Assembly: GCA_964019135.1 (NCBI GenBank)
Contig: OZ025248.1
Span: forward strand, 44,323,670 to 44,387,669
Direction: 5' to 3'
DNA: 64,000 nt
DNA from: Arenicola marina
Taxonomy: Eukaryota > Annelida > Polychaeta > Arenicolidae
Shown piece after piece: positions 1 through 64,000 of the stretch. Made by a program: the position numbers and the translations under genes. Each line of letters opens with the position of its first letter. Position 1 is the first letter of the stretch. The notes under the pieces were generated by a model. It did not search any database. It was not told where the DNA came from and saw only the letters and a program-made list of their open reading frames with translations.

Positions 1-2460
1 TGAAGAGTTTGTGGACATACTTGTACACATTGACCATGTCTCCTCTATGGCATCAGTAGGCTAAAGTTGGCAGTCTTGGTGGCTCGCCTCTGGATAGATT
101 TCATCGCGTCTATATGTTTCTGGAGGTATGGTGCCCACACAGCCACTCTGTACTCTATGATTGGTCTCACTAATCCTTTATACAGGCACACCAATTTCTT
201 GGTCCAGCTATTGATAAGATCAACTTATGATACCAAGCAAGGTGTTTGCTTTGGTTACAGTCTTGTGAATGTGTGTTTCAAAGATCTTTTTGGAGTTTAG
301 CTCACCTTTAGAGGTTGATGGGCATCGGTCTTGTCCTCATGCATTGTGTAATTATACTCTGGGTGGTGTCTTCCAACTCTCAATATTTCACATTTTCCTG
401 GGTGGAACTTTAATTGCCAGGTTCGTGACCAATCTTGGAGTCTGTCTATGTCCTCCTGGAGCACTCTGCATTTGTCCTGGCAGTTGACTTGGCAGTATGG
501 TTTTGTGTCATTCGCGAACAGTTTGATACAGCTTTGTACCACATTTGGCATGTCATTGATATAGAGTACGAAGAGGACTGGCCCCAGGACACTGCCTTGC
601 AAGATGCCACTTGTGACCTCTGCATGCCCATGGGGAGTAAGTCAGCATTTATCCTCACTCTTTCTTTGCAGCCGAGGAAGAATTGTTGGATCCAAACATG
701 GATATCTCCTGACAGCGCGTAGCTGTTTAACTTTAATAGGAGATGTTGGTGGGGAACAGAGTCAAAAGCCTTTATGAAATCCATGTATATAGCATCAATG
801 CATCCTCCCTGGTCTAGAATCTTGGTCCATTCCTCGATGGTCTCTAGCAGTTGGGTCACACATGACCATCCGTTAAGAAAGCTGTGTTGATCTTTTGAGA
901 AGAGGTTGTTAGCTTCCATATTTCGCATGATGTCATCTCTGGCAAAGGATTCCATTATTTTGCATGCCACTGCTGTCAGGTCTGTAGTTGGCCGCTGAGT
1001 GCCTACTACCATTTTAAAAAATGGGTGATATCTGTCCGGTTTTCCAACCGAAAAAGACATTTAGCATGTTAGCTTTTTCACTGTCTGTTTGTAAAAGGAT
1101 ACCATCACGCTTTCTACCTCCTTGGTGATACATTTTTTCAAGTGTTTTGACTGCTTGGCAGGTAGCATATCTAGCTTGTTTTTTTGTGTATTCAGAGTAG
1201 TCTTGCTTGTGTTTTGTCTCCAGATATTTCTTCCATGTATAGTGTTTCTTCTTAACTTTGGCCAGGGTTTTGGCATCTATTCAAATTGGCTTAAACTTTC
1301 TGCAATTTGCTCGTTTTAGTTTTGGGTATTGCGGTTCCCTGCAGGGCAGTTTCCAGTATATTCAAGGTCTCTTGTATATTTTTTCCTCCCAATTCCTGCT
1401 CAACATACTCCTCATTTTGTCATAGTTTCCCTTGTCGTGTTTGAAATGACTGGCAGTTGGTGGTGGTTGGGCAATAGTGCATTTATATTGAAATAATAAC
1501 ATCAGATGATCGCTTGCCCCCAAGTCGGTACCATAGACCAGGGCCGAACTATTTGGCCCCCGGCGTTCGAACTTACGGACCCAGGTCGCTCACCATGCCT
1601 TCCTCATTTGAATATATGAGGTCCAGCAAGTTTGGTGTTTGGTTTAGTCTATATCTTGTTGGCTCTTTCACATGTTATAAGAAAGGCATCTTGGCTGCTC
1701 TCCAGAAAGGTAAAAGGGAAATTATCTGTATCCGAGTCACATGCATTTATCATTTTTCCAATCGTTCTCTGGTTGGTTAAAATCTCCCATTATAAGCAGA
1801 GGTGATTTATTTGTTTCTCCAATAGCCTCCATGAGTTTGTTGATCTTCTCGTTATTTTCATCCTTGCTGTTGGGGCTCCTATATATACATCCAATCACTA
1901 ATGTTTCATTTTCCTTGCACGGTAGCTTGATCTTTACCCATATTGACACGTTGAACCCTATTTGGTCATTGATGTCGCAGTGTGCTGCTTTCATTGACTG
2001 ATCAATTTATAGGGTGATGCCCCATCCTCCTTGCTCAATGTGGGTGAAAATGTCGTAGCCACGTTGATCGATATTTTACAGGGTTGGATTGGGAATCTAC
2101 AATCGTTTTGGCTTTATTCCATTGATAGCAATAACATATGAGGTTGCTCCTGTACAATATGAGCTTGCAACTCTGTATGTTTGTTCAAAAGGGAATCTGC
2201 ATTGGTGTATATACATTTGAAGTGCTGAAACATCTTTGTATCTACAGGGCTATATACAGATGATCGAATATTGGGTTGTTTACTTTTGGATTGCCTCTGT
2301 GCCTTGCCCTTCACCTCCTCGAAAGGGCTTCCTTTTGACAATTTACCAATCAATATTTCAGCTTGTTATATGACAGGCATAGGATTCAAACCTTTTGTTA
2401 ACTCTCTGCGTGGTGGCATGGCAGTCGATATGATTGGCTCTGAAAAATAACCCGTTTCAT
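1..2460 (-). mobile_element. Decayed CR1-like LINE, endonuclease plus reverse transcriptase, 3' end outside window
   Basis: Minus-strand translations give a non-LTR retrotransposon ORF2 in the expected order. At 2353-2114 lies an endonuclease start (KCIYTNADSLLNK). At 1994-1737 lies mid-endonuclease (IYRSPNSKDEN, then IMGDFNQPENDW). At 1276-1061 lies the linker before the RT. At 1060-446 lies RT motif A (YMDFIKAFDSVPHQHLL). At 602-297 lie GSVLGPVLFVLYINDMP and an altered catalytic box, FANDTKPY instead of FADD. The pieces lie in different frames with internal stops, so the copy is dead. The 5' limit is set loosely by the tandem repeat at about 2483; the 3' end is before base 1. It probably lies in an upstream intron or 5' flank of the ABCB7 gene. 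The CR1/L2 clade is inferred from the endonuclease and RT wording. Confidence 0.85.
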
Positions 2461-2482
2461 TAATCTGAATAGTAGTTCAGGA

Positions 2483-2590
2483 ATGTGGGTGGTTATTATA
2501 CAGCTTCCAGTGATGGGTGGTTATACAGCTTCCAGTGGTGGGTGGTTATACAGCTTCCAGTGATGGGTGGTTATACAGCTTCCAGTGATG
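2483..2590. repeat. 25-bp tandem repeat, about 4 copies
   Basis: The unit GGGTGGTTATACAGCTTCC followed by AGTGAT recurs about four times, the first copy being slightly longer. It abuts the 5' side of the decayed LINE. From 2590 to 3255 I see no convincing exon, only AT-rich sequence with a TATAAAAG stretch near 2593 that I cannot tie to a gene. Confidence 0.8.
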
Positions 2591-3104
2591 CCACAATATA
2601 AAAGCATCTGGGCTGAGTGGAACATGTGGAGAGTCGGGCAAAAGTTAACCCGGAGACGGTTGCTGATTGGTGTTCGCAGCTGCATGTGGTCCAACTTATG
2701 TGAGGGCTATGCACAAAAACCGCTGTATTTAAAAACATGTTGTGCAAGAGTTCCATTCCTAGCAAGAGAAAGAGCAAATATGGCTGATATTTGTTATTAC
2801 CGGTAATATAGTTTTATTACATGTATAATAGAGCTTTAGATATTACAGAGAGAAATGAACACCCAAAAAAAGAAAGCAAGGTTAAACCAATTAAATACTG
2901 CATTTGTGCTCCCTGTCCATATGTCAGATTAGTCATCTTAGTTTTGGTATCAGTACAGCCCTTAATAAATGTTAAACTTGGAAATTCAAAGAAAAAATAT
3001 ATGAGGCAACCAGTAGTCTATCTGCAAAAGACTTAAATATCAACTTGACCAATTATATCTGTGTCATTATACAAAAATATCTAGTATAGGCAATACATTA
3101 TGGT

Positions 3105-3190
3105 AACAATGTAACATTGTTTATAAAAGCTACCGGTACTTTTATAAACAATGTAACATTGTTTATAAAAGCTACCGGTACTTTTTTGTA
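3105..3190. repeat. Tandem duplication, about 44 bp, with internal palindrome
   Basis: Two near-identical copies containing AACAATGTAACATTGTTTAT and GCTACCGGTAC lie head to tail just before the first visible ABCB7 exon. The core AACAATGTAACATTGTT is nearly self-complementary. No function is evident. Confidence 0.7.
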
Positions 3191-3255
3191 TACGTCTTGT
3201 AATTATATGTTATGCTGTAAAAATTGACAAAATGCCAAAAATATTGTTATTGCAG

Positions 3256-3327
3256 AAGCATGTATGTCATACAGGAAAAGAAGGCTTCAAGAAGATTTTT
3301 GGTTGGAGAAGCAATCTGTTTGCTCAA
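3256..3327 (+). CDS. ABCB7: ABCB7 exon (first visible)
   Basis: Flanked by TTGCAG and GTAAGT. Encodes 24 residues, including [12 protein letters not shown], in phase 0 at both ends. It corresponds to the segment between the mitochondrial presequence and the membrane domain. It is assigned by position and clean splicing more than by strong conservation. Confidence 0.75.
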
Positions 3328-6300
3328 GTAAGTATAATCTGAGAAGCTGCCAGCTTTTATGAATTATTTCTTTAAAAGCAATGATTCTGTTTCCACATTT
3401 CTTAATGATATTCTCTGATAAAATGTTGATCTATTTTGTTTTCTAGCAAGTTGGAACAAAAGAGAGCCACTTTCAGTTACCAAATAAGCTTTCTTGAGAT
3501 TCATGTATATACCAGTACATGTACATTTATTCATCAATTAAATTTAAACAAGTTCCAATCATCAGACTTCTCTAAAATTCAATGGCATCTTTTATTGTTG
3601 TAGCTCAAGCACAAGGCTTCCGGAAAAAGAGATTGCTTTCACCCAGGTGCCAGCGACATAGGGGCAAATTTACTGAAAACCAAGAAGGAAGTCAGCGGTT
3701 GGGTGATTGTCAAGTCCATGCTCAGCTATGTATGGCCAAAGGATAAGCCAAGCATTCGAGCCCGAGTTGTACTCGCCCTGTCACTTCTCATTGGCGCCAA
3801 AGTGAGTGCTGGAGTTAACCATCCTATATATCAACGATTGGAACACAGGTACTGGCTATATAAGGTTGCTGTCATGAGAGGAACAAAAGTGCATGGAAGT
3901 CTCTTCCAATCTTCGGACAGGAGAAAAATATAATGATCATACTTTGTGTTGTATATGGTGATTATTTGAGCGTTTTGACTGTTATAGAACTTTAACTAGT
4001 ACTTAAAAAACGCAATGCATGAGAAATATATGGAATCGATAACTTTTTCCATATATTTTGAGCTTTCTGATCACCCCCCCTCCCCCCTTGGAGCTTAACA
4101 TTGAATTATGCATTCCATTATTTGTATTGAAATTGGCAAGTTGTGACAGTTAGGGGCGATCAGTTAGCTCGCCCTAGCTCAGCTCTGCTTGACTGATTAC
4201 ACCGTGACACTTAGCGGAGTAAAGCGAGTTAATATTAACAATAACTGTTCATTATCAAGATAATGCAGTTTTTGCGTTCATTGTCAAGATAATGCACAGT
4301 TTTTGCGTTCATTTGTCAAGATATTGCACTGTTTTCTCGTTTATTATTTAAATAACGCACACTTACGTCAATAAAACACGGTTAGGTCTGTTTCCCGGTG
4401 CATTATTCTAGAGAATGAACTCTTCAGACAAAGGCGTGACGTCGCACAATTTTGTAAACTATGCTAAATTATTATGGTCGATTATTGATTAATATTGGTC
4501 GTGTTATGTAAGATGTTCATTGAGACATAGCAATGTATATATCAGCCACGTGGCATGTATTTCCTGGGTTCAGCAAGTCACGCCTCTCCCTGTATTCCTT
4601 ACTGTCCCCTCTCGCTGCAGGTTCTCAATGTCCAAGTGCCCTTCCTCTTCAAGTATATCGTGGACAGCTTAAATGATCCTGATTGTGTGATGAACATGAC
4701 CACACCTGCCAACACGATCATCACTGCAGCCACTGCTCTGGTTATCGGATGTAAGCTGAAGTCATTATCACAACAACCAGTAATGCTTCCTCTTTAAATG
4801 TATGTAATAGTGGTGACTGACATATACATCGGTAGTTCTACGTGTATTCATGAACAAAATGGTAACAAAGGATCAACGTGAAATTTATTTTATTATTTTA
4901 CAATTGTCGCATGTTTAGCCATCTCGAAACTTGAGTACCGGTAACTGGAGGCACGATTTAGTTCTCTGGTGACTATCAATTATGCATGACTACCGGACGG
5001 GAAAATAACATTTTATCTCTTCTTTTTTTTGGTGGGGGGGCGGGGGTTAATTCCGTGGTCGACACATGTTTCTCATAACCTTTCTAAGAAGGCGTACGTG
5101 TCAATATCATATCATGTTAAATTGACATATCAGTTCCCATGAGTTCCCACACGCATATTGTTTGTTGATAGACGGCCTGGCCAGAGCCGGCGCGGCTGCC
5201 ATGAACGAGCTCCGCAACGCGGTGTTTGCCAAGGTAGCCCAGGACTCAATTCGTCGCGTGGCGCGTCGTGTCTTCCTTCACCTCCACAACCTCGATCTGT
5301 CCTTCCATCTGTCGCGCCAGACCGGCGCTTTGTCCAAGGCCATCGACAGGGGCACCAGGTGAGTAAGCGTCCCGGGAAAGTCGGCTCGTATAGAGCGTGA
5401 ATATTACCTTGTTTTCCTTAACTGATGGATTGCATCTAATACATGTATAAATTTCTACGGTATGCGTAAGGATATAAGATGATACAGCTCCTGCACCGTC
5501 GTCCGGACTTCGTGAGCTGTTTGTCTTCTGATCCAAGGCCGCCTATGTTATATTTTAAGTCAAGAATCAGGTGCGATAATTGAGGTACCCCATGACTAGT
5601 TTGTGCGTATTAGTAGTATCCAGTATCAAAGATTGTCTAGAGTAGACAATCTTTGGTAGTTTAAAGTTCAACAGTGCTCTAAATGTTGTTAACTTATTTC
5701 AGGGGCATCAATTTCGTCTTGAGTGCATTGATATTCAATGTCGTCCCCACCATTTTTGAAGTAACTCTTGTGTCCTCCATCTTGGTAAGTAACGATTATA
5801 TGTACTGGACTCCCTATGTTTGACGAAATACTGCCAAATACATTTGATGGCGTCTCATTTGTTTATTTTGTATTTTGCAAAGTATATGTGATGGCGGTTT
5901 ATTTGTTTTCTGTGAAATAAGTTTTTGATGTAAACATTTACTATGTGGAGCTTAGTTGCCAAGTAGACGCGCCCCGACACCTGCTAGTGAGGCATGGTTT
6001 ATGCAACTAATATTGCAACTAATATCAGCACCTTAGCCGTTAGAAGAACTCCATTACCACTGAACAGTGTTATTTGTGTGTATTTTACAGTATTACCAAT
6101 GTGGAGGAAAGTTTGCGCTGGTGTCTGTGGGTTGTATAGGCGTCTATGCTGCATTCACACTAGGAATAACGGCGTGGAGGTAAGAAACCCTGCTTCTAAA
6201 CTATAACTAGAGAAGATTCACTAACAAATAACTGTTTTTTTTTGTAATGCACGAAAATAGTACTAGTACAGTTCGGCTGTGGTTTGTTTTCGCGCTTGGA

Positions 6301-9300
6301 AATGTGCACAAACTAAGTGCTGCTGATGAATAATTCGCATGATATCCAGAAAGACTGTTTTGGCGCAAACCAAAACCGACCAATTCCAAAACAGCCGCGT
6401 GTCAGTGAAGCAGGGCCCATGGGTTTGTTTGCCTCTCTGACGTATTTCCAGTGATGCGATACGATCCGCCCGCTCGCTGAAAATGGCTGTCTACATTTTC
6501 CGCGTGAGAGATGACATCGTATCAGATGTGTACTGTCTCAGCGTATATCGAAAATATCATCCATCGATAAAGACGAATATATTCCAGAGATTATTATAAA
6601 ACACAGTTGTTTTGGCGTATCACCAATCGGTAAAATTTTCGTGCAATTCCCTCCAGAACGCAATTCCGTGTACAGATGAATCAAGCGGACCAAGAGGCAG
6701 GGAACAAAGCTATTGACTCCCTTATCAACTACGAAACAGTAAAGGTTAGTTACATCGTATTGACCATCTGCTCCATATATGGTACTACGCGTCTGGCTAG
6801 TTATAGTCAAAAATCCCCATGACACAACAACATTTGTACGTAAGGCCTGGACTGGTAGACGAGAACCAACTAGCCGTATTTGGCGTGGCGGCCAAGGAGC
6901 GGATAAAACAACTGCGGAATGTGTAGTAGAAGACACTACCAATAATATTATGTTCTATTTGATATGGGCCGGGTAGTGAAATCCCTTGGCGTAGTTTAAG
7001 AGCGAGGGTATCAAACAATTTTGCCTCGAGTAAAAGGTGGCGGCAAAATCAGGCCATAGTCACAGAAATTGTGTTTTATCCCATACAGTATGCAGGATTC
7101 ACTGTAAAGTCATTTCTGTAGGTACATTATCAGTGAGATATATGAAAATGTCGGCGTGTTTTCAGTACTTCAACAACGAGAAGTACGAGGCTGATCGGTA
7201 CGACTACTACCTGTCCAAGTACGAACAAGCGTCCCTAAAGACCACAACTAGTCTAGCGCTCCTCAACTGGGGCCAAAACGCCATATTCAGCGCCGGTATG
7301 ACGGCCGTCATGTACCTGGCGGCCCAGCAGATCATGGCAGGTAATGAGTCATGTACCTGGCGGCCCAGCAGATCATGGCAGGTAATGAGTCATGTACCTG
7401 GCGGCCCAGCAGATCATGGCAGGTAATGAGTCATGTACCTGGCGGCCCAGCAGATCATGGCAGGTAATGAGTCATGTACCTGGCGGCCCAGCAGATCATG
7501 GCAGGTAATGAGTCATGTACCTGGCGGCCCAGCAGATCATGGCAGGTAATGAGTCATGTAACTGGCGGCCCAGCAGATCATGGCAGGTAATGAGTCATGT
7601 AACTGGCGGCCCGGCAAATCATGGCAGGTAATGAGTCATGTACCTGGCGGCCCAGCAGATCATGGCAGGTAATGAGTCATGTACCTGGCGGCCCAGCAGA
7701 TCATGGCAGGTAATGAGTCATGTACCTGGCGGCCCAGCAGATCATGGCAGGTAATGAGTCATGTACCGGGCGGCCCAGCAGATCATGGCAGGTAATGAGT
7801 CATGTACCTGGCGGCCCAACAGATCATGGCAGGTAATGAGTCATGTACCTGGCGGCCCGGCAAATCATGGCAGGTAATGAGTCATGTACCTGGCGGCCCA
7901 GCAGATCATGGCAGGTAATGAGTCATGTACCGGGCGGCCCAGCAGATCATGGGAGGTAATGAGTCATGTACCTGGCGGCCCAGCAGATCATGGCAGGTAA
8001 TGAGTCATGTACCTGGCGGCCTAGCAGATCATGGCAGGTAATGAGTCATGTACCGGACGGCCAGGCTAGCCAGCTAGATCATGAACTTCCTGAAAGAAGC
8101 TTTCTTCCCTTCCTTTGTATCAGAAACTTTGAATACTATAATAGTTACAGATATAGACATATGTGGCTTATCCCAATAAGCAATTAATTCATTGACGCAT
8201 TCCTGGCGTTTTCTCACATGGACGGAATACCTGTGCGTTGTGAGTGCCATAAAGATATCCTACAGTACCTTATAATGACACACTCATCCTAGTATTAATC
8301 TGTTCAATTTCTAGAAACTAAATGGAATTTTATCACAACAGGGAACATGACGGTCGGGGACTTGGTCATGGTGAACGGACTGCTTTTCCAGCTCTCCATT
8401 CCCCTGGGTTTCCTTGGGTCCGTTTACAGGGAGGTTCGACAGTCACTGATTGACATGCAGTCCATGTTCAGCCTCCTTGACCTGAAGACGGACATCAAGG
8501 TTTGTCCTCATTACTCCGTTCAACCTTAAAGCTGGTCATACAACAATAAGTCACCTACATGTATTGCATACAAGAACCCATGTACCTCATTTCTATTCAA
8601 CACATTTCTCCAGTTTCTCATCGAAAAATATTGCGGTCTGAGTGATTTAAAAACAGTGTTTGCGTCTTTTTGCTGCGTGATCACTGTTGTTTGATTCTTG
8701 AACTCGCGGTGTCCGCACTAACGTGTCATACTCAATAGATACGTCTTGTATAGTCTGTCATGTATTTTACATGTATAAAATTATGCTATTACTTTACGGC
8801 CTATGTCATGACCAAGCACGAACACAACCAGACAGCATGGGTTTCACATGAAGAAGAAGCCTTTATTACACGTCACACCCTCTTTTATAGGCAGTACACC
8901 TGGTGGCCAGTGAAGGCATACAATGCAAATTCCACCTGGTGTATGACCATTACAACACCTTCATCGCCCAAAACAATATAAGTCATAATGACTAGTATAT
9001 AACATAGTATATACGCGTTGAAAGACGTATTTACAATGACAAGTTTGCGTCCGATGGCTTATCGAGTGTCAGTACACGAGCGAGTTATTGGCGCAGACCG
9101 ACGCCTTGGTCTGCGATCTGTATCTGCCCCGTATCATGTCCTTCTCGCACTCACTTTGCTGCGAACCATTGTAACGCCAGTGCTGGAACTAGCAAAAACA
9201 TCGATTTGGCATCTCTCAGGGTGAAAGTTTGTTGCTCCTCGTGCTAGATGGGTTTCTCTGAGCACAAGTGTCCAATCTGCTGTCCGAGCCTTTAGGCAAG

Positions 9301-12300
9301 GCTAGGATGGTTGATAAACTCATCTCGCACTGGAACCATTGCGCTATGCCTATCGTCTGTTCACCACAGTGCAATCAGTATTGGTTCCCCTCCTGCAGAG
9401 CGTGTCTGACGCGGCACTGCTGACCGTCAACCCCACTACGGCGACCGTGGAATTCGAGAACGTGGGCTTCCACTACATGGAGGGCAAGGAGATCCTGCAA
9501 GGCCTCTCCTTCACCGTGCCCGCCGGCAAGAAGGTGGCCATCGTGGGCGGCAGCGGCTCAGGGCAAGTCACAGTAACAGTAACCGCCGCGGGGTGACGTG
9601 CAGGCATTGGGACTGGGATTCTGCATAGGTCTTCTCGGCAATGTCTTCACAGCCGGTCCTGCAATGCGCCCAGATTGCCCAGGGAAACATGCCCATTATT
9701 ATGACTGTAGAATCGGGTGTGCTTTTATTATATAAAGATTATTTTAAACTAAATTGTTTGTTACACCCGTTTACGCAAAACGGATGTAACATGAACATGT
9801 GATTGTGCATAAGCCTTTGCACAATGCACCTATTCCAATGCACAATAGTGCATTTCTGAGCCAGTATCAATACTACATTGCCAACGTTATTTGATACTGT
9901 ATATATAACTTATAAATATTCGCTTTTTCCTTTCGTGTACAGGAAATCAACCATAGTGAGATTGTTGTATAGGTTCTACGATCCTCAAAGTGGCAAGATA
10001 AGAATCAACGGTCAAGAGATCAACAAAGTGAACCTTGAATCATTGCGACATGTCATCGGTGTTGTGCCCCAGGTAAGACTCCTGACGTCATGTATACATA
10101 CGAAATGTCATCGGTGTTGTGCCCCAGGTAGGGCTCCTGACGTCATGTATACATACGACATGTCATCATGGTTGTGCCCCAGGTAAGACTCCTGACGTCA
10201 TGTATACATACGACATGTCATCCGGGTCGTGCCCCAGGTAAGACTCCTGACGTCATGTATACATACGACATGTCATCGGGGTTGTGCCCCAGGTAAGGCT
10301 CCTGACGTCATGTATACATACGACATGTCATTGGGGTTGTGCCCCAGGTAAGACTCCTGACGTCATGTATACATACGACATGTCATATGGGTTGTGCCCC
10401 AGGTAGGGCTCCTGACGTCATGTATACATACGACATGTCATCGGGGTTGTGCCCCAGGTAAGACTCCTGACGTCATGTATACATACGACATGTCATCGGG
10501 GTTGTGCCCCAGGTAGGACTCCTGACGTCATGTATACATACGACATGTCATCGGGGTTGTGCCCCAGGTAAGACTCCTGACGTCATGTATACATACGACA
10601 TGTCATCGGGGTTGTGCCCCAGGTAGGACTTCTGACGTCATGTATACATACGACATGTCATCGGGGTTGTGCCCCAGGTAAGACTCCTGACGTCATGTAT
10701 ACATACGACATGTCATATGGGTTGTGCCCCAGGTAGGACTCCTGACGTCATGTATACATACGACATGTCATCGGGGTTGTGCCCCAGGTAAGACTCCTGA
10801 CGTCATGTATACATACGACATGTCATCGGGGTTGTGCCCCAGTTAAGACTCCTGACGTCATGTATACATACGACATGTCATCGGGGTTGTGCCCCAGGTA
10901 AGACTCCTGACGTCATGTATACATACGACATGTCATATGGGTTGTGCCCCAGGTAGGGCTCCTGACGTCATGTATACATACGACATGTCATCGGGGTTGT
11001 GCCCCAGGTAAGACTCCTGACGTCATGTATACATACGACATGTCATCGGGGTTGTGCCCCAGGTAGGACTCCTGACGTCATGTATACATACGACATGTCA
11101 TCGGGGTTGTGCCCCAGGTAAGACTCCTGACGTCATGTATACATACGACATGTCATCGGGGTTGTGCCCCAGGTAGGACTCCTGACGTCATGTATACATA
11201 CGACATGTCATCGGGGTTGTGCCCCAGGTAAGACTCCTGACGTCATGTATACATACGACATGTCATCGGGGTTGTGCCCCAGGTAAGACTCCTGACGTCA
11301 TGTATACATACGACATGTCATATGGGTTGTGTCCCAGGTAGGGCTCCTGACGTCATGTATACATACGACATGTCATCGGGGTTGTGCCCCAGGTAAGACA
11401 CCTGACGTCATGTATACATACGACATGTCATCGGGGTTGTGCCCCAGGTAAGACTCCTGACGTCATGTATACATACGACATGTCATCGGGGTTGTGCCCC
11501 AGGTAAGACTCCTGACGTCATGTATACATACGACATGTCATCGGGGTTGTGCCCCAGGTAGGACTCCTGACGTCATGTATACATACGACATGTCATCGGG
11601 GTTGTGCCCCAGGTAAGACTCCTGACGTCATGTATACATACGACATGTCATCGGGGTTGTGCCCCAGGTAGGACTCCTGACGTCATGTATACATACGACA
11701 TGTCATCGGGGTTGTGCCCCAGGTAAGACTCCTGACGTCATGTATACATACGACATGTCATCGGGGTTGTGCCCCAGGTAAGACTCCTGACGTCATGTAT
11801 ACATACGACATGTCATCGGGGTTGTGCCCCAGGTAAGACTCCTGACGTCATGTATACATACGACATGTCATATGGGTTGTGCCCCAGGTAGGGCTCCTGA
11901 CGTCATGTATACATACGACATGTCATCGGGGTTGTGCCCCAGGTAAGACTCCTGAGGTCATGTATACATACGACATGTCAGCGGGGTTGTGCCCCAGGTA
12001 GGACTCCTGACGTCATGTATACATACGACATGTCATCGGGGTTGTGCCCCAGGTAAGACTCCTGACGTCATGTATACATACGACATGTCATCGGGGTTGT
12101 GCCCCAGGTAAGACTCCTGACGTCATGTATACATACGACATGTCATCAGGGTTGTGCCCCAGGTAAGACTCCTGACGTCATGTATACATACGACATGTCA
12201 TCGGGGTTGTGCCCCAGGTAGGGCTCCTGACGTCATGTATACATACGACATGTCATCGGGGTTGTGCCCCAGGTAAGACTCCTGACGTCATGTATACATA

Positions 12301-15300
12301 CGACATGTCATATGGGTTGTGCCCCAGGTAGGGCTCCTGACGTCATGTATACATACGACATTTCATCGGGGTTGTGCCCCAGGTAAGACTCCTGAGGTCA
12401 TGTATACATACGACATGTCAGCGGGGTTGTGCCCCAGGTAGGACTCCTGACGTCATGTATACATACGACATGTCATCGGGGTTGTGCCCCAGGTAAGACT
12501 CCTGACGTCATGTATACATACGACATGTCATCGGGGTTGTGCCCCAGGTAAGACTCCTGACGTCATGTATACATACGACATGTCATCGGTGTTGTGCCCC
12601 AGGTAAGACTCCTGACGTCATGTATACATACGACATGTCATCGGTGTTGTGCCCCAGGTAAGACTCCTGACGTCATGTATACATACGACATGTCATCGGG
12701 GTTGTGCCCCAGGTAAGACTCCTGACGTCATGTATACATACGACATGTCATCGGGGTTGTGCCCCAGGTAAGACTCCTGACGTCATGTATACATACGACA
12801 TGTCATCGGGGTTGTGCCCCAGGTAGGACTTCTGACGTCATGTATACATACGACATGTCATCAGGGTTGTGCCCCAGGTAAGACTCCTGACGTCATGTAT
12901 ACATACGACATGTCATCGGGGTTGTGCCCCAGGTAGGACTCCTGACGTCATGTATACATACGACATGTCATCAGAGTTGTGCCCCAGGTAAGACTCCTGA
13001 CGTCATGTATACATACGACATGTCATCGGGGTTGTGCCCCAGGTAGGGCTCCTGACGTCATGTATACATACGACATGTCATCAGGGTTGTGCCCCAGGTA
13101 AGACTCCTGACGTCATGTATACATACGACATGTCATCGGGGTTGTGCCCCAGGTAAGACTCCTGACGTCATGTATACATACGACATGTCATCAGGGTTGT
13201 GCCCCAGGTAAGACTCCTGACGTCATGTATACATACGACATGTCATATGGGTTGTGCCCCAGGTAGGGCTCCTGAGGTCATGTATACATACGACAAAAGA
13301 AAATAAAACCTGCATTACGCTATAGTTCTATCTTTGGCATAAGAGGTGGGTGGGGGGGGGTGGGGCTATTTCAATATGATATGTATTAATATATTGTATA
13401 TTAATATTGTATTAATATTAGATATACCGGTACATGTGTATACATGTATAAGTTTATCACCATTATTTAACTTCAATTTAAGTTTTAAATAAGTTGCAGT
13501 TATGTTTAAGACAATTAAGTGTCAGATAACTTGTGTGATAATTCCATGAACTTCAAAGCCTTCCGTGCAATCACCTTTGTGATGGAAATAAAAGAGAGTA
13601 AGCCCAAGTAATCAGGTGTAAAAAGGCAAGAGAATTGACAATGAGATTAAAAGTAAATACTTCAATATTATTTGTAACAGATGCAGCCCAAAGCTGTATG
13701 CGTTTATTCAGTTTCAAGAGCATTTTTCCTTGCTTTATCGCATTTGCATCACATGAGGTGTGACGGGCTTGAGGCCTGAGAAGCTCTGTTAGGTATGCTG
13801 ATTTCCAATATTTAACTTTCATTAAAGTTAATTGTCTAAGGCATTATAGTTATCATCCCTAAACTGTGCAATACATCCTAAACTGTAAATTCTGAAAGTT
13901 ATAAGTATCTAGAATGGGGGAGTGCGCGCGATCCGGTCCTGACGGAGTGAGCAGTGGCGTCTGGATCCAGTGCCTGTGTGCGCGGTCGGTCGGCCGAGCC
14001 GGTGAATTTCGGCCAATCGGAGCGTCCGCTCGGGCGTAATCTACAGGGATTGGATAGTGGACCTCAATGGGCGCGCGAGGTGCACGCCGTGATCAGGAAA
14101 GTGCCGCGGGTGAATCTGGGGTTGGGGGTCAGGCGAGGGTGATAGGAGAAGAAAGGGTTGGGGCTGAAAAGGGTGAAAAGCACCGCTTGCCTTCATAATG
14201 CCCTCTAATTACTACAGTAGCAGCAATTAGTACATAATTTCTGAAATTCATGGGAGCACAATTTTTTTTCGTCAAAACATGAAATGGAATAATATGTAAG
14301 AAATATGTAGATGCATACATAATCTCACAACCTTGTAAATCCTTCCATCTATGGCTTATGATAAAACAGATACCTGTACCTGGTGTAACACATGGGACGT
14401 AGCCTCGGGGGACACTGTTCGGTTGTCATGGACGCACCGCTGCCTACGCCCCCCCCCCACCCCTCTCGCCCTTAGGTCGCGCGGCCTCTATGGATGTACA
14501 CCGCCTTGGCCTGGGTGACCCCGAGGCACTCGGGCAGAGATCAGCCGCTCGTGTGTACTTACAAGTCTAGCAGCAACTTCGCCACTTGTTCGTTGCTGCA
14601 GATTCGATGCCGCGTCTTCATTCATTCTTATTCTTGATTGATTGGCGATTATGAATACGGCCCCAGAGCACTCCATGAGAGCGCTGTAACCCACTGAGCT
14701 ACCGGGCCGGCCCCTAGATCCGGATCCGGACGAGGTGACGTTTCGGCGTATAATTCGCTCGATATCGCATGTACAGTCACAGTCGATTCTAAAATGTTCA
14801 AGATGCACCTAACCGCCGATTTTCGTTTTCCTTCTCAAGCTATGCTTGACGGTTTCGTTGGGTTTTTGTTTGTCTTATTTATCAGTTTATTTCTCAGTTC
14901 AAGACATAAAATGGCGTGTTGACGTGTACCACCCCCCTGACCTGTATGTTTGGGAGTTCAGTCACCAGCTTACAACTTACTAATGGGCAGCCTGGTGTGT
15001 GTTAATCACTTGACACATTACACTTCCCACAGGACTCAGTGTTGTTTCACGACTCGATCTTCTACAATCTGAAGTACGGCAAGATAAACTGCGATGACGA
15101 AGAGGTGTACGAGGCGGCCAAAATGGCGGATATCCACCAGGCCGTCCTCAACATGCCGAAGCAATACGACACCCAGGTTGGAGAGAGGGGACTCAAGCTC
15201 TCGGGTGAGCATGGACAGGTTACGCCATGGAGACAGGACGAGATTCGATTCGAGGTCCGAGGCGCGCTAGCCCCTAGTATTGTCTGGTCGACGAATCAAT

Positions 15301-16756
15301 TTTTATTGGGTCCTCTCTCCGGCTAAAGCTACAGCGTCCTCCAACACTGAAATGGTCTAGCGAGCAGAGGCCTCGGACTGATATTTACGAATCTGCCGAT
15401 AACAGTAGATTAGTAGATACTAATTTTATTGATGTTTCAATGGTTTAACGTCGCAGCTGTAGTGTCATGTGTTAAGCAGAGCACGTGTTTCTTATTTGTG
15501 GAGCGGTCTCAAGGAAATGATTTAGTTGTGGTTAATTGTTGTGGAAAGAAGCTGAAAAAAAGACACCGTCTTGCACAGTTTAGGTGCGATATATGGAAGG
15601 CGTGAATGAAGGGAAAAGCGCTTGAGATTATATTGAAATAGAACACAATGGAAAAGAGCGCGTACGTGAGTTTCCAAGTTTGAAAGAAACTGTACTTCCT
15701 GATGTACTTTGATAATTGGATTCAGCTCTGGATTTATTCACAAAAGTAAAGCGAATGAAGTGAAAAGTGAAATGAAAAGAACCAAACTGCCTGCCTGAGT
15801 CCGGAATGCATCATATGTGATTATATTATGTCTTTCCTTGAGCTATTCTAACGCTTCGTTTAGTATGTGAATGTGATCGGTTTGCTGTGGTCGACGTACA
15901 GGAGGTGAGAAGCAGAGGGTTTCCATCGCCCGGGCGATCCTGAAGAATCCCCCGATCCTGATCTACGACGAGGCCACATCGTCCCTGGATTCCATCACTG
16001 AAATGGTACGTAATGTTGTCATGGTGCCATATCCTTTAGACCGCGGTTGCGTTGTAATGGATAGCGTTTTACAGTTGGCCGTAGGAGTACCGTAGAACCG
16101 CCACTGCGTACAAAAGCGTTTCCATAAATAACCAAACAACGGGATTTTTCACACCGCATAAACACGCAACGGCGGTTCTACGGTATAGTCTAGGTCCGGC
16201 GGTTTAAAGGATATTCAAATAATGGATGGCAATCTAGTAAAACCTCAAATGGCCAATGTGTTATACTCCTCAATAATATGTAATGTATGCAAGTTACGTT
16301 TTAATATTTGTTTAACTGCTCCAGAAAATCCTGAACGCCTTGAAGCGTGTGACGGAGAACAGGACGACCATCGTGATCGCGCACCGACTCTCGACCGTGG
16401 TGGACGCGGACGAGATTCTCGTGCTGAAGGACGGTCACGTGACTGAGCGGGGCACGCACAACCAGCTACTGGGTCAGGCCGACAGCATGTACGCCGACCT
16501 CTGGCGGCAGCAGAACATGGCGGCGCTGCAGCAGATGGAGGCCCAGGCGCACGGCGTGGATCCGGAGACAGGGACAGCGAGCGGACTGGATCCGGAGACA
16601 ATTACAGAGCATGGGGTGGATCCGGAGAGGGCGGTGGTGAGCGGGCTGGACCCAGAGACAGGGGCAGGGACTGAGGTAGATCCGGAGAAAGGGGCCGTGA
16701 ATCGGGGGGACGGGCACGGAGGAACAGGGAGCGGGGAGGGGACGAAGGCAGCTTGA
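3256..16756 (+). CDS. ABCB7: ABCB7 ortholog: mitochondrial ABC half-transporter, 14 exons visible, N-terminus missing
   Basis: Exons 3256-3327, 3604-3801, 4621-4750, 5172-5358, 5703-5784, 6091-6179, 6657-6744, 7166-7340, 8342-8499, 9399-9562, 9943-10072, 15033-15204, 15902-16005 and 16325-16756 join in phase into 726 residues plus stop. Residue order matches animal ABCB7 throughout: [87 protein letters not shown]. The nucleotide-binding domain is complete: Walker A GGSGSGKST, Q-loop VVPQ, TQVGERG, signature LSGGEKQR, Walker B ILIYDE, D-loop SSLD, H-loop IAHRLST. In known family members this half-transporter dimerises in the inner mitochondrial membrane and exports a glutathione-linked sulfur/iron-sulfur species needed for cytosolic Fe-S assembly. 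The presequence exon(s) are upstream or unrecognised. Oddities: a GC-AG intron inside Walker A, two introns opened by splice-donor minisatellites, and a repeat-built C-terminus. No frame breaks are seen. Confidence 0.96.
3604..3801 (+). CDS. ABCB7: ABCB7 exon, start of membrane domain
   Basis: 66 codons between TTGTAG and GTGAGT. Encodes the conserved run [17 protein letters not shown] followed by the first transmembrane helix [11 protein letters not shown]. Confidence 0.95.
4621..4750 (+). CDS. ABCB7: ABCB7 exon, first membrane loop
   Basis: Acceptor CTGCAG, donor GTAAGC, ends in phase 1. Encodes [18 protein letters not shown] and the loop [19 protein letters not shown], matching the family. 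Confidence 0.95.
5172..5358 (+). CDS. ABCB7: ABCB7 exon, intracellular coupling region
   Basis: Encodes [20 protein letters not shown] then [18 protein letters not shown] and AIDRGTR, among the most conserved stretches of ABCB7/Atm1. The split tyrosine (T|AC) and arginine (AG|G) codons at its edges fix both splice sites. Confidence 0.97.
5703..5784 (+). CDS. ABCB7: ABCB7 exon, transmembrane helix
   Basis: Encodes [20 protein letters not shown] then TLVSSIL; ends in phase 0 at GTAAGT. Confidence 0.95.
6091..6179 (+). CDS. ABCB7: ABCB7 exon, transmembrane helix
   Basis: Encodes [20 protein letters not shown] then [10 protein letters not shown]. The arginine codon is split AG|A across the next intron. 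Confidence 0.95.
6657..6744 (+). CDS. ABCB7: ABCB7 exon, glutathione-site region
   Basis: Encodes [20 protein letters not shown] then SLINYETVK. In yeast Atm1 structures the equivalent RxxxNxxD-type segment lines the glutathione pocket; that role is inferred here from the family. Confidence 0.95.
7166..7340 (+). CDS. ABCB7: ABCB7 exon whose 3' end seeds the 41-bp array
   Basis: Encodes [20 protein letters not shown] through [16 protein letters not shown] to QQIMAG. The last 33 bases and the donor GTAATG are repeated in the following intron. Only the first donor (7341) joins the next exon in the family's reading frame. Confidence 0.95.
7308..8062 (+). repeat. 41-bp minisatellite of exon end plus splice donor, 18 copies
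   Basis: The unit is the exon 8 3' end (GTACCTGGCGGCCCAGCAG, then ATCATGGCAG) followed by GTAATGAGTCAT. Donor GTs run from 7341 to 8038, exactly 17 x 41 bp apart, so there are 18 donor-like junctions and no indels. Every unit carries TGAGTCA, the consensus AP-1 site. The last unit decays into GTACCGGACGGCCAGG. Reading past the real donor meets an in-frame TAA in the third unit (ending at 7426). Confidence 0.97.
8342..8499 (+). CDS. ABCB7: ABCB7 exon, last transmembrane helices
   Basis: Encodes [20 protein letters not shown] then [20 protein letters not shown] and LLDLKTDIK. The initial glycine is split G|GG with the exon before the 41-bp array. Confidence 0.96.
8800..9398. other. ABCB7 intron 9, no gene seen
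   Basis: I see no exon here. The stretch at about 8810-8990 has a minus-strand AATAAAGG in a compact block that might be an old repeat, but it has no matched ends. Confidence 0.5.
9399..9562 (+). CDS. ABCB7: ABCB7 exon, start of nucleotide-binding domain, GC donor
   Basis: Encodes [20 protein letters not shown] then [20 protein letters not shown] and the first part of Walker [11 protein letters not shown]. The A-loop tyrosine is in FHYMEG. The exon ends TCAGG and the intron starts GCAAGT. A GC donor is required because the next exon supplies G-AAA-TCA (GKS) only in this phase. Confidence 0.95.
9943..10072 (+). CDS. ABCB7: ABCB7 exon, Walker A lysine to Q-loop
   Basis: Begins with the rest of Walker A (KST), then [20 protein letters not shown] and ends RHVIGVVPQ. 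The Q-loop glutamine is the last codon, CAG, directly before the donor GTAAGA. The last 27 bases of this exon plus that donor are the seed of the 55-bp array. Confidence 0.96.
10046..13294 (+). repeat. 55-bp minisatellite of exon end plus splice donor, 59 copies
   Basis: The unit is CGACATGTCATCGGGGTTGT then GCCCCAG (exon 11 end), followed by GTAAGACTCC, TGACGTCA and TGTATACATA (intron start). Donor-like junctions run from 10073 to 13263, exactly 58 x 55 bp, so 59 copies without a single indel. Variants fall into GTAAGACT, GTAGGGCT and GTAGGACT types that tend to alternate, and one copy near 10841 has lost the GT. Almost every unit holds a perfect CRE octamer TGACGTCA; a few read TGAGGTCA. 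The array ends at CGACA followed by unique AAAAGAAAATAAA; the same CGACA marks the start in the exon. Confidence 0.98.
13295..15032. other. Rest of ABCB7 intron 11
   Basis: No coding exon is seen. It holds a G-run near 13350, an AT-rich stretch at 13370-13440, a GC-rich stretch at 13925-14130 that I cannot identify, and a SINE-like block at about 14480-14720. Confidence 0.6.
14480..14722 (-). mobile_element. tRNA-derived SINE-like block
   Basis: On the minus strand, GGCCCGGTAGCTCAGTGGGT then TACAGCGCTC resembles a tRNA 5' end with an A box, and GCATCGAATC about 90 bases later resembles a degenerate B box. The A-to-B spacing is longer than in a tRNA, so it is at best a diverged or interrupted SINE. 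No tail or target duplication was found. Confidence 0.5.
15033..15204 (+). CDS. ABCB7: ABCB7 exon, helical subdomain of the NBD
   Basis: Encodes [20 protein letters not shown] then [20 protein letters not shown] and [14 protein letters not shown]. The signature motif LSGGEKQR is split G|GA between this exon and the next. Confidence 0.97.
15902..16005 (+). CDS. ABCB7: ABCB7 exon, signature to D-loop
   Basis: Encodes [20 protein letters not shown] then [14 protein letters not shown]: the remainder of the ABC signature, Walker B with its catalytic glutamate, and the D-loop. Confidence 0.97.
16325..16756 (+). CDS. ABCB7: ABCB7 terminal exon with H-loop and repeat-built tail
   Basis: Encodes [20 protein letters not shown] then [19 protein letters not shown] (H-loop histidine) and the usual DLWRQQ region. 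About 60 residues follow that are unlike vertebrate ABCB7. Five tandem 10-residue units start at 16554 ([50 protein letters not shown]), then a Gly-rich end and TGA at 16754-16756. The cysteine-containing tail of vertebrate ABCB7 is absent. Confidence 0.95.
16554..16703 (+). repeat. In-frame 30-bp coding repeat, 5 copies
   Basis: Five 30-bp units centred on GTGGATCCGGAG encode x(V/L)DPE decapeptides in the ABCB7 C-terminus. The length is a multiple of 3, so copy changes would not break the frame. Confidence 0.85.
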
Positions 16757-18683
16757 TAACCGTGATGGAGTACGTGACGTTTTGAGTTTAGGAGCGTTAA
16801 GGTATTCAAAGTTAAACCGACCGATGCAGCGATGGTGTACGCCACGCCACGCATGGTGACCACACCACAGAGAGCTGCGTATTGCGTAGCTCTACACTAT
16901 CCGCCTGGAGAGCTTCCGGTGGCGGTACGAGTCAATGTAGGAGTCCTTCCCGGCGTCTCGTGGTGGCACGCTCGATGAAGGTTTTGCGATCTATAAGATA
17001 TACCTAAACACACAACTTTGAATCCTAATGTGGTTATATCCTGGCAATGTTATAATACCTCATAGTATTGGTGGTGCTAAATCAAAACGTGTCATGCTAT
17101 CTTCTATGAACCTTTAGAATTGTATCAGCGGAAAGACATCAATAATATTATCATGCACAAATATCTAAGATTATGACTATCTATATCCAGTTATATCCTA
17201 TATGATACGTTCTAAAATTTAAGCTTGCGAGAGATTATATTTCCATGGTCGAGTTCGGAGCATTGCATCCAATTATAGTCCCCATATATAAGCGAACTGT
17301 AAATTACACGGTTTGTCAGTTATGACGCCACGGAATCAGTTCAATTTACGAAGTATGACAGACCACCCGGTCACTGGTGGAGGGAGAGGACCCAAGTATG
17401 CATCTTTATCTCAGATACTCCTAAAACCAAACGATTTAGTATTAATATAATGTCATTGGTGCATGAGTAATCTATCGGGCTGCGCATAACTTCCCCAGTA
17501 GTTTTCCTGGTATTCCGATCAGGGTCAGTATGTTAAGGCATCTATCGATTGCTCGATGTCCCATTCATGTCAATGTCCCGGAGTTCAATGGAGTGGTAAT
17601 AATTGTCCACGTCTCAGGCAAGCTAATGAAACTATACACTGATAGGCTCGTATCACCGTAATGTCTGCTCCACCAGAAAAGGTGGCGTGTACAAATTTCC
17701 GTATTTATAATAAATTAAGCGCGATCGCAAGGCTTTAGTTTTTAGTAATTCAATGAGGAAATATATGGGCGTCTTGCCCCTGTTGATCTCCACTTGTCAG
17801 CGGGTAATGTCAGATTGTGTTGAGCCTAGTGGGAGGTGGGTTTATAGTTATATGTGGTGGCGGTGATGTTTGTAGATGGCCGCTGAGTAGTCCTAGTGTC
17901 TTAAAATATATCACTGCAGTAACAAAGTGAAAGCTCGCTCTGTCTGCAAAAGTGACCTCCATCCAACTACTTTGTTCGTGTTGGCCAGTCATACGACTGT
18001 TATACCTAATTGAATACGATTCAACGAGTTTTTCGTTGGAGGTTGGAATATGAAACTATAGACGGAAACAATTATTAACAGCTGCATCTGATTAAATACC
18101 TCATGGACTGGGTTGTGTTTCAATTGTTGGTCAACACCCTTCAAAACACGTGGTTGTTTATATAGGTGTACTAATATCTTTGGTGTAAGGGATTTCTCGC
18201 GTGTGAGCGCTCTGCACCTTGCCTTACTCGTTATAGGCCTCGGACATCACGTCTCGTGTGTGCTCCTGCCGTGTTGTTAGTCGGCACGTTATAAATAAAC
18301 TATATCATCCTATGCAACAATGCTTGTTTCTTTTTTGCGTAGAGATAAAAATGGCAGCTCACGCTGGTCTCCAGGCCAACAAACCTCAACCTCACCTCGA
18401 ACCTATCCGCAGAGATCTCTGAACATAGGATTTAACCTAAACCTCGTGGATCTGGAAGCGATGGAATGGGCTCAAAAGCCGAAGAAGGTTTTCAATGTAG
18501 CATATGAAGGGTACCCTTTTAGAACATAATGGGCAACCCAGCTCAAAGCGTAGTCGGTACGTGTGTCACTGGACTGCAGATCGATCCAGTGGTCTCACAG
18601 ATATAATTAGGTGTTACAGATATCACCTCTTTATTATCCCACTGACCCTCAAGTTCCCAATTTTTCGATTGTAGACGACGAGG
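16757..18683. other. ABCB7 3' flank
   Basis: Mostly unique AT-rich sequence with no gene I recognise. AATAAA at 17709-17714 and at 18294-18299 are candidate polyadenylation signals for ABCB7; neither can be confirmed without transcripts. Confidence 0.5.
18336..18530 (+). other. Exon-like segment, unrecognised
   Basis: A pyrimidine tract ending TTTTTTGCGTAG is followed by AGATAAAAATGGCAGCTCAC, which opens a 22-codon frame beginning MAAHAGLQANKPQPHLEPIR. A second frame reads EAMEWAQKPKKVFNVAYEG. It could be a 5' exon of an unseen gene or chance; I do not recognise either peptide. Confidence 0.25.
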
Positions 18684-18694
18684 TGCATAACGTT
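18684..18694. repeat. Left target-site duplication of the LINE
   Basis: TGCATAACGTT at 18684-18694 matches 37309-37319 exactly (the final TT may be shared with the poly-T tract). The pair brackets the minus-strand LINE. Confidence 0.9.
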
Positions 18695-18924
18695 TTTTTT
18701 TTTTTTTTTTTGTTTGTTTAAACATCATTTATTTCTGGAGGTTTGCAATAGCGAATACACATATTAATGCTCACCTCAACATAAAAAAAGAAAAATTAAA
18801 TTGGATGTACAGCAAAGGACGGTAATAAGTAATACTATAAATATAGTAATGTCAACAAATGAAGTGCATGAATATAAGCTCAGATAAATACCAAATACAT
18901 AATTAAATGAGTTTGCCATGACCC

Positions 18925-21900
18925 TTAACTAGAAAACCTGGCTGAGTTGCGGATAAATAAATGAACTGCCCTAAATATAGCGACGCTGTCTTCAAAACAC
19001 AGCTCGGGGCTACCAAACAGCAACAATTCACAAAGGATATTAAATTCATGCCTGCTTTCTGGATATATATTGATACCATACAATTTTAAAAACGATAGAT
19101 CTGACATTAGGATTTCGCGATGCATCTCCTACTCTGGACATTTTAACAGATAGTGAAGTTCGTCTTCAGATTTCCCGTTACATTTACTACAAGTAGAATC
19201 CTTAATAAAACCGTATCTTTTGCGAGGTCCATTAAGTGCGCTCAGGCCTAAGCGGAGTCTGGTGTGGTAAACAGCCTCAGGATTGTTAAAATAGTTATAC
19301 AATTCGTTGCCGGGGTACAAAAATGACTTCCTATACAGTGACTTAAAAAGTGATAATGACGTTGCTAGTTTAACACACAGAGGCAAGGAGTTCCACTCTC
19401 TGATTGAGTTCCAAACGAATGAATTCTTGTAATAGTTTTTTCTCATATGCGGGATTCTTATGTCAGTCGAGTTCCGAAGTGAGTATACTGATGACTGGGA
19501 AACCAAATCAGGTAATAGAGAAGACATATACATCGGAGAGAGCTAGACTATTAACCATTTTATACAAAATGCACAGACTTAGGTATTTACGTCTGAGAGC
19601 GAGTGGTTCAATGCCAACTTCTTTCAGCAGTTTGGTATGTGACGTACTCTTGTATGCCCCAGTAACAGACAAAAGGGCTTGCCGCTGTACACTTTCCAAC
19701 CTCTCTGATTGGGTTTTGGTAAGATTGCCATGAAAGACAGCAGTACAGTATTCCATTTTAGGTCGAACATATGTTTTATAAACATTTAATTTAGTTCTGC
19801 GTCCTACCTGTTTAGGAAGACGCCTTAGTAGAGCAACCGATTTCTCGGCCTTAATAATAGTGTTATTTATGTGCAGGTCCGAGCACATTGAGTCTGATAG
19901 GGTTACACCAAGGTGACAGTGATTTCTTACTTGTCGGAGTTTCGAATTGTCCAGATATAGATCGAGCTCATTTGGTCGCGATAACTTTTTGCTAAATACC
20001 ATGTATTCAGTTTTATCAGGATTGAACGTTACCCGCCACTGTTTGGCCCACTGAGATAGTCGTTCTAGATCACGATTAATGATTTTGACATCGTTATTAA
20101 AATCTAGTACAAAAAATAGAGACGTGTCATCTGCAAATAAATAAGCCTCGCATTCAAGGCCCTCGACAATATCGTTAACGAAAATGAGAAACAGGAGCGG
20201 CCCCAGTATAGAGCCCTGAGGCACTCCGGCATTTATATATTTCCACTCCGAGGTGCAACCCTCTATGACCACTCTCTGTCGCCTACAATATAGGTAACTT
20301 TTGAGCCACCTCAACAGATCTCCTTTAATACCCAATGATTCGACTTTATGCAATAAACCCTCGTTGTACACCTTATCAAATGCTTTTGACACATCAAGAA
20401 AAACCATAACTGAATCGCGATTGTGCTCTAACGATTCGTAAATTTTATGAGTAATATATATCAGCTGATTTGTAGTGGAATCTAGCTTTTTAAAGCCGGC
20501 ATTACGCCATGTCAGGAGATTATTACTGAGGCAAAATTCTTATAACTCGTTATAAACTACCCGTTCCATAACCTTACCCACGCATGAGAGCAGAGATATG
20601 GGGCGATAATTTTCTATTCGTTGCTTGTCCTTTTTCTTAAAAACTGGCGTAACATTGGCATCTTTCCATTGAGCAGGAAATGTAAAATCACACATGCTTT
20701 TGTTAAACAGGTTGGAGAGCGACTCAGATATAACTTCCGCGGTCTCCTTTAACATCCTATTGCTAATATTGTCAGGGCCATTTGCTTTGTTTGGATCAAG
20801 CTGTCTCAAGACACCGAAAATTTTGACAGGAGTAAAGCTTATGGTGCATAAGGTGGGCATTCTACTCAAGTTGAGTGGGGGAAGTGCGAAACCCTCTTCA
20901 ACACTCGGGAGCGTGGAATTTGACGCAAAATACTCATTAAAGACATTTGCCTTTGATGGTGCGTCCGCATGGCTCACCCCATCATGGATGATAGATGGTA
21001 TGCCTTTATCTACCTTACCAGAGAAAAAACACTTCACAATTTTGTGATATTCTTTGCTTACCGTTGCGGGATCCTGCAGTCGCTCAGTGAGCCTACGGAA
21101 ATATTGTTGTTTGGCTTTGTCGATTTCCAAATGAGCTTCACGCCTGATTAACAAATACCGATTGTGTGCCAATTCTGTTTTAGACTTAGCATAGCGTTTA
21201 AACAGCCTGTTTCTTTTATGGATAAGGCGCTTGATATTTGCCGTCATCCAAGGTTTGTCTCTCGAATTATTAACTATTTCCTTACTCGGAATAAAACACT
21301 CAGTTGCTTCTCCGTAAAGAGCGTACCAGTAAGTGACACAATCTTCAACGTCATCAAATACCTCTTGACCAACATACCATGGTGCATGTGTTAGCTGTGA
21401 TCTTAAGCCTTCGAAATCTGCTCTTTTATAGTTATAAATTTTCCGCTTTATGGCGAGTCTTGGCGTACCACATTAGATATCTCACAGTATATGATACTAT
21501 GATCTAAGTTACAGATGGGAGGGAGCACACCACTGGACGACACGCGGGCTGGGGAGTCAGTGATAACCAGGTCCAATAGCGATTCAGAGTATTTGGTTAT
21601 TCTCGTTGGCTCATTTATCAACTGATATAGTTCATTGTTTTCCACAAACTCCACAAGACGATATTTTAAATCACTGTCGTCATGAGACTCAGAAAACACC
21701 TTACATTTATCATTAAAATCACCTATCAAAAGAATCACGTTAGAGTTATTGGCGGAAGCAAGACAATATGATTCATGAAGATTATCCATAAATGTGTTAA
21801 CCGCATCAGACTGCTTGTTTGGAGGTCTGTAGTATCCTCCTATTAATATTCGTTCCTTGTCAAGGCTAATCTCTAGCCATAAACACTCAATGCCATCTTT

Positions 21901-21927
21901 CTGAAGATCAGGTCTGAGTAAGGCAGA
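18925..21927 (-). pseudogene. LINE ORF2: 3' part of endonuclease, reverse transcriptase, C-terminal Zn motif
   Basis: The endonuclease continues with ERILIGGYYRPPNK, ILLIGDFND, LDLVITDSP and LDHSIIY. The RT follows with LRQLDPNKANGPDNIS, NVTPVFKKKDKQRIENYRPI, motif A VFLDVSKAFDKV, motif B GVPQGSILGPLLFLIFVNDI, catalytic LFADDTSLF, NPDKTEYMVF and HLGVTL. The C-terminus has CSKCNGKSEDELHYLLKCPE, a CCHC-type motif. The frame changes near 21450 and 19520, and in-frame stops lie at 20540-20542 (after VVYNEL) and 19129-19131 (after KCPE). All catalytic residues are still present. Confidence 0.93.
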
Positions 21928-21929
21928 AA

Positions 21930-22720
21930 CCCAGCTAACAATATAACGTTCGCGGAACGTTATGCGAACGTTAGCCCAGAGTTAGGAAAACGTTATTAAA
22001 TCTCGTTCCAAGAACGTTATCTGGGAAAGTTTTCCTGACGTTCTGCGAAGGTTAGCAGATAACGTTATGGGTAACGGTCCCCTAACGTTCCGATAACGAT
22101 CCCCGAACGTTCCGATAACGGTCCCCGAACGTTCCGATAACGGTCCCCGAACGTTAGCCCAGAGTTAGGAAAACGTTATTAAATCTCGTTCCAAGAACGT
22201 TGTCTGGGAAAGTTTTCCTGACGTTCTGCGAAGGTTAGCAGATAACGTTATGTGTAACGGTCCCCTAACGTTCCGATAACGGTCCCCGAACGTTCCGATA
22301 ACGGTCCCCGAACGTTCCCATAACGGTCCCCGAACGTTAGCCCAGAGTTAGGAAAACGTTATTAAATCTCGTTCCAAGAACGTTATATGGGAAAGTTTTC
22401 CTGACGTTCTGCGAAGGTTAGCAGATAACGTTATGGGTAACGTCCGTTAACGGTCCCCGAACGTTTCGATAACGGTCCCCTAACGTTCCGATAACGGTCC
22501 CCTAACGTTCCGATAACGGTCCCCGAACGTTCCGATAACGGTCCCCTAACGTTCCGATAACGGTCCCCGAACGTTCCGATAACGGTCCCCGAACGTTCCG
22601 ATAACGGTCCCCTAACGTTCCGATAACGGTCCCCGAACGTTCCGATAACGGTTCCCGAACGTTCCGATAACGAACATTCCGATAACGGTCCCCGAACGTT
22701 CCGATAACGTTCGTAAAATA
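21930..22720. repeat. Left subterminal AACGTT array with about 183-bp higher-order repeat
   Basis: A block beginning GTTAGCCCAGAGTTAGGAAA recurs near 21970, 22152 and 22336. Between and after these runs a 22-bp unit, AACGTTCCGATAACGGTCCC plus CG. Nearly every unit is built round the palindrome AACGTT. Confidence 0.92.
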
Positions 22721-22779
22721 CAAACACAAATTAAATTGTTTTAAATTTGATGCTTTATTAACGCTAGAACTGGCAATAT

Positions 22780-23115
22780 AGTTTGGGCAGCGCGCCCGTC
22801 AGTGTGGGCAGCCGCCTGCTTGTGTGGGCAGCCGCGCCGGTCAGTGTGGGCAGCCGCTCCGTCCTGTGTGGGCAGCCGCTCCGGCCAGTGTGGGCAGCCG
22901 CGCCGGCCTGTGTGGGCAGCCGCGCCGATCAGTGTGGGCAGCTGCTCCGTCCTGTGTGGGCAGCCGGGCCGGCCTGTGTGGGCAGCCGCGCCAGTCATGT
23001 GGCTAGCCGCTCCGTTCTGTGTGGGAAGCCGCTCCGGCCAGTGTGGGCAGCCGCTCCGGCCATTTTGGGCAACCGTTCCGTCCTGTGTGGGCAGCCGCGC
23101 CGGCCCGTGAAGCTG
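22780..23115. repeat. 22-bp GC-rich minisatellite, about 14 copies
   Basis: The unit is about CTGTGTGGGCAGCCGCTCCG plus GC. A stray copy with the same preceding ATATAGTTTGGGCAGC occurs at about 23387-23415. The open frames it gives on both strands arise from the repeat and are not evidence of a gene. Confidence 0.92.
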
Positions 23116-25570
23116 CTCATGTTTAGGCAGCCGCTCATTCGACGGCAGCCGTGCCAGTCTGCGCAGCTGCTTTCTGCAAAATATATTACCCCTCGCTTTA
23201 GTCTACCTTATAAAGACTACTAAGGCAGCAGACGAAAAGACAATCTGTAACCGAGGTTTTGCTACGGTTTACGGTTAGGGTATTTTAGAAAATTTGTATT
23301 TGGCTTACCTTTCTGCCTCTATGTGGGGCATATTTCAGCGTCTCCGCCACAATTTCTTCAATGTCGGCCGCGCTGGCATTTTTGTGGATATAGTTTGGGC
23401 AGCGGCGCCGGCCTGTGTAAACCACTAAATGCAAGGGACAGCAATTCAACGGACATTGAAATCTGAGAAAAACTAGGTACATGTAATACGTTGGGCGAAT
23501 GATGAACAACGGTAACACAGTTCACAGCGTTGTTCTCATGTTCGTGTCCTTTCGCTTCGGATCTCAGTGGATAGTAGACCCGGAGTGCACGATACGTGAT
23601 CAAAAACACGTGGTTGGCTAGCAAGCCGCACAACCTGAACTGAGCTCGAGAGCCAGTGCACTAGCTAGTCCTGCCAGCGCACCCGACTCAGGACTAGCCA
23701 ATCAGAAGGTGTCTGGCGCTACCCGCCCGCCACCAACCTACTGAAGCCCCCCCCCCTCCCTCCCCACCCCACACCGACCCCCTATCCAGCCTTATGTGCG
23801 TTGACGTCCACACCACCGCCGTGCAGCGGACCCGGTGCGTGTGTGGTGTTTACCTTTTTCCATAAGGAACACAGTGAAAACCAACACACTCATCAAGTAG
23901 TGGAGACAAGACCTTTATTACTTGCAAGCAGCAAACGCAGATATGCAGCAATTAAGACAACAAAATGACGTAATAAAGGTCAATTACTAAACTACCTACT
24001 CAACCCGGTAACGCTACCCACAAATCTATCAATCCCAGGATTTCCTTTATAGCTATAAACACCTTATTATTTCAAGTGGGATTTCTTAAGCAATTGGGAT
24101 TTGAATGAAATGTTTTCATGTTTCAAATCTGGCCCGTGTCACTTATTTCCATTGGGTTTCCCATATTCTTTGAGACCAGGGCCTTAACATCAAGTCGTGG
24201 CCTGTCGTTATCAGCCTATTAAGTTAAATAGCACCACCCCTTCCGCCCCGCCCTCCGTCGGTGTACGTGCGACCTGGCCGCCGATTAAGTTGACGGCTGG
24301 GGGAGAGCGGTGGAGGAGGGGGGTGGATGGCGGGGGCGGCGGGTAGGGGTGTTTGTGCAGGGGCTTGGTCAGTTGGTTGGTCGGGCGATAAAGTCGATAC
24401 AGGGTGTTAATTGAGTGGTTCCAGTTAAGCGGTTTGACATTCGATCGGGGTGGTCGCCGGTCGACATGGCAGGGAGGCCATTTTTTATTTCTTTGAAATA
24501 CCACGCAAACTATATACCACGCTAAAGATCTGGTCAAGAGAAAAATATTGGTGCTAAGCTTAATTTGAGTGATCTACGATGAATACTAACGAAGTTGTAA
24601 CGATTTAGACCTTCTAACTTTTCTGCCGGGTTTGTGCCATTTTTAGGAACAAACTGTTTTCTTTAACAAGCTCTCTCAACGCCCGATACACATAGAGATC
24701 GGTGAAGAAGCAAGGCACAGCTAGTTCAGTGTTACTTATTCTAATGCTATATCTCCCCCTGCAAAAACATTTACTACAGGTTGGCCAATACAAGTACTTG
24801 AGGCGAGAGTGCATTAATCGTATGGTTGGGTAACTCACGCCAGAAAAATAATTCCATGTGGCTTGTAGAACATTGTCTCAGAAGGCAAACTTCAGCCGGC
24901 GAAATCGTTTGACGTCGCTAGAGATGGTGTTAAGCGGCTTAACTTTCAAGACAAAAAAGAGATGATGTGAAAATTATTTATTAAGCTGACACTAACATTG
25001 GTAACAGGATGCACGATCACACAACACATTGCCTTTCAATTGCATCCTGCTAATGCTGCTAATACCTAGACCCCCCCCCCCCCCCACCCCTTCCCCTTCC
25101 CTTCACCGCCACACTTCTCCGCGGCCGACTTAATCGGCGGCCAGGTTAAAGCGCTGTCAGGGCATCTGGCAGCTGCGCCTCCTTATATACCCCTCCCACA
25201 CTCCCGCCCCTCCCCCCCCCCCCCTCTCCCTCCACAACATATCTGTCTGGACCACAGGCACAGTAAATCAGTAGAGGGGGAGGACGAGGTGGGGGGGGGG
25301 GGTAGGGGGTCCCACAACGTATACTAAACACACAAGGTGTCCAACTACCGCTGGAATTGAGCGACAGGCACCCGCACTTTTTTACCGCGCTTGACGGGCC
25401 CCGTAAACGCCTAATTCCGACTTCTAAGTATAATTTATTTATTTCATCTATAAGTAAGCGAGACCTGTACTGCCGTGTAGTCGCGACAAATAAAGAATTA
25501 TGCAACCACAACAACCAACTCCGGAACAGATTGAGCAAGCATGGCTGACATCGCGAGAATTCGCCTGCGA
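23116..25570. other. Interior of the 12.8-kb element, GC-rich, no gene seen
   Basis: Contains C-runs near 23748 and 25072 and a perfect 19-bp inverted repeat, ACCTGGCCGCCGATTAAGT at 24272-24290 against 25128-25146. The pair bounds an 875-bp block that may itself be a nested MITE. Otherwise nothing identifiable. Confidence 0.5.
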
Positions 25571-27790
25571 GAATTTTGACCTCCCCCTAGCCTATGAAAT
25601 GTGTCTGTTCGCCACTATAAACGCCTCGTTTTGGACAGGGTTTGATTGAGAACTATGCCCAATTGACTTGCGTGTAAGAATCAATATCGATCAGAACAAT
25701 ATCGATTGGAATCGGACACGATTTGACCTTGTGCAGTGAAAAATGGACCAAAGTTGAGAAATCAGTAACATGTTTTCGTTCCGTTCGAAAGGAAATAATG
25801 CTCGTCTGCGTATTATATATGCATAAACAGAACGCTCAGAAGGCGTACTATGTAACTGCCTATAGAGTACAACCCAAAAGTGTGAGGAAAAGACTTAAAA
25901 TCAAGAATTTCCATTTTCCCGCCCAAACCTTGATTTTCGGCGGGAAAGTAGCGTCTTTGCTATTTATAGCCACATTAAAGATATTTTTGCAAATGTTTTC
26001 GTCGCTTATTGTAGTAGACAATGCCTTCTTACCTATTTGATGCCTTTCCGGATGTTTTTTGGCTCATTTGAACGTATTTGACCCTTCGGAAAGGGGTACA
26101 TATGTCTTTTTCTACGAACATTTATTGCCTACTTTACATATTAAGTGTTAAATGACAATGAGGAATAATATTATAAACATGGTATAGGGCCAGAACATGG
26201 CAAGAGTGGTACAAGTAACATGAAGTCTCTACCAGCAATATTAAGGGCGCTGTGGCTATTTACAAGAGACCCTATGTTATGTAAACTTTCGATTTTGCCC
26301 ATGTTTTAAGCCGTGTGACCCTCCAAATGACCGAAAATAGGTGTTGTGGATCTTAGGGAATAAAAATACCGTAATTTTGAGGGTAACACAGTTATCTTAT
26401 TTTCTGTTCTAGATAGAACACTGTCTTTCCATGTTCCCATTCTAAAAATATGAGGTTTGATGAAAAATGAAAAGTCAAAGAGTCAAATTTTGTCACTGAA
26501 AATTGTCCAAAGAAAGTCAATTTTGTTAATGGAACATGCGTTATGGTAGCTAAAGCAGCCAGTTAAACAAGTAATTTCACGGTATGTTCAATAATACTGT
26601 CTGACCGCCCAGTGTGAGTAGTTCAGTCCTTCTCCTATAACAAATGAGGTCACAGTCAAATGTAGAACATTGGTCCCAATATGCACAATGAACGATATTT
26701 GCAATGTTTTCTTACCCTTGCCATTGACCTTGACGGTGATCCTTCTAGTATGTCATCTAATAGGTCAAGGTTAATGATATACTCGAAGATGAAGGTCATA
26801 CCCAGGTGGGAATTATTTCCCAAAATTGGTGACATTTGTTTGATGATTTGGCCAATTTTGACCTCCCCCTAGCCTATGAAATGTGTCTGTTCGCCACTAT
26901 AAACGCCTCGTTTTGGACAGGGGTTGATTGAGAACTATGCCCAATTGACTTGCGTGTAAGAATCAATATCGATCAGAACAATATCAATTGGAATCGGACA
27001 CGATTTGACCTTGCGCAGTGAAAAATGGACCAAAATTCAGAAATCAGTACCATGTTTTCGATCCGTTCGATAGGAAATAATGCTCGTCTGCGTATTATAT
27101 ATGCATGAGCAGAACGCTAAGAAGGCGTACTATGTAACTGCCTATAGGGTACAACCCAAAAGTGCGAGGAAAAGACTTAAAATCAAGAATTTCCATTTTC
27201 CCGCCCAAACCTAGATTTTGGCGGGAAAGTAGCGTCTTTGCTATTTATAGCTACATTAAAGATATTTTTGCAAATGTTTTCGTCGATTATTGCAGTAGAC
27301 ATTACCTTCTTACCTATTTAATGTCTTTCCGGCTGTTTTTACGCTCATTTGAACGTATTTGACCCCTCGGAAAAGGAAACATATATCTTTTTCTACGAAC
27401 ATTTATTGCTTGCTTTACACATTATAAGTGCTAAATGACAATGAGGAATACTATTATAAATATGGTATAGGGCCAGAACATGGCAAGAGTGGTACAAGTA
27501 ACATGAAGTCTCTACCGGCAATATTAAGGGCGCTGTGGCTATTTACAGGGGACCCCTATGTTATGTATTTTTTTTATTTTGCCCATGGGTTAAGCCGTGG
27601 GACACTCCAAATGACTGAACATAGGTGTTGTGGATCTTAAGGGATAAAAGACCCAGTTAAACAAGTAATTTCACAGTATGTTTAATAATACTTTTTGGCC
27701 GCCCAATGTATTTGGGCCCTTCTCCTATAACAAATGAGGTCACAGTCTAATGTAGAACATGGGGTCCCAATATGCACAAAAAACGACAAT
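25571..27790 (+). repeat. Module A: two tandem copies of a 1.28-kb non-coding unit
   Basis: Copy 1 runs from about 25571 and copy 2 from about 26853, offset 1282 bp; copy 2 lacks roughly 0.2 kb near its end. Shared landmarks are TGACCTCCCCCTAGCC, AATCAATATCGATCAGAACA, TTTCCCGCCCAAACC with GGCGGGAAAG, GCAATATTAAGGGCGCTGTG and AACAAATGAGGTCACAGTC. No long open frame is conserved between copies. Confidence 0.9.
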
Positions 27791-30700
27791 CGTAACCCTA
27801 AATAGCGCGCATAGCGTGCATATATATGACATCCCAGTTTTGCGTAGTCTATTGCTCTGTTATTATACGTTATGTTGACTTCCGTTTCAATATTGTTCTC
27901 GTGACTGGAGCAAATAGTGCAGTTGGTTCATTTTCACCTACTTAGGCAACAGCTACCATCACTATAATTGCATAGTAGGTATAATAAAACCCATGCCGCT
28001 GATATAATTTCTCGGCCACGTCCTAATTGACGCCAAAACGACGCCTCTCTAAAGAAAGTATTCTCTTTCATATTTTGCTTAACTAATTGCAGCAATCACT
28101 GTAAATGAAAAACGGTAATATCTGGGATATAATATGCCACATATACTAAAATGTAACGATCGACGTTATGGACAGAGTATAAAGGTTAATAATGTATATC
28201 GAGAAAAGGTACATTCGCAAGGCCAAAAGCAATTAAACCCGTGCAGCACGTGCAGCTAATGCATATCCAATTAAAGAACCTGATAACCCTCCCTAGCCCC
28301 TTATCTGTGCTTTGCCAGCCCGAATGTAATCCCCATAGCCCCCCGCTGTTAGTTGCTCCAGCCAGCCCGAACATCCACATATTTAAATGTCACCACCTGG
28401 CCACCCACCCACACACCCACATCCGCGTAGTTTAAACGTATAGCGAGGTTCTTTCTCTGTCGCGGGTTGTGTGCTGATTGTGTGCAATGCGTGTGCAATG
28501 TGTGCGGCAAAGTGTATACAAATCAAGGGTTGTATTAAAATCTGGCAAGGGCTCAAGTCACCAGGATCTTGGAGGCATAGCTTGTGTGGGGATTACCGAA
28601 CGAAGCCCCAGCAAACGCGTACCAACAAATGCTTATGACCGCATTAAATTTAAGCGAGACTAACTAATTATAACTTATAATATATAAGTATCTAATAGTA
28701 TATAAATACATATCTGTACATGTGTTGGCTAAAAAGGCATGCTTTAATCTTTATTTTTGTTTGATATCTTGCGACCGTGTTATATACATATTATAAATAC
28801 ATCAACATAAATATATAAATATATTGATATAACTTCAGTATTTAATTGAATACTTCAGTCAGGTGTCCTGATCTCTAATAAGCGCCGGTCTGTGCGAGGA
28901 CACATAGCTTGTATTTTGAGCGAACAACACATACAGCGGAGCCACGGATCGGGGTAACCCCCTAATTTATAGCGAACACTCGGTCATAGCTATATTCAGC
29001 CCCCCCCCCCCTTCTCGCCTTTTTCCTTAACCCACTTGGATCGATCGGTAATTCCAAGCTTAGCTTAGGGAACACTTGGTCATGGCTATATTCAGCATAT
29101 GAGAATATGCCCGGAATATTAGGGATAAAGATCGCTTGCGTTAAAGTGATTAAATGCAAGATATGTAGTCTTTTGAAATCGCAATGGGTGTATTATTTCA
29201 AGAACCACCTTAGTTCAGGACCGACTAAACAATATGTGAGCGATGTGATACCCAAGCGATTGTCAGCGATTAGGTACCATTATCGCTGGAGACGGGAGGC
29301 AGCAGGGTCCAGTTGTTTCTGTGGTATACCAGCGTACGCAGCAATGGGTGAAGTGTGCACATTTAGACATGGGCCGATTGAAGGATGTGCCGCGATCAGA
29401 TAAGAGATGCGTACGGGCTGGCTAGCACGCTGGGCACTTCCCTTGGGAGTTGTAGCTGATAGCGCCTGTCGAGATCTACATGGACCGCAGAGGCCGGTTA
29501 GCCTACAGTTCATACCCCCGCCTTCACCACCCCACTCGACGTACAACTTAATTGGTTTACCAGACTTGTCGGACCAGCCGGCGGCGCCCTCCGAGGCTGT
29601 AGCGCACTGGTCATATGTTAATACCATACATGATATATCATGTTACGACATGTACGAAATGACGACAGGGAGTTATTGCACTACGTTTTTGGCGATTGAA
29701 CGTATCCGTTAACGTAACCCGATGCGCATTACGTCACCAGAACAAACCTACATATATATAAATGTTTGCGGAACAGCGTATAAGTGGCCTTTCTAACATT
29801 TTGGCCGTCAGTTTCACAGCCCAAAGAATGACCTAATTATCTTCTTTCCGCTATGAATGCATATCTCAGATTTTGCAGTTATCGGGCGAGGATACGTCAA
29901 AGATGCTTGTGCACGGTATTGAGCCTGACTCAATTGAGTATTGACTGTTCAGTTAATTGCTATTCGCTTTCTACGTTGATCGCATTTTTTAGATTTTTTT
30001 TTTTTTTAAACATGCCGTCCCTTCCACACTTACGACTGTCGACTGAACACCGACAGCAATATCTCTTATTTAAGCGCCGCGCGAGAGTGAAGCACCGAAA
30101 CGAATATCATGATATATCATGGTATTCCAAAAGATACGATGATATGCCATGATATGTCATGATATACCATGGTGTCTGTTGGCTAATGGGTTCTATGGAA
30201 TGTAGTTAGACACATAGTTCTTATCAGTTTGTAAAATCAATTTAACAACGGAAAGCAAACTTAGGATATATATAGTCAGTTTGTACCCAAAGATAAACCT
30301 AAGGAAATTAACTAGCTGAATAAACGTGAAGGCCTGTGCAGAGGCAGCGAAGATGGATACGCCCCCCCCCCTCGCCCCCCCCCCCCCATCCCACCCCCTA
30401 GCAAGAGGACGCGATGTGGTGCGACATTGAACAGGTAGGTTGCCTTGTTTCGCTCTTAGAGAAGTGTGTATGTGTGAAGAGATAGGGGTGGTGGGACAGG
30501 ATGCTACCCGTAGTGTATCCCAAGATGTAGCGAAGCGCACAGAGGGAGGGGTTCGAGGCCGGCGGGGTCGGTTCACGCCCAATGCAGTCAGATAGTAAAG
30601 GACTTCCCTTGCCATAGACAAAGTTGGGGGGGAGGCAGGGTTTTATGACCCATACAGCGGTATTGGGGCTGGCCGAATTAATGGGAGTTGTAAATGCTGG

Positions 30701-30890
30701 CGTCATGACTGGGCATGGTGAGAGGCTTGCACAGATTCAAACTTGTGTCAGTAATTGTGCTCCATGCTTTAGGCTTGCCTAGTTGGGATTTCATCTACTG
30801 GGTAGGCCTACATTCAGTTCTATCTTGGAATTTATCTATTATAAAAAGAAAAAAAATTGGGTCTACCGGTTTATTTGAGTACATGTGCCG
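27791..30890. other. Central part of the 12.8-kb element, unrecognised
   Basis: Unique AT-rich sequence. A short direct repeat containing ATAGCTATATTCAGC/ATGGCTATATTCAGC lies near 28985 and 29085. A 98-codon frame at 29107-29403 contains KIACVKVIKCKICSLLKSQW but matches nothing I know. C-runs occur near 30362. No transposase motif is visible. Confidence 0.45.
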
Positions 30891-30909
30891 GTATCTACAA
30901 CCATGTTAT

Positions 30910-31113
30910 GCAATGTCATGATATATCATGATATACCTCTGCCAAAATACCATGGTATACCATGGTATGCAATGTCATGATATATTTTGATATACCTCCG
31001 CCAAACTACCATGGTATATCATGATATACCATAGTAAATCATGGTATACCATGGTATATACCTCTGCCAAAGTACCATGCCTATTTACCATGGTATACCA
31101 TGGTACATTTTCA
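30910..31113. repeat. Cluster of ATACCATGGTAT / ATGATATATCAT palindromes
   Basis: The self-complementary words TACCATGGTA and CATGATATATCATG recur about a dozen times, spaced by a CCTCTGCCAAA-type linker. Outlying members lie near 29629 and 30105-30172. The AT-rich tract could form cruciforms. Confidence 0.85.
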
Positions 31114-31342
31114 TAAGGGAGCTGTTTGGGGATATTTCTTAATCAAATCCTAAGTGGAAAGACCTCGTATTAGGGCTGATCGACGAACACATTTAACTAT
31201 ATGGAAAGGAATGTCGCAACAGTACAGGGGCACAATTTGGGCCTAATGGGACGATAAATAAAGTTAGATATGGGACCCAGTGCAGCAACGTGGGCTAAAT
31301 GCATCAACGCGGGGTCATTTGCGTTTGTTATCTTTTGTAATA

Positions 31343-31995
31343 CGGTAAAACCTCCCTGCCCGACCACCTCCCTAACCTGATCGCCTCCCTAACTCGATCG
31401 ATTTTTTCGAGTGCCGAAAGTCGGCATATGTCTCAGCATTGCAACAGTATTCTATAACCCGACCACCTCCCTACTCTGTAAGCCGATCGATCATTTTGGT
31501 CCCAAAGCTCCATTTCATATTCCTTCAGTCGATCGGTTGTCGGCTGGCGGAAGGATTAGTGTCACCGGCTGATCGCAATTAGTAGAACACACACATTCAG
31601 GCCATAACGCCTGTGAACTGGATAGCACTCTAGAAATGTGTGAAGCATGTTTGCATGTTCGGGCGATATGCCGGCTGTGAACGGCATGAGCTTTGATGAA
31701 CTTGTTCACAAAGCTCCCTCTTGTTTTCACACACACGTGAGATACAAGTAGCGGCTATATATAGTATGGATATTGTCTTATGAGAAAGAGTTTCCACTTT
31801 CACGGAAGGTAAAACTCGTCAATACGAAGGAACGCGAGGGCAAGATCAATCAAAACAGCTTGCTGATATCTTTGGCATCGGAAAATCAACAGTTTTTGCT
31901 ATGTTGATTGGTTGATATTCTGTAACCCGACCACCTCCCTAAGTCGATCGATGAACGGCAGTCCCGTCCTCGGTCGACTTAGAGAGGTTTTACTG
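31343..31995 (+). mobile_element. Internally deleted pogo/Tigger-type DNA transposon
   Basis: The terminal inverted repeats are CGGTAAAACCTCCCTG at left and CAGTAAAACCTCTCTA (minus) at right, flanked by the TA duplication at 31341-31342 and 31996-31997. Between 31826 and 31905 a plus-strand frame reads KQLADIFGIGKSTVFAM, the helix-turn-helix of pogo/CENP-B-type transposases. At 653 bp almost all of the transposase is gone. It is nested in the 12.8-kb element. Confidence 0.9.
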
Positions 31996-32399
31996 TACCT
32001 TTTATAACCCTGAATTACAATCCGGCCCCAAAATGTCGAAACCTGAAAACTCACTTTCCCATCTTACCCACAATTTGCAGATATCTCAGATTTTTACTCT
32101 ATACGCTTGTTTACAGTTTCCATCATAAAATATTTTATCTCAAATCGCTTTTCGCCCATTTTTACATATAGTATGTAATATATGAACAGGCGTCTGTCAA
32201 TATAATTTGACCTTGATAGGTATTTTTTGGCCCAAAACTGATTTTGTAATCCAAAGCCCCACAATTTTGTGGAATGTGCCCAAGTTTTCGCACGATTTTC
32301 CACCCTTCTACTCCACCTATCACTTTCACATTTCACACACTTATGCACACCTATACACTTGTTAAAATACAAATAAATCACGCAAATACTATTATGAAA

Positions 32400-33605
32400 T
32401 AAAACAAATCTGAATTTTGTTTCCACTTTGTACAACATTTTGGGCATTTTCTTTCAGTAAGATTCGTATTACGGAAAATGTTCAGACCATTTTCGGATAT
32501 TTTATTCAGGGTTGCTATTAGATTTTAAACGAAAAGCAAAATTACAAAAAAGTTCATATATGCGATACAGTCACTCTTTTTGTCGTACACATTTTGACAC
32601 AACGTTCTAACATTGACTGCGACCTGATTTCTAATAGGAATTGGGGTCAAATGCACCGAATGGCGCGTGGCCACATCTTCTTTTTTTATATTGTGGTATT
32701 ACATGTCTAAGTTGCTCAGTTGCACCACAATAATGCGTTTTGCATCAAAAATGGCTTTTCTTAAGGTTATTTCTATATTGAGAATCAAGACATTTTAACC
32801 GTTTCAAATTGGCTATAAGCTCCTATTTGTTGAAAGAACATAGGAAAATAATTGTCCATGAAGACAACATTATTCTGACACCAATTGGGCCAAATTAGGA
32901 CGCCTTCATTTCTCAATATCAAAAACATAGATTTTCGGTCGTTTTAGAGGCCCCCTTCAAATGACCACGTATGCCCTTAATATTGCAGATGGAGACTTGC
33001 GGTCTCTTTTATCGAATTTGGCATTCCATGGCCTCATATTGTGGATATACGGTCCTATATTGCCTTCAATGACCTTCATTTTAAACTTAGCTAAACAAGA
33101 CACTATTTTGATCCCAAAACAGGATATATTTCATCGTCACGATCCAAATCAACCGAGTAACATCCGAGAAAGTATAAGATATATGAGACAGCTATCTGGA
33201 CTACATCATCATGCTGAAACATTGGTGAAAATATCTTTAGTATAGCCATAAAAAGTGACATAAACACTATTTTCCCGCCAAAATCAACTTTGGGCGGGAA
33301 AATGGTGATTTTGAGATTTCCGGTTTGATCGTCGACAGTTATGCAGTAAATCTCACCGGCTCTCTTATGGTGTATATATCATGCCCTCACATCATTGATT
33401 TAGCATCGAAAGTGTTGAAAAACGTTTTTTTTTAAAGATTTGTATCATTTTTGGCTAAATTTGATTTCTCAAGGTCACATTGTCCCTTATTATATGCGAT
33501 CTTCTTCTGGTCGATATCGATTCAGACACACTGGTCAATTGGGCATATTTCTTAATCTAATCCTAAGTGGACAGACTTCGTATTAGGGCAGACAGACACA
33601 TTTGT
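32400..33605 (-). repeat. Module A, inverted diverged copy
   Basis: Read on the minus strand it follows the same landmarks in the same order as 25.6-27.8 kb: GCCCAATTGACCAG, ATCGATATCGACCAG, TTTCCCGCCCAAAG with TTTTGGCGGGAAAA, AAAGATATTTTCACCAATGT and CAATATTAAGGGCAT. Its outer edge (33543-33605) is repeated in direct orientation at 31133-31195, so a second inverted copy probably existed and was truncated. Confidence 0.8.
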
Positions 33606-33639
33606 TGTCACGTGTAACACACCAACGATATTTACTGTT

Positions 33640-34745
33640 CCCAGAACATTTTAGGAAGGTTACATTATAACCTAAAATTAATCAACGTTATTATAACCCT
33701 TAACATAATCACCGTTCCCAAAACGTAAAAAACCTTCAAAACGGAAGGTACCCTTATCACCTAAAATTCCCAGAACGTTCTTAGAAGGAAAGATTATAAC
33801 CTAAAATTAGGCAACATTCCCAGAACGTTTTTGGAAGGATGCATTATAACCGTAAAGTTCTTCAACGTTCCCAGAACGTTTTTGGAAGGTTACATTATAA
33901 CCTGACATTATTCACCGTTCCCAGAACGTTTTTAGAAGGTTACATTATAACCTAAAATTAATCAACGTTCTCAAAACGTTTTTGGAAGGATCCGTTTTAA
34001 CGCTTGAAATATTCACCGTTCCCAAAACGTTTTTGGAAGGAAAGATTATAACCTAAAATTAAGCAACGTTGCCGGAACGTTTTTGGAAGGATGCATTATA
34101 ACCCTAAAATTATTCAACGTTCCCAAAACGTTTTTGGAAGGTTACATTACAACCTAAAAATTATCAACGTTCCCAAAACGTTTTTGGAAGGTTACATTAT
34201 AATCCTAAATTTTTTCAACGTTCCTAGAACGTTTTTGGAAGGTTACATTATAACCTAACATTATTCATCGTTCTCAAAACGTTTTTGGAAGGTTACAGTA
34301 TAACCCTAAAATTATTCAACGTTCCCAGAACGTTTTTGGAAGGTTACATTACAACCTAAAAATAATCAACGTTCTCAAAACGTTTTTGCAAGGATCAGTT
34401 ATAACCCTTAAAATATTCACCGTTCCCAAAACGTTTTTGGAAGGAAAGATCATAATCTAAAATTAGGCCACGTTTCCAGAACGTTTTTGGAAGGATGCAT
34501 TATAACCCTAAAATTATTCACCGTTCCCAGAACGTTTTTAGAAGGTTACATTATAACTCTAAAATTAATCAACGTTCCCAAAACGTTTTTGGAAGGTTAC
34601 ATTACAACCTAAAATTAATTAACGTTCCCAAAACGTTTTTGGAAGGTTACATTATAATCCTAAAATTATTCAACGTTCCCATAACGTTTTTGGAAGGTTA
34701 CGTTATAACGATAACGAAGTGATAACTTTCGGGTAACGTTAGCAT
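33640..34745. repeat. Right subterminal AACGTT array, about 58-bp period
   Basis: About 19 units of the form CAACGTTCCCAAAACGTTTT then TGGAAGGTTACATTATAACC and TAAAATTATT. The units are not homologous to the left array apart from the AACGTT/AAACGTT kernels. The terminal 20 bases (TTAGGTGTTTGCTGGG) form the right inverted-repeat end. Confidence 0.92.
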
Positions 34746-34767
34746 AACGTTAGGTGTTTGCTGGGAA

Positions 34768-35110
34768 GCTCATTCCTTACATACATGAGTACACCACCAC
34801 CGTGTCTATTTCTGTCTGTTCGATAAACCTGGTAACCCGACATATCAATCTCATCATTTGAAACACTGTTGTCCAACCAGCTTTCTGTGACACATATAAC
34901 ATCAGCATGTCTGTTAATAACAAAACAATGATATATTTCGTCGCGCTTATAATAATTTAGACTTACAGGTACATATTCGGAGTCCTTCTCGGGCTGACTG
35001 AGTAAACTTCTCGCATTTATGTGATAAACTCGTAGGCTCCCAGCGCGGGGCCTGCATTCTAAATGAGAATCACCGGGATACAAGAGGGTATGACAAATGC
35101 GGTGAACCAA
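34768..35110 (-). pseudogene. LINE ORF2, 5' part of endonuclease
   Basis: Minus-strand frame with VYHINARSLLSQ, ADVICVTESWLDNSVSNDEI and GYQVYRTDRNRHGGGVLMYV then RNEL, the N-terminal half of an APE-type endonuclease. The catalytic glutamate in TESWL is present. It is interrupted exactly here by the 12.8-kb element and resumes at 21927. Confidence 0.92.
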
Positions 35111-35890
35111 ACCAGAGTGGAATTACATTTTTAGCAGTTGGCCAATTTCCGAGCTTTATCTCAGTTATACATGAATGACAATCAGACAGGCACTTCCTGA
35201 ATATAAATACCAAACCAGTGCTGCATGTATTCATATCAAACCAGTGCTGCATGTATTCTTACAAAACAAATGAAACGCAATTAACCCAAACAGGTGAAAT
35301 GAACAAAAGAAAAGAAAAAGAGCAAAGGAAGAATGTGATAACCGGAACATAAAAAGAATGGTTAGACACATAATGAAGTGGTGGGGGGTTAATGTGCAGC
35401 GGTTGATGGATGGGGGTAGAAGGGATGAGTGAATAATGAGTTAAAAGGAGGGTGGATGAGTGGGCCCGGCGCTAGAGGCTATCAGCCTAATACCCTTGTA
35501 CAATGAGAAGAGGGAAAGAAAGAAGGACAGAAAAACACCCAAATATGTGAAGGCATGACCATGGAACTACTCCTGGAGAAATTAGAGTAACCGACGTGAT
35601 GAGCCGTATTTGACGTAATGAAACGCTGTGGTTTTCAGCTCGCGGCTCATAAACCTGGCTTTCCGTCTTGGTTCACATGGCAGCATACAGTCCCGTTGTG
35701 AGCTAATCAATTACTGTACGTTGTGAACACGAAGAACATAGCACGAGAAAAGGTTTACACAGCCATGAACATGGAGAAAAGACTCAGGCACTACTTCCAT
35801 CTTGAGAGATCAAAACATTGTCATGGAATACATCTGGAAAATATATGGACAATAGTTACTGACAAATCGTCATATGGATTATCACAAATG
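35111..35890 (-). other. LINE inter-ORF spacer
   Basis: About 0.78 kb between ORF1 stop and recognisable ORF2. It contains two copies of the word CCAGTGCTGCATGTATTC near 35215-35255. No coding evidence. Confidence 0.6.
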
Positions 35891-37213
35891 TCAAGAAACG
35901 GCCTTTGATGCCTGCAGTGCCGCATCCAATGCTTCTTCCATTAGCTGGAAACGTTTGAAGCCTATTCGCGATCCTGCGGAGACACACGTGATGAATACCG
36001 CCGTGTTGGCCTGCTGTCGCTTCTGGAGAAGGTATCTGATGTGCCTTGATGCTCCTATTTCGCCATCATCGCTGCCTCCGTCCTGGGGTTGACTTGGCTC
36101 GCGAGGATCCGTCAGGAGATAGGCGGCCACGTTGTTGGCTCCGGCATTGGCGGGGTCCAGCAACAGTCGGCGATACGCAGCGCGGGCTTCGTTGATGCTT
36201 GTGATTTTGGCAACTGATGCCACAAAAGAACAGCCTGACTCGGACACTACACGGCCATGGGTGAGGGTAGGTGCTGTTTTCGTGATAGCCTCCATATCAG
36301 TTGTGCTCAATTGCAGTAACTCCCTGGTGGACGGGGTGGGGAGTGGATTTTTTTGTTTCTCACCATTTATATAGAGTTCATCATTGGTCATCTTCACCTT
36401 TAATGTGACGTCTGCGCCTGCTTTCTTTTTCATATCATCCACTCTGGCTCCCATTTCCCGTCTTAATTGCTGCACCTCCGTGGGAAAATGCGGCGTGATT
36501 TTGAGTTTGCCCGCTCCTTTTGGTAGCCTCTTACCCAGTTCAATTGATTGCTCAGCACTTCTTTGCGAGAGCAGGCGTACGACGATTGGCCGTGGCTTGC
36601 TTTTCTTTGACTGAATAAACGGCCCCAGTCTGTGCGCCCTCTCAATGCATGGGATGGGGTTCATACCAATAGATTCCTTAAAGACTTTGGCTGCAGTTTC
36701 ATCACATTTTTCACCAGGTGCCGATGCCTCTGGTAAGTTGTGTATAATTACATTGTGACGCATGCTACGGGTCTTCTGGTCCAATATTTCTTTCTTTAGA
36801 TCAACAATTTGCTCATTTTGTTTGATCACTATGTTGCGAAGCAGGCTGAGCTCACCTTTAATGTCTTTTGAATCCCTTAAACAGTTGGCAACCTGGCCAG
36901 TGTTTTCACCAATTTCGTCCTCAACAATTGCCATTCAGTTTTGTAATCCATGTTTTCCATTGAGAAGCTCTTCAAAGTTATCCTGCTTTTGAGATAGGGT
37001 ATCCATTTTGGTGTGGAGCTTTTCAATGAGCCCAGTCAAGGCCTCAATCTGGTCACTGGCCGCCATTGCACTTTTCTCTTCCTTATCGCTCACTGCTCTT
37101 GGTGTGTCGTCGTTTTCGTTAATTTCGTCGTCACAGTTGATTCTTTTATTTTCTTTGTCGGCACTGAAGGTTCTATGGCGCTTACGAACAACTTTTGTAC
37201 GGTTTTGTGCCAT
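35891..37213 (-). CDS. LINE ORF1 with coiled coil, L1-type RRM region and IMPACT/UPF0029-like C-terminus
   Basis: Starts at 37213 (MAQNRTKVVRKRHRTFSADK). A frame of 92 codons ends in TGA at 36937-36935, and the same frame continues at once with ATG for 347 more codons, so one in-frame stop splits a reading frame of about 440 codons. The region around the stop is heptad-like (EALTGLIEKLHTKMDTLSQK; KQNEQIVDLKKEILDQKTRS). Next come RHNVIIHNLPE and IERAHRLGPF...RPIVVRLLSQ, typical of L1 ORF1p RNA-binding regions. The last 120 residues contain NVAAYLLTDP, GGSDDGEIGASRHIRYLLQK and NTAVFITCVSAGSRIGFKRF, matching the pattern of the IMPACT/YigZ N-terminal domain (NxxAY, DDGExxG, nVxVVxxRxxGGxxLGxxRF). 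ORF1p normally binds element RNA; the extra domain's role is unknown. Confidence 0.85.
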
Positions 37214-37308
37214 TTGAAGGCAACGACTTAGGTAAATTACTATTTTGACGAGCGCCGGGCCGCACCACTAACCAACCTACAAGGCCGCCATTTTTTTTAT
37301 TTTTATGA

Positions 37309-37319
37309 TGCATAACGTT
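37309..37319. repeat. Right target-site duplication of the LINE
   Basis: TGCATAACGTT, identical to 18684-18694; marks the 5' end of the minus-strand LINE. Confidence 0.9.
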
Positions 37320-38929
37320 GACAAGTATGATGTACTTTGGAATGATGTCACGTTGAAGGATGCCAGCCTAATAACACTAGTAGCCACATATATATTTGAC
37401 GTAAACCGAGATTAGATCCTTGAATGTTATAGCGAAGGATAACAAATGGGTAACGCGAGTATAATACAGTGACGACTGGAATTTAGTTTTAATTTACGAA
37501 CGAGACACTAAGCTTATGGTTATAAGAGGGAAACAGTATTAAAGCCAAAAAGTTTGATTTTGACAAACCAACAACGCAAATAGCAACGTGTATTTCTTCC
37601 TTACTTCGCCTGGCATGATACTGGTACTCACAAGGCTACCATTAAACCATCCTAATGAGCAAGACAATGTTTCCCTCTGTTATCAGTTTCAATCGATCAT
37701 AGATCATAGATAGGCCTATATTGGTGAAAACACAATATTTACATATCCATTGACTTAATGCACTCTAAATTTATACTCGCACAAAAAGACAGGTAGACTG
37801 TCGCTATTAATCGATTTCGAAAAAAAGATTCCACACCCGAAGTTGAACTGCACAATATGTTAAAACTAAAGTTACTTATCGAGCTCCTTCCCGCCAAAAC
37901 TAAAGTGGTCGAAATATAAATGACAATCAGTTGTTGAATATCCAAAATTTCTTTTGTCCATAGATCTATTCCACGCATGCCAGACTGCCGAATAGAGTCG
38001 CTTTGCCTTGCCTTGCCTTGCCCCCCCCCCCCTCACAGACTTACGGATAAAGTGATTCAACCCAGCAAAGTGTCATTTACACGAACTTTATTTAGGATCA
38101 GAGGAAAAACCGTGTTCCCCGTCTCGACCCTCAGCAGCAAGTCACGCTCTGAAAACCACCGGAATATGGCGCACCAGAAGCCCGCGAAACCCCGCACAAA
38201 ATGAAAATAAATAAACTAAATACCGAAAAGGGCTCAGACTACCCGGCAACATATGTTAGATGGCTGTCTTATGTGTGATACCCATGTCGTATGTGCGATG
38301 CCTCTGTCTTATGTGTGATACCCATGTCGTATGTGCGATGCCTCTGTCTTATGTGTGATATCCATGTCGTTTGCGCGATGGCTGTCTTATGTGTGATATC
38401 CATGTCGTTTGCGCGATGGCTGTCTTATGTGTGATATCCATGTCGTTTGCGCGATGCCTGTCTTATGTGTGATATCCATGGATTTGCCGCTATGTTTTGC
38501 TTTACTCTCCATGTTGTGCTGCTTAAGCATGGGCAAGAAGAATAGTTATGCCCAGCATCTAGTTCGCCTCTTTGGACCTAGCGGGCTTATAGTCCAGAGG
38601 AATGACAGACCGATGTCAGTATACATGCGGAGTCCATTCGGTATCAGGAGTTGCCGGAAGGTGTGTTGCAAAACACCAGCGACAGATTTTATTTTCAGGG
38701 TTCACTTCCTTAGCCTTTGACTTTCCCAAACCAGATTCGCACAGTATCTCTTTAAAAAAATAATATAAATATAACATTAATTAAGATCTTTACAATTTGT
38801 TCTGTGCCAGTGAAGATGAGAAGCATATCGACATAATATCACATATAAAATGTATATATAACCGGTATTCAGTAAAAGACGTCATAATAAATGTAGCGTA
38901 ATAATATGTATGAATAATATGGATATGAC
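37320..38929. other. Intergenic stretch between LINE and SLC16 gene
   Basis: No recognised gene. Contains a TGCCT/CCTTG run with C-tract at 38000-38032 and the tandem repeat listed at 38262. Short open frames show no family features. Confidence 0.5.
38262..38475. repeat. Tandem repeat of about 40 bp, 5 copies
   Basis: The unit is GCTGTCTTATGTGTGATATC then CATGTCGTTTGCGCGATG, with early copies reading CCTCTGTC and CGTATGTGCG. The later copies are closer to one another than to the first two. Confidence 0.85.
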
Positions 38930-38935
38930 TTTATT
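38930..38935 (-). terminator. Candidate polyadenylation signal for the SLC16 gene
   Basis: TTTATT on plus gives AATAAA on minus about 0.83 kb downstream of the predicted stop. Position is plausible but unproven. Confidence 0.3.
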
Positions 38936-39519
38936 CACGTTCTTCATTTTCTACATTGTTTTTTCTTCTGTTTCCGTTGACAAAACAACTTTCACGTCTA
39001 TTTCTTCAAGGCACGAAACGTGTTCTTTAATGCTGCCAGACGATACTGCAAGAGAGGAACAAATGACTTCGTAGTTTTAACCCTTATATTTATCGTCGGA
39101 CAATAGGCAAAGGCGAAATAGCTGAGAAATTTTGTCAGCGTTTTTTGTGCTGAAATTCTGTCAGTCCTTTAACAATAACATGTCAGCATATCAGCTATAT
39201 CGTAAACAGATCGACACCAACAAGTTACCTTTGCGTTAATAATCCAAAATAAAAATCAAAAAGTAGGCCTACCGTTAATGAATCATCGTAAGTTAAAAGT
39301 ACTTTCATAAAATTAATCATAAATTCCTATTTTGAGTTAACTGTCACGATATTGTGTTACCTTACAATGGCGCACTGCTAATAAGTGACATATGTCAGCC
39401 ATGCCCCTATTTACCGCGATCCATTAAAGCAGTATGTGAATTCCTGGATATTCGCGATATCATCTTTAAGGTGTGTTTTTTTTTTCCCGCCCAATCTTGA
39501 GCAGTTCTCATCTTGGAGA

Positions 39520-39848
39520 TTCGATATTACTCGCCCTCATTCTTGAGGATTCACGATTCTGAGGGGGTCCCCCTCCCCCCTCTCTTCTCGGAATTCAGAT
39601 TCAACGATAGCCCCCATACGATTTTTTTAGAATTATCATTCGAGTCGCCTCACAATTTGTTGGGTCGAGTTTATAAAACGCCCGGAGCGCATTTTGGCAG
39701 TAAAACCCTGACCGATTTTGGTGGTAAGATCCCTACCGAGCGGATTTTGTCGGTAAAAAAAGGGAGGGTTTAACGCAGAACGCGCCCCCCCCCCCCCCCC
39801 CACCCAGCAATTATATGTATTAAGTACCCTCCCCACACCCCGGGGGGT
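39520..39848 (+). mobile_element. G/C-run dispersed repeat, copy 1
   Basis: Contains GGCAGTAAAACCCTGACCG, ACCGAGCGGATTTTGTCGG, GGTAAAAAAAGGGAGGGTTT, then a 17-C run and ACCCAGCAATTATATGTATT AAGTACC. The same order of words recurs at 48440-48780 and 60366-60655, so this is a dispersed family. Here it abuts or overlaps the predicted last exon of the SLC16 gene. Confidence 0.75.
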
Positions 39849-39907
39849 TTATACTCACTGACTGACGCATCGTTTGGGACTCCCAGCGTCATTTCGACGT
39901 CCTTCCG
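39770..39907 (-). CDS. SLC16A10: SLC16 putative terminal exon, cytosolic tail
   Basis: Acceptor CTTCAG then RKDVEMTLGVPNDASVSEYK and PPG, after which the frame runs into the G-rich dispersed repeat (GGYLIHIIAGWGGGGGRVLR) and stops at 39770-39772. The first 20 residues look like a genuine MCT tail; the remainder looks repeat-derived. Confidence 0.55.
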   Translation of the reverse strand, partial: RKDVEMTLGVPNDASVSEYKPPGVWGGYLIHIIAGWGGGGGRVLR

Positions 39908-42900
39908 CTGAAGGCATAGAAAGAAAGTATATTATTGGTAGATGGAATGTTAAATTTAGTGCAATAGCCACGGTTAAACAAAATGAACACAGGACGGTGT
40001 GGAAACAGATTAAAGACTGTTCCCTCGATCTGCACGACTAGGCGGGTCCTTAATACGTTAGCAATATCTTTATGAATTCCTAATTACCATCGATATCATT
40101 CGCCTGATATCAACATAACGTACGTAGTAATACAACATGCAGTTTCTGGTACGACGTGTGTATATAGTGTCCGTTTGGGCACAAACAACTTACCTTATCT
40201 ATCTTGGGCATCAAGAACAGAATGCAAGCGCCAATGATTGGCGGTATTCCCCCAACCAGGAATGCGATTTGATAGGTTCCCATCATGTCGTAGAGTAGAC
40301 CTGTAAACAACAGGTTTAGTGGTGTATATAACACAGATATATACGATGCATACACGTGTACTGACACAAATGTCAGTACACGTGTACCCGATGGTACCAT
40401 ATGAAAAGCTTAACAAATTTCAACAAAATGTAAACATTGGACAAGCAGTTCATAAGCCCGCGTTATCCTAAGGCTAATAGAAATATTTAGTTCAGGCGGC
40501 CTCCGCCCCTTCGTTTATTTTTAATTTGTTGAACTGGTGACTTATGTACCTTAAATCATGCACCCTATATTAAAGTAAGAAATAGATACTTCCCATGGCA
40601 TACATCTGAGCATGCGCATTACTAGGCGCTATCTATATAGCTGGATCTCAATGGGTTCTAGGCATCGGCATGTTTTTTTATGGCGCGTGTTCCCCTGTGT
40701 TCAATGAAGGTACATCGTTCATATCTTTGTATTTGGCGATACGTGAGCTTTTGCTGACTTAATTAAACACCTGAGGCCTCACTCATTTTGTCCGAATATA
40801 TAGTGAAACAAAGCGTTTTGCGAAACTGCATTTACGAACGCATGGCTTCGTGGCGCAGTCGCTAGATGGCGACAGCTCATTGGAAATTTTTTTATCTTTT
40901 GTACTAGGTTAAAATGTAGTCTACAAAATCAGAATTACATTTATGTTTATTTTGTTTCCCTAATCATGCAGGGGCATAGGCAGGGACTTGATCAAGTGCA
41001 CGCACCTGCTGTGGATGAAATTTACTTCTGAACAACAGGATTGCACGTGCTAAATTAAACAACCCAATGTGTACGCACGTGCGTACGTGCGTACGGCTGG
41101 CTACGCCCCTGCTAATTATCAACATGTATTGCATTAATAGTTATATTACTAGGTTTTCATCTTCTTATTAAACTCATTATTACTGTTATATGTATATGAA
41201 CAACGGACAACACTTACCGGCTAGAGGCGGTCCCGTTGTCATTGGCAATGATTGGAGTCCCAGAAGGCACCCGATGCCCTGAGCGGCTGCCACCGGCCCC
41301 AGAAGGTCCGTGGCTATAGGTCCTATGAGGCAGATGAAGCAGCCGTCGCAGAAGCCCATGACCAGCACTATGGCGGCCAGCGTCCCAAAATTGGGCGCGA
41401 AAGGGATACAAGCAGTGGCGATGCCTATAAGGAGGAATGCGCACTGTTGCATGAGGACCCTGTTGATATTGGGCATGTCCGCGACCTTCCCGCAGATCAA
41501 CCGGCTGACGCCGGACGTTGCCCCGATGCACATTACGAGGATCTCTGCATTGGCTTCCGGAAACACATCATTTGTGTGTTTGACCTGTAGGCATCAAGAC
41601 AACACATGCACACTTCCATCGAAAGCAACAACTTTATCTCCCACAATTAAATCCTTCGCTAAAAATAAGCTTTTGTATATGAATGATCACGAATTAGATT
41701 TGGAATGTCCAGATGTCCTACGGGGTACCCATATCAACTTGTGACAATGGTATGGGTTGTCCAGCATTCTAACCCAGTGGCGAATCCAGGAATTCAAGAA
41801 AGGAGGGCGGGGGAACTATTTCTATTCAGTGAGAAACTTGCGGCCGAGGAGGGGGTGGGGGGCTGAAAGTGAAAGAACGGTCGAAGTACTGGTCGGTCAA
41901 CAGTTCACACAGTCAAACCGCGTACCAACCGATTCAACAATTTTTACTACCGCCACCCAGCGAACATACCATTTGGGCATCTCGCGTCATAGCGTCATGC
42001 ATACAAGCCACCACTCTCTGCCTTCGACTCACTCCGCGAGGGCTCCGTTATATTTATGTTTTCGCTAGCTACTTCTTCAATGCATTTTCACACTCGCTCG
42101 CCAGAGCGGCGCTGCGCAAATTGATAGGGAAAATGCGCCGCGCATTTCTACAAATTAGTGCCGGGGACCCAGCCTAAGCCTAATAAGACACGGTATCAGC
42201 TTGATGGAAAGAAAGAGTTCAGTCTCAGTGAAAACTTTTTTGAAAAGGTACAAGATGTTTTTTGCTGTATTAATTACGCGAAGCTCGTTATTTTTATGTT
42301 TTATTCTTGAAAATTATACTGCTGCAAGAAATTACAGCTGATATTTAACCGTTTTCCAGAATCTTGAAATTTGCCCCCACCGACAGCAGCGGTAAAAGCG
42401 GAGCTTGCGTAGCGCCACCCCGCGGGGGGCATCTGAACGCTGATTGGCTGAATTATGCTCGACGCTGATTGGTTGACAATTCCGAAATCTTTAAGTTGAT
42501 CGAAACTTTAGAACAAGCGCTAACCTATTATGCCGGGTTTACACGGTACGATCATTCTTACAATAGCCATAACAACGTGTCAAACCGCGTACCAACTGAT
42601 TCAACAATTTTCACTATCGCCCCCTAGCGAACATACCATTCGAGCATCATTTATAACGTCATACATACAAGCTACACATATGCTCATAATTAACTGTCAT
42701 AATGCAAACTATATAAACGTGATCGTCTGGACATGTGTCGATCAAACGCTGACTAGCCAAAACACTCGACGCTGATTGGTTTGACAATTCCCGAATCGTG
42801 GAGTTGATCGAAACTTTAGAACGTGCGCTAAGCTTACATTGCAATGCGTAGAAAACCGGCTCTCCAATTGCAGAGTTAGTCGAAACTTGATTTCCTGCAA

Positions 42901-45900
42901 TGAACTTTACAACGTATTCAGGGGCGGATCCAGAAATTCTGAATAGGGGGGGGGCGGTTTCAGGGTCGAATCCAGATATGCTGGATACGGGGGGGGGCGG
43001 TTTTGGTTTTCATATGTTTTCATATTTCGGCCCTAAAAGCCCTCCCCCCCCCCCCCCCCCCCACCGCGCCCCCCTGGATCCGCCCCTGGTATTGCATCGT
43101 GTAAATAGGGCATACTCGCAACTGTTCCATGCACTTAACGGTTATCCACGGGTTGCAATAAAGTATCATGGCGATGTGTATCATCGATACCAAACATGGA
43201 GGAATCCGTGTTTGTTTTCTTCATTATTATCGATACATTATTACAATAAATAAAATAAAATCAATCAATCATAAGCCACGTACCTTTATATAGTTATCGT
43301 AACTAACAACAGCTGTAGGGGTTGTCATATGATACAACGCCACGGCCTAGACGTTCTCTTACATATTTACAGATAGATTCAGCCTCGATCTTCATGTGAT
43401 GTTTCATGTTAAACCGGCTACAGCCCCAGTATACTCAATGGGCCCAAACTGTCTAGCTTCTGCCATATTAGAGCCCACGAGCGTCATTATTGTACGTGTA
43501 GTAAATGGTAGGCGTGCGTGATACGCGAGCTGTGCTAAAACACTGGGCCCAAATACGCACATTCCGCATGCTGATTATATCCCGCTTCGGAAGAAGGTAG
43601 CGGCTGATTGAAATATCTAGAGTATGTTGGTGCCAGTGCCCCTACGTGCACCGGATGTAAACGGTGTGTGCATTTCATTGGAATAGGCATATCCCTATCG
43701 GTACACCCGGAAGTTTCCTAGCTGTCACGTGTTGCGGGTCCCGATGAGATACCGAACCTGGCCCAAAGAATTGCGCCCGATGGTTCGCCCTAATATTTAA
43801 GAATAACCACCCAAACTGATGTTAATTGTTAATTTCACACAAAACATATTGCCTCGAAGCAAGAATCAGAACGAACTTTGTAATCAGATATAGGAACAGA
43901 CATGGGTTAATCAGTAATCGTAATCGATTGTAAGCAACATTTCGGAAGAAAAAAAAAAATATTGTGGTTTTTTGTGTGTTTTTTTTCCTAATTTGCTTCC
44001 TTGTTATTTTGACCTGTTCCAATGTTGACTAGGAAGTGGTGAAATAAAGGAGATTCCTTCATTCACTCATCACTCGGTCAATTCCATTTCATATTCCGGA
44101 CTCCCGTTATTCAAGTAACACTCTGACATTCTAGCAATTCAGCAAGTCATTGTATATCTATTTACTCAATGACCAAGTGACATCTTGACAGGCTGTGTAG
44201 CTACAATTGGTCCATTGATCGCAATATTAGGGCCCCATAGGGGCTTTTTCGACACGGCGACACGGCGATTTTTAAAATCGACAACGCGACATTGGGGTTG
44301 TCTTAGAATCGACATGCGACATAGGACTTAGCGACACGCGACATGGAACTTTTCTTAAAATCGACACGCGACATGGACCTTTTCTTAAAATCGACACGCG
44401 ACATGGACCTTTTCTTAAAATCGACACGCGACATGGACCTTTTTCTTAAAATCGACACGCGACATGGCTACCCCCCCTCAGGGGCCCTAATATTGGCTTG
44501 GCTCTCAGGCGTCGTTGGTGCTGCCCTCGCCTAGTATTTAATGATATCTTTATCATGTAGCCTGGATACAGTATTCATAATGAAGACGCTGTCCACCCAA
44601 CCCTGGATCTATCGATACGACCCTCTCGTTCTTCCATGCTTCAGCATAGCCCAGGTATGACTCACGCCCACCGTTTACTATAATGACCCATTTCGCGGGT
44701 TCTAACATGGAAGATGGACCTACGATACCTTCCCCCATGTCGATGTATGCGTGCACTGTATACGGCACACGTTATACTTAATTAATGCCGTACCATCAGC
44801 TGGACATTTTAAGTAGAAGAACAAAGTAGAAAATAACTATTAGAGCGTAAAAAAAACCGGAAACAATTGATTACGCCTTAATTGTTACATAGCAGGACAC
44901 GTTTGTACAAACGATACCCCGTGACTTTCGCTTTGTCACCCATTGTACACCACTTACTGGCCTGTCTACGTGAGCAAACTTACCAGGCGCTATAAGCCCC
45001 AAACAATTGATTGGTGCTGACAGTGCAAAACTGTAAGACTCTTACCTGGACCATATTGTTTGCGATAGACTACAGATACTGATAAGGTGCCTGATCATGA
45101 GAATGATTGATCGCATTAAGTAGGACGCCTTGCAAGACTACTAGTATAGGCAACTAACCGGATATATAGGCCTACTATAGGCTGTGTACACTCATTTCGC
45201 CAATGGGTGATAGGTTAATGCTTATTTAAGCATATCTAAAGTTTGTACTAATATATACGCCGATATCCACGAAATATTCCAAAGCAAACAACGATAAAAG
45301 TCCAGTGTCAGGGCCCATTAAAAACATATGGTCCCTTTGTGCCCGGTAGACATATATGTACCAATACACCCCCAAATGGTCTGATAATGTTCTTTAACCG
45401 CCCCCGAGTCTCAATTAAACTACAGTAAGTAACCAACCGTCGGACTCATGGCTACCGTGTAGGCCAAAGAGCCGCTTAATTCTTACTGGTAATTATTGCA
45501 TCCTCGTTATGCCTTACACCTTCTTCGACAATATGGATGCATACCAACATGTGGATATAGGTATATTTATCAACAGTACTTACATTTGGAGCTGCAGTAG
45601 GTTAATGCTACGGGGACAAGGCAGGCGGTGGTAGAGAGTCTGTAATCTGAAGACGTCCGAGGGAGTTAACATACTATAAACAGTTTATATTATAGACAGT
45701 TGATCTATTATATGTATGACTCACCAGGTGAACGAAAGGAATGAAGTAGCCGAAGAATGAGACTGGTAGACCGATGGCCCACACCACGTATGCCTTGTTC
45801 TTCCAGATCTCCACGTTAAAGATTCTCTTCAGCCTTCTGGCGCATCCACAACAGCGGATATACACACTCTCCGTAGACGAGATGTGCTCCGGAGGCTGGC

Positions 45901-47352
45901 CAGGACTCTTCAAGATGGGCTTCCATACCAAGGGACAGATGAGTAGGACTGCCAGGATGCCGCTGAGGCACTGCATAGTGTGGCGCAGACCGATTCGGAC
46001 CAGCATATCCTTCAGAAAAAAGGGCAGGATCAGGGTGAAAACCGCGCTCCCGAAGGACACGAGGCCGTTTACGATACCCAGACGGCGCTTGAAGTAGTGG
46101 CAGAGAATAGCCAGGGAGGGTGTGTAGACAAGGGAAGAGCCAAACCCCAGCAGGATGCCGTAAGTGAGGTAGAGCAGCTCGATCTTGGTGACGAAGGAAG
46201 ACGCCAGCATACCACCTGTGGCTACGACCGCCCCGACCAGCGACGTCAGTCGGATTCCGAACTGATCCACCATGATGCTGGCGAACGGGGACATGAAGAA
46301 AGTCATGGAGATTTGGAGTGAGCCGATCCAAGCTGTCATAGAAAGACAAATTTATTAGAATACGATCAGTGGAATTGGAATGTTACATTTAAAAAATTAA
46401 GGCTCATAACAAGCGGTCATAGCCATAACAAAATCCACAAGTCAAGTCAAGTCAAATATCGTTTATTCAAACTAAGTGTAGAAACACAAAAAAACGGGAA
46501 TCATGAAACATCACATGAAGATCGAGGCTGAATCTATCTGTATACATCAACTCAATGATGATCAAGTCAAAATATAAAATAAAAGTTTTTTTTAATATAT
46601 TTTGTGTACCCTTCTAAACTATGCGTATGAATCTTTTAAATAATTTGGCTTGGTTCAGTGTTGGCGACTTCAACAAGACTAGATCTTATACATTTGGTAA
46701 CAAAGTCATGCTGGGCTCTAACGGTGTCAACATAGTTACGATAGCGAGTATAATGAGATTGCACTTCGTCAGTTCGGACCATGGACAGTTTATAAAAATA
46801 GGCAGGTAAATTATCATATGTTCAATGGTGATAAAAATTTAATTTTTGTAAATGATCTATGTCTTCTAATCTGAGTAGATTTAGGCGCTTAAACAATGGT
46901 TCTGTATGTGCGACAACCTTATGATCGATGGTTACTTATTGTAGGCCTACATAGGCCTATCCATATTGCCTCACGGTCGGTTAATAGCTCGCATGTGCTA
47001 ATGTTACCCTTTCAATTGAGTCCAGACATTAAATGAAATATCATAAATAGTAGCTTATTAAAATCGCGTACAAACCTGTCTTAAAAGCGATGTCTTCGTT
47101 TTCGTCCGTCTTGAACTCCTCCAATAAGACGACGTATAAAATTCCGAAAGAATTAAGAGTTCCGAAGACTATTCCATTGGCCCAGAATGAAGCGAGACAT
47201 ACAACCCATCCCCACCCACCGTCTGGGGGTGTGAATTCCTCCCCTGCCGTTGTTGTTTTATCGGCATCGTGAGCTGCTGGAGCCTTTTCGTTGGAATGAT
47301 CCAAGAGTTTACCACATTCCTCCTTCGTGCAATCTACTCTCTCAGTCGACAT
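39770..47352 (-). CDS. SLC16A10: SLC16 family transporter, closest to SLC16A10/SLC16A2 (MCT10/MCT8), 5 exons
   Basis: Exons on minus: 47352-47076, 46332-45725, 41584-41218, 40300-40194 and a putative last exon 39907-39770. All splice sites are GT-AG and phases agree, giving about 498 residues, near MCT10's usual length. The start has the SLC16 signature TPPDGGWGWVVCLASFWANG. Later text tracks MCT10/MCT8: FKTAWIGSLQISMTFFMSPF, LLYLTYGILLGFGSSLVYTP, LCHYFKRRLGIVNGLV, WKNKAYVVWAIGLPVSFFGY, LVMCIGATSGVSRLICGKVA, LVMGFCDGCFICLIGPIA and LQSLPMTTGPPLAGLLYDMM. Relatives are 12-helix plasma-membrane carriers for aromatic amino acids or thyroid hormones; the substrate here is inferred. The large cytosolic loop (KSPGQPPEHISSTESVYIRC) is between helices 6 and 7. 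Whether it orthologises to A10 or A2 cannot be settled by eye. Confidence 0.93.
40194..40300 (-). CDS. SLC16A10: SLC16 exon 4, last helix
   Basis: Encodes LLYDMMGTYQIAFLVGGIPP then IIGACILFLMPKIDK; acceptor TTTACAG, donor GTAAGT, ends in phase 0. Confidence 0.95.
40301..41217. other. SLC16 intron 3
   Basis: No exon or clear repeat recognised beyond AT-rich sequence and alternating CGTACGTGCGTACG-type words near 41080. Confidence 0.5.
41218..41584 (-). CDS. SLC16A10: SLC16 exon 3, helices 8-11
   Basis: Begins VKHTNDVFPEANAEILVMCI, contains SGVSRLICGKVADMPNINRV and ends TTGPPLAG with codon G|GT split at GTAAGT. Confidence 0.96.
41918..42840. repeat. Direct repeats inside SLC16 intron 2
   Basis: The block TCAAACCGCGTACCAAC...GATTCAACAATTTT at about 41923-42015 recurs at 42577-42670. 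The block CGACGCTGATTGGTT...GATCGAAACTTTAGAAC at about 42459-42515 recurs at 42769-42822. This looks like a mosaic of an old repeat family. Confidence 0.75.
42919..43088. mobile_element. 170-bp MITE with CAGGGGCGGATCCAG ends
   Basis: Inverted ends CAGGGGCGGATCCAG (left) and CTGGATCCGCCCCTG (right), flanked by the direct repeat GTATT at 42914-42918 and 43089-43093. The interior has G-runs and a 19-C run. Ends recall hAT-type MITEs, but the 5-bp duplication is shorter than the usual 8. Confidence 0.85.
43371..43418. repeat. Inverted copy of a motif in SLC16 intron 1
   Basis: ACAGATAGATTCAGCCTCGA then TCTTCATGTGATGTTTCATG is the reverse complement of about 46503-46550. The two lie in introns 2 and 1 of the same gene. 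Confidence 0.85.
44222..44495. mobile_element. MITE-like inverted repeat with internal 30-bp tandem repeat
   Basis: Ends CAATATTAGGGCCCC (44222-44236) and GGGGCCCTAATATTG (44481-44495) are perfect inverted repeats. Between 44345 and 44465 the unit CTTTTCTTAAAATCGACACG then CGACATGGAC is repeated four times. Confidence 0.75.
44500..45724. other. SLC16 intron 2, distal part
   Basis: No gene or clear repeat recognised. Confidence 0.5.
45725..46332 (-). CDS. SLC16A10: SLC16 exon 2, helices 2-7
   Basis: 608 bp from AWIGSLQISM to GYFIPFVHL, with a GTGAGT donor. Contains the family RxGxxxxLVG-type loop (FGIRLTSLVG) and KRRLGIVNG between helices 4 and 5. Confidence 0.96.
46437..46815 (-). mobile_element. 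Possible LINE/SINE 3' fragment in SLC16 intron 1
   Basis: On the minus strand the block ends TTTGACTTGACTTGACTTG, a short tandem tail typical of some CR1/L2 3' ends. A frame upstream of it reads KLSMVRTDEVQSHYTRYRNY, which I cannot assign. Weak call. Confidence 0.35.
47076..47352 (-). CDS. SLC16A10: SLC16 exon 1 with start codon
   Basis: ATG at 47352; an acidic hydrophilic N-terminus of about 43 residues precedes PPDGGWGWVV, as in MCT8/10. Ends FKT with a split codon G|CT at donor GTTTGT. Confidence 0.92.
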
Positions 47353-48197
47353 TCTGTCTCTACCGTCAATCTTGCAGCTTTTATGTGATATTAATTAAGG
47401 TGTTGTAGACGTCGGGTAGGAAGCACGATAATATATAATCTATTTAAAAGTAGTATATTATCCAGTTTCACCGCGTTTTCATCCAGAAAATGTCTTGATA
47501 CGTTATATATAAAAAATTGCGTGGCGAAGAATGGTCATTCCAATCACTTTGGGCCTACGGGCTTGTCTGACCGGCACATGTGCCCAACCCTATACCAAAA
47601 CAGCCCTGCTAAATCGTCAAATACAATACTTGCACCGACATCGTCATCAGTGCAAAGTGTGCGATTAACATGGGACGAGTCGCTTGTTGTGGATGGATCC
47701 CTTTGTAGTCTGCAACGTAATCGCACTCACCGCGCAGCACGAGTCAAGGTACAACCATGCCTATCGCCTTACACATAGGGGGTATTGTTATCGTATCGAG
47801 GGTTACTGTTGGTCCATCTAGTTTATCTAGTAGTGTCCTGAATCGCGGTGGCGCCAATTTTACGTACTACAATCATTGACGTCTCACTATTGCATCCTGG
47901 ATACGTTTATCTCTGACCACTATGACGTCACAATCGTCATTGTGATAAGAGGATAACCTACGGTTGACGCCGCCGCCTTGCTACAGGATACCAAAGTACG
48001 CGGTTTGCCAGGCCTTGAAGTATCACCTTATCTATCCATATTACCCGCTACTTGATGAATGTGATTGCTTATGCAGCAAAGCCAATCACCAGGCGCAGAG
48101 TGGAAACACTTATGTGTGTAGTGTCTTCATAAGGGCATTCATGAGTGCCGAATCCAACTACCTGGCATTTGTTTTTATGCGGCTAAAAACGCAGTCA
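47353..48197. other. 5' flank of the SLC16 gene
   Basis: No recognised gene. The promoter of the minus-strand SLC16 gene should lie just above 47352; I see no TATA box that decides a start. Confidence 0.45.
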
Positions 48198-48418
48198 CCC
48201 AGCAGGCATTGCTAGTTGAAATTCGGTCGTCTTTTGGTCGCAACTTGGTCGCGACGTCGGGCGACGTAATCACGACATAAAAACGACGTCACTTTCACGA
48301 CGCAATTTCGACAATCACAGCCCGACGTCGATACGACGTCGTAATGCCGTCAGCATACGACGCATATATAAGCCGTCGGATCCCGACGTCGATATGACGT
48401 CGGAATGCCGTCAGCGAA
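48198..48418 (+). repeat. Left GACGTC-rich end
   Basis: Contains GTCGCGACGTCGGGCGACGT, CCCGACGTCGATACGACGTC and CCCGACGTCGATATGACGTC; about seven GACGTC palindromes in 220 bp. Confidence 0.85.
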
Positions 48419-48439
48419 GTTAGTAAAAAAAAACTGTTA

Positions 48440-48780
48440 GAGAAATACGGTGTGTGGGGGTGGGGGGGAGGGGGTTACGTGGGTGCCCCTTGATGCCTGA
48501 GGAAGCGGACATTTTTGATGAAGAACATACCCCTATAGAGCGGATATTTGAAAATTTGCAACCGGGGGGGGGGGGGGGGGTGCTCCGAAAATGTGTGTTC
48601 ATGGAGAGAGCGGGTTTGGCGCTAAAAACCAAATACCCCTTGCGAGCGGGTCTTGGCCGTAAAACGTTCCGACCGAGCGGACTTTGGCGGTCAAAAAAAG
48701 GGGGGCTTGACCTCGGAACGCCCCCCCCCCCCACCACCCACAGCAATGTATTAAATATCCCCCTCCCACCACCGGGTCAA
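48440..48780 (+). mobile_element. G/C-run dispersed repeat, copy 2
   Basis: Shares GGGTGCCCCTTGATGCCTGA with the copy at 60375, CCGAGCGGACTTTGGCGGTC and the C-run then CAGCAATGTATTAAATA with copy 1. Carries a 16-G and a 14-C run. Confidence 0.8.
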
Positions 48781-49079
48781 CATGAGGCCCACTTGCTTCA
48801 AGTAAGCGATCACCTGCAGCGCCATCCGGCGAATGAAAGAACTCAACAGCGGCACGTGCCTCAGTGGCCACGGGACAATCACGGCCTTGAATTAATTATG
48901 TAGCGTCTTTGATCTTGGCTATATTACAGACCTGTTTGCAAAAACTGCTTGTGAATTATTGTAGTACAGCTAGCCTTCTTGAACATTTAACACTTTTTTT
49001 TCTTTTCTTGCGACAAATTTGGACGTACTTATAGTTGAAAGTGCAATTTATGTATTTTTTGTCACGATTGATTACCTTT

Positions 49080-50600
49080 TTTACGTATGTTTGAAATAAA
49101 ATGTGGACAATGTATGAGGCCACAGCATGGCATCAGAGATAAAAGTAAGTGGAAATATCTATTAGTAAGATATAGGCGCCAAGTTCAATTGAATGTGACC
49201 CCTATGGCTATGTCGATTTTCGTTTTTCCGTGTTTGCCATGTTTCTCTTGCCCTTGCCATGGACCTCGAATGTTGTCCTTCGAGTATGTCACGTAATAGC
49301 GAAGGTTATTATAATACTCTATATCTTTTCTATATATTCTTATAAGGTTATTATAACATTATAACATTCAAAGGTGAAGGTCATACCAACGTGGGATGTT
49401 TTTGTAAGAATGGTGGAATTTGCTGCATGTTTAGGATAATTTGATCCCCCTTGATTGTTCATTGTGTCCGTTGGTCACTTCAAACGGTCTGTTTGGCAAA
49501 GGAGTAGATTGAAAACCATGTCCAATTGATTACAGTACATGAATCAATACCGATTAGAACAATATCGATTGGAATGGGACAAGACTTGACCATGGGAATT
49601 GGAAAATGGACTAATATTTTTTAAATCGTAAAATATTTTCGATCCGTTCGATACGAAATAAGGATCGTCTGAGTATTATATATACATGAAAAGAAAGCTC
49701 AGAAGACGTACTATGTAACTGCCTATAAGGTGCAGCCCAACAGTGTAGAGAAAAGACCTAAAATCAAGAATGTTTATTTTCCCACCCAAACTTGATTTGG
49801 GGTGGGGTGATAACGTCTTTGCTCTTCATGGCTATATTAAAGATATTTTTTGCAATTATTTTTGTCCATTATTGTAGTAGAGATAGCCTTCTTGTATTTT
49901 TAACACTTGTCCATACATTTGGACGTATTTGACGCCTCGGAAAGTGCAAAACATGTGTTTTTTTGACGAACTTTTAATTGTCTGATTTACGTAAGTGATC
50001 AATGGCAATGAGGAGTAGTGTTATAAACATTGTATAAGACAAGAGCATGGCAAGAGCGCTAACAGTAACCACACGTCTCTATCAGCAATATTAAGGGCGC
50101 TGTGGCTATTTGCAAGAGACCCCTATATGTTATGTAGGTTTTCGTTTTTTCGCATGTTTATGCTGGTACGACCTCCCCAAATGGGTGAAGGTCGGTGTTG
50201 TCGCTATTAGGCAATCAAGGGGCCGTATTTTGAAGTAAGATACATTTATCCTTTTAAATTGTTCAAAGAAAGCTGTCATAGCATGTGTTATAGTGGAAAA
50301 GACCGGTGTAACACATTATACCCCTTCAATATATATGAAGTTAGAGAAAATTAAGATGGAAAGCCAAAATGTCAAAATATGTCCATTTAAATATAGTCTT
50401 CAAATTGTCTATTTTGAACTGAAAATGAGGTACTGTAGATGAAGTAAGTAAGTTAGACCTGTCATTTCACAATATGTGTAATAATAGGTAGTGACTGGTA
50501 AATCCGTGTATTTTCGTCCATATGCTATAATAAACACATTGCTAATGCTTCAAAATAGGGTCGATATGTGCACGAATAACGACATTCTCGCGAAAAATTG
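49080..50600 (+). repeat. Module A, diverged copy in the second CCCAGC region
   Basis: Landmarks shared with 25.6-27.8 kb in the same order: AATCAATACCGATTAGAACA and ATATCGATTGGAATGGGAC, GTACTATGTAACTGCCTATA, AAATCAAGAATGTTTATTTTC, AATATTAAGGGCGCTGTGGC and ATATGTGCACGAATAACGAC. Divergence is clearly higher than between the two tandem copies. Confidence 0.85.
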
Positions 50601-51668
50601 TAATATTTCCGAAATAAATAAAGTTATGGAGCTTTGATCTTGGATTATGTTTGATTTTGCACCAAATTAATGACATTGACCATAGATGACCTCTGTGACC
50701 TTTAAACTCTACAAACGTGCTCCTAAATTCAGGTCATATAACGAATTTTCAATGACTCACCAACCTGCTGACAACAAGCGAGTTATCTAATTAAGTATTT
50801 ATATCGAAATTACATGGCGGCTGCCATGGTTTGTTGGTCGGCTGGAAATACACTATAACCGAAGTATATCAATTACTATATGGAAGAATATTTAATTATT
50901 GTTCGCTGACCGGCCTCTCGTGGAGAGACTGCGCAGTCGGTGTTGGACTCGTACATTTTCGCGCCAAATTTGTATGACCTGTTCCGCGGGGCACGCGTCC
51001 GTACCTGATGATCTCATTGCGATGCCGACCTTTGACCAATGGGATGCGTTCCCGCGCATTATCAGTGCCGGGCGCAAGGCACATAGACTAAAACGAAGCG
51101 AAACGAAGTTGAAGACCGAGGACGTTAACTGGACAAGAAAGCGGATAAGGAGGTGAGTGTTTATACTCTGATGACTCAGAATAGATCTATCAGGACGCCG
51201 ACTGTTTTTTTTATATTGCGGGACTCATTGCATGTAGTTTATCAATGATCTGAACGCATAGTTTACGATGCACGTTATTATAGGGCCTACATTCACAACA
51301 TGAACGTGCAATTTACGTCGTCGCCATGCACCGCTCCCTCATCTGTCCCTCGCCGTCACGTACACCGCTGATAATGGGTCCCGTGGGCCCTATAACTTCC
51401 GACCGTACCCTCCGTTCCCATGCCCCCACCTCTCGTTACGATGGCTGTTGGCGCACGCATGGTGTCCGTCGCGTCTCTTCCCACGCGACAGTCCATCCCA
51501 CCCATCTCCTGCCTAGACTCCCAACCCCTCTGGCGCTACCCCGTCCCACCCCTCTCCCGCTTATCCCCCCCACTCCTCTGGCGCATATAGCTACCCCACC
51601 CTACCCCTCTCCCGCCAGTCACCTATACCTGGTAACTACCATATCCCGGCCACCCCTCCCCCACCTAG
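50601..51668. other. Unrecognised stretch with exon-like segment
   Basis: At 50899-51153 a GC-richer segment ends AAGCGGATAAGGAG|GTGAGTG, a good donor, and is open for 85 codons (MFADRPLVERLRSRCWTRTF...). It might be a first exon on plus, but no family is recognised. 51320-51668 is C-rich low complexity. Confidence 0.3.
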
Positions 51669-51788
51669 TCCCTCACCCGCCTTCTGGACCATATCTGGTG
51701 AAAATGTGTATGCTGAAAATTCTCCGTTCACACGAAGAGATTTGTCCACTCGATTTTTTATACGACCTTCAAATTGGCCATCTGTTAA

Positions 51789-52207
51789 GCCCGGTTCCCA
51801 CGAGGCAACTTTTCCACCGCACCCGCCTTCTGGACCATTACTGGTGAAAATGTGTCGGCTGAAAATTCGCCGTTCACACGAAGAGATTTGTCCATAAGAT
51901 TTTTTACGACCTTCGAATTGGCCATCTGTTCTTGAGGTAGGCCTACCTTCTGGAATATTCGCAGCGGTCTCAAAGCGAGGGAATCACGCAGTCCCTTGAC
52001 ACCAACCAGACCCGGGACCAGACCCGGCTGCGGCTCTTTGAAGTTGTCGCCTGGATATAGAGCATGTCCTATTTCTGGAAGACGTCGCCTGGGTCGTAAA
52101 AGTGTCTTAAATCGTGTCTTGAGCGCCCGTTCATACGGTGAGATTTTGGGCAAAACCTGTCGCCTGCCTCGGGTGTCGTGGAAAAGTTTCATCGTGGGAA
52201 CCGGGTT
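51789..52207. mobile_element. TTAA-flanked MITE with CCCGGTTCCCACG ends
   Basis: Left GCCCGGTTCCCACGAGGCAA and right (minus) AACCCGGTTCCCACGATGAA are about 30-bp inverted repeats continuing with ACTTTTCCAC. TTAA lies at 51785-51788 and 52208-52211, as expected for piggyBac-like or Kolobok-like elements. Another left end (GCCCGGTTCCCACG) starts at once at 52212. The sequence just left (51669-51784) duplicates part of the interior, so copies are nested. Confidence 0.8.
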
Positions 52208-52352
52208 TTAAGCCCGGTTCCCACGTTTTTCCTTTGATAATGCCTGTTGCACCCAGCTGATATCATTTTGTTTAGAATTTCAGAGGAAGGTCCTCCTGTT
52301 TCTCATGGATATTATAGGGTTCGGATGCTTAGCAGGACAGATGCCTCCGAAA

Positions 52353-53464
52353 GCCTGGCCACCGCTATACACCATAAAGCCCGGCCACCGCTATACACCA
52401 TAAAGCCCGGCCACCGCTATACACCATAAAGCCTGGCCACCGCTATACACCATAAAGCCCGGCCACCGCTATACACCATAAAGCCTGGCCACCGCTATAC
52501 ACCATAAAGCCTGGCCACCGCTATACACCATAAAGCCCGGCCACCGCTATACACCATAAAGCCTGGCCACCGCTATACACCATAAAGCCTGGCCACCGCT
52601 ATACACCATAAAGCCCGGCCACCGCTATATACCATAAAGCCCGGCCACCGCTATACACCATAAAGCCTGGCCGCCGCTATGCACCATAAAGCCTGGCCAC
52701 CGCTATACACCATAAAGCCCGGCCACCGCTATACACCATCAAGCCTGGCCACCGCTATACACCATAAAGCCTGGCCACCGCTATGCACCATAAAGCCTGG
52801 CCACCGCTATACACCATAAAGCCCGGCCACCGCTATACACCATCAAGCCTGGCCACCGCTATACACCATAAAGCCTGGCCACCGCTATACACCATAAAGC
52901 CTGGCCACCGCTATACACCATAAAGCCCGGCCACCGCTATATGCCATAAAGCCCGGCCACCGCTATGAACCATAAAGCCCGGCCACCGCTATACACCATA
53001 AAGCCTGGCCACCGCTGTACACCATAAAGCCTGGCCACCGCTATACACCATAAAGCCTGGCCACCGCTATACACCATAAAGCCCGGCCACCGCTATGCAC
53101 CATAAAGCCTGGCCACCGCTATACACCATAAAGCCCGGCCACCGCTATATACCATAAAGCCCGGCCACCGCTATACACCATAAAGCCTGGCCACCGCTAT
53201 GCACCATAAAACCTGGCCACCGCTGTACACCATAAAGCCCGGCCACCGCTATACACCATAAAGCCTGGCCACCGCTATACACCATAAAGCCTGGCCACCG
53301 CTATACACCATAAAGCCCGGCCACCGCTATACACCATAAAGCCCGGCCACCGCTATACACCATCAAACCTGGCCACTGCTATACACCATAAAGCCCGGCC
53401 ACCGCTATACACCATAAAGCCTGGCCACCGCTATACACCATAAAGCCCGGCCACCGCTATACAC
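52353..53464. repeat. 26-bp minisatellite, about 43 copies
   Basis: Unit GCCYGGCCACCGCTATACAC then CATAAA, repeated with few substitutions and no obvious indels. C/T at the fourth base alternates between copies. No exon or donor site in the unit. Confidence 0.97.
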
Positions 53465-56400
53465 CCAATGCGAATTAATGAACGACTTCCGACTTCCGAG
53501 AAAGAGATACAACACGCATGCTACAATATGCTACAATATGCTACAATTATATAACAAAACAAATCTATCCTGTTAGGTAAGTGACCTTTTCTCGATAGTG
53601 CTATGTAATTTGCGATCATAACATTAGTTTCATCTCTTACTTAATTAGCAATGTTGTACATGACACATTGAATGTATTAAATATACTTGACATTTCTATT
53701 TCTTTCTTCTATTTTTGCCATTTAAGCCGCATTATTTTAAGAAAACTAGCCGCCCCGCGCGTTCGTACTAATAAGCGAAAGAAATAACTGTATGACAGTA
53801 TTTTGTTTTATACGTCAAATAGTAGCAGGCAGAAGGTAGACATTGTGCAGAAATTATATCGATAATTATATTGACATAAATTGAGACCGGGAGCTACTGA
53901 ATAAAGGGACATAAGTGTTAAGGATATTTAAACACTTTCTGTGCAGTACGGGATTTGTTTGTTTTGATGACGGTTCAGGCGATAATGCGTTGGGAAAAAT
54001 ATTATTAATGTTGGCACCAAGCCAGGTAGCCCGCCGCAGACATGGTCACCATGCGGGATAATCACCCGAAAGCGATATTATGCGCGGGATAAGGTGATAA
54101 GCACCCATCGGTAGTGCATGTTGACACATGCGATAGCGTTGACACATCTAAGAGCGACAATGTTGATAAATCCAAGGCGGACCATGCAGTGCATGCAGTG
54201 CATGCAGTGGTTCGGTTGCATATAGGTTTAAGGCGGCTGCTGATGCCAATGTGCTCTTGCATGCAGCGGCATAGTGGGACAGACAGCTTCATTTTATTAG
54301 TATAGATAGTTTCGACTGCTCGAAACTGTCGCCTTCGCGGTGCTTAATTGGGTGTCGGTGTCATATTTAACAATTAATTTTTATGCATTGCTTTTGTGAC
54401 ATGATTTACACGACACATATGCGAGTCTACGAGAATAAAATAGGACAACATCAAGGGAAAATGTGACTGTAAGTAATTTTACATGTCACAGATCAATGCT
54501 GTCGGCCGGATCGGTGGCGTCTCTTTGCCAGACAACGTCAGTCAAGTCATGAATAGGTCAGCCTTTAATTTGTTGCTGTGGAATACACTTTGGAGGTTAA
54601 CGATTATTGGTTTTATTGATTATTTGATTTCATTTCATTTGCATAGGCAGGTTACTCCTGGTATGAGGTCACGGCCGGCTAAAATGGCAAGCTTGCCGTC
54701 GCGCCAACTCCTCTTTTCGGAGTCGTACGAGGTACGCGCGTCAAGTACATGTGTGATACTGTGTTTTCAAATTTGAGTCAAATTTTATCATTTTATACCC
54801 ATGGCTGTAAACGATTTTTAACGTTTGAGCCACATTAGGCATAGAAAATGACCGAGTTACTGTTATACTGAATACGACCTATCTTACTGTTTTGTCAAAA
54901 GATTACGTATACTAGATATGTATATATATATTGTCATATAGATATATAGTAAATATGCATATATATATATATACATTTGATATATTTACATAATTATGAC
55001 CCATAGAGACATGGCGACGTACAAATATGTTAAAAGTTACGGATGGTGATGCTGTCGATCTAGGCATGAATTCTTATACCGAATGTGTTTGGGATTGAGG
55101 GATATATTCGGCCTACAGAGGTTTTCAGTTTTGCGGTACGTGATGAAAGGGGAGTCCACTTTGCGTAGGTAGGAGTTTTTTTCGAAAATCTTAAGCCCGG
55201 GGCAGGAGGGGCGGGGGGAGTATAAAATGGCGTACATTTCGCATTGAAAAATGTCATGTTTTCCCCATGAATCTGTCACTGGTATATACCACTCAATACA
55301 GCACTAGGAACAGGGCATTATACATATCTATCCCCCAGGTTACGATCACAATGGTGCGCTTACCGGGCTAACCTGCCCCTCTCCATGCATTAATTCAGCA
55401 CGACCTTCACATATGAAAGCAAAATCCTGCATCACACCACATTAGGTTGAAATAAGCACTACGTTCTCTGTGAAACTGTTGGAATCCATTGGGTCCGGTG
55501 TACATAGTGGCTGAACGTGACCCGCTAGGGAAAGGGAGATAATAAACAAGGAGAATCTCTGTATAGCTTGAACTACAGCTATATAGCTGTATACCTTGAA
55601 CGCGTAAGAAGGAACTGCTACAAAAAGTATTAAAACACCGTCATTTGTAAGATACACAGCTGAGTACCAGACAATGACCAAACGCTGTCTTTCTTCATGA
55701 GCTTATCCACCGTCGGTGAAGCCGTACAATCGCCAAAGAATAATTCCCTTTCATTTATAAGCCAAGTGTCTCCTACCAAATAAATTGCGAAATATATTGA
55801 ATACACGCTGATTGGATAAATATGGATGGGGTAGGGCTGGGGCGATCAGTGAGAGTGGCAGCATAGGGCTGGTGGTGGGTTAGGGATAGAATAGGGCTGG
55901 TAGTTAGAGGAAGTGGGTGGCAGGTGAAGGACTGGAGAGGGCTGAGGTGTTAGCAAACTAAGGGTGCTTTATTGTGGGGCATGCGAGTTTTGACTACGGT
56001 GTTTATATAAGCGGGAGATGGATTAAGTGAGAGGAGACGGGGTTGGAAGATAGGGTAGGGTAGGGCTAGGGACTCTTATGGTTTCAGCCAACTACTTCAT
56101 AATGAGAGCAGCTTACGGACACGGTCATATATGTTTCATACAACCATGTACCCAACCATGTACCTAGCCTACGTAAGGTGTGTGACAAACAACAAGGCTG
56201 AGAGACCTCATTAAATACTTGACCAGCACCCACTCTTTATGGCGTTGGCTCGGTTGCGCTCCACGCTTAAATATCTATGGAGTTTGCCGGCTTAATATGC
56301 AGGCTGGCATACATGAAAGCCCTATTTGCGTTTCTTTCATTCCATGTATATATGCTTCATATAATGACACATATATGATCCAGAGGATCTGAGCTATAAT

Positions 56401-56820
56401 CGAGCAGCCACCAATATTTTGGAACAATTAAGACATTATTGTTGTGATCCGTCCTGTGTGCAAGATAGTCCGTATCTCACTAATCACACCATGCACCACA
56501 CCAATCGTCCTCTCCTGGCATTCCCCGATGCCCGTTTCTCCTCTGTCGTCACTGACATACACTCCCGTCTGACACCATTCTCACTGTATTCCTCTCTCCT
56601 GTCAATCTCACCGCCTTTCGCATTCCCTCTAGCCTGACAACGTCACTCGCTCTTTTTTAACCCATCCAACTATGGAAATGCTGTGCCTGGCTCACCCCAC
56701 TCCCTGTGACCATTCTGGCACACACAAAACTTCTCCCCGTCTTTTGAGTTGAGAATACCCTCGCCCTATCTAGAATCTAGATCTAGAAGGGGGTGGGGGG
56801 GGGGGGGGGGTTAAACCTCA
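53465..56820. other. Mostly unique sequence before the QRSL1 exon
   Basis: Contains three TGCAGTGCA units near 54184-54210 and a TATATA tract at 54920-54975. A possible small exon at 54651-54730 (after GCATAGGCAG, before GTACGCG) reads KMASLPSRQLLFSESYE; unassigned. No other QRSL1 motif (for example GGSSGGSA) is seen. Confidence 0.45.
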
Positions 56821-56871
56821 GTCGTGACCACATTTTGCAGCCCTGACCGGTATGTGTGTGTTGGTGTGCAG

Positions 56872-57035
56872 GTATCCCGGCCATCGTGGTTCCCACGTGT
56901 CTGGGGCCGGGCGGGCTGCCCATCGGACTCCAGCTGATGGGACAAGCCTACCGAGAGGACGTCTTGCTGACGGCCGCCAAGTGGCTCCAGCTCCAAGCCA
57001 ACTTCCCAGCACTGTCACAGGACCACGTGGCCTAA
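56872..57035 (+). CDS. QRSL1: QRSL1 (mitochondrial GatA) terminal exon, isolated
   Basis: After acceptor GGTGTGCAG the frame gives IPAIVVPTCLGPGGLPIGLQ then LMGQAYREDVLLTAAKWLQL and QANFPALSQDHVA, then TAA at 57033-57035. PAIxVP...GLPIGLQLxG is the C-terminal amidase-signature segment. The ending LLTxAKWxxxQxxFP matches QRSL1, subunit A of the glutamyl-tRNA(Gln) amidotransferase of mitochondria, better than other amidases. No upstream QRSL1 exon is visible in this window, so it is either the end of a gene with a very long last intron, a duplicated fragment, or a fragment carried by the surrounding CCCAGCAGGCA element. Confidence 0.8.
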
Positions 57036-57081
57036 ACACCATTCACCGCTCCTTCCTCGCCTCACAGTAATATACTACATG

Positions 57082-57082
<1 letters not shown>

Positions 57083-57112
<30 letters not shown>
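57083..57112. repeat. TA dinucleotide repeat
   Basis: About 15 TA units shortly after the QRSL1 stop. Confidence 0.9.
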
Positions 57113-57119
<7 letters not shown>

Positions 57120-57459
57120 TGGTTCGCTTTTATGATGTCTATATATGTTTGTGCAGGATAAAGAGCCCGTGTCTTAATTTTTTCGAGTAGGGAGTTACTC
57201 CCGGAGGCATGGCTCCCCTCTGCCTGGACCCTTCCATTGTCGCGATTTGTTCTACACGGGTTAAAGTATCATACTTTCATTCTATCAATCAAATCAATCA
57301 ATTTTCTTATGAAAAACTGTTTTTCTTTTTTTTGTACTTTAGCGGGCGTCATGATGTCCCAAACGTCTACCTAGAAGTACGACGTGACTGCCCGCGCTGC
57401 TTGACACTCAAAGTACACCCCCCGGATGAATGTGGTGGCGCGGGGAGAACTATATTGTA

Positions 57460-57690
57460 ACCAAGGTTGGTTGGTTATTCAGGACGCTTTAACCACGTTT
57501 GGTCATACCGCGTCAATGGGAGAAGGAAGGGAGAGTGGAGCCATGTCCCCGGGGGTAACCCCCAACTCTTTACGAAGAAAGACATGGGATCTTTATCCTG
57601 CGACCACACAGACATTGCCACAGCAGGGCTCGAACCACCGACCCACGTGTCGTTAGGCTCTCAGGCGACAAGCAGTAACCAAGCAGTAAC
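57460..57690 (-). mobile_element. tRNA-derived SINE-like block
   Basis: On minus, GTCGCCTGAGAGCCTAACGA then CACGTGGGTCGGTGGTTCGA and GCCC contains a consensus B box, GGTTCGAGCC, preceded by a degenerate A-box region (GCTTGGTTACTGC). The tail side ends near CAACCTTGGTTACAATATAG. No target duplication was identified. Confidence 0.55.
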
Positions 57691-57739
57691 GTAATGTATG
57701 TAGAATAATTAAAACTCTTTTTTCAAGTAAAAGCCATTG

Positions 57740-57968
57740 CGTTTTGTTTTTTATCAATTCCGGAATACCACAAACTACCAAATTACGATTCCGACGTCGA
57801 ACAGACATCACAGCTAGCGACCTCGAATATCAACGTCGCTCCGACGTCGTTATTTCGTCATATAAACGACGTCGCATATTTTTGCAAAAACAACCAAAAT
57901 ACGACCAAATTACAACCAGCGATTCCGACGTCGTTTCACCGTCAAAACGACCATAAATGCCTGCTGGG
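57740..57968 (-). repeat. Right GACGTC-rich end
   Basis: Inverted partner of 48198-48418: on minus CCCAGCAGGCATTTATGGTC then GTTTTGACGGTGAAACGACG, with GACGTC words at about 57800, 57845, 57879 and 57931. Confidence 0.85.
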
Positions 57969-58093
57969 CCGCATGCAGTAATACACTGGAGCCAGACTTG
58001 TCCAACTTGTTTTCTTTCAACCCATCAACCACTAGCCCAGACACTTGTTACTGACAGGCACATATAGGCACATGTTTCCCGGCAACCCGCTTC

Positions 58094-58260
58094 ATGAACG
58101 CACATTTTCATAGCCGCCCACCCCCCCCCCCTCCCCCGTTGCCAGTTTAAAAATATTCGCTCAATAGGGGCATCTGTATCATCATAAACCTCCACTCTAT
58201 AGGGGTATCTTTTTCATCACAAATGGCCGTGTTCTTTTTTGTAGTTTGCATGAAAATCAT
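58094..58260 (-). mobile_element. G/C-run dispersed repeat, copy 3 (inverted, partial)
   Basis: On minus it reads GATACCCCTATAGAGTGGAG, GCCCCTATTGAGCGAATATT, a G-run, then GAAAATGTGCGTTCATGAAG, matching the front half of 48440-48780. Confidence 0.75.
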
Positions 58261-58387
58261 CGATACACATGCGCCGAGGACTATTTATCTCACCAATACT
58301 TCAAAGTTCTAGATTCGATCTAATAAGAACTGGCGTTTCGATTTTTAGAAACGAGACAGGACTATTATAGTAACTGTTATAGAATCC

Positions 58388-58505
58388 AGTGACGGATTGA
58401 GGGAGGGGGCACAGGGGGCACGTGCCCTCCATTTCGCTGGAAAACAGGCGCAAAAAAACACGTGCCCCCCCCCCCTTTCTCTGAAGAAGAGGGCACTGGG
58501 GGCAC
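58388..58505. mobile_element. Short GC-run MITE-like repeat
   Basis: CAGTGACGGATTGAGGGAGG then GGGCACAGGGGGCACGTGCC mirrors ACGTGCCCCC...GGGCACTGGGGGCAC; an imperfect inverted repeat with no clear target duplication. Confidence 0.45.
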
Positions 58506-59795
58506 ATTTATTATTCGTTCTGCACCTCACCAGCACCCATTCCCTTCCCCCGGTGGCAAATAATGATGCCCCCCGCACCCTTTCATACATTCCTATTTTT
58601 TATGGTCCTTGCTGCGGTATGAAAAGAACATGTAAAACAAGTATGAGAACATTTTGCTAGAGTTCAAACACAATTTTATTTGAATTATGCGAAAATGTGT
58701 ATGTAACTTCTGAAGATGATTCTGTGTAAACAGTATTTATTTATTTGCTATTGGCAAACGGTACAAGATACTATGTTAATGTCTCTACTGAACAAGACAC
58801 TTTAATCAGTGCACTTTGCTATCATCTGGGTCTTATTTAAGTACCACTAATATACCAAAGAAAGACAACTTGATCACAGACATTTCATTCTCGATTTATA
58901 GTAATAATACTAATACAAATGTAAAATAAGCATCGGCGAATGAAAAAACGCATCGACGAATGGATTTTGACACCATACAAAAAAAAACACGCAACAAAGT
59001 CGTGTTTGGCGTGCCATATAACTCGACTTAACCGAAAATGTTCGAATGACGGTGAGATTCAAAAACTCAACTAGTGCCCAGCTGGGGCCGTATTCATAAT
59101 CCCCTTTGTAAGTTACACACAGAAAAAAAAAATTGTGCGAAACGTACTCACACACGTAGTTTCATGGCTACGTCGATAAATTTACCGACCGCAAATAGTG
59201 CCGCAGGGTGATCGCTGGACAGCAGGTCATTTAAGCCTTTTTGTCCCTCTCCACTAAAAGATAACCCCAACCCATAATTTCGGCTTTAGGCATTTTTCTG
59301 TGAGAATTATTCTGTGAGAATTTTTAGGAATGTAACATGAAATGAATCTAGCCTTCCACACTCCCTGAGGTACACTGTTTACATACGCGTTCTGTCGCAG
59401 GTACTGTCATTGGCTTATTATAACGGCCAAGCTCAATTTCGAGTTGGTGGCCGGATAGTCTGAGTCTGGCATACCACCGTTGATATTTCTTGGGCAGTCC
59501 AGCACCGATATATGGTGTAATTAGTTTTTAGGGTTGCATATGTTTGTAGTTTATTACCCCCTCCCGATGTGCCAGTGGGCGATCTTAAAGTTTTCCAGTA
59601 TACGCGCCCCATCGCTGTATGCCGCCGCAGAAGGATTTCAAAGAATCATCGATTCATTCTCTGTAATTTCAATGCAATATACATTTGGCTACATATATTA
59701 CACCCCCGGGATCAACCCTGATCGACACGTTTCATAGACACCGCACAGAACTGTATACAAACACTAAATTTGTACATGACGACCGCAGCCCGTTT
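58506..59795. other. Unrecognised intergenic sequence
   Basis: No gene, RNA or repeat identified; short open frames show no family features. Confidence 0.5.
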
Positions 59796-59912
59796 CAGGC
59801 GTCGCGTGCGGGGGGTGGGGGCAGACATTCTCGGCCCGGCCTTTTAATACCGGGGGGGGGGGGCGACCGGCCCCCCCCCCTCTTTTACAAATTCCTGGAA
59901 TCGCCCCTGCGG
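59796..59912. mobile_element. Short GC-run MITE, diverged relative of 42919-43088
   Basis: The right end CCTGGAATCGCCCCTG resembles CTGGATCCGCCCCTG. The left end is weaker (CAGGCGTCGCGTGCGGGG). Interior G- and C-runs match the family style. Confidence 0.5.
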
Positions 59913-60365
59913 TGAGCCTCACGTGTTCCCCACAGCGTGAAAATGAGTCATGTAAAGATTTACATTGCATCTCACTTCCGCACGCAATAAAATAACTAAA
60001 TGTATTAGTTGTTACAGTAGTTAATGGTATGCTTGAGTCATACGTGAGCCAAGCTGAAACGATGGTTCGCCCAAACATAGAAGAACCATCGGACCCTGCA
60101 TTTGAAACAAGGAACAAGACGTTACGTGCTTTGTTGATGGATGGACGCTTTGCAAAAGGAGTTTTGTGGGAAGCATATATTTTGATAAGGCATTAAAACA
60201 CGTCATTTACTATTATCTAGCATGTTTCGAACAAATTTCTTTGCTTAGTTGCTACCAAGACACGGTCTTTGCAGACGATACCCGCCAGCACAACACAAAT
60301 AGAGTGTCGCCGTGTAGTGAGCAATTTCGTAGTAGACTGATGATTTTGGCTTCCATGTAACCAAT

Positions 60366-60655
60366 CTGGTGGGGGGTTCCGCGGGTGCCCCTTGATGCCT
60401 GAGAGAGCGAAACTGTGTGATGAAATGGCGGGAGCTCCGAAAATGTGCGTTCATAGAGCGGGTTTACCGGGAAAAAATAATGAACCGAGCGAGTGTCTGC
60501 ATCGAACTGCGACATAGAGCGGGTGAAAGAAAACTAATTCCTCATCCGAGGGGATTTTGGCAGTAAAACGCCCCAAACGAGGGCATTTGAGAGGTAAAAA
60601 GGGGGGGGGGGGCTTTACCGCGGAATCCCAGCGATATATTAAGTACCTTCCTGGG
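60366..60655 (+). mobile_element. G/C-run dispersed repeat, copy 4
   Basis: GGGTGCCCCTTGATGCCTGA, GCTCCGAAAATGTGCGTTCA, GATTTTGGCAGTAAAACGCC, GGTAAAAAGG with a 12-G run, and CCCAGCGATATATTAAGTAC in family order. Confidence 0.8.
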
Positions 60656-60663
60656 ATGTAGGA

Positions 60664-61060
60664 TGTGAGCCAGACCCCGGCATACGGTCAGTCCTTGAGG
60701 GTACGCCCTGAACCAGACCTCGGTGTACGGTCAGTCATCGGGGGTATGCCTAAACCAGACCTCGGTGTAGGTCAGTCCTCGGGGTACGCCCTGAACCAGA
60801 CCCCGGTGTACGGTCAGTCCTCGGGGGGGTACACCCTGAACCAGACCCCGGCATACGGTCAGTCATCGGGGGTACGCCCTGAACCAGACCTCGGTGTAGG
60901 TCAGTCCTCGGGGGTACGCCCTGAACCAGACCCCGGTGTACGGTCGGTCCTCGGAGGTACGCCCTGAACCAGTCCTCGGTGTACGGTCAGTCCTCGGGGG
61001 TACGCCCTGAACCAGACCCCGGTGTACGGTCAGTCCTCGGGGGTACGCCATGAACCAGTC
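60664..61060. repeat. 43-bp minisatellite, about 9 copies
   Basis: Unit GAACCAGACCCCGGTGTACG then GTCAGTCCTCGGGGGTACGC and CCT, with one-base indels between copies. Open on both strands by chance of composition. Confidence 0.92.
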
Positions 61061-61124
61061 AGTAGATACAAGACATTAAATAACAAAATGTATAACTGAC
61101 ATTTAACACCATTCATAACACCAT

Positions 61125-64000
61125 TTACACCCGGGGTAAGACAGAGCCACTCGCCTGGACGACACCCGGGATAGGACTGCCCCACTGGCCTGGACGACGC
61201 CCGGGATAGGACTGCGCCACCCATTAGGCGGAAACGCCTGGAAGCCACTTGGAATAGGACTGCGCCACCCATTAGGCGGAAACGCCTGGAAGCCACCTGG
61301 AATAGGACTGCGCCACTCTACAGGACGAAACACCGGGATACGACTGCGCCACTCGCCCAGACGACAACCGAGATAGGATTGCGCCACTCGCCCAGACGAC
61401 AACCGGGATAGGACTGCACCACTCTACAGGACGAAACACCGGGATAGGACTGCGCCACTCGCCTGGATGACACCCGGCTAGGACTGCGCCACTCGCCTGG
61501 ATGACACCCGGCTAGGACTGCGCCACTCGCCTGGACGACACCCGGGATAGGACTGCGCCACTCGATTAGATGATACCCGGGATAGGACTGCACCACTCGC
61601 CTGGACGACAACCGAGATAGGACTGTGCCACTCGCCTGGACGACACCCGGGATAGGACTGCGCCACTTGCCTGGACGACACCCGGGATAGGACTGCGCCA
61701 CTCGACTAGACGATACCTGGACAGGACGACAAATTCACCCGGATAGGACTGCGCCACTCGCCGCAACCAAACACTGTGATAGGACTGCGAAATTTTCTAA
61801 AACGAAACACCGTGATAGGAATGCACCACCCGATAGGCAGAAACGCCGTAATAGGACTGCGCCACTCGCCTGGACGACACACGGGTAGGACTAGGCCACT
61901 CGCCACAACGAAACACCGCGATATGACTGCGCCACTCGCCTGGACGACACACGGATAGGACTACGCCACTCGCCACAACGAAACACCGTAATATGACTGC
62001 GCCACTCGCCTGGACGACACCCGGGATAGGACTGTGCCACTCGCCTGGACGACAGCCGAGATAGGACTGCGCCACTCGCCTGGACGACACCCGGGATAGG
62101 ACTGAGCCACTCTCCAGGAGGAAACGCCGGGAGAGGACTGCGTCACTCGCTTAGACGACACGTGGGATAGGACTGCGCCACTCAGTAGGCGGAAACGCCG
62201 GGATAGGACTGCGCCACTCGCCTGGACGACACGCAGCTAGGACTTCGCTACTCGCCCAGACGAAACCCGGCTAGGACTGTGCCACTCGCCTGGACGACAC
62301 CCGGGATAGGACTGCGCCACTCGCCTGGACGACACGCAGCTAGGACTTCGCTACTCGCCCAGACGACACCCGGCTAGGACTGCGCCACTCGCCTGAATGA
62401 CACCCGGCTAGGACTGCGCCACTCGCCTGGACGACACCCGGCTAGGACCGCGCCACTCGCCTGAATGACACCCGGCTAGGACTGCGCCACTCGCCTGAAT
62501 GACACCCGGCTAGGACTGCGCAACTCGCCTGGACGACACCGGGATATGACGGCGCCTCTATCCAGCACGAAACTCTGGGTTAGGAGTGCGCCATTTGCCT
62601 GGAAGCCACCTGGAATAGGACTGCGCCACTCTACAGGACGAAACACCGGGATACGAATGCGCCACTCGCCCAGACGACAACCGAGATAGGACTGCGCCAC
62701 TCTACAGGACGACACCCGGGATAGGACTGTACCACTCGCCTGGACGACTCCCGGGATAGGACTGCGCCACTCGCCTGGACGACACCCGGGATAGGACTGA
62801 GCCACTCTCCAGGAGGAAACGCCGGGAGAGGACTGCGTCACTCGCTTAGACGACATGTGGGATAGAACTGCGCCACTTAATAGGCGGAAACGCCGGGATA
62901 GGACTGCGCCACTCGCCTAGACGACACCCGGCTAGGACTGTGCCACTCGCCAGGACGACACCCGGCTGGGACTGCGCCATTCGCCTGGACGACACCCAGC
63001 TAGGACTGCGTCACTCGCCTGAATGACACCCGGCTAGGACTGCGCAACTCACCTGGACGACACCGGGATATGACGGCGCCTCTATCCAGCACGAAACTCT
63101 GGGTTAGGAGTGCGCCATTTGCCTGGAAGCCACCTGGAATAGGACTGCGCCACTCTACAGGACGAAACACCGGGATACGAATGCGCCACTCGCCCAGACG
63201 ACAACCGAGATAGGACTGCGCCACTCTACAGGACGACACCCGGGATAGGACTGTACCACTCGCCTGGACGACTCCCGGGATAGGACTGCGCCACTCGCCT
63301 GGACGACACCCGGGATAGGACTGAGCCACTCTCCAGGAGGAAACGCCGGGAGAGGACTGCGTCACTCGCTTAGACGACATGTGGGATAGAACTGCGCCAC
63401 TCAATAGGCGGAAACGCCGGGATAGGACTGCGCCACTCGCCTAGACGACACCCGGCTAGGACTGTGCCACTCGCCAGGACGACACCCGGCTAGAACTGCG
63501 CCACTCGCCTGGATGACACCCAAATAGGACTCCGCCACTCGCCTCAATGACACCCGGATAGGACTGTGCCACTCGCCTGAATGACACCCGGCTAGGACTG
63601 CGCCACTCGCCTGGATGACACCCAGATAGGACCGCGCCACCCGCCTGGACGACACCCGGGATAGGACTGCGCCACTCGCCCTGGACGACACCCGGATAGG
63701 ACTGCGCCACTCGCCTGAATGACACCCGCCTGGGACTGCGCCAATCGCCTGGACGACACCCGGGATAGGACTGCGCCATTCGCCAGGACGACACATAGAT
63801 CGGACTGCGTTACTTGCCTGGACGACACCCGGGATAGGACTGCGCCACTCTCCAGGACGAAACACCGGGATAGGACTGCGCCACTCGCCAGGACGACACC
63901 CGGGATAGGACTGGGCCACTCTCCAGGACGAAACACCGGGATAGGACTGCGCCACTCGCCTGGACGACACCTGGATAGGACTGCGCCACTCGCCCGGACG
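61125..64000. repeat. 35-bp satellite with 524-bp higher-order repeat, runs off window end
   Basis: Unit GATAGGACTGCGCCACTCGC then CTGGACGACACCCGG. Variants such as CTCTACAGGACGAAACACCG, AGGCGGAAACGCC and CCCGGCTAGG recur in fixed order. A block of about 15 units (including ATATGACGGCGCCTCTATCC) near 62540 repeats near 63064, 524 bp on; part of it also occurs about 695 bp earlier. More than 80 units are present. The long minus-strand frames here are a by-product of GC-rich units lacking stops. Confidence 0.97.

What the first reader, a model, noticed from the sequence alone, without database searches (positions are those of the whole stretch)
10046..13294. Fifty-nine tandem copies of an exon-end/5' splice site in ABCB7 intron 11
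Seen: the 55-bp unit spans the last 27 bases of exon 11, the donor GTAAGA and the first 28 intron bases, and recurs 59 times with exactly 58 x 55 bp between first and last donor. Only the first donor keeps the ABCB7 frame: the second shifts it and a stop follows by 10186. The gene therefore presents about 58 decoy donors, each with exon-like context, before its long intron. CGACA at both edges suggests the first duplication used 5-bp microhomology. Inference: donor choice must favour the first site strongly, or U1 recruitment by the array may affect intron handling.
Basis: partly seen in the sequence, partly recalled or inferred. Interest (0 to 1): 0.82.

Follow-up and report, generated by a model that had tools for sequence, protein, structure and literature searches.

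The report
Splice-site minisatellite in an annelid gene
In a segmented worm's ABCB7 gene, the place where an exon ends and an intron begins has been copied 59 times in a row, and similar copied splice sites turn up in other genes of the same worm; lancelets were already known to have this kind of repeat, but here it is longer and looks common.

Summary
In detail: a gap-free 55-bp x 59 array (10046-13295) starts inside an ABCB7 exon and repeats its last 27 bases, the donor and intron start; 58 of 59 units keep GT. The host is an annelid by mitochondrial gene order. Tandem repeats across exon-intron boundaries are published from amphioxus as "mirages", with few copies where counts are given. This is the same kind in another phylum. 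Elsewhere in this genome an ALDH1L exon, four ABC-transporter exons and two CCT-chaperonin exons have their own donor arrays. Of 40 tested donors (this array excluded) 7 begin a tandem repeat, against 3.7% of background positions (P about 6e-4; weaker with stricter matching) and 1 of 28 acceptors. Minisatellites fill 41% of a 264-kb sample. Best reading: duplication across a splice junction seeded a minisatellite that grew in the intron and is tolerated because the copies are spliced out and the first donor is used. Donor use and any U1 role are untested. The newest part: 5' splice sites look like preferred birthplaces of minisatellites here.

The parts
9943..10072 (+). ABCB7 exon (from K-S-T of Walker A to GVVPQ), phase 0 at its 3' end; its last 27 bases are the exonic part of array unit 1
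   Evidence: translation, acceptor and donor; PDB match to ABCB7
10046..13295 (+). 55-bp x 59 donor-spanning minisatellite (array B), plus a 5-bp partial unit CGACA at its right end
   Evidence: TRF; unit table
10073..10078 (+). first donor GTAAGA, the one that keeps the ABCB7 frame
10073..15032 (+). inferred intron, 4,960 bp; about 65% of it is array B
   Evidence: acceptor and next exon start
7166..7340 (+). upstream ABCB7 exon ending [11 protein letters not shown]; its last 34 bases are in unit 1 of array A
   Evidence: tblastn; boundaries
7307..8062 (+). 41-bp x 18.4 donor-spanning minisatellite (array A), same kind as B, unrelated unit
   Evidence: TRF; unit table
15033..15204 (+). next ABCB7 exon ([12 protein letters not shown]...)
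9399..9562 (+). preceding ABCB7 exon, ending in an apparent GC donor (AGG|GCAAGT)
   Evidence: boundaries; the GKST junction is then in frame

Best explanation
A stretch straddling the exon end was tandemly duplicated, probably through the 5-base direct repeat CGACA found in the exon and again at the far edge of the array. It then expanded by slippage or unequal exchange to 59 units in an annelid genome that is very rich in minisatellites. Only unit 1 belongs to the coding exon. Units 2-59 lie in the intron and leave with it when donor 1 is joined to the exon at 15033, so the array is tolerated. This is a 'mirage' in the amphioxus sense. Shown: structure, frame consequences, second array, recurrence at other exon ends, annelid host. 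Inferred: mode of duplication, use of donor 1, absence of a dedicated function.
For: Array and register. Unit 1 alone continues the exon's frame. Variants scattered through the array (units 1, 2, 47 and 48 share a T; a run of 6 units recurs 9 units later) fit internal turnover. Second array in the same gene. Donor arrays with unrelated units at an ALDH1L exon (L033; PDB match E 1e-24) and at a cysteine-rich exon (L036), at 4 of 15 ABC exon ends and 2 of 12 CCT exon ends. 72 arrays cover 108 kb of 264 kb sampled. Published mirages were reported not to disturb splicing (passages of PMC3087553; PMC3902484).
Against: No RNA data were available, so use of donor 1 is not shown. 36 other donors read GTAAGA like donor 1, so strength alone cannot explain the choice. 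If array birth were random, donors should not exceed the 3.7% background, yet 7 of 40 do, so random seeding plus tolerance may be incomplete. The microhomology idea rests on one array; array A ends in a longer imperfect partial unit.
Confidence: 0.8

Rival explanations
1. 5' splice sites are active hot spots for minisatellite birth in this animal (a DNA- or transcription-linked process at donors), not just a place where random arrays survive. This extends the best explanation rather than replacing it.
For: 6 of 27 sampled exon ends, and 7 of 40 with the window's donors added (array B excluded), are the first copy of a tandem repeat, against 203 of 5516 background positions (P 4e-4 and 6e-4) and 6 of 170 nearby intron positions. 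Genome-wide, three spaced CAGGTRAG occur 26,176 times against 5,091 for the reversed motif, a larger excess than for single motifs (93,969 against 42,900).
Against: Small sample: two families plus two genes of the window. The excess weakens with stricter matching (3 of 27, P 0.10 at 26 of 30 and P 0.13 at 27 of 30). In 72 sampled arrays donor-like motifs are about as common as in shuffles (8 against 5.9, 3 against 2.6, 2 against 1.0 at rising cut-offs). Donors against acceptors is not significant (7 of 40 against 1 of 28, P 0.13). The genome-wide counts are per unit and dominated by large arrays.
Confidence: 0.35
2. The array is functional: the many donors recruit U1, or otherwise affect handling of this intron or transcription.
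For: 57 extra GT donors in exon-like context; U1 binding to such sites is general knowledge (recalled).
Against: Unrelated units at other genes; the donors drift (20 of 59 units have G at donor +4, one has lost GT). No direct test was possible.
Confidence: 0.05
3. Units act as recursive-splicing ratchets: each has CAG|GT, so a wrongly kept block could be removed later and the junction restored.
For: 58 of 59 units have AG directly before GT, and 56 of 59 hold CTGAC, which resembles a branch point (recalled motif).
Against: Arrayed donors do not favour AG|GT: 3 of 6 against 12 of 21 non-arrayed, counted by eye. The pyrimidine stretch before the AG looks weak (not scored).
Confidence: 0.06
4. 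Assembly artefact: copy number inflated, or the array misassembled.
For: Tandem arrays are error-prone in assemblies; only one assembly is available.
Against: 21 distinct sequences among the 59 units, no N in the window and no indels, and independent arrays at other exons. A genome search with 161 bases from the array start matched only this array (28 places; the search scores only its best candidates).
Confidence: 0.05

Closest known systems
Amphioxus 'mirage' minisatellites (Adh3, globins BflGb6 and BflGb9, troponin C; PGBD5 compared with them)
   Same: Tandem repeat unit straddles an exon-intron boundary next to the authentic one; both 5' and 3' boundaries affected; minisatellite-sized units (Adh3 10-72 bp, globins 150-160 bp, PGBD5 60 and 108 bp) (passages of PMC3087553 and PMC3902484).
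   Different: Host is an annelid, not a cephalochordate; 59 units against 6 and 3 in the two BflGb6 haplotypes and three of 108 bp in PGBD5; two arrays in one gene; boundary arrays at a measurable share of sampled exon ends.
Intron gain by tandem duplication of an AGGT stretch (potato RdRp case PMC4974935, listing only)
   Same: Tandem duplication that includes AG|GT.
   Different: Here the copies lie in an intron between exons that together give ordinary ABCB7 coding; no new intron is apparent.
Earthworm metallothionein intron-1 minisatellites (PMC12783039, passages)
   Same: Annelid gene with large tandem arrays in an intron.
   Different: Units of about 180 bp; in the passages seen they are described inside the first intron, not across an exon end.

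Membership tests
mirage (exon-intron boundary minisatellite) | repeat unit contains exon sequence, the splice site and intron sequence | tested here: met
   27 + 28 bases in array B; 34 + 7 in array A
mirage (exon-intron boundary minisatellite) | the authentic boundary is one end copy, adjoining the real exon | tested here: met
   unit 1 continues the ABCB7 frame from 9944
mirage (exon-intron boundary minisatellite) | minisatellite-sized unit in tandem | tested here: met
   55 and 41 bp
mirage (exon-intron boundary minisatellite) | normal splicing persists | not testable with these tools
   no RNA data
mirage (exon-intron boundary minisatellite) | length instability between haplotypes or in soma | not testable with these tools
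   one assembly, no reads
AGGT tandem-duplication intron gain | creates a new intron inside a former exon | tested here: inconclusive
   the exons on both sides match ABCB7/Atm1 without lost coding; the age of the intron position was not tested
recursive splice sites | AG directly followed by GT | tested here: met
   58 of 59 units
recursive splice sites | use as acceptor and then as donor | not testable with these tools
   no RNA data

The most novel reading that the evidence does not exclude
In this annelid, 5' splice sites are hot spots for minisatellite birth: roughly one conserved intron in six begins with a tandem array of its own donor, through a process tied to donor DNA or its transcription, so the spliceosome constantly has to pick the first of many near-identical donors.
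Probability: 0.35. Interest if true: 0.78.

Novelty: new member of a known kind. Interest (0 to 1): 0.6.

Why it matters
Dozens of near-identical donors in a row in a conserved gene are a natural test of how the spliceosome chooses among equal sites (first donor, exon definition, distance). If boundary arrays are as frequent as the sample suggests, the genome offers a large series with different units and copy numbers, and a second animal phylum in which to ask why tandem duplications cluster at splice junctions and whether they feed intron lengthening or intron gain.

Tried and rejected
Amphioxus as host: suggested by the mirage literature; a GFP family search was empty and uninformative; the mitochondrial gene order then showed an annelid. 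A first bacterial Atm1 protein came from a wrong frame and was replaced. Donor motifs enriched among all sampled arrays: not clearly seen. Preference of arrayed donors for AG|GT: not seen (counted by eye). RNA structure of exon end plus two units: not unusual (z -1.24). Acceptor arrays as frequent as donor arrays: 1 of 28; L059 looks like a gapped acceptor repeat but misses the criterion (17 of 30). The donor-containing array in L037 is not at an exon that I could recognise; the starts of the arrays in L034/L055 and L035/L056 were not reached. ARAGORN on the mitochondrial contig found only trnV. A Pfam scan of a 99-residue frame holding the last of three minus-strand window exons used as extra donors found nothing, so that gene is not identified.

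Rows dropped: of 20 PF00005 hits 17 were fetched (the C325 hit and two C4 hits in one 732-residue open frame were left out); of the 17, L054 is not an exon and L051 nearly repeats L050, leaving 15. Of 49 PF00118 hits three in long intronless-looking frames and three C-terminal ones were excluded beforehand; the 12 best-scoring of the remaining 43 were fetched. Acceptor sides: 15 of 15 ABC exons, none of the CCT exons, and 13 in the window (one ABCB7 acceptor near 6657 was not included). Donors in the window: 14, of which array B is left out of the 7 of 40. In L074 and L075 the fetched stretch began close to the exon end, so 26 and 25 bases were compared instead of 30.

Full report
What is there. 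The window holds an ABCB7-type transporter gene on the + strand. Translated exons match PDB entries named ABCB7 best (E about 8e-87), and a bacterial Atm1 relative maps exons from about 3727 to 16642. Behind the exon 9943-10072 lies a 55-bp x 59.1 array, 10046-13295, without indels. Unit 1 is the real exon end (27 bases) plus donor and intron start (28 bases in all). The 59 units are in register: 58 keep GT; 37 read GTAAGA, 11 GTAGGA, 9 GTAGGG, 1 GTAAGG, 1 TTAAGA. The intron runs from 10073 to 15032, about 65% of it array.

Frame. Donor 1 is phase 0. Donors 2 and 3 shift the frame; donor 4 restores length mod 3 but the added block has a stop. The first stop on straight read-through is 10184-10186.

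A second array of the same kind sits in the same gene: 41 bp x 18.4 at 7307-8062, made of the last 34 bases of exon 7166-7340 plus 7 intron bases. The two units are unrelated, so the events were independent (inference). In the window, 2 of 14 tested donors (11 in ABCB7, 3 in a minus-strand gene) and 0 of 13 tested acceptors are arrayed. Outside the two arrays, 0 of 292 positions in the ABCB7 gene begin a tandem repeat.

Origin. CGACA occurs at the left edge in the exon and as the partial unit at the right edge (13291-13295), fitting a first duplication through 5-base microhomology (inference). Variants are spread through the array: 21 distinct unit sequences, and a run of six units recurring nine units later, as expected from slippage or unequal exchange (inference).

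Host. The genome has 867 Mb in 762 contigs. Contig C762 (15,942 bp) is the mitochondrial genome. The protein genes identified lie on one strand in the order cox1, cox2, cox3, nad6, cob, atp6, nad5, nad4L, nad4, nad1, nad3, nad2, with trnV between nad4 and nad1. Pfam supports the names, with two weak points: nad6 scores below its cut-off (22.7 against 33.2) and nad2 matches only the general antiporter-type family, so these two names rest also on my reading. atp8 and the rRNAs were not mapped. nad6/cob after cox3, atp6 between cob and nad5, nad5 before nad4L/nad4, and nad3 between nad1 and nad2 are the annelid features given in PMC2639372 (passage). It is not the lancelet order (PMC2034537, passages). 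The species is unknown to me.

How general. In 264 kb (window plus 20 stretches evenly spaced over contig C1), 72 arrays with period 15 or more and at least 2.5 copies cover 108 kb, 41%. Donor-like motifs are not clearly enriched in those 72 units against shuffles (8 against 5.9, 3 against 2.6 and 2 against 1.0 at rising cut-offs; array B itself is among the hits). Genome-wide, three CAGGTRAG motifs 30-60 bases apart occur 26,176 times against 5,091 for the reversed motif, while single motifs are 93,969 against 42,900. These are unit counts, dominated by large arrays. Of five donor-containing arrays looked at, two begin at a coding exon end: an exon whose 50 residues match 10-formyltetrahydrofolate dehydrogenase (ALDH1L1; E 1e-24; Pfam Aldedh), with a 39-bp unit (L033), and a cysteine-rich exon (Lustrin_cystein, 24.9 bits, below its cut-off of 27; the exon before it matches Antistasin, E 1e-9), with a 34-bp unit that takes in only about the last three exon bases (L036). 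One is not at a recognisable exon (L037), and for two the start was not reached.

Exon ends taken without regard to repeats. I used exon hits of two conserved families found by profile search: 15 ABC-transporter exon ends (from 20 hits) and 12 CCT-chaperonin exon ends (from 49 hits). Criterion: the 30 bases around the donor recur with at least 24 matches within 230 bp downstream. 6 of 27 meet it: L038, L044, L047, L049, L074, L075. L038 is a paralogue's exon ending GVVSQ, by eye the position of our GVVPQ, with its own 60-bp unit. Background: 203 of 5516 grid positions without an upstream copy in the 20 C1 stretches (3.7%), P 4e-4; 6 of 170 intron positions beside the ABC donors. With the bootstrap upper background of 5.7% P is 0.004; at 25 of 30 matches 5 of 27 remain (P 0.004), at 26 and 27 of 30 only 3 of 27 (P 0.10 and 0.13). 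Adding the window's donors without array B gives 7 of 40 (P 6e-4; 0.007 with the upper background), against 1 of 28 acceptors; donors against acceptors P 0.13. So boundary arrays are common here, and an excess at donors is suggested but not proven.

Prior knowledge. [quoted passage not shown] PMC3902484 (one passage) adds troponin C and compares PGBD5. My searches showed me no report of such boundary repeats in annelids; they cover open-licence PMC papers only, I saw at most 20 listed rows each, and only the papers named here were opened for this question. Annelid intron minisatellites are described in earthworm metallothionein (PMC12783039, passages), there within the intron.

How it works, most likely. 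A boundary duplication is harmless if the exon's own donor is used, because everything after it leaves with the intron. Donor 1 gives a 130-nt exon; each later donor adds 55 nt, with frameshift or a stop in the cases checked. Use of donor 1 is inferred from coding conservation and from the amphioxus reports; nothing here measures RNA. U1 recruitment or recursive splicing cannot be excluded but have no support.

Verdict. The thing is a mirage-type minisatellite, a known kind, found here in an annelid with unusually many units and at a surprising share of sampled exon ends.

Noticed in passing
10046-13295: 56 of 59 units contain TGACGTCA, the CREB/ATF palindrome (recalled motif; count). Probably incidental.
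   Followed up: no
9562-9570: The preceding ABCB7 exon ends in an apparent GC donor (AGG|GCAAGT).
   Followed up: partly
52350-53465, 61127-64000, 33767-34709: Other large minisatellites: 26 bp x 43, about 35 bp x 83 running to the window end, 51/101 bp; no exon relation seen at a glance.
   Followed up: no
L014, L015, L017, L018 (contig C1): Whole or almost whole 10-kb stretches consist of one minisatellite each (34, 26, 51 and 52 bp units); 41% of the sampled DNA is tandem arrays.
   Followed up: partly
L063 (C12:42413759-42414359): Acceptor-side array: TGCTTGCAG|TAAGCC is repeated upstream of an ABC exon whose donor side (L044) is also repeated, so one exon has arrays at both ends.
   Followed up: partly
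window 40193-46331, minus strand: A second gene: three exons that read to me like a membrane transporter, with ordinary donors without arrays; a Pfam scan of one piece found nothing.
   Followed up: partly
window 300-641, minus strand: A reading frame that looks to me like reverse transcriptase of a retrotransposon.
   Followed up: no
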